DNA of 64,000 nucleotides, taken from Hydractinia symbiolongicarpus. Taxonomy: Eukaryota; Cnidaria; Hydrozoa; Anthoathecata; Hydractiniidae. Location of the stretch: contig NC_079877.1 in NCBI RefSeq assembly GCF_029227915.1, positions 22,469,851 to 22,533,850 of the forward strand. Direction: 5' to 3'. Shown piece by piece: positions 1 to 64,000 of the stretch (the stretch's first letter is position 1; each line of letters starts with the position of its first letter). The notes under the pieces are model-generated. The model did no database searches. It saw nothing but the letters and a program-made list of their open reading frames with translations, and was not told where the DNA came from. Made by a program: the position numbers and the translations under genes.

Positions 1-3000
1 TGATCTGATCTTGAAGCGCAGCAGGATTATCAAAGCAAAAATAACTCCCTAAATAGAAATATTTAAATAATATAACATTTTTTAATATCACGCTATATAT
101 ATATACACCTTTTACAATTTTATTTAACAAAGCCTATAAAACATTTTAACCTCTTCTGCGATTCACAAAACTTTAACTTTAATACATAGTTTGACACTAA
201 AAACTTAATTAATAATTAGTAAGACATCGCAATTTTCCAAAGCTGAGCCAACTTGGCTTGGTCATTTTTGTGTCTGTATAGATCATTAAGGATATGGTAG
301 ACCCTTTTCACATGCTCAGTATATTCAAAAGATCTGTGTCACAATCAACTTTTAAAAAAATTAAAATAACGTGCAAACAAACAAAAAAATCAATGAAAAA
401 TCTGTGAATAATATAGATATTATTATGTCATGAACAAATGAGTTTATTTCAAGCTATGTGTCAACAGCCACAGCTGTCATTGACAGACCTAGATGGAAGC
501 AATAAAATCTTTCCCTTTCCAAAAGTTTGCTTTATGATACGTTTGTAATATAAAGCAAATGCTACTCCAACCATTTTTCATTTCTTCTAAATATTCACTT
601 TCCAAAGTACTGATAGATAGGATATATTATTGACATAAGTATTTCTGTCTATACTATTTATGGCTTTTTTCACTTTTCTTGCTATCTTGGTCTATGCTTT
701 TTTTATTGTTCTAGTCAATAACATGATCATTTTCCAGCTTTGGTTCGCAATCTCAATTCAGTCTGCATCTGCCTTGTTTACAACTTTTTTGCACTCTTGC
801 ACAGGTTATTTGAGCATTTGTTTTGTTTCACCAAGGAGGTTTAAAGAGCCCTTTTTGGCTTTACCAGCATAAACAGCTCTAGACAAATTGTGTCTTTCCA
901 ATACAGCAGTATACTTTGTAGCGTGTTTTTAGATTAAAAACTGGCTCATTTTAGGATCTTTTAAAGGGGAACTCCAGTAAAAATCACTTTTTTCTTTTTT
1001 GTTATATACGTACTCAGAAAAGCATAAGAAATAAAAAAAAACTTACTTTACTTGTTTTTCTTATTTAAAATTGTTACTTGTGCCTTCGCATATTCAATTT
1101 TTTTCTCATAAAAAACAGACAGGCGCGATTTCATTTAGGACTGGACTCGATTATAAATAATGACATCACATCGTGCAGAAAGTTTAAGCGAGCGCAGAGA
1201 ACGTTTATGTTAAGACCTATAGCTTACATTTAAATCGCATTTTGTATGTAATTTACGTTTAAATCTGTAAAAAATGGTTAGTTGCTTTGCGTTTCGATGT
1301 ACCAATCGACCAAAGAAGTGTAAAGAAGTAAGTTTTCACAGAATCCTGTCTGTGAAAAAGAAAGAACTCAAACAAAAATAGCTAAACAAAATACGTTGTG
1401 CAGGTGATCTAACAAGCTATCAAAGTTTTTATATTTGGTTGGGGCACTTCACAGATAGTTCTTTTAAAAGAGCTCTCCAGAAAATAAACTTCCATATTAA
1501 AATATTGCCACTTTGTAAAAATGTCATTTTAGCTTGTGAACGCGATCAAAGTTACTCATTTCTTCTCATTTCATTATTTGTACTTATATCCACAGAACAC
1601 AACCAAATAACGTTTTGTACATTTTTATATTAAATAAAAGAACATTATACCAATTTCCAATACAATCACCAACAAAAAAGTTTTCTAGTTACACATTTAT
1701 CTTTCGTAGTGCTCAAGTTTCTATTCTTTGTTTTTCAAAAAAGAAGCTTTTTGATGGCAGGACATGCCGAATATTTTCAGGGGGTAAATGTACCCATTTT
1801 CTTCAATCTTTGTTACTGTTTAAGGCTACATGTAATGCTGATAATGCAGTTTCTAAAAAAGCTTTGTCAAAACAACCACTTATAAATCAGTAGCTTCTGC
1901 AACGCATTTATGACCTATCATAATCATAAGAATTTTTTATTTTATTTATACAACATTAATACCCCCGTTTTACCAACTTATCACGACCCGAACATTATTC
2001 GATCTTTCGATCATGCATTTCAACGGTCCTCCATCACTGAGAAAATTCCAACGTTACATAAAATTTGTTTGCATTTGTGCGCAAAAAAGCCGTGTGGAGG
2101 AAAAATATTGCTGAACTGTAAAATAAAAATAAATTGGCTTGTAAAGTAGGAAAGTTTTTTTACTGGAGCAAATGATAAAGTTTTTTATCTAAAAGAATGT
2201 TAAAAAAAAGCGATTAAATATATTTTCTATTTCTTTAAAAAATATTTTGCTAAGAACGTTATTTTGAGTCAGTAAAAGACACCTCGTCACTTTGCATCAT
2301 TATTAATTTCTCCCTTGTGAGACACAAGAGGTTCAAAGTCGGTGGCTGTAGCTTTGTAAGTCTTTCTCATGAAGAGAATTATCCTATTCTACGTTTTAAG
2401 TTAAAATCTTCGTCATTACTACAAGACGTCTTATCAACGAACAATGTAAACAGTAAGAAAACAAACTTTTAGAAGGTGTGCTGCTGAGCTCACGGACTTT
2501 CTGCATAATGTGACGTATGCTTATTTATTCGGACTTAGTCCTCTCAACTTTACGCGACAGTCAAAACAATTTCTTTAATTGGTAAACTTGTTGGAGCTGG
2601 ACAAAAATTCAATTTCGAAACTTTCTCCAAAAGTTGTTTGGAAGAAAAGTTTATGACCCACTTTGATGTATCAATTGAAGTATTTTCAATAACCACTAGT
2701 CTCTTGATTTTTTGAGATGCCTGGTTTTGCACAATCTCATTTCTTTCTCACAACTACCCTTATGAATTTTTATCATTGGTTCGTAATGATCACCTGACAG
2801 TACGGCATGCATATATTCTCGTCAATTTCATTTATACTATTCTGCAGATTTTTTTTTACCACATTGTTCAGATGAATCCACTCCTGCAACAACTGGAAAC
2901 TTGTATGGAGTCTCTTCGTTTTAACTTTCTAGTGTAAAAAGAGGTCTTTGGGAATGTTGTTGTTGTGACGAAAACAGAAAGAAAATCTAAGATGATTTAA

Positions 3001-3545
3001 ATATATTGTGATTTTGAATCTATTCTTTTCTAACAATTTTACCTCAGACAACATGGGGGCTCCAAATTGCTGTTAGATAACATTAAAAATATTACCAATT
3101 CTCTGTTTAGGCATTGCCATTGAAAAATCTTATTTCAACATATTATTTGCTTCCTAACAAAAGGTAATAATTAAAGATTGCAATTAAAAACTGCGCTCAT
3201 ATCGCAATGATTTGCAATGTAAATATTTATAAAGTTTATTTTTATTTGATAAGCCTAAACGTCAGAATATCATATGTTTTTCTCCAGTTATATGGACAGA
3301 CATAAGATATAACACAAAATAGCAAAGAAGTTTAGGGATGCTACATCGTGGTAGTAATTACATATGATCACAAACAAGAAATCAGGAACATTTAAGAACA
3401 TACCAAAACTCAAAAAGCAGATAAAGATTAAAACTGTAAATCTATGAGCAGCACGTCTTGGATCGCAACACGGTGTTGCACTGCATCCTCTAACTTCGAC
3501 CACTTCTGACATGTCATTAACAGACTCCGGGTGAGGTGAAGACAT
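1..3545 (-). CDS. MFSD1-like major facilitator transporter, 5' end only (runs off the left edge)
   Basis: Exon 1 is 3545..3404 (ATG at 3545, 47 codons plus 1 nt, donor GTATGT). Exon 2 is 48..<1 with acceptor TTTAG at 53-49. Joined in phase 1 they read a short acidic N-terminus, then CCDPRRAAHRF, the start of a first membrane helix (LIFICFLSFG), and across the junction GSYFCFDNPAALQDQI. The run from the helix start to DNPAALQ is the N-terminal hallmark of MFSD1, a lysosomal MFS transporter that works with the glycoprotein GLMP. Only about 63 of the roughly 450 residues expected for the family lie in the window; the rest must continue leftwards beyond base 1. The intervening 3355-bp intron carries a THAP-transposon relic and a Penelope-like fragment. 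The splice call rests on exact phase agreement and family match; transport activity is inferred from the family. Confidence 0.72.
963..2175 (+). mobile_element. Relic of a THAP-domain DNA transposon inside the MFSD1 intron
   Basis: A reading frame from ATG 1274 resembles a THAP (C2CH) DNA-binding domain: MVSCFAFRCTNRPKK, then VSFHRILS, then LGHFTDSSF. The frame is broken by TAG at 1379-1381, just where THAP domains have a conserved Trp (TGG to TAG fits), and TGG at 1436-1438 stands where the third metal-binding Cys is expected. Short inverted ends with core CTCCAGTAA lie near 971 and, reversed, near 2160. THAP domains occur in P-element and Kolobok transposases. No catalytic domain is recognisable in 1600-2150, so the superfamily is uncertain. 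It is clearly decayed. Confidence 0.42.
2550..2732 (-). pseudogene. Penelope-like or related retroelement ORF fragment
   Basis: A 60-codon minus-strand frame includes SKWVINFSSKQLLEKVSKLN and then FCPAPTSLPIKEIV. This pattern ('V-N-S-S-x-L ... L-N-F-x-P-x-P ... I') resembles the region preceding the reverse transcriptase in Penelope-type polyproteins, as I recall them. No RT motifs follow downstream on the minus strand, so this is at most a scrap. It lies inside the MFSD1-like intron. Chance similarity cannot be excluded. Confidence 0.25.
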
Positions 3546-4496
3546 ATTTTTATTATTTTTCCAATACCATTCACAACAATCCTTTTCGCTAAAAATATTA
3601 AAATATTATTAAATGTACAAAGCTTTTACTAAAAACTCCAGGTTGCCATTATAGTTTACTTATTTTGAGGAGTATGTGTGATATGTGCATGCCTCCCTTT
3701 ACACTTATGCATGCTGTTTCCTTTATTTAATTGCACACTTAGTTATTCTTTAGCATGCCTTTTTCCTTTTTTTTTCCAGTTTAGAAAAAGAATCTATTAA
3801 TTTGTTACACTAATTTGTTCACAAAGAAATGTATTGGTTTATTCTTTTTTTGTATGCAGCATTAGGAACATTTTCTAAATATGTATAATGCAAAGGTTAA
3901 TTTAAAATAAGTTTTGTTATTCAGATGGAATTTGTTATATTAGGACAAAACAAGACAAATAAATTTTTGGGTCTGCATAGCTCTAAACGAGCATCAAATG
4001 CCATGGTCCTATCCTGGAAACATAGAATAATAATGTTTATGAGGCTAACCATGTAAAATATGCACATTTATCTATCTAAATCTCTTTAGAAACTTTCCTG
4101 GAAGAATCTAAAAATTTAAATAGTAGTAGTGATTTATATTTTATGAGAAGTATCCCTTGACAGCCCCTGAAACAGCCTAGAGACAAAAACCTATGTCTGG
4201 AGTAAGGAGTTTTTTAATTAAAATTTACCCTGAAATGAACGCCAAACCCTATATTCTCTGTCCACCCTATACTGCCCAGCCTGACATTTTTCTTTGTATG
4301 GGTTCTGTCCAAATCATAACAGAAAACCACAATGTATTTTTATCTAAAGTATATGGTCCACCACCCATAAAATTTGTAAAGAGTTATTACGTAACTACTA
4401 AGGACAGATGATATTTGTCATTTATTCACCCTTGTCTCCAGGGATTTTTGGTGTCATCTCTTATCCATTACACGTAGCAAAGTTTGCAATAGCTGA
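3546..4496. other. Non-coding stretch upstream of the MFSD1-like gene
   Basis: This holds the presumed promoter side of the minus-strand MFSD1-like gene. Short open frames here (for example 4193-4411 plus) show no family signature or splice framework. I see no RNA gene or repeat with defined ends. Confidence 0.3.
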
Positions 4497-5773
4497 TAAC
4501 ATACAAGTACTTCTGCAAGTACTGTTGTGCAAGTTTTTATACTTGCACAAGTGTCGATTTTAAATGAAAAAAACATGTGCGCTCGTTTTACAAATGGTTT
4601 GCAAACAAGAAAACGTTGTTTTAATTCTGGTGCTATCACTGACAGTAAAGGTGAAGACAAGTCAGTACAAAAAAAAAGCAACGTAAACATTCTTGGGTGC
4701 GACCATGGTTATAAGATAGAAATAGCATCCTTAGTGAATTAACATTACAAGACGCTGAACATTTCCATTATTATCACTTTTCTTGGGTGTACATATTTTC
4801 TATATCAAGAAAATTCTTCAAAATCATTCTACCAAACAATTGTTCTCGGGTTTCGCTTTCGCCAGGACTCAGTTTTAGGTTTGCAACTGCGGAAGACATT
4901 TGAGGAGGCCCATCCAATCACTCTAACAAAGCTATCCTTCTTTCAATAAAAAGGCCATTGGGAAGTGAAAACCTCATCCAAACCTGCCTCACTAATCTTT
5001 GAAGCTCGTAATTTCTGTTTTAATTGACTGTAATACTATTTCAAACCAACAATTTTTTGCATATGTCTTTAACCTGCATTACCAATTCGATTGAAATCAA
5101 CTCTTCTTCTCGCATAATAATACCCTGTGTGGTTTGAGTTAATGTAGTTGCCACCCTGCAATTAGTTGTCCCACCATATTGTCTGTCCAATCAACTTCTT
5201 TTTTTTATTTATTGCCTCCATCTTCAATGAAATATTTTCATACACCTAACAGAACTATTCACACCACACATTTCTTTTTTTTATCAATTCAATAACAATT
5301 TTTTTTAATCATTAGGACACCCACAAAAATATAATTTGTTAGCGTCATCCAACCGACTCACTTTGAAAGGCGAAAGTCGACTCTGGGAGTCGGTAAATTT
5401 GTAAAAAATAAAGCAAGCAATCCACGAACAATCTTTGACACGTAACAAAATCCACCATTTATCTTTTCAGTGGCCCTCCGAATTACGATTGTTACATCCG
5501 AATGATATTTCGATAAGGGATTGCGCTGGCGTACATTTAAAACGAAAAACAAAATATCGCTGAGAAATATGGTATTTTTGTAATTTTGCGGGAAAAATTT
5601 TTACCCGAACAACCGACTGACTTACTTTTGTAATTAGAAATGACGCTAACCAAACATATTTTCCACGGTAGCCTTATAAAAAATCAGAACTTGCACAAGT
5701 TCTTGTACAAACCCAATGGCAATGCATAATAGCAGTTACAATAATATTGCATTGCACAAGTACTTGTATGTTA
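4497..5773. mobile_element. 1.28-kb terminal-inverted-repeat element with decayed coding remnant
   Basis: The ends 4497-4518 (TAACATACAAGTACTTCTGC...) and 5752-5773 are inverted repeats of 22 bp with one mismatch, and both subterminal regions repeat 'ACTTGCACAAGT' motifs. Inside, on the minus strand around 5010-4790, is a protein-like frame reading ELQRLVRQVWMRF, then FIERRIALLE, an in-frame TGA, LDGPP, then a segment ending REQLFGRMILKNFL. It resembles integrase-associated ORFs of cnidarians as far as I recall, but I cannot name it. No clear target-site duplication was found. Probably a non-autonomous or decayed DNA transposon. Confidence 0.5.
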
Positions 5774-5849
5774 GGCTAAAGGAAATTGTACCTCAGTTGA
5801 CTGTCGTCTGCATCTCCAGGTGTACTATGCGGGAAATTTTCATTATTCA

Positions 5850-7029
5850 TCTCTTATAATAATACAAAGACTGTGTCTGTTTGTAACAGGCAAAGTGGAT
5901 ATCATCATTTTCCTTTGATGTCGCCAAAAAACTTATGTCTAATATGTTAAATTCTCTGACGTTATGGTGCGACGTCAATAACACTACTTTAATGTTAATA
6001 TCGTATGCTAAATTACTGAAGCCATTACAGTGTACCTAAAACTTTGAGGCTAAAAAACTTGAAAACGAGGTGGTGACGTCAATGATTTTTTACCGCGTGG
6101 GTAACTAGGGACCACCTAGGACCAATTTGGGTAAGTTTCCCAAACATGGGTCCCCAAATCCGTTTCGGAATGGACGGGTTGATGATGTCATCAATAAATC
6201 CTTAAACCTTAATATCTCTGCAACCATTTGTCAAAGATACTTGGTCCTATACATTTCTTGATCAGCGTTTCGAGATCTATAAGATGGAGGCAACGGGTAT
6301 ACAAATTTCGAAAGAACATTTTTTTGTTGTTTTATTAAGGACTTTGCTGACGTCGGCAAAAGTTTTCTTATATCTCATTAACCAACGAGGGTGCCAATAA
6401 GCCGCATACACCGTAAAAAGTGCGGGTGTTTTCGGGCAAGTTCGGCGTTTTGAAAAAAAATCAAGTATTCGCCCGAAAGTACCCGCATAGGCCCGAGCAA
6501 TGCCTGAAGATTTAAAAAACAGACACTAATATATGATTCAAAAAAAACTATAAAAATTAAAATAAACTTACTATGTGGTAGCGAAATTCTTAGAAGAACT
6601 GTTTTTGATGGTTTTTGAAAAAGTTTACTGTATAAATAACTTATATATAAACTTTATTAACTTCTTTCTCTTCAAGCGCCTTCTTCCCAACCATCGTCTA
6701 CATGGTTTGTTACAAGGAATTGTATTTCGGGAATGTTCGGGAAAGTGCGGGCAGTTTCGGGGGACAACGGCCAATTTTATGTGAAAAGTCGCCCGAACCT
6801 GCCTGTATATACGGGCGTTTGTGGCTTATCGGCACCCTCTTATTAACCATTCATCAAAAGCACGTGATAACATACATTTTCTTGATCAGCGCTTAAGCTC
6901 TACACAAGGTAAAACCAGGTTCTAATTTTTTTTGCAGATGGGGTTGCTGATGTCATCAAAATTTAAATGACGCTTCCTTTTTATTTTTATCTCGCCTCGG
7001 TGGATTTTTCCACCGGCACTATCGACTAG
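5850..7029 (+). mobile_element. Non-autonomous Helitron, 1180 bp (copy e)
   Basis: It starts TCTCTTATAATAATAC directly after an A (5849) and ends with CTAG (7026-7029) directly before a T (7030), as expected for A/T-target insertion. About 10 nt upstream of CTAG is a GC-rich hairpin (CGGTGGA/TCCACCG around 6998-7014), the standard Helitron 3' signature (hairpin, then CTRR). It shares 'TAACAGGCAAAGTGGAT' near its 5' end with the copy at 60182. It contains no Rep/helicase coding. A different TIR element is nested at 6385-6841. Confidence 0.7.
6385..6841. mobile_element. Nested TIR element (MITE-like) with 8-bp target duplication
   Basis: The ends are inverted repeats of about 30 bp (left GAGGGTGCCAATAAGCC, right complement GAGGGTGCCGATAAGCC). 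They are flanked by the 8-bp direct repeat ATTAACCA at 6377-6384 and 6842-6849. An 8-bp duplication suits hAT-type or P-type transposition. The interior has GC-rich 'GTTCGGG' motifs near both ends, themselves inverted, and no coding capacity. It interrupts the Helitron at 5850-7029, so it inserted later. Confidence 0.65.
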
Positions 7030-7124
7030 TTACAATATAAAATATTAGCTATTGCAAATTTTGCTACGTGTAACAGACCCTTAAGAATTTTTCGAGTTGA
7101 TGGAAATGAAGTATTGCTCACTTT

Positions 7125-7192
7125 GGAAGAGAACTGGAAGTGAGCCATATAGCTAGACTCTAGCTATATGGCTTACTTCCACTTCTTTTCTT
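7125..7192. repeat. Near-perfect hairpin, about 31-bp arms
   Basis: Left arm 7125-7155 and right arm 7161-7192 pair around a 5-nt loop. The innermost 19 bp (GAAGTGAGCCATATAGCTA) pair with a single mismatch and the outer part with a few more. Length and loop would suit a pre-miRNA-like fold or a tiny foldback element. There is no expression evidence. Confidence 0.45.
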
Positions 7193-7734
7193 AGAGGCCA
7201 TCATAATTTATAATGAAACTTGACTTGAAGTAAATGCCCATGTTGACTTGTCAAATTGCAAAACAGGATATAACTAGGACATAATTAAAACACAGTCAGA
7301 GTTAGATTTACCTACATTAAATTGGCTAAACCTTCACTTCTTCACAACAACATTGAATCAAAAAATCAAGCAAGAGCAGCAACCTTTTTGGCAACCATCA
7401 TGTGATTTTTGTTTTGAAAGCTACTCTCGTTCCGCAAAATATGCACAAACTTACTTATTGATTGCTTTTTTTTTACGGGAGAAATTTTACACAACACAAA
7501 TGCGTAAAATTATTGGAGGTGGCTACAAGTACGTGACCGTATTTTAATTTTTTTTGCTACAAGTACGTGAATGCGTAAAATGCTGGTCAGCGTACATAAA
7601 ATCACCGCTGACGCCCTTTGTGCGTGGCGTGGAGAATATTGCAGAAGGTGCGAAATAGCATTCCTCGTGAGTTATTTACAAGTGAAAGAATTGTTGTTGA
7701 TTAAAAAAATTAATTTATTGAAAATGAATGTTGG

Positions 7735-8420
7735 TAGTTTTCTAGTTTTGACGAATTGCTAAAGGCTAATAACGAGCATGAAAAGTCAACTTTTACACAA
7801 CTGTATGTAAGGAGTTCAAGATCAGTAGAAAGTGGAGCAAAAAGAGCTAGCAAGAAAGTTTTTAAGGAAGAGTTGAAGTATGCAGAAAAAGACTACGCTT
7901 GCATTCATGGGGGGAAAGAATTTAAATCAGCTTCTACTGGAAAGCGCAAACATAATGCGTGAGTTTTTTTATATATATTGCTATCCGTATTTTTTATTTT
8001 TCTGTGAAAAGATTACATTACTATCACTTTTTTTGCAACTTATTAATTATTACCTGGGATAACTAGATTATGTAATTTCTTTACCAGTGCACTTGCAAAT
8101 ACTTGTACCTTCTGAATTATAAATTTTAGAACTTTCAAAATGGGATGTACATACCTTATCAAAGTGAGGGTAAAAAGTTCTGGACAAAAACTGTATGTGA
8201 AGTCAACTACAGGAGAACATAATCATCCTGTAACTAAAGTAAGTCATCTTGATTGCATGCACAGAAAAAAATCTGACCGTATATCATACTTGCGGCGAGT
8301 CAAATATTCCATTTTTTCTTACAGGAATGTTTTGATGAAAACCTTTCGCTGCTGGCATCACAAATGTTAAAAGTGAAAGCCAAAAAAATTAATTCAAAAC
8401 CATATTTCCAATCTGTGTAG
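7735..8420 (+). pseudogene. MULE transposase N-terminus with FLYWCH/WRKY-GCM1-type zinc finger
   Basis: Frames joined across two phase-consistent introns are 7756-7958, 8130-8238 and 8325-8420. Exon a ends YAEKDYACIHGGKEFK...GKRKHNA. Exon b continues MGCTYLIKVRVK...GEHNHPVTK, so the pair supplies the spaced C...C...HNH ligands of the FLYWCH/WRKY-GCM1 finger found in MULE transposases and ZSWIM proteins. The start is frameshifted (the SSFDELLKANN frame has an upstream TAG). Exon c stops at TAG 8418, with VILKDLHNM, a MULE-like continuation, following in another frame. It is a broken gene. Confidence 0.6.
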
Positions 8421-9051
8421 GGAAAAATGTTATCTTGAAAGACCTTCATAACATGAGCTCAAAAAACAACAAGAGTGGCCGAAATAATGTACAACAGCTA
8501 CTCGAAGAAATGAAAAGTGTGCCAGGTAAATTTGAATGAAAGTGAGTGTAGTTACTATTCTTCCATAATAAAAAATTCCGATGCGAAAATAAATGTAAGA
8601 TAATAACTAACAAATTTTCTTTAAGGGCAACTGTGGTTGCTGGAGACATAATCTTTATTTCAATCGTCACAGCGACGAAACAATTAAAAAACATCATCTG
8701 GCACATTACTTTCATAGTGGAGCGTTTACTGAATCACAATTAGACACATGCATGAAGTGGCTGTGTTTTTCATTCCCCACATAAACGCTGAACTATTTGA
8801 AAAAGGTACACATATTTTCGTTGCAGCCTCAATGTTCTTTTTTTTGACTAATATGAGCATCATATCTTCTTGATAATATTCTTAACATGACCGTAGCCTG
8901 AAAACATATAATCAGCCTTGTAACATACGTAGTCAAAGTTGTAGAGATGTAAATAAAAGCTCCTAGTACAGAGAACCCTAAAAAGAAAATATCTTTTCAT
9001 CGTCAACTCTCCAACCATCCCCGCTGGCCAAGCGACTTCTAGAAAAAAGAA

Positions 9052-9165
9052 ATACGTGAGTGCCGTACTTCTAGCAAAAGAAAGTAAAAATACGTAAATG
9101 CCGTACTTCTAGCAAAAAATAGTAAAAATACGTGAATGCCGTACTTCTAGCAAAAAAAGTGAAAA
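9052..9165. repeat. Subterminal tandem repeat, 38 bp x 3
   Basis: Three consecutive units begin ATACGT(G/A)A(G/A)TGCCGTACTTC at 9052, 9090 and 9128. A truncated relative of the unit (GCTACAAGTACGTGAATGC) is present in inverted orientation next to the left end, near 7558. Subterminal repeats of this kind usually bind transposase. Confidence 0.7.
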
Positions 9166-9780
9166 TACGGTCACGTACTTGTAGCCACTTCGAAAATTAT
9201 TCAAACGGAGGCACGTGCATGCATCCCGTAAATTTTACGAAGAAAGCGATCTGAAAAAGCGAAATGCATATGTATATATCCTCCCGTTTTGAGCAAAAGA
9301 CTCTTGGATGTTGTACTGTCGTTGAAAAATGTGTTCTCCCGTTCAGATTAAATATTGTGGAAAAGTGAATTTTTATATTTGCAGTGACGCAACATGCCGT
9401 GAGGCAAGCTCTACAGATGGCAAAGTCATGTAGTAATCTATATAATAAAAGATACGTTCAAATTAGACGACAAAGAGTTTAAATTAGGCACCGAGAAATT
9501 ATTAACGAGACAAATTTTCGCGAATTTCTTTAAAAAAACTCACAAAAATGAATCCACGCAAAAATTTGTTTTTTAAGGTATAATGTACTTTCTTAAGAAG
9601 CCAAACTTTAGGGATTTTAAATTTGAAAACAACATTCGAGATGTTCTGTAATTCTGCTCAACTTGCAAAGATGAGAAAAAATGCATGTAAAAAAAATTCT
9701 CATTAAATTTTAAAATCTCCAGTTATATTTTTATGATTTCTTTCGGTTTATGGAGTCAGATTCGGAAATCTAGAAGGATA

Positions 9781-10488
9781 CTAACATTGGGAATATCCAA
9801 GCATATTAAAAAGTGTGTTTGCCTCATTTCTGTTCCATGAATACCAAGTCTCTGTACGATACAAGCCCACAGTCTCTTTAAAATTAGGTATACTTAAAAC
9901 GAACCTCTGATTTTCAACATTATCAGTTATCATACAAATTATTGCGTAAATAAGCCACTTGTAGAGTTCCATTTGATCCTGCTGGTTCATTTTCAATGTA
10001 TCGCAGATTTCTCTTAAAAATCCTTCATTTTTTACAACTAGCTGGCATTCCCTGTTCAGACTACAAATCTGAGAAAGCGCTTTTATTATCTCTATTTTGA
10101 CTTCATAGCATTCAAACGGATAAAGCTTAATGAAATGAGTGACTTGAGTGCCAGCTTTTTTTAAAGCCTGTGGTCCACCCATCCACGAAACTATTCCGAT
10201 TCTCCGAATTGATTCGACCTTTTCCTCGGTTGTTGCTACATTTATGTGATGAAGCTTTCGTAGGGAGTACATAATGTCACGAACGTAACTGTCTTCGGCT
10301 TGAATGTTAAATAAGGCATCTTTTTCACCAGATACCAATGATAAAGAATAGTTCCGAACTTTTTCAAAACCTGTTTGCACGCTTTTTTTAAAGAAGTCCA
10401 TTTCTTCGCCGTTGTACTGTATAGCTGTTACGTTTTGTTTACAAATTTTCGAATTGCAATTTTCGAATATTCGAACACGCGAAAACAT
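9781..10488 (-). CDS. Armadillo-like helical protein, ARMH2-like, single exon (235 aa)
   Basis: An uninterrupted frame runs from ATG 10488 to TAA, with coding-like composition throughout. The protein is all-helical in character: residues about 60-90 hold EDSYVRDIMYSLRKLHHINV, followed by KVESIRRIGIVSWMGGPQAL, then repeated leucine-rich helices, and a C-terminus with ETWYSWNRNEANTLFNMLGY. The 'R-R-I-G-x-x-x-x-G-G-P' and 'W-x-x-W-x-x-N/E' patterns recall the vertebrate ARMH2 family (armadillo-like helical domain containing 2), whose function is unknown. There is no signal peptide or TM segment, so it is likely cytosolic or ciliary (inference). An alternative start is Met31 (MDFFKKS). No intron is needed. 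The family call is from memory of the pattern; a structure search would settle it. Confidence 0.6.
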   Translation of the reverse strand: MFSRVRIFENCNSKICKQNVTAIQYNGEEMDFFKKSVQTGFEKVRNYSLSLVSGEKDALFNIQAEDSYVRDIMYSLRKLHHINVATTEEKVESIRRIGIVSWMGGPQALKKAGTQVTHFIKLYPFECYEVKIEIIKALSQICSLNRECQLVVKNEGFLREICDTLKMNQQDQMELYKWLIYAIICMITDNVENQRFVLSIPNFKETVGLYRTETWYSWNRNEANTLFNMLGYSQC

Positions 10489-12599
10489 GGTTCGATTTTA
10501 TTTGTTAGTCACCAAACACGCGTGCGACAAGGAGCATGCGGATGACTTCGTACAAATAAACTTATTCTTCAAATAGTCAAAAGTCATAGTACTATTTAGC
10601 TAAAAGTATATTTATGGAAATATGTGAAGAAACAAACGCGCGTGAGTCACGCTGAAATTGAGGTAGTAAGGACAGCAACAAATCAGAAATGAGTTATCAC
10701 TTCAAGCATTTTTAAATTAGATTCTTCTTGTTTTTATTGATTTTTATCAATCTCATTAAGTTTAATAATGCAAAATGTTTCTAGAAAAAGAGAAAAAATA
10801 TTTTCCATGAAAGTAAACGTGGTCCCATTTGCATTCTCATCTAGAACAAGCGGAGAGTTAACTTGATTTCTGACCACTTTTTTTCATTTTCAGGTAAAAG
10901 GTTGTGTAACATAGGGGAAAACAGAACTATAGAAGACGAATACATGATTTGCGGGACAAAATTCTTAAAAAAGGTTTTCTGACAAGTGCTAGCTTAATAA
11001 CGACGGAAATTATGTGCTTATCCCCTAATCTTGTGGATACGGTGTCGTCATATATTGTCAATGAAAATGCATCATCTTAAAAACACAAACAGGGGGTTAT
11101 TTTATTGATCTCAAAAGGTAACGGTACTGAAAGCAACAACCCTAAGTGCCAAGCTTGAGGATTTTATATTTACTCGTGATGAATAAACTTATGTGCCCAG
11201 GAAAGGAGGGTTTATACACGAAACACTGTAATCGTGATTTTGATCATAGAAATTGTTAGTGATTTTATTGGTTACCTTTTGGATCGAAAATTTACGATAA
11301 ATAATAATCATAAAGCATTACCACAACTCAAATAATCCGAAGTGCCTTTCCAAATTTTTTGTGCCGAATTCGTTACTATTAAACTTACAATTATATTAGC
11401 TAGAGTGGACGTTTATTAACGCATCGTAACAAATGTAGTACCACCCCTGCAAAGGAGATTTAAAAAGAGAAGGAGGATGGCCTTAAATTCTATTCACATT
11501 TTTTTTTTGTTTACGCGCTTCTTTCAAACCCATCCGTTGAGCCGCTATTGCTGCATTTTTACATGCCGAGAATGAAGATTAGTGTTTTAACGACAAAGCA
11601 GAACTTTCAAAAAATATATTAATAACTATAACCGCAGATAAAGAAGCACAAGGAATTAATGCCGACGAAATTTATTTCCCTACTTACAAAACAGCTGGTG
11701 TTTGGAGTTTGTATTGTGTACAATGTTCCCCTTTGATATTGATAAGTTGCAGCGTGACGTAGTTGTTTTGATTTTGTGTCTAAAAGAATGGAGGCACAAG
11801 CATGCACATAGGCAAGAAATATAAAGAACAGACTGCAAGGATTGAAGAAATCAAGTTGAAAAGTCAACTTACTTTTTGAAATAATTAAAACCTGATCTTA
11901 AAAACAGAAAATGATAGTTAAAAAAAACAATTTTAGCTTCTTTTAGATCGTTTATTCCTTTAATCTATAAATTGAAGAAAATAGTCAATTTTCTCTACAT
12001 GATCCTTCTTTTATTGCCTGTAAAGATGCGCGCATATACGAAACTTTGTATACATTCGCAACTCATCTATGGATATGATAAAACTTTAAAAATATTACTG
12101 CAGGAGGGGTTGCATATTGGTATAATTTTTTTCATTAAATTTTTTTGTTACATAACAGTAATGCCACAAGCCAATCAAAAGATGGCAGTGGAGCTAGCAC
12201 ATGTGAGACATTCAGAAGTAAACAATACTAAAGATTTTTATTACGTACGCAGTTACTCCTTTTTGAACTGAAAGATTCAGTTGAGAAGAAAATCGGCCAG
12301 TGTTTATCATGTCAAGTAACAACCAAACAAAAGAAACAGCAAATCATTACACATCGTTCCTACATTAAGGGAAGAAATATTGCGAAAGATTAAAGATTGC
12401 AAATTTAGCCAAAAGTTGTGTTTAAAGTTATCAATTTTCAAAGAACATATTCTGTTTGCTTTTGTTTATGTTTTAGAAACAATTCATTGAGGAAGATGTT
12501 GTAACGTTACATTAATGATAAAGAGTAACGTCTACGATGGAGCCCCGAAATAGAACGCTCATTAGCTGAAGAGAGTTAGTTGTTGTAAATCTATGCAAC
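10489..12599. other. Non-coding stretch
   Basis: No open frame here has a recognisable family or splice structure. The frames at 11619-11867 (minus) and 11972-12271 (plus, no ATG start) look like chance openings in AT-rich DNA. Confidence 0.3.
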
Positions 12600-12604
12600 A
12601 ATAT

Positions 12605-12791
12605 ACAATACAATAATATATAAATAATACCTTTTTTGTCTGTCTCTGCGTAAGATAGTGCCACCGTCCCATTAGAATATCATAGGGGTAGAAGAGCGCT
12701 GGGGGGGATAAGGTTGTAGTGCCACAGTAGTTAAATGTAGTAGCAGGCGATAACCTGAGGATCGGGATATGTACAACGGGCTAACGACTAG
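12605..12791 (+). mobile_element. Probable degraded Helitron copy
   Basis: It ends GGGCTAACGACTAG at 12778-12791, identical to the 3' end of the Helitron at 41771-41914, and contains the shared TGTCTGTCTCTGCG near its 5' side (about 12637). The base after CTAG is C rather than T and the hairpin is eroded, so the boundaries are approximate. Confidence 0.45.
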
Positions 12792-12820
12792 CCTATCTTA
12801 ACATAGAGATATTATTAATA

Positions 12821-13032
12821 TCTCTATGATCTTAGTAATAATAGCTGTTTTCTGTGTGTTCGTGCGTCAAAATGGCGCCGACAGCTTTATGTCGAACTTT
12901 TGTTTGAGTAATTTTTTTACTTTTAAGTTACCAGGCGGATAAAATGCACAAAATACCGATGCGTTAAATATATCCGACAGGTGAAATCTAGGGACCGGCG
13001 AACCTGTAGATTTTTACACGAATAACGACTAG
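12821..13032 (+). mobile_element. Non-autonomous Helitron, 212 bp (copy b)
   Basis: It begins TCTCTATGATCTTAGTAATA after an A (12820) and ends AACGACTAG before a T (13033). A degenerate hairpin (CCTGTAGATTTTTACACG) sits just upstream of the 3' end. A perfect 27-bp palindrome (12802-12828) spans its 5' boundary, as if another 5' end abuts in inverse orientation. Confidence 0.6.
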
Positions 13033-14687
13033 TCTCTACTGTCGTCTGTCTGTGAGCAAATTTAAAAACCAGGGGTGTTGTAATCGAAAACATCATTATA
13101 ATTTCACCTATTATTATAGTGATAACTAACAAATTGCCGATTTAAAATAAATTTAATTACAAAGGCTGAAGGTAAAGATTCGCCAACATCACTGCATAAT
13201 AATCACTGAAAGGTCAAGCTTAGGAGGTGCATTTCCCCGAACCTACCCAAATTATGTGTTCTAGAAATGCAATACAGTACACTCTGCTGACTTGGCCACA
13301 ACTTAATTAACATTTATCGAACAAATGGTATTAGAGTTGTGGGACTTCACATTTATGTAGTTTTTTCGAGCAATTCAACAATTTCTTTTTCGATAACATT
13401 CCACGGTAGTCTGCCATTACGTTTTCGTCAAAGTTATAAATTTTGTTTTTCTGAATTATTTGAGGTTCCAAGGTTGGTGCTTTACAGCCAGAAATTCACG
13501 TTTTCAATTTTTAAAGAAGATGCGGGTGAACCTTTAAATGAACCTTTATGTGGTTTTTGCGGTTTTATAAGCGAGTCGGCACTCTGGTTTCGTCAATATT
13601 TTGAATGAGTTTAAGAATTCCTTCAAAAAACTCAACATAAAAAAGGGACTTCTAGCTACAATTCAAGAGTTAATTCCAGTTAGCTAGGCATCTGCCAAGA
13701 AAAATCTTATGCCTCTTTAATTTTCTACTCGCTAGCTGATCTGTGCGTAGCAAGTTACGTAGTTAGCAAGCCAAAAGTGTCTTAGCTCCCACTGAAAAAG
13801 AAGTGAGTAAGTAAGTAATCATCTGTTTGGTGAACAAGAAGGGACAGGTCATTACCACAAGCTGACCTAGCTAGCCAGCATACATTTGTCACTTTTATGT
13901 TGCTAACTAGCTAACAAAGAAATAATAATTTCTTACCTAATGCAATACATGACCTAGAAATATAGGATTAAGTTTTGTTTGCTAGCTACTTAGCTAACAC
14001 CAGCCAGCAAGAGTGAAAAATTTAACGTATTTATTATTGTCATCCCAAACCATTGACAACAACAAAAGTGTTAGTGGATAATAAATTCTTCCATAATGGC
14101 TTTAAAATCTATCTGATTTTTAGCGTTGTACCAGCGTGGTGGGTGTGATTTGACCACTGAACGTTCTGGTCACACGAAGAATACACTCTATTCAGTAGCA
14201 GCCTGTGAGGATCAAATTATTTCCAATCTGTGTTAAGATTGGTCAATGGATTGGTTGAGAACATCCAGCAACTTAAAAGCGTCTGTGTTCTACGCTGTCT
14301 CTATCTACCATCAGGCCATTTTAAAGATTCCCCGTCGCGTGGCGAATATCAAATAGTGATGATGTTTTTTTGTCTGCAAAAAACGTTTAGCTATGTTTAT
14401 TTACCGATTCCGTGAAAAAGTTTAGCCAAGAAAGTAGAAAATCACACAGCAGAATTTAGAAACAATCCACTTACCGAAACAATGCTCACCTTTTGATCAT
14501 AAAATTTCAAAATTACTGATGTCTTGTTAGTGCAAGATTAAGCCACGTGTGTTTTACTCATTAACCAATTACAAAATAAGAAACTTTTGGAAAAACATGG
14601 AATTTGAGCCTACAAATAAGAAACTTTTAGAACTAGTCGCCAGGTTTCTTATACCAAAAAACGTGTAGGTTACCTCTATATAATTCC
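13033..14687. other. Non-coding stretch with clustered CTAGCTA motifs
   Basis: Between about 13680 and 14005 the motif GCTAG/CTAGCTA recurs many times (for example 13873, 13915, 13981). No gene is supported; the frame at 13339-13608 lacks an ATG and any known domain. Confidence 0.3.
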
Positions 14688-14810
14688 TTTTGTTTGTTTG
14701 TTTGTTTGTTTGTTTGTTTGTTTGTTTGTTTGTTTGTTTGTTTGTTTGTTTGTTTGTTTGTTTGTTTGTTTGTTTGTTTGTTTGTTTGTTTGTTTGTTTG
14801 TTTGTTTGTT
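14688..14810. repeat. (TTTG)n microsatellite, about 30 units
   Basis: An uninterrupted TTTG/TGTT run of about 120 bp. It creates artefactual minus-strand frames encoding poly-(NKQT) which should not be annotated as genes. Confidence 0.97.
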
Positions 14811-16738
14811 GACAATGCTTAACAGATTTGGTTAACAGAAATGACATAATAATGTATAGTGACATGCAAGCTTAACAAGGAAAGGGGAAAACTGGTTTTC
14901 ACATTGCTAAAGGAGACTGAGTCGTGTGACTGTATGGATAATTTGTTAGGTAAATTGTACCTATAATAGTGAGATTTGGGTGGTTGAGCCCGGGCAAGTG
15001 ACGTAATCTGCAGATTTTCTAGCAGCGCATATAAAACAAAACGGAGAGGTCGTGCTAAAAATGTCAAACATACTCACTGAGGAGGAATCTGGATAATTTA
15101 AAACTAGGCTGACGATAGAACCAGTATGCGTGGAAAGTACAAACATTCGATAAAATGCACACAAAGAGAAGGCTGGACTGTTAAAGGGTAAAGGGTCATG
15201 TAAAGGTAACGAGACTATACCCCACTCCTACTCGGACTGATCAACTGGTTTTAGTGAGCTATTAATAAAAATGCTATTAATAAAAATATAACCCTTACCC
15301 TCGAAAGGGTAAGGGTTATATGCTGCTACATATATTTATTACAATAAATATAGATCGTGTCATGTTTTAGCCACAGTCTTTCTTTATACTTTCTTCTTAT
15401 TGTCTATCGAGTGTTGTTCCGTTTGGTATTTTTTATTTTTCATCGGTGTTGACAATATATAAAAGAAAGATAAAATCATATTTTAGGAGTCTTTTTTATT
15501 TAACTTAAGTCATAAGTTCACGATCACTGTGTGTTGCAGGATGAAATCCGAGAGCTTTACCAACTTCAAACACACGCCTTTTCTGCGCATTTCCAATGAC
15601 AAATGCACATGCGCTACGACCTCACTTTTAGAACAGTCGGGGAAACATTTGTCAACTAATTGGCGAACTGTCGTCAAATAAAAGTCGACACAGTAGATGT
15701 TAATTATTGGAAGATATGATTTCATCCAGTTAACGCAGTTTTGTATTCAGCGTTAATTTCAGACTTGTGTTAATCTTCATTAATTAAATTAGTCAGAAAT
15801 TCGGATGGAAAAGATTAATAGTTTCGTTCTATTTTTGTTCATCCTTGAATCTTACTTTTTATCTTTCGTTGTATCATTCTAGAATGAGTTCTGTTGCGTT
15901 TTATCTTTTTGTCATGTTTATTATACCACCGTGCTTCCTTTTAAATTATTAGGCACTGAACGCTTTAATTTGTCGTTTGTTCTTATGGTCGACAAACTTT
16001 TTTTAAAGGGGTTAATATTTTAAAACGTTAATTTCCTATGGTAAAGTAATTAAGGAAAGGCGCCATATTTTAGTGATTCGGAAGAATTATGCACAGAATC
16101 ATTAGTTGCGATTTTGCGAAACTTGTATATCTTTGTTACAGTGATTGTGATAAATTTGTGAATTTTGTATATTAACCTGTTATTATGCATAATGACAATA
16201 ACCCTGATGACAACACTTGTACATAATACCCCGGGAAGTTTGTATAATTTCAAGTTGATTATATTCTACGAATTTATACTTAGATTTCAGGTCGCAAAAA
16301 TTTGTAATATAATGTAAAATAAATTAGATATTCACAAAAAGAACAAAACAAGAACAGTTTCAAGCTGAACAAGGAAAATTTCGTATTCTTAAAAAGTAGT
16401 TACTGGAGATCTTTAAATTGATCTCGAAAATCCTGGAAATTTCATGATACAAGTCCTGTTATGTAAAATTGATGATTCGGATATGATGTAATAACTTCTG
16501 GACAGTAGTTCACTATTTCATCATTCATGAATATATTACAGTGAGTAGCATTTGGATGCTTCGATATTTAGGCGTTCAAAACTTTTTTTTAAGATATCTT
16601 TGCAAATGCTGTTGGTGAACATTTTAACAACAGCTAAAAATTATATTTTTAAAATGAGGATACAACTTTAGCACAAATTTAAAACCAGAACAAATGTGTC
16701 GGTCACTTAAACCTACAAACCCTTTTCAGGCTAACAAA
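14811..16738. other. Non-coding stretch
   Basis: No supported gene. It contains a short perfect hairpin (15286-15321). The frame 15510-15725 (minus) has no family signature. Confidence 0.3.
15286..15321. repeat. Perfect 15-bp-arm hairpin
   Basis: ATATAACCCTTACCC, loop TCGAAA, then the exact reverse complement. It lies just after a duplicated ATGCTATTAATAAAA unit (15256-15285). Function unknown. Confidence 0.7.
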
Positions 16739-17600
16739 ATCTCTATAACTCGAATACTCGAACATCTCGGTTTGTCAAACAAATGTGGCGGTCCATTGAA
16801 GGAATTTCTCTTATTTATTTCTCTAAGTCAAACTTTTCCTTTTTCTCTCGTTAACCTTTTTCAGTAGAATTCGAACATTTGAATGTTTTCAATTCGTCCG
16901 AATTTTGAAAACATTGACAAAGCAACGAAAGTTGATGTGCGAGATGACACCAGCAAAACAGAATTGAAAATCAAGGGCGTGGCAGAAAAATATGGTGTAC
17001 CTCAAAAAATTCTTTCCACTTGGGTAAAAAATAAACATAGACAACTTCTTTGGAAAAGAAGGGAATACGTCTTCTTCAAGAAAAAGACACTTGTGAAAAC
17101 TTCGATGAAATAGATAGAGCGGTTTTTCAATGGTTTGTTGGAAAAAGAAGTCAAAAATTTCCTTACAGGTAATGGAATTATATACATTTTTTCTTTGTTC
17201 TATTTCTTTCAAATCGAGAAAATGAGACATATAATTTGATGAATGTGAACTTGCATTATTCGTACTGTTAAACAAACCGAAACAAATATCAACCAACAAA
17301 TACATTGTATTTAATAATCTACTCCAAAAAATCTCGGATTGAAATTTGCCTTGTTTTTGATATCTGGAAATCTTCGACTTTTTCGTAACTGATGACAGCA
17401 TGTCTTGACTTTCCTCGTCAATAATAGGACTGCGACAAATCCTATTGAGCAGGGTGATTACTTCTGCATAACTAAGATTTTCCTCCTCCTTATCATCGCT
17501 TTCTTTCCCATGCTGTCCATCGTCAGAAATATCGTCGGAAACTTCGATGCTCAGGTCTAGGTGTTGACTTATTTGCAACGGCGATTACTTTTGAGGGACG
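16739..17600 (+). mobile_element. Decayed pogo/Tigger-like transposon
   Basis: Plus-strand frame 16883-17113 contains a CENP-B/Psq-type helix-turn-helix (IKGVAEKYGVPQKILSTWVK). After a frameshift the sequence continues with a run ending FDEIDRAVFQWFVGKRSQKF (about 17060-17170), matching the start of the second CENP-B helix set. Upstream, 16739-16775 has TCTATAACTCGAATACTCGA, a typical pogo/Tigger terminal-repeat style. On the minus strand 17578-17300 an acidic stretch plus LSYAEVITLLNRI resembles the C-terminal tail of such transposases, so the element appears internally rearranged. No DDE core is left. Confidence 0.5.
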
Positions 17601-19137
17601 TACAGTTGGACATGTGCCTAAAAATCTCAGCAAAATCTTCCATCGATTTACAAAGATTCCCAATTGCAAAACAACACTTCGAGTCACAGGGAAGCGTATA
17701 AACAGAGGGGCTGGTATGGTCTGGAAATTCCAGTTTTTACACATAAACTTAAAATTTGCGTTAGAAAGAGAAAATTCTTATGTGGTTTTCAAGCACTCGG
17801 AAAGTTGATTATAAAAAATAAAATATTTAAAAATTATAAAGTCATTAAGTTGTCAACAAAATTTAATTAGACGTTTTTCAAAATGACAAAACAAAGCTTT
17901 TTCTTAACAAAACTAGTACCATCCACCCATCCACACCTTCTTGTTACTTCATATTTTAAATCTTAAGACCTCATCTATTTATTTTCTATAGTACCAAAAG
18001 TCTTCATGTAACGGATGACCAGATGATGCTCTAATATAAAAAAATATAACATTTATTTAGCTCACAAGATGACATTTTTGGTACTTTTGTATAAGTCTAG
18101 GGGCGAGAAACAAATTCGAGATGTAAATCATACGCTAAAATTATTAAACGCATCTTTAATACACAGTTCATTTACAAGACATGTTATATTTCAAAAAAAA
18201 TTATCTGTTACATTCACTACAGATTGCACTACTTGAATTCTCACATCATTGTCAATAATTTTTTAAAAACGTCCAATAGGACAAATGAAAGCTCGTTAGT
18301 TGAACTGTGAGTATAGATTGAACTAATTCATTTTTTTTTAATTTTCTTGATCAACTATCCTTTCGTGTAGCGTGTCACGAAATCCAGCATGTTTTTCTCA
18401 CAAGTTGATGATGCATGAAGTGTGTCAACTACTTTGGTCACTCAAAAACAACAAATACAAAAAAACCTCTTCAAAAGTATGTTTTTTTGTTTGAATTCTT
18501 GACATTGAATTTAGATAAACGTTACCCGAAGACACAAGAAAAAATGTATGATTGCTAGCATTTTAACTTTGAAGATTTTGGTGAGTGTTGTGCAGGTAAA
18601 AAGTTTTTTTAAAGGTTATGTTATCGTGAAATACAAAAATTGTATGGCAATTATCTGCAGTCGAAAGCTACCTCTTGTTGTGTGTAACGATCTGTGTGGT
18701 AGAGTCATATTAGATTTTGTCAATTTCCTATCAAAACAAAGTTGGATAGCGTTGTTACTTGTTACAAAATTAAAATTAATTGTAATCAGCCTTTCATGCC
18801 AATAAATCCACTTCAAGTAGTAAACATTCCTCCTCATGAGGTGACAGTCACTACGTATACACAACGTCCACAAAACTTACTTCGTGCAAATAAACATTTA
18901 GAATTATATCGCTGTTAAAAAGTGAAACAGTGCTAAAAAGGGATTTTCTAATAAAAAATACGTTAGTTATAAACTTAAGCTATTTATTTATTTATTTCTG
19001 ATATTTATAAAGGATAGCGACTTTAATATTTAGATTGCGTATACGTTAGATATAATTCGGCATTGTCTACTCAGCTTGCCTCTTATAGCATGGATGCCCG
19101 TAACTGTAATTATGACCGTTGTTAAACATTCCTGAAA
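17601..19137. other. Non-coding stretch
   Basis: No supported gene. Overlapping short frames on both strands at 17614-17870 and 18548-18873 lack domains or partner exons. Confidence 0.3.
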
Positions 19138-19212
19138 TGTGGACTAAACCAGGGAACTGGTGACTACGAATTGAGTCCCGTAACCCTCAGCCACTCGGAA
19201 TTATAGCTTCCA
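19138..19212 (-). repeat. tRNA-Leu-like SINE head or tRNA pseudogene
   Basis: On the minus strand this reads CCGAGTGGCTGAGG (A-box, as in the D-arm of tRNA-Leu/Ser), then GGGACTCAATTCGT (matching the anticodon arm of tRNA-Leu-CAA), then CCTGGTTTAGTCC (B-box-like). The acceptor stem does not pair, so it is not a functional tRNA; a tRNA-derived SINE or pseudogene is likely. Confidence 0.4.
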
Positions 19213-19478
19213 TAGATGTTTAAATAGAATTTAGAGTTGATATCCTTAACTTTGCTTATTAGAAAAATCACAAATTGTAAGAAATATGTTTGTGCAAGAC
19301 CTGGCACTATGAATCACCTCGAAGGGGCAACCTTGTCCACTTGACGGAGCATTTTGATCCCACTAGACGGGGTTTGAATAAGTTGTTAAAAATGCTATAT
19401 TAAGTTGTTTTTAAGAAAATAAAGTTTAATTTAACTAAGTAAAACTTTTCTATTTATTTTTAAGGCATAACAACAAAG

Positions 19479-22400
19479 ATGATTATCCAATGGTGGTTCT
19501 TTATTCTGTGCATGCGCAGTGTTTGTAAGTTGATTAACTTTATGTGAAATGAGATGAAATGAAAATGTGATATGCAATTTATATCACCATTGTATGTCAT
19601 TTAATAATTTTTTTATTTTGCACAAAATTGTTAGTCATGCTATTATGTATTCTAACCTAATTTTTTGATATTATTAGCTAATTTCATTGTCATGTTATTT
19701 AAGTTTGATATAATTGTAATTTTTGTATACATTTTTACCGTAGATCCTTTATCACAGAGCATTAATCTTGCAAATATAACTAAAGAAATTACCATCACTG
19801 CTGTACATGGTGAGGAGTTAAAGCTGTCGATATTAATGCCACTACACTCACAACGGCTTCTTGTTTACAAATTGCGTAGACCTATTGTTATCTTCACCAA
19901 GAGCCAATTAAAGTTTTTAGATAAAAAGTCGTTTGAAAATGGTTTAACAACTTTTTCTGAGTCAGAAAGTAACGTAATCAAACATGGTTTATGGGCTCCA
20001 AAATTATCCTTGAATGATCAGCAAAGATTGACAATAGTTGCTGTAAATAATACAATGCCAGATGACTGGATAAGAAACATCACATTGAATATTAAAGTTT
20101 ATGGTAAGTCATGACAATCTCCTGGCACATTTAACGTAAGTTTTCCAAATGTGTGTGTTTCATTACAAAAATAATTTTACCTACAGCCATAAACAAAGTG
20201 TCAGCATTTAGAAGTTTCAACTATATATCTGCTTTTGCGTACTGCAGATAAAGTTGTAGCTCACATAAAGCATTTCTTTTGTCTGTAGCATTCTCAAAAA
20301 CTGTCTTCTGAGAGTGCCATCTATCCTTCTTTACTCGCTCTCTTACCTTGGAGCACCTCCTGGATTCTTTAACATTGAGGTAAATGGTAAGGAAACTGAT
20401 CTGGTATGTTAATTTAAAATTTCTCCCAACTGAAAACTACTACAGAGTTCCTAAAAACAATGCTACCGATAAAATAATTATCCCACAAAAATCTTTTGTT
20501 ATTTTTGCTTCTTACCAACAATATCTTTTTTATTTTCCGTTTGTTTGTTTTTTTCTAAAACTAAATATAGTGGTACCGAGTCCCTTTAAAACCTGCTTCT
20601 TATGAAAAAAAGGAATTTAGCATATATTTGTATTAGGTGGACCATTTGTTTGCAACATAGAAAGAAAAATAGTTATAAGAACAAATCCATTAAGAGTAAA
20701 AGATATCATCTGCTCCAACCCCAAACCGATGGTTACTTGGTATGTTGATAACAACTTAATATCAGGTGGAGATGTGCTGAAAAAACAACTAACAAAATAC
20801 TCTGTTCGAAAAATATTTACCACACAAGATGTGAGACTTTGTGGCAAACGTATCAGCTACGTTGCAACAGGGAGGAATGGAATATCATTGAATAGGTCGA
20901 CATTACTTGTGTTTCCATGTAAGTGGATATTTATCGTACATTTTAATTTGATGATATCGAGCATATATTGACGTGCAATTTCTTTTTTTCTTTTCTTTTC
21001 AATGACGACTTAATACTAAAACAAGCGTTTGTCTTCTTGGCAGGAATTGCTCCCATCTTTAGTTAAAAAAATCACATATGTAATCCTTGTGAAATACAGA
21101 TTAACCGATTTAATCATACATATTTAAGCAAAACTGAGGCAATTGCAATTGCACATATCTTTTTTCGTGGATGAATTGAATGTTAAACTTTGGTGACTGT
21201 TCCTACCTTTTATAACAGATTCTGGCAAAAAAATAACTTGGGTGGAAAAAATCTAATTTCCTGTAATTTCCCGCCATTTTTTAGCAAAAGTCTGGGTTTT
21301 TAAAAATTCTTTTTTAAGTCAATATAAAACAGTTTTGTTGCGTTGTTTTGTTTCTAAAATAGTTTTTTATATGTTGATGAATGTTTTTGTGTTACCACAA
21401 ATACAACATGGATACCACAAGGTGTATATAATGCAGAACAGAATTTTTGAATTATCAAGACCAGATATTTTTATTTAACAGAACATTTTATGACGTCATT
21501 TCTGATCTCTATAACGTTATCAAATTATTTTGGACCTGGAATGAGTTTGTAAAAGACATTTTACAAACTGTCCCAAGATTCATCACTTAAGCAAAAGTGG
21601 TTCGGGATTTATATACCGCGGGCATTTTGTGCCCCCCCCCCGCCCCCGGGTTACTAGGACCAAAAAATGCGCAGGTACAATAGGTTTGATAGTACTACCG
21701 CCATAACGACACTTCCTGTAAAGCGTCAAAAGCGTTTTCTTTGAAAAATGTCTACCATAGTAATATTTCAAAAAAGTTGCAAGAAAACTCAAGAGATATT
21801 TGCATTATTCTGAAACAAGTAAAATAATTTTTTGCTGTTCTAGGCCATTTCAAAAAGTCTTTCCGTCTTTGTTGTCCATTGTTATTGCGTTAATCTCAAT
21901 TTATGTTTTTGTAGTCAAGCCAGACCAAGTTCAAATACTGTCATCAGTGGTAAAAGGAAGATGTGTTAAAACAAATTGGAAATTACTAAATACTGGAAAA
22001 TGTAATGTGACATATTACATTGAGTACAAAGTTAATGGTGAAAATAAAGCAATTCACCATGCCAGCGTTGAAGGTGAAAACAGTTATAAATATTGCATGG
22101 AGAATATAGTCGACGTGAAACACACTGGTACTGTTTATATGAGAGCAGCATTTGGAGATATTAAAGGACTGTGGAATAACCTGCGCATGAGTTATGAAAC
22201 GCGTAAGTACGTTGTTCCTTATATCAACGGAATAAGTTTTTTTGGTTAAAATATATGAATCTTCTTGCTTTATAAACATTGCAGCTTGAGTTTTTTCCCA
22301 TCATCAAAAGTACGACACACAAGGTACACAAAGACGGTCTACTTTCTGAGTAAATTCATTGCATATAACGAACAACATTCTACTTATATCTATGTTTTAT

Positions 22401-23798
22401 AGTCAAACCAATGCTACCTTAATTCATCAGCTTTTCGCGCAGAACCGCTGTGCAAACAATAGTAATTTAATGTGAAATATTTAGTGTGCGCGAAATAATT
22501 CTTTTTAAAAGGTGCTTGAAAATTAGATTGCACGTAATCGAATAAAAAACGGTAAATGCAATATCTAGTTGACGTAAATCCAAGATCTAGGAAACTTTGA
22601 ATGACCAAAAAAAAACCCATTTATGCAAAAAAAAGTTAATATTTTAGACAATACATTGATATCCCTATTTAGTTTCTGTTTTCTATAATACCCGTGAGGT
22701 TCAATGAAAATTAAATGCGCCAAAAAGATGCGCGAAATTTAAATACGAGAAAAGAGACGCGCGAAAATTTCGTGAAATAAGTTACACAACACACTTGACT
22801 ATAGACAAACATTTTTGTTAACTCTTCTCTAAATCACGAAAAAAAACAAAGGTATGTGCTATCTGAAGAGCAGACTTTTTTAGCTACATTACTCAATCAT
22901 CGAAGTATATTATTTTACCATGAAAAGTTTTAAAATTTAGGTTTATCCATATTAACCTCCCATCTCCCTTAAAAAAATTAAAATTGAGAACTTCACTAAA
23001 CTAATTAAGTTGTTGCTGTATCCAGTAAAAAACAAAACGAGATTTTTCACGACATTTCTATACTATATTTTAGCAAGTTTTCGGAGGCTCAAGTCCACCG
23101 TGATCTATATGTACTAACGCCTACAATAAAATACATTTGTAAACTAGGACAATTCTAAAGGCATGGATTAAGCAGTTTTATTTAGTAAAAGTTTATCACG
23201 GCTAACTTACAAAATCTCCCTCAACGTGAATCAATCACGAGCTAAAACTGCAAAATCGACAAAGAAAGGCAGACAAAGAGATTATCCAGTGCAAATACAA
23301 ACAATATGCTTAAACCATTCTTTCTTTAGCTCTCAATATTGGTCAGCAATCCAATATACTTCGTCCTACACCAGTATCGATCGCAGTTGCAGTTGTTGTG
23401 ATGTTGATACTCTTTCTTATCATGTGTCTTGTGTCATACTGCATACTGAGAAAAAAAGGTACGACTCTACTTATCAGTTTAATGCATGAGTGTGTAAATT
23501 AAATCTGGCTTGCCGTAATAATGTAGAGGAGCCTTTAAATTGCTCTTTAAAACAAAGGCCTTCCGAGCAGTAATCATTTTTGTTAGTGGCTAAGGTGTCA
23601 ATTAAACGTTTTATGATAACAAGATGTATTATTGTCATAGGCTATCAAGCGCGTAGAATGACGAACGTACCTGAACTTGTTATAAAGGAAGATAAAAACA
23701 TTTTTCAAGCAGAGGATTTGAAAAGTAGTGGTGGGGAGAAGCAAAAAATGTTGCAAATTATGGAATCATTTCAGATGAGAAGAAAAAATAAAATATAA
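19479..23798 (+). CDS. Alr-like immunoglobulin-superfamily transmembrane receptor, six exons, 420 aa
   Basis: CDS exons are 19479-19524, 19744-20103, 20637-20918, 21915-22202, 23330-23458 and 23641-23798. All five introns are phase 1 with GT-AG borders, and the joined frame is open. Residues 1-15 form a hydrophobic signal peptide (MIIQWWFFILCM). Residues 16-135 are a V-like domain with no cysteine, including KLSLNDQQRLTIVAV. Residues 136-229 are an I-set-like domain with VTWYV and SYVATGRNG, the usual F-strand Cys being Ala. Residues 230-325 are an Fn3-like domain. Residues 326-368 hold a TM helix (VSIAVAVVVMLILFLIMC). The tail of about 52 residues is short and charged, with one Tyr. One-domain-per-exon phase-1 structure plus missing Ig cysteines matches the Hydractinia Alr allorecognition family, where Alr1 and Alr2 are homophilic self-recognition surface proteins. 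Assignment to Alr is inference; IgSF membrane receptor is firmer. An AATAAA lies near 23880. Confidence 0.75.
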
Positions 23799-24506
23799 GC
23801 TTTTTCTTTGACGTGTAAGAATAGCCAGAGTACGATAAATCCCAAAGGGTAGATTGACTTGCTTTCACGACGGCTTGGTAATAAAAGGTTCTACAAAAGA
23901 CCTGCATTCATCGAATCTAATCCGTCATCAAGAAATATAAAGATATAAAATGTTGTATATAATGTTTTATATATATTTAGAAAGAAAAGAAAACATCAAC
24001 TTTATTTGGAATTGCAAAAGGTTGTGAGCTTTTTTAATAGGTAACAATCTACAAGCTGTGCAAGGCTCGAACTATAAAGTAAAATTAAGCAGAGGATAAG
24101 CAACTGGTCAGTCTTAAGTAAATTCCTATGGAAACTACTTACATTTTCTAAAATTCCTTATTTGGTATTGTTAGAGAATCTCACAAATATTCGCTAAAAC
24201 AAATCTCGCAAAGAAATTTTCAGCAAGATGTGATAAAAGATCACAATGCGAGAAGAAAAATAAAATGAATAACGAATGAATAAATTAAATATTGTCAATA
24301 CTTCTTTCACATTCCACCTAAATAAACGCCACCAACACTAACGCTCTCAGGAAGAATAGCGCTTATAACTCGGCGACGTGGTTCTTAGAAAAATGTTTGC
24401 AACACTAAGAATCGTGACTTTCGTTGCTGAGAATATTTACGAATTTACTCTTGCGATGTTTAACGTTGGTTTTGCAATATTAAATCTCCGATATGCTACT
24501 TTTACC

Positions 24507-24566
24507 GTTGGTTTACGACACTTACTGTTAGTTCACGACATTTAGTGTGGATTTACGACATTTAGC
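24507..24566. repeat. 20-bp tandem repeat x 3
   Basis: Units GTTGGTTTACGACACTTACT, GTTAGTTCACGACATTTAGT and GTGGATTTACGACATTTAGC lie head to tail in the gap between the two receptor cassettes. Confidence 0.7.
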
Positions 24567-24921
24567 ATCGCAATTGTCACAGCTTTGGACATCTCAAAAT
24601 AACTTTCGATATATGTACCTTTTTACTGATTCATTCTATGCTGTTTGATAAAAAGAAAAAATTTATCAAATATTAACTTTAATGATCCCTTATTATTCTG
24701 ATTTTGATTTCTTCTTTGTGTAAATGAAATTTGCTCTTTTTAAATTTAAGTGAAATTTTACATTATTGGTATTTTTTTACGTCCTATAATTTTCACGAAT
24801 GGTATCTTCGATGATATTTCGCGGATACGAAGAACCGCGAAAAGCGCGAAAATAAATATCCGGGAAAATTAGTTCTATGAAGATATCCACTTTTTTTTTA
24901 CTGTTGTAAATAACTGCCAAG

Positions 24922-27103
24922 TTCTGGGACTACCTTTTCCTAAAAATCAACATTTTCACACTGCCAGTGACATTGTTAAACTTTTAGAAAAGAAAACAAC
25001 GAATATGTTTATAAGAAAACAACAATTGGAAGTAATTAATCTTATTAAGGAAATGAAACAATATGACAAAAAATATTCTAAAAAACAACAAAAAGATTCG
25101 AGAATGTCATCTGTAAAGAAGAGGTCAGATGTAACTCACAGCAGAAAACAGTTTCTAAGTATTACTAACTTCATTCATACTGTACTCAGCGCTCAACACG
25201 GTCATGAGTATGTTCATCTATATGGTTATTTTGGTTAAAGTTCTTTCGTTCACAGAAGGTACCTTTTAGCTTTCTTTAATGTTGTTTTGTAAGACATTCA
25301 TATAACGTGCTATTATTTTTCTTGCAGGACACACTGCTAACGTGACATATAAAGTCGAAGAAGCGTCAATATTCATCAATGTTAGAAACGTTTCGCACCA
25401 TGATCAGCTCGTTTTTCTGGATAAGTATAACCATTCGTTGGCTAGTGTAGGGTTGATCAAAAATATGACGATGTTATCTATGAAGTTTGGATCTATTGCA
25501 GATGTTCGGCGAATTAAAAGTATTAAAATTCTATCAAAACAAATTGAAAGAAGAGAAAACCAATCAAAGCAATCTCTAGGTAAAGTTTAGTGCATTAATA
25601 TTAATGCCTTTTTTAGGCTTTTGAAATCTCCCTTGTAGATCTATTACTACTTTTGACACTTTCTTGTGTTTTTTTTAATTCCATTTTTGTTTTTACTTAG
25701 GATATATCCATGTAGTTTTTGTCACAACAAGAACGCTTCTTGCTTACCTACACAGAGATGTTTTTACACTCAGCTAACTCAAACTTTTCTATTTTAGGCA
25801 AAATAACAATATTGCTATTGACATGGTCAATCTTAAGTACGTTAGTCATCATAATCCTCATCTCAGTATTGATAAGAAAGAAAATCACACGACTGACGGG
25901 AGGTACGCACATGATTTTTGACGTGTGAAATTTGTTTGTTCATTATATTGAAGAACGTTTAACACATATAGATAAAGTACTTGGCCAATTGAAATTCTTA
26001 CAAAGTGTTTAGTCGCATTGGAAGAGAAAAATAATTTGCAAAGAGATGGACACTTTTTTAAACTTTTTTGACCATTTTCTCAACCAGCCTTTTATAACTT
26101 TAACTTTCTGCTTTGAAAGGGACAACTAATAATATTAAATAGAGTAAAAAGATAGAAAAAAAAAGTTCATTTACTCGTTTTAAGTAAGTCTGTGTGTCAC
26201 CACGGTCACAGGGGAATAAATGGCATGCGTCTCAACGATTTGAGACCACCATTATCCGCACATTCGTCAGACTTTATGTCATAATCTTTGGAGAAACTTT
26301 GATCTGATGACACTTTCCTTGTGATGACATTTTCCTTATATGTTATGTGTAATGACAACTATTGATATTGTATAAATCAAGGAAGGAAGGTTATCTTCGT
26401 CAACAGAAAATTCTTTTTATACAAGATTTTTTTATTGTTTGTTCAGTATGACAAGAATGTGGGTCACAGGAAATAAATACTTTTTAGTTTCTTTCTCATT
26501 TTTTATTTATTTGTATATTTATGTTTCATTTTTATATTTTTTTATCTTATATTTCTTTTTCTTTTTTTTCTTACTATTTTATCTTCAGATTGCATTAAAG
26601 AGAGATTTGTGGCTTCAAAAGAGACAGTTACTATGAAAGACAGTTCCTCCATCTTGACAGAGCAAAATAATAAAATTAAGAATCCTAATTCTGACACAAT
26701 TCCAGCAGCAACATCGTCAACAAACAAGGAGTACATCCGACCTAATCAGGAAGTTAATGGGCTGCCACCACTTATATTTGAGAATAATATACAAGAAACA
26801 TCAGAGGAAGATCATTTTTACGATATTCCGAAATTCTCAAACTTGATCGAACAAAATGAGGAGGAATATTACAAAGCACCAAAATCACTACTCGAAACTT
26901 GCGAAGTAAACTCTGAAACCTTTCAAACTAAAATTGACAAATGTAAAGGAAGAACTAACTCGGATGTAGCGTATGCTAATATTGGTCAAAAATTACAAGC
27001 CTACTGCAAAAGAAACGGGCTGTCGAAAAATAGGCTGTCTAAGCGCTTTCAAAAGAAAGCATCTTCAAGGAAGTTGGTCATTACAGAGGAAGAAAAGTTT
27101 TAA
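24922..27103 (+). CDS. Membrane receptor 3' half with ITIM tail (second Alr-type cassette); 5' exons uncertain
   Basis: Well-supported exons are 25328-25579 (84 aa, four N-glycosylation sequons NVT, NVS, NHS, NMT), 25798-25902 (TM: LLLTWSILSTLVIIILISVL, then RKK stop-transfer) and 26589-27103 (170-aa tail, TAA). A less certain upstream exon, 24922-25233, is helical and Lys/Glu-rich. Every junction is phase 1, as in the gene at 19479-23798. The tail carries YIRP (26732), YDIP (26819) and YKAP (26870), all YxxP of the Crk/Nck SH2-binding type, and VAYANI (26966-26983), a perfect ITIM consensus. No signal peptide or Ig exon of its own is seen between 23.8 and 24.9 kb. It is therefore either a truncated neighbour or an alternative 3' end spliced to the upstream Ig exons. 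ITIM-bearing tails have been reported in the Alr family. Function is inferred. Confidence 0.6.
26966..26983 (+). other. ITIM motif VAYANI in the cytoplasmic tail
   Basis: Codons GTA GCG TAT GCT AAT ATT give V-A-Y-A-N-I, matching [S/I/V/L]xYxx[I/V/L]. Phosphorylated ITIMs recruit SH2 phosphatases (SHP type). It lies on the cytoplasmic side of the predicted TM segment at 25798-25902. Confidence 0.7.
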
Positions 27104-29819
27104 TTGTGTGATGTATTGGAAGAATGTGTTATTGATTTTTATAGCTGAGAAGATTCAAAAAACGTTTAGTTATTAACAGTTTGAAAGTATAAACTATGAG
27201 AACTGATTTATCATCAAAGAAGGGGCATGGCAATTTCACATCGTTTTATACCTATAACAGAAGTTAGCATGTAATTTTACTGTGGCTCATTGCTCTGTTA
27301 TATGTTTAGAAATCCTTTTTTTATTTACATATTTGTTACGAAATATACCGCTATTTTCTAATTCCTTTTGCTTGAACGAAACTAACTGTATTGAATAATG
27401 CATACCTTAAATTAAAATAACTCTTTCAGACTAGCATGAGACTAGCATGAGATTATCATGAGACTAGCATGAGACTAGCATGAGATTAGCATGAGACTAG
27501 CATGAGATTAATAAAAATTTTTACTAAAACACTTAATTCTTTAAAAGCTAGCCCAGCTAGAGATTTATCGGTTTGTAGATTTTACTTTGGTAAATCTAGA
27601 AACAGCCATTTTTAAGTCCACGAACTACTACAACACGAAGTGCTAAATCTTTTAATTCTGTGTCACTGTATAATTCATTTAGCACGTCACATATTCTTAT
27701 TTTCTTATTGAAGCAGTAAGGCCCAATTTACACTATATAAAAACGGCTTTTCTCATAATGGTATGGCCGACTTAGAAATGTCTGGAGAGATTATTTTGGT
27801 ACGGGAAAATAGCCATGTCCTACAACTTTTCCCTTTTGTTCGTCCAGCTTTCCTTTTTTACTACGACACAAAACCTTGTGGGATTTTTCCTTCGCTTATT
27901 GTCATCTTCTATTATCCATTCACGGTACCATGCGGAATCTTAAAGGTTATGAAATGACTGAACCAGAGACAGAATTTCATCTGTGACGATGAAAGTGTAG
28001 ATGACAGCGAGATAAATTAGACTGGTATGAATATGGTGACGATTCTTCACCTGAAAAGTTTGTAATAGATTTGTAAAGTAAAACCGCACATTTTCATGAA
28101 AGACGTTCCAACCCGCGGATAAGTCTACTCCCATACAGACCCATAGTTTCTTATGTTTTGTCAGGAGATAAGCACAAGGCCTAGCTGCAGAAAATTTTTT
28201 TTTTTAAATGTATTACTGGCGGTGGGGTAACATTTATTAAAATTAAAAATAATGTTTTCTAATATCTAAAATTATCTTTTATAAATGTTCTAGAAGTGTA
28301 TAAAAATGTGTAACTTTTTACATATTATTGTAAGCAAAATATATGTTCTTATGCGGATATGATAAACGCAAAGCAATTTTTTGTATAAGAATATCAAAAT
28401 TCCAACCAGGGGGGTCATTATTCATTATTCATAGTTCTAAACAATAGACCTTTTGTTTTCAACCTAAAATCCCAGCCTGATATTCTTATAAAGCTTATTT
28501 TTATAAGAAAAAGTGTAAACATGAATATTATAACAAATATTATTTTAATTTGGAGAGAAAATTAAAATAAAGGAAGATTGATGACAATCGTTGTCGGCTC
28601 AAAAAAATGAACGCACCAAAACAGCATACTAACAAAAAAGGTTAAGGCTTGAAAGTCATTAAGAGGACTGAAAGCAAAAGTGACATGGACCCAATCTTCC
28701 CCTACGGACGAAAGAAATAGATAAAAACTCACAGGTTAGACAGACAAAGACATTGTTAGACAGTCTAAAAAATGCAAATTCTTAGTATAATTTGGAATTA
28801 TTTTGCATTTAATTTTGTTGTCTCTGTATTTTATGTGGGTAATAATACTTGTTTCTTCGGAGTTAAATGTGAAATAAATTTGCAGCGCATGACGAATTGA
28901 GAAAGAAAAAAGATATAAACGTATAATTAATAGTTTCTATCAGGCCTACAATACACGTATTTCTTATAAAAATCTTTCAACTTTGCGTTGCTATTGCGAA
29001 AAACTATTTGATGTCAAATTACAGACCCAATAATTATTGAGTTCAAACTTTGAAAAAAAAGGAAGCTATTCTATTAAACGTATCAACCATCATCTTGGAA
29101 TACAAAAATGAGCTAAACAACTTTAAAATGAACTTAAGCCCGCTAATGTATTGTTGTTTGACCGCATTAGCTTCAAAGAATAAATCACATTTTGTATTAA
29201 TACTTGCTTATACTATAAGTTACTTAAATTTTTAAAGATTTTTCTACTGTTACTTATAAAAAATACGTGTACAATTGTAACAAAAAAGTTTAATAAAAAA
29301 TCAAATAAAAACACGCACAAATTTTGAGCAATGAACTATTTCTAACAAAACCACACACGTAATAATCAAAAATTAAAATTAAAAATATATATACAAAATA
29401 ACTAAAAACCGACTTCAGATTTTCACTTCGATGTGGTAAGATTTTTTGTTTGTCGGGAGATTGTTTAGCTTCTTTGGGATTAACACTAAGTATTGCGGGA
29501 TAGAATGCTAATGCTATTAGCTTCAATGCCGCATATATGTGTATTTTAAAACTACTGTACACAACGAATACCCCCCCCCCCCCATCCACGAAATTTTGGG
29601 CGTATTTATATCCGTAAAATAGTGTAGCTAGTGTAAGGTAAAAAATAATGTTTTCCAAACATGATTTATGGGTTAAGAAAACCTTTAAAATGATTGGCTA
29701 GCCTTTCTTTTATGTTCAACAAGTTTTGCATCATGTCATATACCTGTGTGCGTAATTTTCTTTCGTTTCCAGATCATGCTTTGTTGCAACATGATCACAA
29801 CAGCTTGCAATATCTGTAA
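27104..29819. other. Non-coding stretch between the receptor locus and the M13 peptidase
   Basis: It holds an 11-bp tandem repeat (27428-27510) and otherwise AT-rich sequence. The frame at 29290-29658 (minus) passes through a poly-C run and shows no domain. No gene is supported. Confidence 0.35.
27428..27510. repeat. 11-bp tandem repeat (AGACTAGCATG)n, about 7.5 units
   Basis: Head-to-tail units with occasional changes (GATTAGCATG, GATTATCATG). It lies about 325 bp after the stop codon of the ITIM receptor, near its probable 3' UTR. Confidence 0.9.
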
Positions 29820-32800
29820 TTACCACAGTTTGCACTTTCTGAAGGGATTCATCCTACTACCAAGTGGACAATTAAATGCTTTCGCAAATTCTGCTGTGTT
29901 CTGTATTGTTTCACGCACTCTATAATTTTAAAATTTAACTTCATTGTCCAGTGCTGAGAAATAACGCAAGCTGTTGATCTCAACAATTATTTTATGCTCA
30001 AAATGAAATGAAACATTTTTTCCTTTCAAAAATAAATAAATAATAATTAACAACATCCATATAACATGATGACTCCAAATGCGGACCTGGTGTACAAAAC
30101 TCACTGTTCTATCTATCTATGAGCGCATGCGAAATTTTTATCGCTGACGACCCATTCTACTTTGATTCTTCTACTTTTCTAATGTTTACAAGTCAGCTTC
30201 AAACTATTTGTGTAACAAAAGGCGAAAAGAACTTGATTGGACATTTTTCACAGCTCATCGTATAGTTGCATTATCGTACGTAGAGTATATACCTGTTTTA
30301 TAAAAACTACTAATCTGTAATGTTTACCTTTCCATGTTTGGACTGTGCACATCAGTTTTAAGTTGGCTTTGAAGTGCTTTATCTGTTTTAGCTGAGCAGA
30401 AAAACTAAAGAGAGAAATCTTCAGGTCAATATTTGTGAAGCTCTCACAATATCTGCACATAGTAGACATAAAACTAGTCACTAAATGCTATTACCGACCA
30501 TTCTAATATTTCGCAGTTATTGCAAATAACTTTTGATCAAATGAGTTTTGTGGCGTGGTCTAAGTGTTTCAAGTGTTATGTAACTCTCAAAGTTTACCTG
30601 TGCAAATGAAAGAAAAAACAATTGGTCATTGGATTCTGCAACTCCTTGTAGCAATGGTTGTTTCCCATTTTCTTTCTCCCAATCCTTAAAAGCCTAGAAG
30701 CAACAAAAAAAGTTAATGGTCAGCATCAGCATCGGTTATACTGCAATGATGACGCTTGCCGCTGTGAATAAATTAGAATTATAGATTTACCTAGATCAAA
30801 TACTCTAAGCACAATTCTATATAATTATTCTGCTTCGTGTATGTGTTTTTGTGAATCTACTTCTCGCCAAAAAAAAGTTCGTCAAATACTTTTGATGGAC
30901 AGGATGTATCCTTTCAAGTTTTACGGGCACAGTTGTGAGGACAACTACAGATCCCGTACATCCATAAAATACTTACTCTATAAGCGATTGTGATACCTCC
31001 ATTATCAGCAATATTCTCTCCAAGTGTTTTTTGTCCATTTATCTAAAATGATAATCAGCGCGAACAATTGAATCATAAGACAGTTTTACTGCTTCAGTAA
31101 AAGTGTTTAGCAGTTTTGTACTTACATAATCACCTGCTACTTCTACAGCAGAATATTGATTAATGAAACATTTACTTCTGTCGACAAAATTTAAAATAGA
31201 AGACAACGTCCACCATGAATTGTCTTTATCACGAAGGTTACCATACTTATCAAATAAGCGTCCTATAGTTATTAGTAAAAACATCAGTATATGGCAATGA
31301 TTTTCATCACCTGTGCCCCTAGACATTGCATATGTTGCATTTGAAACAGTTTATACCCGCTTCCACGAAAGAATGACCTATGCTGTTGTCTAATTAGGTG
31401 GTGCGCACACGATGTTTTAAAAGGCAGTTTTAAATGCATCATTACCTCTTTCACTGGATTCTCACTAATGCCACTACTTGTGGAAGTTAGAGAGGTTATC
31501 CTATACAAACAAACATTGGTTATGACAATAATCTAATATACACAACACAAATCGAAAAATTACTTTAACACTTGAAGAACAGCTCGACTCTTTTTTCAGT
31601 CAGAATCTCGAAAAGTGAGCAGCGATTGGTGGCTGAGAAAAAGACCTAAACGGTTTGTGTTTGGTACTGCTAAGTAGATCAATTTATCCACTTTCTAAAA
31701 CATGTGTTTCACTTGTCACGACAACCTAGTCCACAGGAGTTATGGCTGTCCAACTATTGGGCTATTTTTGCACAGCTTTTCCCGGGACTCGCTCTTTAAG
31801 GGTTAGTTTTTTTTTAAATTAGGTATAAAAATATTGGCGCATTCTAACCTTTATTATCAAAGCCATGCGTCATCTCATGTCCAATAACAGACCCTATGCA
31901 ACCATAATTTACTGCTTTCGGGTAGTCTGTCTCAAAATATGGTGGTTGAAGAATAGCAGCAGGAAATGCTGAAGAAAATCAATTACTGATGCATTAGAAA
32001 GGAAATGAAACAGGTAATTTGGATTGCTCCTAAAATGTTCAATTTTATTCCTAAACATTAATTTTCTTGCATTTAATTATAACTGTTATTTGTATTCAAT
32101 TTTTATAGTATTATCCTACCTATATGGTTACTCTGTGGGCTGTAGTATGCATTGATGGTTGCTGGAGTTTGAAGCCAGGTATTTTGATCAACTTTTTCTC
32201 CAAGCTTTTTTAACGTTCTCATGGCTTCATATCGATTCAAGTATAAAATATTGTCGAAATAACTAGAACCATTAACCATCATCTGCAGTATAAAAACAAC
32301 CATTTTAGCAAATATATATCAAATATATAACTCACATCGATACGATGAAACCAAATAAGGAAAATGATTATTTCATCAAAAACATTCTAAGTTTATCACT
32401 GATCACAATTATATTCGCGGAGTATTAATTATAGATAAAAATAATAAAGACTAACATTGGAAATCTGGATTATAAATACTAGATCAACTAATAATTGTAA
32501 ACTTGTTTATTGCTCCCAATGGTAATACTTTGTTTATCAGAAGCTGCATTATTATATACAAGATAAATCTTATTTTGAATAGGTTTTGACGAACTGCAAG
32601 TATACTCACCCCAGTGTATTTTTCATCTAATTTTTTAGGATTCAAAATATACGGAGGATAACCGATTTGTTGAACAATTGCGTCAATTTTCTCACTAGCA
32701 GCTTCTCTTGTTGTACTGTCAAGCCAGGTAAGTGATGGTAGAATCTCTTTAAAGGCTTTTCGTAGATCACCAACCATTTTGTTCGCCTGAATGAATTCGT

Positions 32801-35800
32801 TATGTATACTTTTCAGACTGCGACGAGTAAATAAATTCTCTTTTATCAGATTAACTTCCTAAGATACCAGCTTTTTTATCGATGCCTTATTCTTTTTGTG
32901 TGTTTTTTAACAAAAGAAAGGTTTCGTGTCTCTCTTGTGGAAAAAGCATCTTTAAGTATTTCACTTTATCCGCTCCCCCGTCCTAAAATCTGAATTTTCT
33001 TTACAATACGCTTGGTTGAAAAATTGAATTTAAGTCTTTCTAATTACGAGTTAAAAATATCACCGCTACAACCCTAATTTGAATTTTAACATTTCAGTGA
33101 AAAGTTTAAAACTGTAACTATCTGCTCACCTCTATGTGACTTTTCTCAGAAAATGCTTTCTTAACGAACGCAGCTCCAAGTGCTAATCCAAGATGCTTAT
33201 CTGTCACTGATATGCATGTTTGCCATTGAGGGGGAGGGGTTTCAGGACCTCTAATCGATGCTATCAGCTTGGTAAACAACTGGACAATGGTATCGGGTAA
33301 AGCATCCAAGTAATGCATCACAACTTTTATCAGCATATAATTATGGATTGTGCTAAAAATAAAGATAATCTTAATATGGCTATATATTTCACTATTTTTG
33401 TTGTTTTTATTTTTGTAAATAGCATAGAAAATAAAATAGCAAATGCCTTTTATCACATCACATGTCTAATATCACTTACTTGTAGGAAGTGGTCGACAAT
33501 AAGAAGTCTAATTGATCGAAGTAATTTTTATTTGTTATAAGAACTTTCTCATCTAATTTAATCTTCTTATCAACGTCATTAAAAGCAGATTTTAAGAAGT
33601 CACTAAAAAAAATCTAAAGAAAAAAGATGGAAATACTCAAGCTAGAGTGTGTGCAGTTTAGCTCCTAAATTTATGTAGTAATCTTGAATAAAATTAGTTT
33701 GGGTTCATTTTCTGCTCTAGCGCAAAAACTTGAACAAACAAAAAATGGCAGACAAAAATTACAAATATTGAATATGGAAAAATTGAATAGTCCGTTTGGT
33801 GGAGAGACATTGGAGACTCAATTGTAGATCAACTGCATTATCGTAAAATCATGATCAAACCCTTTAAGGTGACTCCATAACAACCCCATTTAAAGAGAAC
33901 TACTGTCACACTTCTCCTTAAAAGACTTCCATCGCCATTCAAACGAATTGTCACGTCACGAAAAAGATAGATGGACCTGAGTACTTTAAAAATTAAAATT
34001 AATAGCATGAGGCAAGCCAGAGCAAACATACCGTAATGCTTCGATTAAACACCCCCTTTTTTAGACGCTCCTCCCCTTAATTAAACTCCCCCTTTTAATT
34101 AATTTTTTTCAATAAACGTCCGCTTGTAATAGTCGTTCCCTCATTAATCGATATTTAGGATGATGTTAATATTATGTGAAAAATATGTGTTCCATCGGCA
34201 AAAAGAAAAAGAAAAAAAATCGAAAACTTAAATAATCGCCCCGGGTGTTTATTTAAAGCATTGCGGTAAATTACTTTCATGATATCAGCACTCTGTCGTG
34301 TTTAAAACATGTCTTTGATAAAAAAAAAAACAAATAACAGAATGAATGAATGAATGAATGAGTGTTCAATTTCTTTTTTTTTTAATTATTTAGCAGCATA
34401 AAAAAACGATTCGTATAACGAAAGTTCAGTGCTGACTTGTCGAAATAGAAAAACTAAAAAACGTTTTTTGCATAAAAAACAAAGCAAACGACCAACTAGA
34501 AAAAGTTACTTAAATTCTGAAGTCATTTTACTAAAAAATTTTTCTTAACAACTTTCTTAATTTTGACCCAACGAAAAGACTTTAATCTCTTTTTCGCCCT
34601 TTATACATCATCTAAAATGATGTCTGTTCTGTTGAAATCGTCGATTTTTAAGTAGTCTTCCGATTTGTCAGGATTCATTTAATTTTTTTTTATACCAGGC
34701 AAAAATATCTGAATGCCATTTCAATGCCATTGATTGATGGGAAGCATTTGTTTCTTACACAAAAATTTTACAGTTTTTAAATTTATTTTTAATGTTTGAA
34801 AAAGGTGTATTAAACGTGATTGTTTTTACAATAAGTTAAATTATCATTTTTTAAAACACATCTATTACCATTATATGTCACCATAATACTTAGTTTAAAC
34901 AATTCATCTTTAAACCTAAAAAGTTAGATATATATAAAAGACGACTTTCCCAGACCTCTTACGCAAATCGACAGGAAAAATAATGCAGGGGGTAAGTCGT
35001 GGACCAGTCCAGTCCAAACTTTATTTTCAGTTACAGGCATCTTTTGATCTTGAATTTAGAATATAGCTTTCATGTAATTTAGATCATTTATCAGTCTGCA
35101 TTTTCTATTTTTTCCGCGCATGCGCAAGAATGCCGTAAAAACGTAAACATTGAAAGTCATCTATTAATTCTGACCATGTATCAGCGCCACGCGGTTGTAA
35201 AATTATACAGAATAATGATGCATTTACTAAAAGCTAAGACCTTCCGATAGCACTTTTTTTCCCTGAAATTTCCAGAAAGGTCTGTTGAATCATACAGCTA
35301 TGAACGTGTGCAGGAAATAATAACCTCTTTTCAAACGAAGGGGGTATTAAAAACAATAAAAAAAACAGATTGTTTTGTTTTTCAGCGGCACACTCATACC
35401 TACTAAAATAACAACAAAACTATCCAATCTACTTACGTTCATCCAGGATATTTGAAGATTGTAAACTGGGTATACATTGTATGAATTTGATGTTTTGCTG
35501 GATATTAGTATCTAAAGAAAAAACAGAAAAATGAACTCACATAAAAATAATGCCCCCCCCCCCCCTTGCTTTAACGATTGTTGCTTGTAAGGAATAAAAG
35601 ATAAGGATTTTCTTGAATGATTTTCGTATTTACCTTGTTAAGACTTCTTTCAAAATCGAAAAGATCAGAAGCGATGCTATTGCTGTCCCAGACAGTCAAT
35701 CCGTCAGAAAATGCCGATACCAGTTGTAGCATAAAGCGTTCATACATGTTTTGAAATCCATATCGCTTGTTTTCGAAATCCTCTTTTTCAAAAAATGCAC

Positions 35801-37159
35801 TTCCTGGATGTCCAAACTTAAAGTAGATATTTAGATAATTATTCTTTACAAATATGATTTTGCGAATGACATAGCCATTCAACCCTATTTGGCATGGGAG
35901 GAGGGTATAAAGATTGCGCAAAAAAAGCAAATTTTAATATCCTCTGGAATATTTGCCTAATTGTTACTCTCAAAACCTCGCGAGTTTTAATATTTTCATT
36001 TTAATATTTTCATGAGTTCAAAACCACCAAAGTAAACTTTCTAAAACTACCTCGATAGGTTGTTTTAACAAAACTATCAAGGTAGATGTGTTTGAAACTT
36101 TAGGTGTGAATGGTAAAAACCGAGTTTTATTGAAAACCAGCTTTATTAGGTGCGAATAGGATATAAGCTTACCTCCCTAATATAATTACGCAAAATTATA
36201 ACATCATCAAATACTTGCTATTAATAAGTATGCAAATATATGAATTCGTGTAAACCATTTGAAACGCCAAACTGAAAAGCTAGACACATATCTAACCCCA
36301 CATGTCTTAGAAAAGTGTTAAGTAAACGCCACACTCACAGCTACTTAATGATGTCATGTATGAGCATAGCAATCCCACTTTAGAGGAACTTTAGAGTCCA
36401 AATTAAAACTTCTAAACAATGTTCTAAAGCCTCGAATGCGAATTCAACTTGCTTTTTAAATAGGGAGATAAACTTTAATTGAGTTGGAAACTATGTCAAA
36501 ATTAGACCTACTTTTATAATGTTATTGGTCGAATGTTTTAGATCAGGACCAACAGTAAACTCGAACAATGGAGAAACGCTTGCTTCTTTAAAAACCTTTT
36601 GCATTAACGCGTTTGTTCTTGATGCATCAGAGACGTCAAACGTAACTTTTTTAAAGCCACCCAACTTTTTTATTAGGTTTGCCATTGGTGTTGTGCCCAA
36701 TTTATTTTTTCCTTTTACATCCATGCAACTCTCAAATAATCGAAACATATTTTTCTTTGCCTCGCTGTCTAATGTTGCATTTTCCTTGTTCTCTAAAATC
36801 GATTTCTCGATTTTGAAGAGTCTTTCTTGAAGTTGTGAAATGGTTGAAATTTCTGATTTTCCATTTGGGATTGGATTTTTTGACAACCATCCACCACATG
36901 CGTATTGGTAGAAGTCATCACATGGATTTACAGATTTATCAAGAGCTGATAGGAAGTGCCATCTCACTTCACATAGTGTGTTGTTGCAGTGGTGATCCGG
37001 TGCCACCTTCTTCTCAGTGTTCTCATTTTTCTTTGTGCCGTAAAGAAGAACTAGCACCGACACACCTGCTATCAAGAGAAGTATGAGGAAACCAAACACG
37101 GCCCTAATGATATAGGCCCGTGCTTTCCGTGATTGGCTAAACTTCACGTAAGATACCAT
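29820..37159 (-). CDS. M13 zinc metallopeptidase (neprilysin / endothelin-converting-enzyme type), 13 exons, 732 aa
   Basis: Minus-strand exons are 37159-36512, 35816-35634, 35511-35437, 33613-33480, 33352-33130, 32786-32610, 32282-32120, 31968-31849, 31262-31126, 31042-30977, 30693-30598, 30404-30328 and 29919-29820. Phases agree throughout and the sum is 733 codons. It is a type II membrane protein: a cytosolic tail of about 15 residues, TM at about 17-40 ([18 protein letters not shown]), then the M13 ectodomain. Visible motifs are [12 protein letters not shown] near the start, NAYY (524-527), the zinc site HEMTH (H565, E566, H569), third ligand E629 in [13 protein letters not shown], and a C-terminal CKLW. 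Spacings match neprilysin closely (NAYY to HExxH, 41 residues). It should cleave small peptides at the cell surface, in a cnidarian plausibly neuropeptides (inference). The largest intron (35436-33614) carries a mariner-type MITE. Confidence 0.93.
34031..34266. mobile_element. Mariner-type MITE in an M13-gene intron
   Basis: The inverted ends CCGTAATGCTTCGATTAAAC and (reverse of the right end) CCGCAATGCTTTAAATAAAC are flanked by TA at 34029-34030 and 34267-34268, as for Tc1/mariner insertion. It is 236 bp, non-coding. Confidence 0.65.
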
Positions 37160-38659
37160 CTTGAAATTAATTCTTGGGATTTTACTAAAAATATTTTTTG
37201 GTAAGCTTAATGGATTTTGAGACGGTTATTGTAACTCAGCGATATAGTAACTGTCCATAGAATGGGACGTTATTTAGGAAATAAATTGGGGGGGGGGGGG
37301 TGAGAAAGATCGGCGGATTTAGCAGACAAGACAAAAAATTAAATTCCAACAAATATTTTTTTTGTTTGTTTTTCGTCAATTTAAATTCCGTCAATCCCGT
37401 CAACTTTATGTCGCGCAACAATTTCTTCTCTCAAGGTACGCAAGAAAATACCGTAATTACTCTAATTTAACGTGTTGGAAAAAAATAATTATTTGAGGGA
37501 GTCGCGTAAAAAAGAAGAGAAAATAAATTACCTTAAAAATGTCAATTTGAGATCGCGTTAATAATTTTCACTAAAATTTTCACTAAAACTCGCGCTATAT
37601 TAGAGTAAAAAAAAACAACGAAAATAATTTTGATAAATTTATTTTTTATTTTTATTTTATTTTTTCTTTAAACTTTTCTTCTACTTTTCGTACATTATAA
37701 TCTCCACCTTTGTCTTTTCTTCCATTTTTTTTTAAAGTTCTGTATTAGCTGAAGTGAATTGGAATCTGTTATCTCCATACTACCTTGCTCTAGGTCAAAT
37801 GAATAACGCCTGTCCCCCGTAACGTTTAATTTTAAAGAACAACCATATTTTGAAAAGAAAAAAAGATTAAACATGGTTATTATCACGACAACCAATCACG
37901 AAAAAGTTAGGAGCGGGAAATTTTTTACAAATAGAGCATAAAAAACGCCCAGAAAATAATTGACGAACATGATTGGGTCGATGATGAATATCCATTTAAG
38001 TATTTATAAAATTACTATTTTGAAACAATATTTTTTTTGGTTAGCTACAGGTGTAAAGAGAAGTTTTACGAAAATTAAAGAAAAGAGTGATTATTTTTCG
38101 TGAAATAACGTAATAATTAGAGAAATGTTCAACCCTGTCACGTTAAATTAGATGAAAAAGAAAAAGAAATACATAAAAATACATAAAAGTTATTAATAAT
38201 TAGAGGAAATAAATGCGTTCATTTTCGACAAAAACGTCTAAACACGTTGATTAAAAGACATGTTAAGTTAGAGTAGTATTGTTTTAGTGTGCCTCGACCA
38301 AAACTGCAAAGAGGTCTTGACACGAACATACCTCATGCGCTGCACATAACATTGAAATCATATCAATTAGTTGACATTTGTCAATATTTGATTCTGTTGG
38401 TAACCTTTGCTAAATATGTAAGAATACAATGAATTCTGTTAAGCTATGGTTTCTTATATATCTTCACAACTTACATTTTTGCACTGCATTATTATATGTG
38501 AGGATGAAATAAACAATTGTTTCAGTATAAATCTCTCTTTTTCACAAAATATAAAGTTAAAAATTGAGACAAGAAAAAATATGCAGCAGCCACTACAAAT
38601 ATGGAAACTGTATCAGATAAAAACCAGACCAGAACAAAAAAACTACAGAAGATTATTAA
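37160..38659. other. Upstream region of the M13 gene, no gene seen
   Basis: Presumed promoter side of the M13 peptidase. It contains a poly-G run (37289-37300) and AT-rich DNA. The short frames at 37695-37895 (minus) and 38446-38700 (plus) have no supporting signature. Confidence 0.3.
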
Positions 38660-38932
38660 GGTCATGTCTGCACATTTTATTGATCAATATTGTATCTTGA
38701 GATAAAAGCTTCCATCTCGAGATCGAAATAAGACTTAGATCTTAAAATAGAATCTTCGATTTAAAGATCGAAGGAAGCTTCGATCTTCAGCTGGAAGATT
38801 TGATCTCAACATGGAAGGTTCGATCTTAAGATGGAAGGTTTGGTATACGAGATCGAAAGGTGTTCTTGATCTCGAGATGGAAACTTCAATCTCGAGATAC
38901 AACATTGATCAATAAAATGTGTAGACATGGCT
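38660..38932. mobile_element. TIR element with internal GATCTCGAGATGGAA repeats
   Basis: Ends of about 44 bp are inverted copies (left GTCATGTCTGCACATTTTAT, right complement GCCATGTCTACACATTTTAT). The interior is a run of related units such as 'GATCTCGAGATCGAA' and 'GATCTTAAGATGGAAGGTTC', many palindromic. It is non-coding and looks like a MITE with satellite-like expansion. No certain target duplication was found. Confidence 0.6.
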
Positions 38933-40936
38933 CTAAAAGCTTCCGCAAAAAACGGAATAATTTGACTCGTCTCAATTTAGAAAACTGCACGCCATGGCAA
39001 AATATATAATATACTCGCCTGGCCAAGATGTGATGAAAATAATTGTTTCGGAGTAAAATTTTACCATATAAACACAGAAGTTACAACGACGAAAGAAGCT
39101 ATTCTTTTTTGCTGTTTTTGTCTCATCTCTTTTCTTTGTACAATCTCGTTTTTAAAATAAACACAAACTCATTACACAGCATTTCAGCTACCATTTTAAA
39201 TATGGAACTTAAGTGTTATGGTTAAACAAACATTGCGCAAGTTGGCGGCTATTACACAACATAAAATTCTGCCAACGTTGCAAAAAAAATGCTATCGTCT
39301 GTGTTTTAACTACAATCCCTGACTTAAATTATTGCAAACGACAATTTCAAAGCTCATGACCACAAACAATCGAGAAAGTCATCTCTATGCAAGTAACACG
39401 CACTACGAACTTGTCATATTCACCTGTCAATGTTCACAGAGGATTTCTTAGGTTTTTCGGTTACCGTGCTTATTTGTGCTGACTTCTGCACGTCCTATTT
39501 CCACGACCTTTCGGACCTTTTTAGATCAGGGAGCAGATTGTCCAAGCTAGCGCATTTTCGACTTGGGTTGTTTGGTCTACATCCCTGCCACTTTTGCAAT
39601 CCACTGGCTGCTGAGTTTTAGCCAAGTGATGTCGTTTTGCCATTTCAGGAAGTAGCCAAAAAAGTCTTTTGCGAAAATATTATGTCTGGAATTGTAGTGA
39701 CAATATAATTTAGTGAGAATATAATTTTCTTATGAATAATTTTCATCAGGAGAAGCCTGACTGTGCATCGAGATGATATTTAAAAAACAAACAAGGTTGC
39801 TAAACGTATATAAAGCCAAAATGGCGAAAATAAAACTTAAAATAAAAATAAGGCTACGATAATAACTGACAGAAAAGTAAATAAAGACAGTTTTTATGTT
39901 GAGTGAAACACCATGGTTCGAATTACAATTACAATCATTTTTTTTCTCTTTTGAAGTTAAAGTTTTATATGTTATCAAGATACTTACCCACTGTCATCTT
40001 TCGCCTAAAGACATTTATTTTCTCTCAAATAAAAGTTTCACTTTCTAATGAGCTTGGTTACACGTGAGCAGAATGTAATATGAGATGTTTTTAAGCTCCT
40101 GTTACACTAAGTCAATTTCCACAGAAAGTCGAGAATTTAACGACCGCCTTTTTTCATATTTTGGGAAAAATGTAAAAACGTATGAAGTAATGATAAACAT
40201 TATTGTTTCATATAGTTTTAAATCCAACACTGCATCCCTCAGGTAACTCTACTAACGTTGACGAACTTCCATATTTGAAGCTTAAACATGCGGGATTCGC
40301 AATATCGGCGAGAATCCATGTCACAATGCTGGCTGTTTTTTTTACCCAAAGTTAAAATTTTTTAAAAAACTTGCTCTACTTGAACCTATCATAGCTTCAA
40401 GTAGAGCAAGATTTTTTAAAAACAGAGGTTTTTCTTGACACTAGACCCTAAGAACACCGTCGACTGCGCGCACAGGCCTCTAAAGGGTGTAATATGGCCT
40501 TTTGCAGCCTAATAAAGGTGTTAAAAACAAATCACGTGGTATCACTATCGGCCTAGTCCTTCCTCCGTTTGAAAACACTGGGACATTATTCGTAGTACTA
40601 ACGTCAAACAAAGTATAACAAGTTAACTTCGAAACCAGCGAGATTAACCACAACGTCGTTATATCCCAGTTACTGCTTTATTTTTGATTCTTTGCTTCTA
40701 AGTTTTATCGAACCCTATGCCCCTTTTCGCTGACATATCAACTTTGTATAATATATTTACTCACATATAAATATTTACATATGTGGACCGAGAAGCACGT
40801 CTTATGTTCTCTAGTTATCCCAGCTAATATACTTCATTTATTGGTTTAAACCTTTATTTTTCACTTGTGATGGTTGAAATTAAAAGCAGCTAGCTAAGAA
40901 GTCACATAATTCTTGGACGTTTTTGTAATGGTAATG
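38933..40936. other. Non-coding stretch
   Basis: One hairpin (40358-40422). The minus frame 39978-39730 has a hydrophobic segment (SLIFILSFIFAILALYTF) but no family match or splice partner; I do not call it. Otherwise nothing is seen. Confidence 0.3.
40358..40422. repeat. 65-bp hairpin
   Basis: The arm ending CTTGCTCTACTTGAA pairs with TTCAAGTAGAGCAAG around an 11-nt loop (40385-40395), and A/T runs extend the stem on both sides. The size fits a pre-miRNA or foldback repeat. No expression evidence. Confidence 0.5.
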
Positions 40937-41098
40937 CTACATGCCGCTAGGTACATTTTTGAGTGGATTGTAGAAGTGTGAATGAACAGCTTTAACAATG
41001 TCAGCGCGTTGTGCCAAATATTTAATGTGCACAGCATGACAACCTGTATTGTGCAAGTTGTTAAGAACGTTGAGGTTAAGATTTGGAATTTGACAGTA
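40937..41098 (-). CDS. Candidate terminal exon, unrecognised
   Basis: From an acceptor-like TTTCTTAG (41106-41099) a 53-residue frame reads YCQIPNLNLNVLNNLHNTGC and continues to a TAG at 40937. The composition is protein-like and the acceptor context is good, but no upstream partner exon is identified and another frame on the same strand is also open. Weak call. Confidence 0.18.
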   Translation of the reverse strand, partial: YCQIPNLNLNVLNNLHNTGCHAVHIKYLAQRADIVKAVHSHFYNPLKNVPSGM

Positions 41099-41385
41099 CT
41101 AAGAAATAATTGTTTCTGAACATATTTTATCTCGCATGTTTTCACAGTAAGATAACTTCAAAATCATGTTTTTCTTTCAATCCTAAGAATTATTCAACAT
41201 CTGTAATTCTTATCGAGATTCTTTGACCACCAATAACATGTGGTAGATCTTGGTGAAAAACAACCTGTCATATGACGTAACGTATTTCTTATTCTTTGGA
41301 CAATACAACGGAGGGTAAATGCAAACGTAATTTTAATTTGAAATAATTTATATTGGCGACAATTCTTATAGTTTGCTATTTTCAG

Positions 41386-41493
41386 GTAAGAGAGGTGTGT
41401 AAGAGGTGGTTGGAAGCATATTTCAGTTTTTCTAACTCTAAAAATTTAGGACTCAAATTATTTCATAATACATGTCCTTGGTTGCTGCTAAAG
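41386..41493 (+). CDS. Candidate internal exon, unrecognised (36 codons)
   Basis: Bounded by a strong acceptor (GCTATTTTCAG) and a consensus donor (AAAG/GTAAGT), the frame reads VREVCKRWLEAYFSFSNSKN then LGLKLFHNTCPWLLLK. It is exactly 36 codons, phase 0 in and out. No partner exons were found nearby, so it may be an isolated exon of a gene with large introns, or chance. Confidence 0.22.
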
Positions 41494-41770
41494 GTAAGTC
41501 TTATTTCATCCATGCAAAACATACGGAAAATTAGTTACGAAGAATGGCGAAGGATAAAAATCTGTCTAACTTAATTCCGTGACAAAGATCCCCACGATGC
41601 ATACCAGCAGACTATTATGGTTACAGAATTTTGGATTCTGCCTACTTCTTTCGGATTTGCGTTTTTAGTGTGTGTCCGTTCGTAAAGTAAAAACCTACAT
41701 ACTTTGCAGGTAATATTGAATTAGCTGTCGATACGTGTTACCGAAATATTAAATTAGCTATCGACATATA

Positions 41771-41914
41771 TCTATATTATAATGCCCATATACGTGTGTC
41801 CGTCCGTCTGTCTGTCACGCAAAATGGTAGCTTAGCTGCGCAATAACGAGAAGCACGCAATGCAGTATAAAAAGGACGGGCGAACCCGTGGATTTTCCAC
41901 GGGCTAACGACTAG
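41771..41914 (+). mobile_element. Non-autonomous Helitron, 144 bp (copy a)
   Basis: Starts TCTATATTATAATGCCC after an A and ends CTAACGACTAG before a T. The hairpin CCCGTGGATTTTCCACGGG sits 7 nt upstream of the terminal CTAG. It is the cleanest copy of the family here. Confidence 0.75.
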
Positions 41915-42211
41915 TTACTGTGTAATACGTTAAATTAATTCCACGCAAAAAGTGGTCCCTAAACATAAATATGAATGTAAACAGGAATATATTATCAAAA
42001 GATTTATCATTTTTGGTTTTTCATAATTTGATTAACATTAACTAAGGTGTACATGCAAATATATAAATTTTAAGTCTCAAATTTGTTTACAAATCTCTTT
42101 TTGGTATATTTACTTTGTTGTTGTTGATAGAATAACTAGTTGGCGTTTTTGATGGACCCTAAAAATAAAGTGACAGAAGATGTAACAAAAATCAAATATA
42201 TAGAAATTATA

Positions 42212-44349
42212 TTCAATACAGATGCGTAATGCTATCCTCAAAACAGTGCTCGACTATAACATTAAATCACAGGAGCCATATAACAAGGGTAATAAAGTAA
42301 ACTGAGCTTTTACAGTACTCAGAGTTTCATGTATTCACTATACAATCCTCAGCTGTAAAATAAATTCAACTGATCTAAATTCCTATAAGTATAACAAAAT
42401 TAATTGAGGCTGTAAAACGTGCAATAAAATCAGTAATTTACAATAAAAAAAGTGTCAAAATGTCATTATCAGTCTTTTGACTTATAATTGGCCAATAGAT
42501 ATTTGTTCATGTGGCGGCATTTTGAAACGATCTCCGACCTTTTGTTTAAAAGTTCGTCTTTATTTTCGTAACTAAGGATTTCCAATTTCTCTTGCAGACA
42601 AAGTGGACACGATTTGCTTTTGTTCGAATAACTTCTCACACGTTTTACGATCGACCAGTTTAACTCCGGCGTGATATTTTGGTCCTTTAACTGCCAGATG
42701 TAAGTGGACAGCGTGGTACTGTTCATGTACTTTTTATTGTTGAAAGATAATTTGTGCCCACCGTAGCGTTCTTTGAACTCTTTCTCAGTTAACCCGATGT
42801 AGGCCTTTTTTGGTTGGTTTTGAGCGGTGACTTCGCATTTGTAGATGACAGACTGAACTCTGCAATTTCCTTGTAGAGGGCACGTTCTTTTAACTCTGCA
42901 ATTGCATGTTGGTGTATCGATTATTTGTTTTGAAGAAACTTTTTTATTATGTGAATTAATGATGGACTTGACGTTTTCTGTACAACTGTAGCTGACTTTA
43001 ACGTTATTCTTATTGAAAACTTTTTGAAGGTTGTTTTCTTTTGTAAAGTGCTTCTTAATTAGTTTCAGAAAGGATCTCCCGACGTCGTTAACAACATTTT
43101 TATTGAAGGGTGGGTTAAACCATATCACGTTTCGTTTCCTATTTCTGCCTATCCGATTGGGTTCCTTTTTATTGAAGGACAAGTTCAGGTTTTTGTATCC
43201 GCTTTTTCGGAGGGCTTCTTCGTATTCCGGTTTGGCTTGGTCAAAAACTTGTTCGTTTGACGAATTTTTGACAAGCCTATCGTTGATTGATATTGGTAGT
43301 TGTTTCAAAATATTTTTTGGATGGTTAGATAAAATGTGGACGTATTGGAGCTGATCGTTTGGCTTTTTGTAGGGTTTGAAAGTTTCTGAATCTAAATCAA
43401 GTGTAATGTCGAGGAAGTCTACTCTTTTTAGGGTAGTTTGAATCTCGATGTCGAATCCGATCGTTTTGAAGGTTTCGATTATTTTTTTACGTTTGGTGTC
43501 TGTTGATCTACCTCTTGAGTTTCTTAATACTAATAATCCGTCATCACGGTATAAGCCGATGTCGTCTTTTCTCACGATTGAAGAGAGCTTTTGCAGAATA
43601 AGAATGCCAACTAACTCACAAATTTCGGCGTTAAAGTCAGCTACAGTTGTACAGAAAACGTCAAGTCCATCATTAATTCACATAATAAAAAAGTTTCTTC
43701 AAAACAAATAATCGATACACCAACATGCAATTGCAGAGTTAAAAGAACGTGCCCTCTACAAGGAAATTGCAGAGTTCAGTCTGTCATCTACAAATGCGAA
43801 GTCACCGCTCAAAACCAACCAAAAAAGGCCTACATCGGGTTAACTGAGAAAGAGTTCAAAGAACGCTACGGTGGGCACAAATTATCTTTCAACAATAAAA
43901 AGTACATGAACAGTACCACGCTGTCCACTTACATCTGGCAGTTAAAGGACCAAAATATCACGCCGGAGTTAAACTGGTCGATCGTAAAACGTGTGAGAAG
44001 TTATTCGAACAAAAGCAAATCGTGTCCACTTTGTCTGCAAGAGAAATTGGAAATCCTTAGTTACGAAAATAAAGACGAACTTTTAAACAAAAGGTCAGAG
44101 ATCGTTTCAAAATGCCGCCACATGAACAAATATCTATTGGCCAATTATAAGTCAAAAGACTGATAATGACATTTTGACACTTTTTTTATTGTAAATTACT
44201 GATTTTATTGCACGTTTTACAGCCTCAATTAATTTTGTTATACTTATAGGAATTTAGATCAGTTGAATTTATTTTACAGCTGAGGATTGTATAGTGAATA
44301 CATGAAACTCTGAGTACTGTAAAAGCTCAGTTTACTTTATTACCCTTGT
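42212..44349 (-). mobile_element. Penelope-like retroelement, 5'-truncated with an inverted 3'-end arm
   Basis: The element body (42212-43628, minus sense) encodes an RT palm with YRDD and a GIY-YIG endonuclease. Its last part (42278-43003) is repeated in opposite orientation at 43629-44353; the 85 C-terminal residues encoded by the two arms are identical. The whole is flanked by the 13-bp direct repeat TATAGAAATTATA at 42199-42211 and 44350-44362. Inverted terminal copies are a known arrangement of Penelope elements. The arm identity indicates a recent insertion. It lies between the M13 gene and the antistasin gene. Confidence 0.85.
42469..43628 (-). pseudogene. Penelope-like RT/GIY-YIG polyprotein, truncated at its N-terminus
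   Basis: An open minus-strand frame begins in RT motifs (FNAEICELVGILIL, then YRDD at about 43550) and continues VDFLDITLDL. It then has the Penelope connector (YKKPNDQLQYVHILSNHP), a Cys cluster (CNCRVKRTCPLQGNC), the GIY-YIG module (KAYIGLTEKEFKERYGGHK), a CPLC motif and the C-terminal CRHMNKYLLANY. The N-terminal RT fingers are missing because the inverted arm replaces them. Without them it cannot be autonomous. Confidence 0.85.
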
Positions 44350-44895
44350 TATAGAAATTATAGAAATATAACGCACAATTGTTTTATCTACACGTATCTT
44401 TATAAGCAGCTAATTAAAAAGCAACTGCACTAAAAATTTGTATGATTTCTAGCAACCTAAATATGAGCAGTATTGGATATAAGCAATTTAAAAATTACGT
44501 TATGTCAAATTAAAGGTAAAATAGGTTTAAAGATTTTGTCTTTCTCTAAGCAACTGTTTAACGAATCCAAGAAACAAGCCAAGTTGCTCATAAAAATATT
44601 AAGTGCAAGATTCTTAGCAGTAAAAAAACATAGCCAAGCGCTTATTTTTTTCTGATACTCAATATCGCAGTTGGAAAAAAATCATAAAAAAAATCGCAAA
44701 TAATAATTTAATCAAATAAATGAAATATATATCGACTTTTAATGTTTAGAGGGAATTAATTTCCACGAATAATTATATTATAGAGTATTTCGCGGGTACT
44801 TAAATTTTCAAGTTTAGCCATAATCCCGCAAAATCTCTAAAATTTATACCGGCAAAAAATAAAGCATGGTTACATATGGTGACAATTTTAATAGT

Positions 44896-47181
44896 TCACT
44901 CACATTTCGATCTACAGTAGCACGTCTTGCATCCATCGCTGATATGATAACCATACGGACAATACTTGTTACAATACATCATTGTCTGACATTCTAGCAA
45001 TAGATATGATTCACACAATATTAGATGAGAAAAAAATTAAATTTGGCATGATTTACATTCCCCGGACTGAACTCTCTTCTGGTAGAACAGTGTAATGATT
45101 ACCTTAGATTTTTTTGTTTTAATACTTTAACGGAGCGTTATGGCTGTTAACATAGCTAACTTTATAATATTTACAGCTGCTAAATTACTAGTTTCCTACC
45201 CCTCTTTGGCTTTAGAATATGCAACTTACTTCGGGTCCTGCATTTACACAGCTCGCAGCCAAAAAAGTCGAGGGCGTTACCATAAGGACAATACTGGTGG
45301 CATAATGGCGACGTTTGTTTTGGACATGCTGAAATTGATGAATGCTGTAGGTTATCTCATAACTATAGTTCACCAAAGTTACAATAAAATCTTGATAACA
45401 AAGAATTATTCACAAAAGAGAGCTTACGTTTGGGTCGACAAACACATCTGTTGCATCCATTACTGTCACGAAGGTAGCCATATCGACAAGGAGAACATTT
45501 TACTTCCGGACACTCTAAAAATAGAATTATTAAATCAAGTTTACTTATTTAAAATATAAAATTTGTTAACTTTATGAATGCCCACTTAATGCCTTATAAG
45601 TCAAAAATATTTTTTTCCCAAATAATGCTAAATTTCTGTTTCACGGTATGGAAGAAAACGGAAACGGTACAAGCATGCGCGGTATATCATTTTCCAATTC
45701 GAAACGGTATACTCTTTCTGTTTTTAAAACTAAAATTTAAACTTTTTTCCCGCTTACGGTTTGTGCTAACCAATCAAATTAAACGGATGGCATTTTGTTT
45801 TAAGGGCGCAAAATTTTAAATCAGACATTTTTTTACACTTTGGATTGTTGTCAACTTCTTACCTGTGCTGCATTTACATCCACGACATCCATGTTTGTCC
45901 AGAGTGTTTGTAATTATATGACTGTATGGACAAGTGACACCCTCGCATGGTGGTGGACACACTGTAATGAAACAAATTCATTATTGTCAAAAAAAAGGAA
46001 GTAAAAGAAAACAATCCTCGGCCTCTCTGTAATTTTAAAAAATATTAAACAAATTTACAAATATTCAATACATGTTTCCCGAAATACATATTTTTTTTAA
46101 ATTTTAGAATTTTGAAGCTTTGAGTTTAGGATCATATTCAACATCATTGAATTGGTGTGTGTACAAATTTTTAACGTAGCTAATCCGACATGTGAAAGTG
46201 CTGTTTTGGTGGTATTAATGTTATGGTCAAAATATTCTTAATTTTCTACTTGTAGTAATAAGCCTCGGTTGCAAGCAGTGTTAAGTTAGTACAAAATTAA
46301 AAAAACCTGTTGTAACAGGCTGTTTGCATGAATCTGAAGAGGTAACATTTTATCAAGTTTCGTGTAAGGATTTCAAAAAACACCGCCATTTTGTTTAAAA
46401 AATTTTTAGAAATAGCAGCAATACATCAGAAAAAACTGATTCGGGTGTATTACTGTAACCAACGATGACAACTTGTATAATTACATTGTTTTTAGAGAAT
46501 AAGCAATGAAGATTAAAAAAATTTTTACCACTCCGTTTGACACTTTTTTTATGTTAAAACGTACGGAGAGAAATGATTTTTAAATCGTTTTTACGGTCAC
46601 ATAACTTAGTACCACCCAATGCGACATTATTTTCTGGGATAAATTTCACGTCAGAAATTGGAATAATTTTCTAAACTTTTTTTATTATATTCTTACGAGA
46701 TTTTTGCTAGAAATCGGCTATGAATTTAAAGAAACAAACTGTAACCATACCGCATTTTCCGACAACTGTTCCAAAACCTTTCGAACAAACCAATCCAGTC
46801 TGACATCTCGTTAACAAATGACCTCCACATTCTTCCCCTTTCTTCTTTGCACACCTGTCGCAACACCCTCCATCATAGACCTCTAAATCAGAAGTCATAT
46901 AATTTCATTTACCACCCGCTTGGAGGAAATAACCGTTGTAAAAAGCCCGCTTGGGCGGTGTTTTCTGCCATTTTAACACTCTGGGCGGGCGATGTCGCTT
47001 GCATTTTAGACGTCTACAAATGAAGATACGTAGCCATATAAAACAAATAAAAAGATCAATTTAAAATACCTTCACAGCCGGTTATATCAGGACATGGATA
47101 AAAGATACATTTCTTTACATCGACACAGCAGATCGAAGTGGTGAAAACAACACCGACAGTTAACAACAACCAACTTTTCAT
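44896..47181 (-). CDS. Secreted IGFBP-domain protein with four antistasin-like domains, six exons, 208 aa
   Basis: Minus exons are 47181-47070, 46882-46751, 45961-45863, 45514-45428, 45328-45230 and 44993-44896. All introns are phase 1, and each antistasin domain has its own exon. The signal peptide MKSWLLLTVGVVFTTSICC is followed by an IGFBP N-terminal domain spread over exons 1-2 (GGCCDRCAKKKGEECGGHLL, RCQTGLVC). Then come four antistasin modules with the C-xC/GC-xx-CxC signature (CPPPCEGVTCPY...GCRGCKC, CPEVKCSPC...GCNRCVC, CPKQTSPLCHQYC...GCELCKC, CQTMMYCNKYC...GCKTCYC). Antistasin domains are small serine-protease-inhibitor folds, and IGFBP plus antistasin recalls the CRIM1 ectodomain. 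There is no TM segment before the stop reached by reading through at 44896; a further 3' exon beyond a possible donor at 44903 cannot be excluded, since the transposon at 42.2-44.35 kb lies next to it. Confidence 0.8.
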
Positions 47182-47680
47182 CTTTCAATCTTTCTTCGTT
47201 TAATGACCACTTTTAAAAACCCACTTTATTTATTGTAACAATTACTGCATATCTCAGCAAATTTCTGACGTCAATCAATCATTACGCACTATCAGTTAAT
47301 GACGTCCTCATAAAAATTAATTATGAGTGTAAAAAAACTTCCGGTCTTAAGCAAAAGAAACTACTTCAAATTTGTTTGAAATTTAAACTTTGCAACGGTT
47401 TTGTATTCCATTTCTTACCATCGGTACTAAATCTTTCTTTTCTAGTTCATAGAAATAAAAAAAAAATGTTATTGTTACCACAAAGAAAAATGAATACAAT
47501 GAACTCATGATATCTCTCGATACCAGTATCTGTACAACGACTGACTCGTTCTAAAAGTGTTTGAAAACAATGCTAAAATTAAAATATGTAAACAAAATAA
47601 CAGAATAACAGACTCTGACGTCACGGTATTAATACAAACATTCATTAGCTTATTTACACTTTTTTATAAAAAATGAATTA

Positions 47681-48132
47681 CAGTTAACTCCTGGTAACTC
47701 GAACCTCCAAGGGACCGAGAAAATTAGCTCAACTTAACGAACGTTTGTGTTAATAAAGTTTCCGGTCAGTCAAATTTAATCTAAGATGAGAATATAGTTG
47801 AGTAAAATCGATTTTTTCAAAAAAAAGACATGCAAGTCCCTTGTAAAATTGTATTTTCTTTGACAGACAACATTATCGATCTATATTACATCAGGAGTTA
47901 ATAAAAACTAAAATATCTAGTCTCTGATTTCCTTTTCTCGAGTAAAAAGTTCGAGTTATCAAAAAAGGAGCGGATGAATGGGTCGAATTAACGAATGTTC
48001 GAGTTATCCAAGCTTTAAGTTTAAATGGAGTTTTTTATAAGAAGGTATTGACAAAAGTTCAAGGGAACCAAGAAAATGGTTTGAGATACTGAAAGTTCGA
48101 GTTATCCGGTGTTCCAGTTACTGGAAGTTAAC
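47681..48132. mobile_element. Pogo/Tigger-type MITE
   Basis: The left end CAGTTAACTCCTGGTAACTC follows TA, and the right end is its diverged inverse (GTTACTGGAAGTTAAC). Several 'GTTCGAGTTATC' motifs lie inside, typical of pogo-clade terminal repeats. It is about 450 bp, non-coding. Confidence 0.5.
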
Positions 48133-48893
48133 CTTTTATTTTCAAATTTTTATTTCAACATACTAATTGAGAACATAACTTTTTTATGAGAAGCGCAACT
48201 GTTCATTTCGAAATCATAAATATTTGAGTTCGTAAATTGTCATTTGAAGTTCATAAGACGTAAAGAATCATCTCGAAATCGTAATAATATTGGGAAATTA
48301 TTTTCTAAAAATTGTATTAAGCTTTATATTCGCTTGATATTTTCCTAAAATTGCAAAAATGAAATTTCGTTTTTGCTACTTTTTAGTTTTTATTTTAAAT
48401 GACGTAATTAGGTCAGAAAAAACATGAAAGAAGTTATGAAACGAACCATGCCATGCACTCTTTTTAAACACAGTAAAATATCAAAATCAGCAAAAAAGGT
48501 TCTCACATTCAAAAGATTTTCTAGCGCAGCCCCAAGCACGGTGTGATTTTCTTAGTCAATATATAGGCCCTCCATTGTCTCCATTTTAAAATTATGTGAC
48601 AAAAGAAATTTTTCACAAACTTGTCTCAACTTGTATCTGTTATATACTCAGCTTTTCTATCTTTAAAAAAGGAGGTGTGATGAGAGACTAATGTATTTGC
48701 TCTTATTTCAAATCCATTAGAAATCTTTGAGTGTAATATTTGTATAACTTATTTGCACAAAACATAAGTGCTCGAGTGAGAAAAATATCATACACGAGCA
48801 AATGAAACCTTTAAATAAACATTTTATGCAAAATATAGATTAAAGATCAAGTTATTGCGTTTCAAATTAGTTCCTTAAAGAAATAATTTAACT
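48133..48893. other. Upstream region of the plus-strand GPCR
   Basis: AT-rich and non-coding. It presumably holds the promoter or 5' UTR of the GPCR at 48894. No specific site is recognised. Confidence 0.3.
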
Positions 48894-49820
48894 ATGGATT
48901 GTAAAACACCCCTGTATGACTTACCATCAAATGTTTGGAAATATGCATTCGGAGTTTTGTTTGGAGTGATTTCTGTTTTTGGAACGGTGGAAAATTTCTT
49001 GGTGTTATTTACATTGTACAAATTTAAACCCTTGCATCGAATGTCAAATAGAATTTTGTCTTCTTTAGCCACATCTGATTTCCTGGCTTCATCCATTCTT
49101 GCACCAGTGTTTGTGGCACAGCTTTTAAAAGAAGAACTATCAACACACTGTAGACTGGAGATGCTTCGGCGTTTTTTGTCAACATTTTTTATAGGTGCAT
49201 CCGTGTTCACACTTGGATTGATAAGCTACGATAGATACTTACATCTGACAAAGTTACAAGACTACAACATGACTATTCGGAAAAGTAACATTTTTATTTT
49301 CTTCTGTTGGTTCATACCTTTTTTAATACCTTTTTTAAAGGTAGTAGGTGAGACAGAAAGTTTATATTATGCAGCTGTCATCATCTTGCTTGTCATCTCT
49401 CTTACTGTTATGAGCGGTTGTTATATTTTGATCATATGGGCGCTGCATAAACATGGTAAACTACAGACTGATAAAATAATGACCAAAAAATCAAAAGGAA
49501 GACGGTTACGAGCTGGCAGAACTGTTGTAATTATTTTAAGTTGTTTCATGTTGATGGTTTTACCTGTCAATGTCCACTTGATGACATCTATCTTGGATAA
49601 AAACAAACCAAGAAGTGAAGTGGCAGTGGGATATATCATTCAAATGGCTTTGTGTTTGTTGAATAGCGTTGTTAATCCTATTATATACTACTTTAGAACG
49701 CCAAACTTGAAGTTGTGTTTAAAGAAGTTAGTTGGAATAGCACCGCGTGATAACACTTGGGAAGAAGGAAGCCAAATACATTATAAATCTACAAAAATTC
49801 GAGCAACAACAGAATTATAA
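48894..49820 (+). CDS. Class A (rhodopsin-like) G-protein-coupled receptor, intronless, 308 aa
   Basis: An uninterrupted frame with seven hydrophobic segments. TM1 has GTVENFLVLFTLY (E-N in place of G-N), TM2 LATSDFLASSILAP, and the TM3 end SYDRYLHL (intact DRY). A basic third intracellular loop (KKSKGRRLRAGR) precedes TM6 with VLPVNVHLM, and TM7 has NSVVNPIIYYFR (NPxxY). An extracellular Cys at the top of TM3 (STHCRLEM) is present; the usual ECL2 partner is not obvious. The N-terminus is short, suggesting a small ligand or peptide; the ligand is unknown. Intronless class A receptors in expanded families are common in cnidarians. AATAAATAAT near 49897 is a likely polyadenylation signal. Confidence 0.88.
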   Translation: MDCKTPLYDLPSNVWKYAFGVLFGVISVFGTVENFLVLFTLYKFKPLHRMSNRILSSLATSDFLASSILAPVFVAQLLKEELSTHCRLEMLRRFLSTFFIGASVFTLGLISYDRYLHLTKLQDYNMTIRKSNIFIFFCWFIPFLIPFLKVVGETESLYYAAVIILLVISLTVMSGCYILIIWALHKHGKLQTDKIMTKKSKGRRLRAGRTVVIILSCFMLMVLPVNVHLMTSILDKNKPRSEVAVGYIIQMALCLLNSVVNPIIYYFRTPNLKLCLKKLVGIAPRDNTWEEGSQIHYKSTKIRATTEL

Positions 49821-50801
49821 TGTTGTGTGTGTGAGAGAATCCATCAATGTAATCAAATATGTGAAAAATGCAAAAATGAAAACAAATGTAAAGATAAATA
49901 AATAATGTGAATAAATAAACAGAAATCCATGCTCGCCATTTTTAATATGTTGAGTTGTGAAATGTAAATATTTGTAATTCGTTTTCTCACAGCATAAAAA
50001 GAGATATATAAACAATTTGGTAACACAAAAAATATAATCGTAATTCTTCTGATTGAAACCTATGGAAAAACTTTCAATATTTGGGGAAAATAAATTACTA
50101 ATTTTCAGCATGTGACTTTTTTTGCTTCTTCTTTCACTGTCATTTTGCAGAAATTGTAAAATGCAAAATACAATATCGAAAATTTTAAAGAAATTAGGAC
50201 GGAGAGAGGAAGGTATAGAGCTCATGTTTACGTGTGTTTGACAACCAGTGAACAATAGGATTGATTATATAATTGTGAAAAACACATCCATTTGTTTTCA
50301 AATTGGTAGTTTAAAGGTTTTTTTGTATATATTATGTAACTAAAATAGCCCCATGATGCTGAAATATTTGAAATTTCATACCTCTAGATTGCCTGGAATG
50401 CTCGTTACATTTTAGAATTATACATCGAAAATGAGTTCACCTTTTTAGCGTTTAATATTTTTATGAGGAAACGGTCGCCTCCTCAACCCATCTCCCCTAT
50501 CAACATTACATCCTCTTTTATGAGAACCAATGAAATCTGCTGACACAAGGCTCGCTGTTCTTTTTTTTTCGAACCTTTTCAACCTACACTACTTCAAAAT
50601 TCAGCATCATTTTGTTCTTGTTATGCAAATTCCAACAATTGTGAACTGCGTCACAATCGCACCAATATGAATTTAATTTCTCACAAATTTTACATGAAAA
50701 ACAGATCACGAGAGTTGCAAAATAATTCACATCCTATTGCTCTCTTTTTTTTCTCCAAATTTTAATCTCATGATGTTTTTGTGATGGAGCCAAAGGGTAT
50801 G

Positions 50802-50908
50802 CCCAGCGGGCAAACAACATTTATTCAACGTTAATTCAACGTTGAATTCTGGTGGCGACGTCGCAACCCTAAATTCAACGTCTTTTCAACGTTGAAGGGC
50901 CCACTGGG
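50802..50908. mobile_element. 107-bp MITE with CCCAGYGGGC termini
   Basis: The ends CCCAGCGGGC and GCCCACTGGG are 10-bp inverted repeats with one mismatch. Inside, TTCAACGTTGAA-type palindromes recur three times (50825-50897). A small non-coding foldback element. Confidence 0.6.
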
Positions 50909-51449
50909 ATGTTTTTATTAAAACAGAATTTCAATTAAAAAAACCTGGAAAACTATTAAACGAACAATAACGCAAAATATGTACTGGAATCGAAATCTCA
51001 ATTGTCTTAGTAACAAACCATCTTCTAATTACATACTATACAGCAAATACTTACTACCAAGAGAAAGACTAGTATTTTACAAACTTCATAAAAAAATAAC
51101 AACATCCAATACTTTTGAACATATTCAAGTTCCAAGTAGTTCAATATTTTATCAGTTTTATGATTAAGGGTTTAATCATACCAGGTTAGTTACGGCTGGC
51201 TCGCTTTGTTGACATTTTTGTTTCATATAGTTTTTATAGCACTTCGATTGATTGGATATTTGAAAGGAATGTTGTAATTGGAAGTCACTTTAAAACGCTC
51301 TGTGAAACATAAACATCTTTCATGACCTTTTTAATCAGGCTTGCTCGCCTAAAACTGGTCTAGTTAGCAAGACCAAATCGCCTTAAAAGTAATGCACAGC
51401 AATCCTACATACCAAATGATTGTGGAGACTGGAATATTTTTAAATAGCA

Positions 51450-51650
51450 ATGGCGGGTTTATTAGAAGCAGGAATAACAGAGATGCAGGGTAATAGAGTA
51501 ATCGTACATAGTACATTGGATGCTTTTTTAAAAGAGCCAAACTTTTTGAAAACTACAGGAACTTTTTTCAGTGCACCATTGACAGAATTATTGGGTGGCC
51601 ATGCAATAACAGGGATCCTTTTTAACAAATCCCCAAAAAAGAATTTCTAG
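51450..51650 (+). CDS. Small hypothetical protein (66 aa)
   Basis: ATG at 51450, stop at 51648-51650. The sequence is balanced and coding-like (MAGLLEAGITEMQGNRVIVH, then FLKTTGTFFSAPLTELLGGH), unlike the surrounding AT-rich frames. I do not recognise it. It could be a remnant of a transposon or a single exon of a larger gene, and the antisense strand is also open, so it may be chance. Confidence 0.28.
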   Translation: MAGLLEAGITEMQGNRVIVHSTLDAFLKEPNFLKTTGTFFSAPLTELLGGHAITGILFNKSPKKNF

Positions 51651-52883
51651 TAACCCATATATTTTTGCGTAGTCTCGGAGAAGACGTTGAGACTTCTCGC
51701 AAAATCAAGACAAAAAGAAAATCTTAAACTTGTACCAAAATGATATAGCTGCGGTTAGCGACAGCGTCATGCGACTTTGCATGTGTTTTTGCACAAGCGG
51801 ATGATTATTTTTTAGAATTTACCAAAAATTAATAATTTTTTTACATTAAAGACTTCGCTTAAACACGGTATCTAATCAGGCAAGAGTCAAATATTGACTT
51901 TTTCAAAGAAACGTTATTTCGATGTTTCGAGGGGAAGTGGTGATTTTAACCATGACGTTCATCAAAATACTGAAAATCGAAAAAAAATGAAAAGAAAATA
52001 ACAAATGAATGCAAATGATAACAAATAAAATATAGCTAGTTACATTGCCGGCCACACACTCTAGCCTTATTACTATTTTACGACTTTTTATTATCAGGTT
52101 TAGGAGTATGATATGAAAATATTTTTGCAGATCATACTTTGATGTTCAAGTTTAAAAGTTTTAATTATTTTTAAAGAGGGTTTGTGTGGCCAGGCTGCAC
52201 CAAGACTTCATATCGCGATGTTAAGCACAGGGGCACAAAGCAGCTGACTGGGTTTGATCCTTACATAAGGCTGTTCTTGTTACGGAGAAATTCTAGAGTT
52301 TTGTTTAGCCAAGCACTCCAGAAGAGCCCACTTTCCATTGTGGTCGCTAACTACATAAACATAAATCACTTTATATAACTATAGCTAGCTTTTACCTTGT
52401 AAGCAAACATATAACCTGGCTAGTTAGTTAAAAAGATATATACATTATTTTTCACATGAAAAGAGTCAACAACCACAACCGAATATTCTATTTTGCATCC
52501 AAAAATATCCGCGTGTTCCAAACAGGAACCGAGCCGACTGTTTCTTGCAAGTAACTTCAGCCTCTTTCTATTAGCTTCCAAGAAAGCAAAAGTCAGAATT
52601 CCTTGGCCGGCAGAAATCAATATAATCTCTTTATGTTAAAAACAGTCATTTTGCAGAAATTTTAACTGAAAAGTAAAATATTGACATTTTATAAAAAAAA
52701 GGGAATAGGGAGAGAGGAGAGCGATGGAAGGAGATAGCTTACGACTTCAGACCAATTGAAGCATCTAATTTTGAATAAGATACTAATGAACAACCGAACT
52801 ATTGATTTCATAATTGTGCAAGTACACTAATACTGGTGTACTATATTTACAAATAGTATTTTGATTCAAAGCAATTATCCTCT

Positions 52884-53753
52884 TTACGTTGAAAATGGTC
52901 TGTTTATTACCTTCCTTACATTCTTTGAACGAAATCCGTAAATAAACGTATCTAGCACAGCGTTAAATACGATCAAAAAATAACACCATGGATCGATAAA
53001 CGTTTCAGTGAAAGCTGTATCACCCACCGTGCCAGAATAAAAATGATTTACACCCGTTGGCAAGTAACAGAAAAGATAAGCTATCAAGGTAAGTCTGACA
53101 ATTCTTGTTGCTTTCTTGTTGCGACAGTTTGACACAGTTTGATGACTCCGAAGGTACATTTCTATCTTCACTTGACAAAAGATCATCAGAGCTAACACAG
53201 CGACTCCATAAAAAGCTGCAGAAAGTTTATAAGCTTCATACAACTTATCATAACCATAGTTTGCTATCATTGCGAATGAGATACATACAATCCATATGGA
53301 AACTAGGATACGACACATTCTGTTTTTTCTGATCCTGGCAGCATGATTTAAAGGTTGGTGTACAGCTAGGTATATTTCTGCAGTTATGCAAGCAATCGCT
53401 GAAATGGATGTTGTAGCAAATATATGAGATGACACTGATCTTAGTTGCAGTACATTGCAATTCAATGTTGCATTGTAATACCCTGGCAGAAGCACTGCAT
53501 TGATCGGAAGAAATGTTAAGCCGAGAAGTAAATCTGAAACCGATAAAAGTACATACAGGTTGTTTACTGAGCGTCGGATTGACTTGTTTATCTTAGTAGC
53601 CACGATAAACAACATGTTGACAATAATAACAACAACTACACATGCTATTGTGATCGCAGTGGCAACAACGAGATGAATTCTTGCTTGCGATGACGTAAGA
53701 ATCTTATTTTGCCTAATTGGACATTGGATCACTTTCGTAGCATTATCCGCCAT
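52884..53753 (-). CDS. Class A GPCR with altered DRY and NPxxY motifs, intronless, 289 aa
   Basis: One open frame with seven hydrophobic helices: TM1 (CVVVVIIVNMLFIVA), TM2 (LYVLLSVSDLLLGLTFLP), and TM3 ending CITAEIYLAVHQP, where the DRY triplet reads EIY. TM6 is YLFCYLPTGV and TM7 is FNAVLDTFIYGFRSKNVRK, where NPxxY is replaced by DTFIY. The N-terminal NAT is a glycosylation sequon. Overall shape and the basic helix 8 place it in class A, but both microswitch motifs are changed, so coupling may be constitutive, biased or absent (inference). The ligand is unknown. It is not a close copy of the GPCR at 48894. Confidence 0.82.
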   Translation of the reverse strand: MADNATKVIQCPIRQNKILTSSQARIHLVVATAITIACVVVVIIVNMLFIVATKINKSIRRSVNNLYVLLSVSDLLLGLTFLPINAVLLPGYYNATLNCNVLQLRSVSSHIFATTSISAIACITAEIYLAVHQPLNHAARIRKNRMCRILVSIWIVCISFAMIANYGYDKLYEAYKLSAAFYGVAVLALMIFCQVKIEMYLRSHQTVSNCRNKKATRIVRLTLIAYLFCYLPTGVNHFYSGTVGDTAFTETFIDPWCYFLIVFNAVLDTFIYGFRSKNVRKVINRPFST

Positions 53754-56700
53754 TCTGAAGTTAGCGAAAATAATCCAGTATAGAACATAAAGAATTTATT
53801 TCCCTTACTTAAAAGCAAGTAAACATTCATTCTAATTGGGACTGAGTTTTTTTCACTAACACTCTGAGCAGATGTTGTTCTGTGTTAGTAGTCTATTGTG
53901 TATTTAATATTATTATTTCTCTGAAATAGAATTTTTTTTAATATTAAAATTACGGGCTTGATGTAGAACAAATATATATTATTGTTTAAGTTAAATAACA
54001 TATTAAATCAACTAATGTCACGAACTATGTTTTATTGAAGATGAATGGAATTGACTCACTGTGTGATTTTTTAAATATTTTTTATCAGATATTTGTGATC
54101 TGTAAACTTTGTTGACTCCACCCATCAAGTGCAGAACATAAAATTATTAAACGGCTACAGAAAGATTTCTATGTAAACATCTTAATTACATTATACTAAC
54201 AAAATTAAATATACGATTAAAATTAATGAAAAGGACGTATTTATTATTAAAAATTATAAATCTTATGCTAAAGTATTTACCCTGAAAACACGCAACCAGT
54301 TTTTCAGAAACTAAAGCAAAATAGACGTTGGTTATGGAGAAACAACAAACATGGTGACAATAAAACATAAAATAAAATGTTCTTTTTACTTTATTATTTT
54401 CTTTTAAATCTGCTAACTAAACAACCTTGTTCCCATGTTAGGTTTTTCACAGTTGGACACACCCAGATGTAGAAAACTTAAAAAATTCCTGGGGATGAGA
54501 ACACTAAAATTTTCGGATGTTATATGTAGTCGTCATTATCTCTTTATAGAAATACAGGTTTTAGATTTTAGATTTTATCAGTATATAAAGAAATTATTAG
54601 GGTGATGTTTCTTCGTTTATTTTTGTCACTCATCATCATCCGTGTAACACAAGCGGATGTTCATCTTCTTCTAGGAATCTACAACTCTATGATTAAAACG
54701 CAAACCTTCGAATATAAGACTAATTTGAAAAGAATACATACAATGACAATTTAAGAAAGACAAAAGTGGACCTTTGGAACGAGGTTGAGAAATAATTGTC
54801 AACCCTAACGTTAAGTAGTAGGTAATAAAAACTTATTTTTGAAAATGCAATGTTCGTTAAGTAATTCTTGAAAACTACATACGTTTAAGAGACCATCCAA
54901 AAAATTATGCACTGTCATCCAAAATTATGAGAAAACTCCTTGTTGATGTTTTTCTACACAGGCAAATTTCATGCAATGGTAAAATAAAATGCGTCTGGAG
55001 GGCGCCGAGGCGTAGTTTTTTAAAGGAAAAATTTACTTTCTTCACTTCTTTGTATTTTACGATGAAACTTAAGCTTTCAGCATTTAGTGTATTGAAACTT
55101 GCATCTCGGTAAAGATTTGTTATGAAAACCGGTGGCTATCATAAAAATTTCATAAAAAATCTTTCAAAAGATTAAAGGCTTGTTGGCAATGGCTACGTTA
55201 TAGTTGTACTGGTGTTTTTCTTCTGTTGTAAACCCATTGAAAACCAATTTTAACTATGTGCCGTTGTCATGTCGAATTACGTGTCATCTCTGTTTGTACA
55301 CCTTTGAGTACGCTCTTCAAGAGCTTGGCGTGAGTAGATTATCAAGTATTTGTATAACGAACGTTGGATGACCAACTTGAGAATGGAGGGGACAAAATGG
55401 CATTCGTGTTCCCATATAAGTGTCTTTTTTGAGAGAAAACGTGAATGGGAAATGGGAAGGTCTTCAATACCCTTACTGACACATGTTTAAATTGTTTACT
55501 TGCTCGTTCGGTTTATCTAAGTAATGCTTGTTCTTATTTTTGTCAGTTAGATACGTTACTAAAGCGTGAGAAATCATAAAAGTTATATTATATCTTCATG
55601 GAGAAACATATGGTGTTCAAGGGAATTATTTTATAGAGACAAATTATAATAACTCATGTGAAGTATAAAGTCTGTCTACCTAAACCTAATGTTTTCTTCT
55701 TATGAATAACCATCCTAGTCACTGTCTACGTTTTTCATTGTTCGACTTCTCCATTTACTTCACGCATGACATGAATATTAGCAGAGCGACAGGTTATGCT
55801 AAAGGTCCGTCTACACCGGCCGCAAATATTGTTTATTCTTTTGTTGTAACATTTCAGTTTTGTACACTTTTATGTTGATGTCTGCTTCCTAATTTCGTGA
55901 ATTTCCAAAATCATTCAATTTTGTACCTCCTCCCCCTTTTCCCTATATAGCGGCATAAAAAAAAAGTTGGTGTCAATGATAGTTGTATAATCGGATGCCG
56001 GTATTTTAGCAGGTAGAACATGACATTATCAAAGTAGCTCTTACAATAACAAACATTTTTTGTCTCAATTATTAGTTTTTTCCAGATTTTATTACAGCTA
56101 AACTTCCAGGTTATCCAGAGTACCCGATATAATCCCCTCAAGCAATTCTCTCGACCCCAAGCACATCCACCCTATAAAATCACGTCTTTGAATTATTTAT
56201 TCTTGTGCGGTAAAGCCTATCTCATATACGTGTTTCGTGAATGTTTTTAAAGAACTACAGCCTCGTTGACACAGGGAAAACAAATAAATAGTTCAATAAG
56301 CATCAATTAAACTTGTTGATACAACTAGTATAGAAATTCTACAATAACAGAAAAAAATTTTACATCCCCATTCATCTCCATAAATAGCTTTAATTCTTCA
56401 CATAAACAAATCTTTTTTAAGTAAATTAGTTTCTCCGAATGCTTACATTTTCTTTCAAATAAAAATTCTCTAAAATATTACTTAAAAACGTGGTTTTAAA
56501 ATTTAAAATCTCTAAATACGTAACTATAAAAAAGTAGGACAAAACTAATACATTGGTAAGATATTCAAAAAGTTTAACAAATAGTATAACGAGTTTTGCA
56601 TGTTTCAAATATTATGGTTAGGCAAAAGAAGTGATTGTCTCGTTTATCCCAAATGTCATTGTAATAAAACTACATTTGAAACAAAATATCAACCAAATTT

Positions 56701-57717
56701 AAAAACTATTTATGGCTTTATGAACAAAATTATTGTATTTGTGTCAACTTTTGTTAAAATATTCAATGTACATAAAAGATATTTATATTTCTTTTTTGGA
56801 CGCAAATTTAAAACAAAACTCGAAATTTTACTTATTTCAACCAACTTTCAAAATGTTTGCGCAAAGATTACAACGAATAAGACATCACACAGTCAAAACA
56901 ATCTTAAAAATATCTACCAAGTATGGAACATACCACAACTATAATTATCCTCCTAAAGTTTCACATGGATTCTATAAATACTAAATGCTTCCCTATTTAT
57001 CCTGTTTACATAAACAGAGCAGGACAAAATTGCAACTGGTAAAACCAAAAACACTAACCTTTTTTACAGAGTACTAAACCATCACACTTCGATACATCCC
57101 GATGAATTTATCTACTACTTTCACCTATCAACAGCCACAATTATTCAAAAAGACGCAAATCTCCTTACACCAACTACTTCCTGGTTGGATAAGCAATAAA
57201 CAATAAAGAAGTTGTCGCTGCTAAAAACAACTCGAAAACAGTAAGGATTAATATTTCTCATGCCGCCATTAGATTTGTCGAATCCAATTGGCTAAATGAA
57301 AGAGGATTATAAAATAATTGCGTTATCATCCTTAAAAAATGCGATCAGGATTCCGCGCTGCTTGTTTCAAATCACTGAAACCATTTCTTTTTTGAAGAAT
57401 TGACTTTTACCGTTCTCGCTTGCATCACAATGATCATCAACAATGTGTCGCCAGTTGATACCATTATTGAAATTACCCCTTTTTAAGTACTTTGTAAATT
57501 TTCAACGCGATTCTCAGTTGGGAGAAATGACCAATGATGTTGAGAAACGGAAGCGATTTGTCTCGTATCAGATTGGTTCTTCGAAAAATAAGATGAATTG
57601 TCTCGACAAGATTTGGAGTGAACAGTTTAAATACTTTGACATAAAAACCCTAGGTGTAACTTCAAATTTTTCTCGTTTTTTTATAAGAGCCAGGTGACCC
57701 AGATTCGGAATGGTTTT
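53754..57717. other. Long stretch without a supported gene
   Basis: AT-rich. The overlapping frames at 56600-56984 include a short Arg/Lys-rich frame from ATG 56851 (MFAQRLQRIRHHTVKTILKI) that could be a mitochondrial-type presequence, but it has no family match. Nothing else is recognised. Confidence 0.3.
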
Positions 57718-58159
57718 AGCCTGATTGGTTGAAACCGTGATATTTTGCAGACCAGAATATTTAAAAAGCAACATAATGTGCTCTCCCCTGTATGAGTAAA
57801 ATTTTTAAATTTCATGGCTCCATTGGAAAAACTACTTGTAGCAACACATGGAGCTCGACGAGAGGATGAAAAAAAGGTCTAGCCTGTGAATGCTAAAAAC
57901 AGTCTAAATTTAATGCTAATGACAGCAATTTTGTTATGATTATATTATTTTATGATTTGCCATCAGAAAGGTATTCCGTCACAAAAAATCTTAGTAAGAT
58001 GACAAGTAAATTTGACGTACTTTTCAACCCCCTCCTTAAGTTTTATGCCATGGTACAAGTAGTTTTTAAAAGAGTCGCTTTCACTTGTAGAGGGGGAGTA
58101 TATGGAGCTGCTTTGTATATTCTGCTCTGCAAAATATCACAGTGCTAACCAATCAGGCT
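57718..58159. mobile_element. TIR element, about 440 bp, diverged
   Basis: The left end AGCCTGATTGGTT...GTGATATTTTGCAGA is mirrored at 58159-58110, with a shared 15-bp core (GTGATATTTTGCAGA) and AGCCTGATTGGTT at both extremities. Inner parts also match as inverted ACTACTTGTA segments. Non-coding. Confidence 0.5.
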
Positions 58160-59450
58160 GAAAAATCAGTTTAAATGTTGGTCACAAATAGTATAGCTTT
58201 TAGAAAACACAAATACTACCAGGCTTTTTTCCTGTACTACCTATATTTTTACACATTCTAATGCGAGTTGTAAAAAAATGGCAATTTTATCACACTTGTT
58301 GAAAGTATACAATTAACAAATACCTGAAAAAACTTGAGACAAAAGACAATGATTGCTGGAATAACTACCACACAGAACAACAACAACAACAATAATTATA
58401 ATTGTGGTTGTAGAGACACCAGACAGTGATTAAATATAATTTGCAAGCGAGTTTCAAATGAATATGATTTAAGAGCAAGAAATGAAATTTGAGTTGTAAT
58501 TTTTTTGTGACTTTCTCTTTTTGTCATATAGGAGCAGTATGTTCTAGCACAATGTATTATGATTCTAACAAGGGGTCAGTCATCAAAAACAAACAAATTT
58601 ATCAAACATTGTGATGATAAGTGAATGGCGTTAAATCGATTTTTGTCACATTTTTTTCTAAATTTTAGGTGAAAGTGCTATACTTTAAATATTAATAACT
58701 TAAGGGGTATTATCTTCAATATTCAAACCTTATGGGTAACAAACAAAAGACTAAAAGTTTCAAATTCAAATATTTTTAAATTAATATGATGTCATTAAGT
58801 TACTATTTAGACCATGCCTAAATATTGCAAACTCATTTTCACACAACTTTTGGTCATGTAACTAAAGTTCCTAGATATAAATTCCTTATTGTATGTAACA
58901 AGAATATTGACACAAAAATATTTTATTTTATTTATGTGGACAGACTGAAGGTGTATTAATTTTACTACAGGTTTTGCTAAAATATATATGTAATATTTGC
59001 CTTTGGAGCAATTATGCTTAATCTGCTAGACATGTGGAAGTTTTTTTCTTGGAATATAATTTAGCTAGAAATTAAAAAAAAATAGTGGGCATAGCAATTT
59101 AGCTTTGGTTCATGCATGGAAGGCCTATTGATACAATCTGTTGCAATTCAATTCCAGCAAAAATATTTGAAAAAGTAAAAAGTACTGGATTTGGGGAAAG
59201 CATTTGAAACTTTGGTGGATATTGTCAGAAAAAAAAATGATGTTGACCACACGGTTAATTAAATGTTAGGAAATTGAAAAGAAGGTTTATGATAAAGTGT
59301 AGCCTGTACTAAATATATAGATTGACCTGATATGTAAATGATTATCAAATTATTTACATAACATTAGTAATAGTATTTTTCATATATCTATTAAAACATG
59401 ACCTTGAAAGCTGTGCTGAACTTAGTACAACTTGCTCTTTATAATACATA
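58160..59450. other. Non-coding stretch
   Basis: Very AT-rich, with no open frame of note and a short (AAC)n run near 58380. Nothing recognised. Confidence 0.35.
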
Positions 59451-59623
59451 CTAGTCGTTGCCCGTGGAAAAATCCACGGGTTCGCCCGTCCTTTATATTT
59501 ACCCGTCGCAACAAAGCGGATAAAAATATATCGCATTTGATATTCGTGTTTCCGTAACATCGTTTTCTAACTCAGCGGGGGGTCCGCGCAGAGACAGACA
59601 GACGACGGCTATTATTATAGAGA
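59451..59623 (-). mobile_element. Non-autonomous Helitron, 173 bp (copy c)
   Basis: Minus orientation. The 5' end is TCTCTATAATAATAGCC (plus 59623 backward, preceded by A), and the 3' end CTAG at 59454-59451 is followed by T. The hairpin CCCGTGGAAAAATCCACGGG lies just inside the 3' end. It shares GTCTGTCTGTCTCTGCG with other copies. Confidence 0.72.
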
Positions 59624-60181
59624 TGTGCATATTTTACATGGCTAGCCTCACAGATATCGAGAGATATGCCATGGCATGGAGTATTTAATTATAATTTTGA
59701 GCTACGCAGACCCAATTAAGGTCCGTGCTCTACCAGACAACTCCCTCACATTCAACAGCCCTCACATTGTGCCATATTCCCAATCTCCCTCGCATTTCTT
59801 GGGTTAACCCAGGGCTATAGTAACATTCACTCGCCCATGTTGACATTGATGTATTACATTGATGTATTACATTTGCGTTACATTCACCATACTTAAAAAA
59901 AATACTGAACCATTCCGAGAAAAATTTATATTGCATTCCAAGCTCCTGTTTTATGCAATGGTTAAATAAGCCGATATGTGAACTCACCCGCATCGAGTGG
60001 GTGACCCCAGCAATCATAGTATCCTCGCCCGACTAAAAACTTATAGATAGAATCGCCGGCATCCAGCAGTTTCATCTACATTTAGAATAATACTTGGTGG
60101 AAGTTACGATTAGAAAGTCTAAAGTCATATAACGTATTTCATTTCTTACTCGCTTTATGACTTTGAAGAATACGTTTTAAA
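59624..60181. other. Unclassified stretch, slightly richer in GC
   Basis: 59700-60070 is less AT-rich than its surroundings, includes a duplicated TTGATGTATTACAT (59846-59872), and may be an unclassified repeat. No gene is supported. Confidence 0.25.
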
Positions 60182-60884
60182 TCTCTATAATAATACGCCA
60201 GTTCCGTGTGTCTGTAACAGGCAAAGTGGATGTGTTGTTTTTTCTAAAGAAACAGCCGCGGTAACATGTCACTTTTGCTAAACTTTTATTTTTATTCTGT
60301 CTTTTGTGTGCTTTTTGAAATTGATTTAAAATTTTTGTTTTAAAAAAGTCACGGTTAATTTATTTTATTGTTCTCATAAAAACCTTTGTGTAATTATGTA
60401 AACTTTATTACACAAAAGTCAATTTTTATTATTCCCTTAAGCACGTGTCTATTGTCTACTGTTATATGAAAAACATATTGGTTTTATTTATTCCCGGTTG
60501 AATGGAATTAACAACAAAACGTTTTGACGAAAAGAACAATGAATTTCGCTGTTTGGCTAAAACAAATCATGTGATAAATTAAAGTGATTTCATTAGTTAG
60601 GAATTTTATTGCATGCGAATTTAAATTTACTGTGACGGGAGCTTTGTTATAAATTGTTATATGAGTAAAGTCACAGCCAATTAACGTTGTTATTATAGTT
60701 GTCAATTTCGTTTAAAAGTTTTAATTGTTTGCCTCTTTAAAATGAAACTGACAACAAATGATTTTGTGATAAGAAACATAGAATAATTTTAAATGTTTTT
60801 GAGTGGATATCTCCACGAGATTTCGTTTAAAACGAACGAATAAAATAAATTTAAGTGGATTATTCCACGGGTTTAAATAACTAG
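60182..60884 (+). mobile_element. Non-autonomous Helitron, 703 bp (copy d)
   Basis: Begins TCTCTATAATAATACGCC after an A, ends CTAG (60881-60884) before a T. The hairpin GTGGATTATTCCAC lies 12 nt upstream of CTAG. Shares CTGTAACAGGCAAAGTGGAT with copy e. No protein-coding capacity. Confidence 0.7.
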
Positions 60885-61599
60885 TAGAATAATATTTTCA
60901 TTGCACCCGCAAATTAAAAACAGATTACGAAATATTTCAATGGTGGCTATTCGTGATAAAGAACAATGAAGAAATTAAAATTTAATGCACATGGTTTAAA
61001 ACAAAGGTAAATAGTGTTTCTTTTTTTCGCTACCCGAGATAGCATGGTTTCTATAATTATTAAATATATTTAAAATTAATAAATGTAATTTCGTGTTTTC
61101 ATTCTCGCCCTTTCTCCCTGCGCAGATTGTCAAACTGAATTCGCTTCCTCTGTATTGACTGTGCATTGATGGAAGAATTACAAAATTCACGAAATGTGTG
61201 ACAGCAAGATTTTGAGAAATACGGGAATGGTATTTTCCGCCAATCTAGAAGTCTTAAATTCCCAATTTTTCCCCTTGGTAGAAGGTCGCGTCTCAGGGAG
61301 TCTCTATTCTAAAAATTACACCCCCAAACATATCAGTAGGGTTGGCATCTCTGAATATGTCATTTTTATTATTTCATTTAACTAAAAAGGGCATACATTC
61401 CTGGTTTCATGGTGCCTGATGGACAACTTATTGCCTAAAATATACCAAACATACCTGCTCCTGGTAGATATGACAAAATCAAACAAATCAGCAAAACATT
61501 TGCATCTGGAAAACCATTTCGAGGTTATTTTTGAATCCAACACCTACAATAATAAAACTGATTATTTCACTCTCAGGTGCTAGATGGCTAGCTACTAAA
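60885..61599. other. Non-coding stretch
   Basis: No supported gene or bounded repeat. Confidence 0.3.
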
Positions 61600-62560
61600 A
61601 ATTTTTAATCACCTTATTGGATTGGAATGTACCGCAGAGACGTGCGTCCTGAAAAAACTTGCCCAACGATTTGTTGAACCAGCATCGCGCCTTTGTCGCG
61701 TACGACATTTCCAAGAAATGGAGCATGTGGTAATGTTCTGCCCAGATTGCGAAAACGGCCTGTTTACAACCGGGACAGCCGGATTATGTCCGCATGGTCC
61801 GATTATGCTTTTTTTGCACTGGTTATGTCGTGGTGACCGGATTATGAACGCTGATATAATGGCTGGCAGGCAGGCTGTAATTGGCATTTTCTTCGAACTT
61901 TTGTGAATTAAACATTCTCTGGAAGATAGAACACCCCTGAAAACTAGACATGACGAAAGAAAAAAGTCTCGACGTAATTCTTAGTATAAACTACTCTTGT
62001 AGTAAATACATTTCAACATCAACTTTGAAGAAACTAAATTTCACGGAACCTAAATTATTCTTTTTTTGCGGGAATTAAGTTGGGTGAAAAGTTATTAAAC
62101 TTTCGAATCATAAAATTTAGTATTTGCCACGAAATTTCGTTTCATTTGAGAACAACAACAACTTTGCCACCAGGGCTATTTGCTTGTCAGAAGTGGTGAC
62201 GAAATATAATCGGCCCGATTATATTTGTTCTATAAGTCTCGAATAATATTTGACTGTCATACAAGTCGGCTTGCCCCGATTATGTGCGTTCTATATTAAG
62301 TGAGAAATAATATTACACTGTCGTATATAAACTGGTCTGCCCTGATTATGTTCCTTTTATAAGTGCCAAATAATATTTTTTGAGTAATAAGCCGGCGTGT
62401 CCTGATTACGTTGCCCTGATTATCTATTTTCTGCCCTGATCTTAACCGGGCAAGCTGCCGTACTTAATCAGGGCAGCATTTATTATCCGGGCAGAACAAT
62501 ACAGAACAATCCGGGCAGAACAGAATATACAGAACGCTTGTGAAAAATTTCTTTGAGACT
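61600..62560. repeat. Diverged repeat array with CGGATTATG / CCTGATTATG motifs
   Basis: From about 61785 the motif (C/T)CGGATTATG recurs. From 62209 to 62420, units of about 60-70 bp (tail 'GCCCCGATTATGTGCGTTCT', middle 'AATAATATT', start TATAAGT) repeat three to four times. GGGCAGAAC repeats follow at 62500-62525. The frame 61622-61906 (plus) overlaps the array start and contains Cys/His residues but matches nothing I know. Confidence 0.5.
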
Positions 62561-64000
62561 TTTCGTTTTCGCCCGCCCTTTCAACTGTCGTTTTGTTCTG
62601 ATGTGCTTGAGCTTGAAATAAAATAGCATCTATCAGAAGAGAGACCTCCCAAATTTCACGATAAAACAGTTATGCCCTTTTCACATCGAGAAAAGAAAAG
62701 AGACAATGCATATAGAATCAAATTCACAACCAAAAAAACTGGCACAGAGTCCTGTCAAAATTTATTAAGCGCCCAGCCAGGCGCTTAAAACAATCAAAAT
62801 ATTTGGTGTTATGTGTACACTATGCATTTACGCGGGAGAAAGGCTGTCAAGTGGAAAAACAGACATAAACACACAGGAGAAAACACATCAATTACCAAAC
62901 AAGGTTTTTAAAACGGGTTTTATGCATACTTAAATGTCATGGATCAAGAAGATCAAATGGTTTTAGAAAATATAGATGAATATGTTAATGATCAAAATAG
63001 AGTGGTAGGTGTTGTGTTGTATGTGTTTTGCAAAAACACCTAGAGGTTTCTTTTTTGTTGTGTTTTTGTCTGATTTATTCCATACTGTTATTCCGAATAT
63101 ATATACAGGAAATGTTGGGAATATTGTTTGGGTCCCGTGTTTTAAATGCATACTTTAAGTATACACTGGCATTGCCTACCCAATTTACCACACATGGGCC
63201 ATCATGATATAATGGTTAACCTCTGCTTTGGTGGTAAACATACCCGCACTGTGGACAAAACCATGCACCTTGTGTTTACAAAGGGAACTCCATTAGTACG
63301 AGGCCACTCATTAATAAATTTATATAGCTAGCTACATCAAGGTCCAACAACATCATTTTGCAGCAAGACAGGTGTTGGCTATATATCTAAATACAAAAAT
63401 GTAATTCAGTACCTACTAACCATAGACTAGTTGAGAATGTTTACAAAGGTCCCAGCTATATATGCGTGCCCATATTAACAAACAGGAAAGGAAGCACCAC
63501 ATAGACCAAATTGACTCTTTATGGTAATACACTTTTACGATAATTCAATTGTACATGCATTCCTACGGCTCTCCATCGTTTTACAATATCAGAAAAAAGG
63601 AGGTAAAAATCGTGTTTTTATGAGAGTTTGTTAGAGATGAAAGAGTGTTTTCTCTAGTTTTTTAACTTCCATCGTATCAATTTCTTTTAAATTTTCAGGA
63701 AATGTTACTAATAATACGATACAACTTATGTGTACTTTTCATTAAAAACAAAACGCGGCAAGAAAAGTTATCACGAAAAAAATGTGTTTTCTCATTAATA
63801 AACTCTTATAAAAGTGTGATGTTTACCTCCTCCGATTGCTAAATAAGCTGTGATGGAGTATTAGTTTTCCCGAATTATCGTAAAGGTGTATTCTAAATTT
63901 TTAGGAATGCAAGATTAGAAATTATTATATATCTTCTCTGTTTGGAGCAGACTTTACCAATTTAGTAATATAAGCATCAGTCTTTTATTTTCACCTAATA
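62561..64000. other. Right end of the window, no supported gene
   Basis: Only short frames are present. 63171-63260 has a D-arm-like stretch (GATATAATGGTTAACCTC) but no tRNA fold. Nothing else is recognised. Confidence 0.3.

Follow-up and report, generated by a model that had tools for sequence, protein, structure and literature searches.

Gene content of the window

The window, by which we mean the whole 64,000-nucleotide stretch analyzed here (bases 22,469,851 to 22,533,850 of contig C3), contains a predicted, complete-looking cell-surface receptor gene. Downstream of it lies a further set of candidate exons in the same orientation, and the remainder of the window holds peptidase exons, two receptor genes of another type, and three further coding-like features (Table 1).

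Table 1. Features of the window, with positions counted from its first nucleotide
Feature	Position	Strand	Description
Exon 1	19479..19524	+	Start and hydrophobic leader, 15 aa; open frame, GT donor, phase 1
Exon 2	19744..20103	+	Domain 1 (D1), marginally V-like; phase 1-1
Exon 3	20637..20918	+	Domain 2 (D2), I-set-like by family
Exon 4	21915..22202	+	Domain 3 (D3), membrane proximal, cysteine containing
Exon 5	23330..23458	+	Transmembrane segment and stop-transfer residues
Exon 6	23641..23798	+	Cytoplasmic tail of 52 residues, stop codon
Downstream exon	25328..25579	+	84 aa, 5 sequons, phase 1-1, weak donor GTAAAG
Downstream transmembrane exon	25798..25902	+	Phase 1-1, hydropathy 2.62
Downstream terminal exon	26589..27103	+	Tail of 171 residues with ITIM-like VAYANI, phase 1
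ZSWIM3 N-terminal-like frame	7738..7962	+	E 5.9e-7
ARMH2-like exon	9781..10497	-	Armadillo type, E 1.4e-11
M13 peptidase exons	31042..37225	-	Neprilysin type; two exons pass the Pfam cut-off and a third falls short of it
Reverse-transcriptase-like and GIY-YIG-like frame	42469..44163		Judged by eye, no Pfam match; end of the frame repeated inverted at 43615..44163
GPCR gene	48879..49820	+	Single exon, rhodopsin type, E 8.4e-33
GPCR gene	52884..53795	-	Single exon, rhodopsin type, E 4.8e-14

When spliced in silico, the six exons of the receptor gene join without a frame error into a reading frame of 420 amino acids and a stop codon, giving a coding sequence of 1,263 nt. All of the introns are of the GT-AG type, and every junction is in phase 1. 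The leader encoded by exon 1, judged by eye, is a weak putative signal peptide. The start of exon 2 is less certain, with an in-frame acceptor giving 19678 as an alternative.

As a chance control, we counted exons that are open, in phase 1-1, 270 to 480 bp long, and bounded by good splice sites in 40 single strands of 64 kb each, simulated with an order-3 Markov model. The simulated strands contained a mean of 0.05 such exons, and three within 3 kb occurred in none of the 40. On the real forward strand there are four, three of which are exons 2 to 4 (within about 2.5 kb) and one of which falls inside a GPCR gene; the real reverse strand has two. Exons 3 and 4 are additionally backed by homology to independent loci, and identical domain-per-exon joints are found in RefSeq models of paralogues, such as P0001, P0003, and P0009. 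The in silico splicing, the GT-AG check, and the chance control together confirm the gene model as the first-pass annotation had drawn it, with six exons, an unbroken frame, and phase 1 throughout. The membrane segment and short tail described there are likewise present, the segment encoded by exon 5 reaching a hydropathy of 3.24 over 19 residues.

A pattern scan detected no ITIM- or ITAM-like motif in the tail encoded by exon 6; the gene's sole match, VSYCIL, falls within the membrane-spanning stretch that exon 5 encodes.

Family membership and chromosomal position

Searches of the species' own genome covered a 480.9-Mb assembly of 76 contigs, in which C3 accounts for 37,015,953 bases, or 7.7%. 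A query with the whole protein returned 19 rows, five of them the window gene itself, and a query with D2 of a paralogue returned 16, including one for the query locus and one for the window gene. All 35 rows lie on C3. Besides the window gene, they represent at least 19 distinct loci, found at 3.68 and 9.74 Mb, between 11.84 and 12.32 Mb (eight loci), and at 16.61, 22.18, 22.20, 22.22, 23.20, 23.21, 23.46, 26.82, and 27.63 Mb. Some of these loci may not be intact; that at 11.98 Mb has a stop within its match. Neither query returned family rows off C3, and neither picked up the homologues that have been reported from chromosomes 5 and 6 (PMC11876637).

From the order of the contigs and the presence of the family, we infer that C3 is chromosome 3, the chromosome to which the allorecognition complex (ARC), with its 40 Alr or Alr-like genes, has been assigned (PMC11876637). 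The window gene lies on this chromosome, and the family rows at 11.84 to 12.32 Mb form a dense cluster. The gene is 10 Mb from that cluster, 0.27 to 0.31 Mb from a group of three loci at 22.18 to 22.22 Mb, and 0.7 Mb from the two loci at 23.20 to 23.21 Mb, a position that bears out the earlier suggestion of an outlying member. The RefSeq LOC number was rejected as a guide to position, LOC130636837 (P0007) being out of order. The genes at 9.74 and 3.68 Mb (L010 and L011), which lie 6 Mb from each other and in opposite orientation, are nearly identical; either one was duplicated recently or the assembly has produced the second copy.

We took the paralogues to be ARC genes by their chromosome, domains, and tails rather than by name. 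The cluster loci L014 and L016 to L020, as well as the RefSeq models P0001 and P0003, have ITIM/ITAM-like tails with motifs such as SHYTGL and YANL or YADL, and motifs of this kind have been reported in candidate Hydractinia allorecognition genes (PMC12065747). Such a tail was treated as a feature of several Alr members and was not demanded of every one.

General searches with the window protein gave little. Neither the whole protein nor D2 alone had a Pfam Ig-family match above the cut-off, none of 2,807 candidates in a protein database search passed E 1e-3, and phmmer against the PDB returned nothing below E 0.2; an Ig chain of MUC18 at E 0.23 in the last search was not used.

Comparison within the family was more informative for the two membrane-side domains. 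D2 of the window gene carries the pattern GPxxC...CxNPKPxxTW...CG. It was recovered at E 7.7e-13 by a hidden Markov model built without the window gene and run on a small set, the reading frames of the family loci, and as a single sequence in phmmer it finds L009, the locus at 26.82 Mb, at E 4.8e-11. The family D2 profile (seven sequences, including that of the window) matches chains of titin, Robo, SYG-2, and Dscam. Its best E value, 2.1e-11, belongs to a titin chain of four domains, none of which taken singly does better than 0.6; the single-domain titin M5 is matched at E 1e-3. Weak Pfam I-set matches occur in five of the seven D2 members, the window D2 not being among the five. We consider the window D2 to be I-set-like, as had been proposed, by its homology to paralogue D2 domains whose profile matches I-set chains.

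D3 of the window gene was recovered in the same way by a model built without it (E 7.9e-15, again among the small set of reading frames of family loci), and as a single phmmer query it finds L010 at E 3.3e-8. Across 10 family sequences, the cysteines of this domain are invariant and its tryptophan nearly so. The fold is harder to name. None of six D3 members matches Pfam fn3, a six-sequence profile found no match in the PDB, and the only PDB match of a 10-member profile is a chain of a sortilin-related receptor at E 0.99, which we take to be an Fn3 domain. The window D3 itself has a sub-threshold Pfam match to Ig_CFAP65_8th (E 0.0088), and a single-sequence AlphaFold model reached a pLDDT of 51 with no usable fold. 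For the Fn3-like label that the first-pass annotation gave the third domain, one PDB match at a high E value speaks weakly, and the smaller alignment and Pfam fn3 do not.

Trees were built from 22 D2 and 17 D3 rows. L015 was left out as broken, as were L029, a duplicate of L028, and L036, a duplicate of L025. The D2 tree makes L009 the nearest relative of the window gene (support of 0.863). The D3 tree leaves the window gene unplaced (0.367), and L009, which has a homologous D3, is not paired with it there; L009 also differs in that no D1 exon was found.

Judged by domains 2 and 3 and the chromosome, rather than by the sequences of Alr1 or Alr2, the window gene very probably belongs to the Alr family. 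The proposed Alr-type family and setting are supported by the ARC chromosome, the homology of D2 and D3 to the C3 family, the V-set-like and I-set-like domains of that family's members, and the ITIM/ITAM-like tails of the cluster. Alr1 and Alr2 are single-pass proteins of an IgSF family (PMC11067881). The window gene resembles the H. symbiolongicarpus Alr family in chromosome, exon-per-domain layout, predicted single membrane pass, and the order of a putative V-like, an I-set-like, and a membrane-proximal domain, and its D2 and D3 are homologous to those of the 11.84- to 12.32-Mb cluster. It differs in its divergent, single-copy D1, its short, motif-free tail, and its distance from the cluster. 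Podocoryna americana is reported to have a homologous family, of whose ALR genes 22 sit together in a single complex on the syntenic chromosome and several others lie beyond that complex (PMC13119343).

LOC130636304 (P0013, locus L012 at 23.21 Mb), 0.7 Mb away, has the same domain order and exon joints and is 28% identical to the window gene over 62% of the D1-D3 stretch. Unlike the window gene, it has Pfam-detectable V-set and I-set domains (I-set above the cut-off, V-set sub-threshold) and, judged by eye, a hydrophobic C terminus without a cytoplasmic tail; its product is possibly lipid anchored.

The membrane-distal domain

D1 of the window gene has three N-glycosylation sequons and no cysteines, and it is present as a single copy in the genome. 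Against a family D1 profile it scores 6.6 bits, a score equaled by 3 of 2,000 shuffled sequences, and against a second such profile 4.9 bits (24 of 2,000 shuffles as high); a five-member profile gave no signal, with 90 of 200 shuffles scoring as high. Compared pairwise with seven paralogue domains, it rises clear of the shuffled background for just two, those of L023 (3 of 500 shuffles as high) and L027 (8 of 500). An iterated family profile that finds 14 loci did not recover it at E 0.01, and its single-sequence AlphaFold model (pLDDT of 34) shows no usable fold. We discarded, as unproven, an alignment made by eye with the final strands of paralogue D1.

The corresponding domains of the paralogues are easier to classify. 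A family D1 profile built without the window gene matches antibody light chains, TCR alpha, and VSIG4, with a best E value of 0.001 and a best single domain at 0.047; among the 60 listed of 1,825 matches, nearly all are V domains, many of them near-copies. With the window gene included, a six-member profile reaches a best E value of 0.016. Pfam V-set matches were obtained for three of eight family D1 members (best, 1.7e-4), all below the cut-off. The first domain of the family is V-like; in the window gene itself, for which the first-pass annotation had claimed a V-like first domain, the resemblance is marginal, and we consider a V fold likely. The gene shows that a distal domain can drift far while the membrane-side domains remain recognizable.

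A protein from a Logan contig (P0014) is homologous to exon 2, with 79 of 89 residues identical and 10 different. Beyond the exon it runs on into the intron, where by eye it differs more from the window. We count P0014 as a homologue, which may be of another species, rather than as polymorphism.

Possible functions of the receptor

Few invertebrate histocompatibility systems are known at the level of genes, and the allorecognition complex of Hydractinia is among them. Mapping has pointed to a third allorecognition determinant beyond Alr1 and Alr2 (PMC6724248). Our preferred reading, which we hold to be fairly likely, is that the window gene encodes a single-pass surface receptor and is a divergent chromosome 3 member of the Hydractinia Alr family, placed well away from the dense cluster. 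In such a protein, the cysteine-stabilized membrane-proximal domain would most likely carry the I-set-like second domain and, outermost, a V-like one, and this distal domain would bind a surface protein on a neighboring cell, whether the same protein or another Alr. Because the tail is short and has neither an ITIM nor an ITAM, we propose a role as a ligand or adhesion partner; the protein would probably act in this way, or signal via another chain, and not signal alone. It probably serves in recognition or adhesion at the cell surface, and it may have a part in allorecognition.

A related reading, to which we give a little less than an even chance, keeps the Alr ancestry and drops the part in allorecognition: the gene would encode a conserved, nonpolymorphic adhesion or housekeeping receptor. 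Its outlying position, short motif-free tail, and single-copy D1 are consistent with this, as is the structure of its nearest D2 relative, L009, in which a leader-like exon stands directly before D2 and the 4.6 kb upstream yielded no D1 exon. The allorecognition system has itself been suggested to derive from cell adhesion molecules (PMC10463417). The 10 differences between the window D1 and P0014, however, would fit polymorphism, unless they separate two species.

It is unlikely that the gene is a relic, intact looking yet unexpressed, comparable to the 44 Alr-like gene models that have been judged pseudogenes (PMC11067881). No RefSeq protein of the window gene was returned among candidates of 231 to 735 aa and of 170 to 542 aa, although RefSeq paralogues sit in the searched database, and the gene seems to be unannotated in RefSeq. 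This absence is weak evidence, because L009, L010, L027, and L031, included in the second of these queries, were not returned either. Against decay stand a frame that stays open through all six exons, their good splice sites, and the homologous Logan contig, which keeps the reading frame across the 89 residues compared. Protein BLAST is the method described in PMC11876637, and an intact gene apparently absent from RefSeq could escape a catalogue made in that way.

The downstream exons allow a different 3′ end. They start 1.5 kb past the stop codon of the window gene and about 3 kb downstream of D3, are all in phase 1 and phase compatible, and include a tail with an ITIM-like motif; they may be an alternative 3′ part of the window gene or a separate gene. 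We think it rather improbable that the main product arises from domains 1 to 3 by splicing to the 84-residue exon, the downstream membrane exon, and the terminal exon with its ITIM-like motif; one gene would then make a tail-poor and an inhibitory form. A scan of 23.8 to 25.3 kb for phase-1 first exons with good donors gave as the sole candidate for a start of their own an exon of 11 residues at 24493, the 171-residue tail is a single copy in the genome, and ITIM-like tails occur in the family; but the 84-residue exon matches none of three family profiles and has a weak donor, and with exon 6 the gene already has a full 3′ end. We regard as quite improbable the fuller version, one outlying Alr gene with a unique distal domain and two alternative ends, one a short silent tail and the other ITIM bearing. 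Were it true, two proteins sharing one specificity, an inhibitory receptor and a silent form for display, could come from the same locus.

Finally, it is very improbable that this is an IgSF-like gene unrelated to Alr and similar by convergence: the window D1 is without convincing similarity and the family is linked to Alr1 and Alr2 by chromosome, domains, and tails and not by their sequences, yet D2 and D3 are homologous to family domains with common cysteines and tryptophan, the same exon joints, and the same chromosome.
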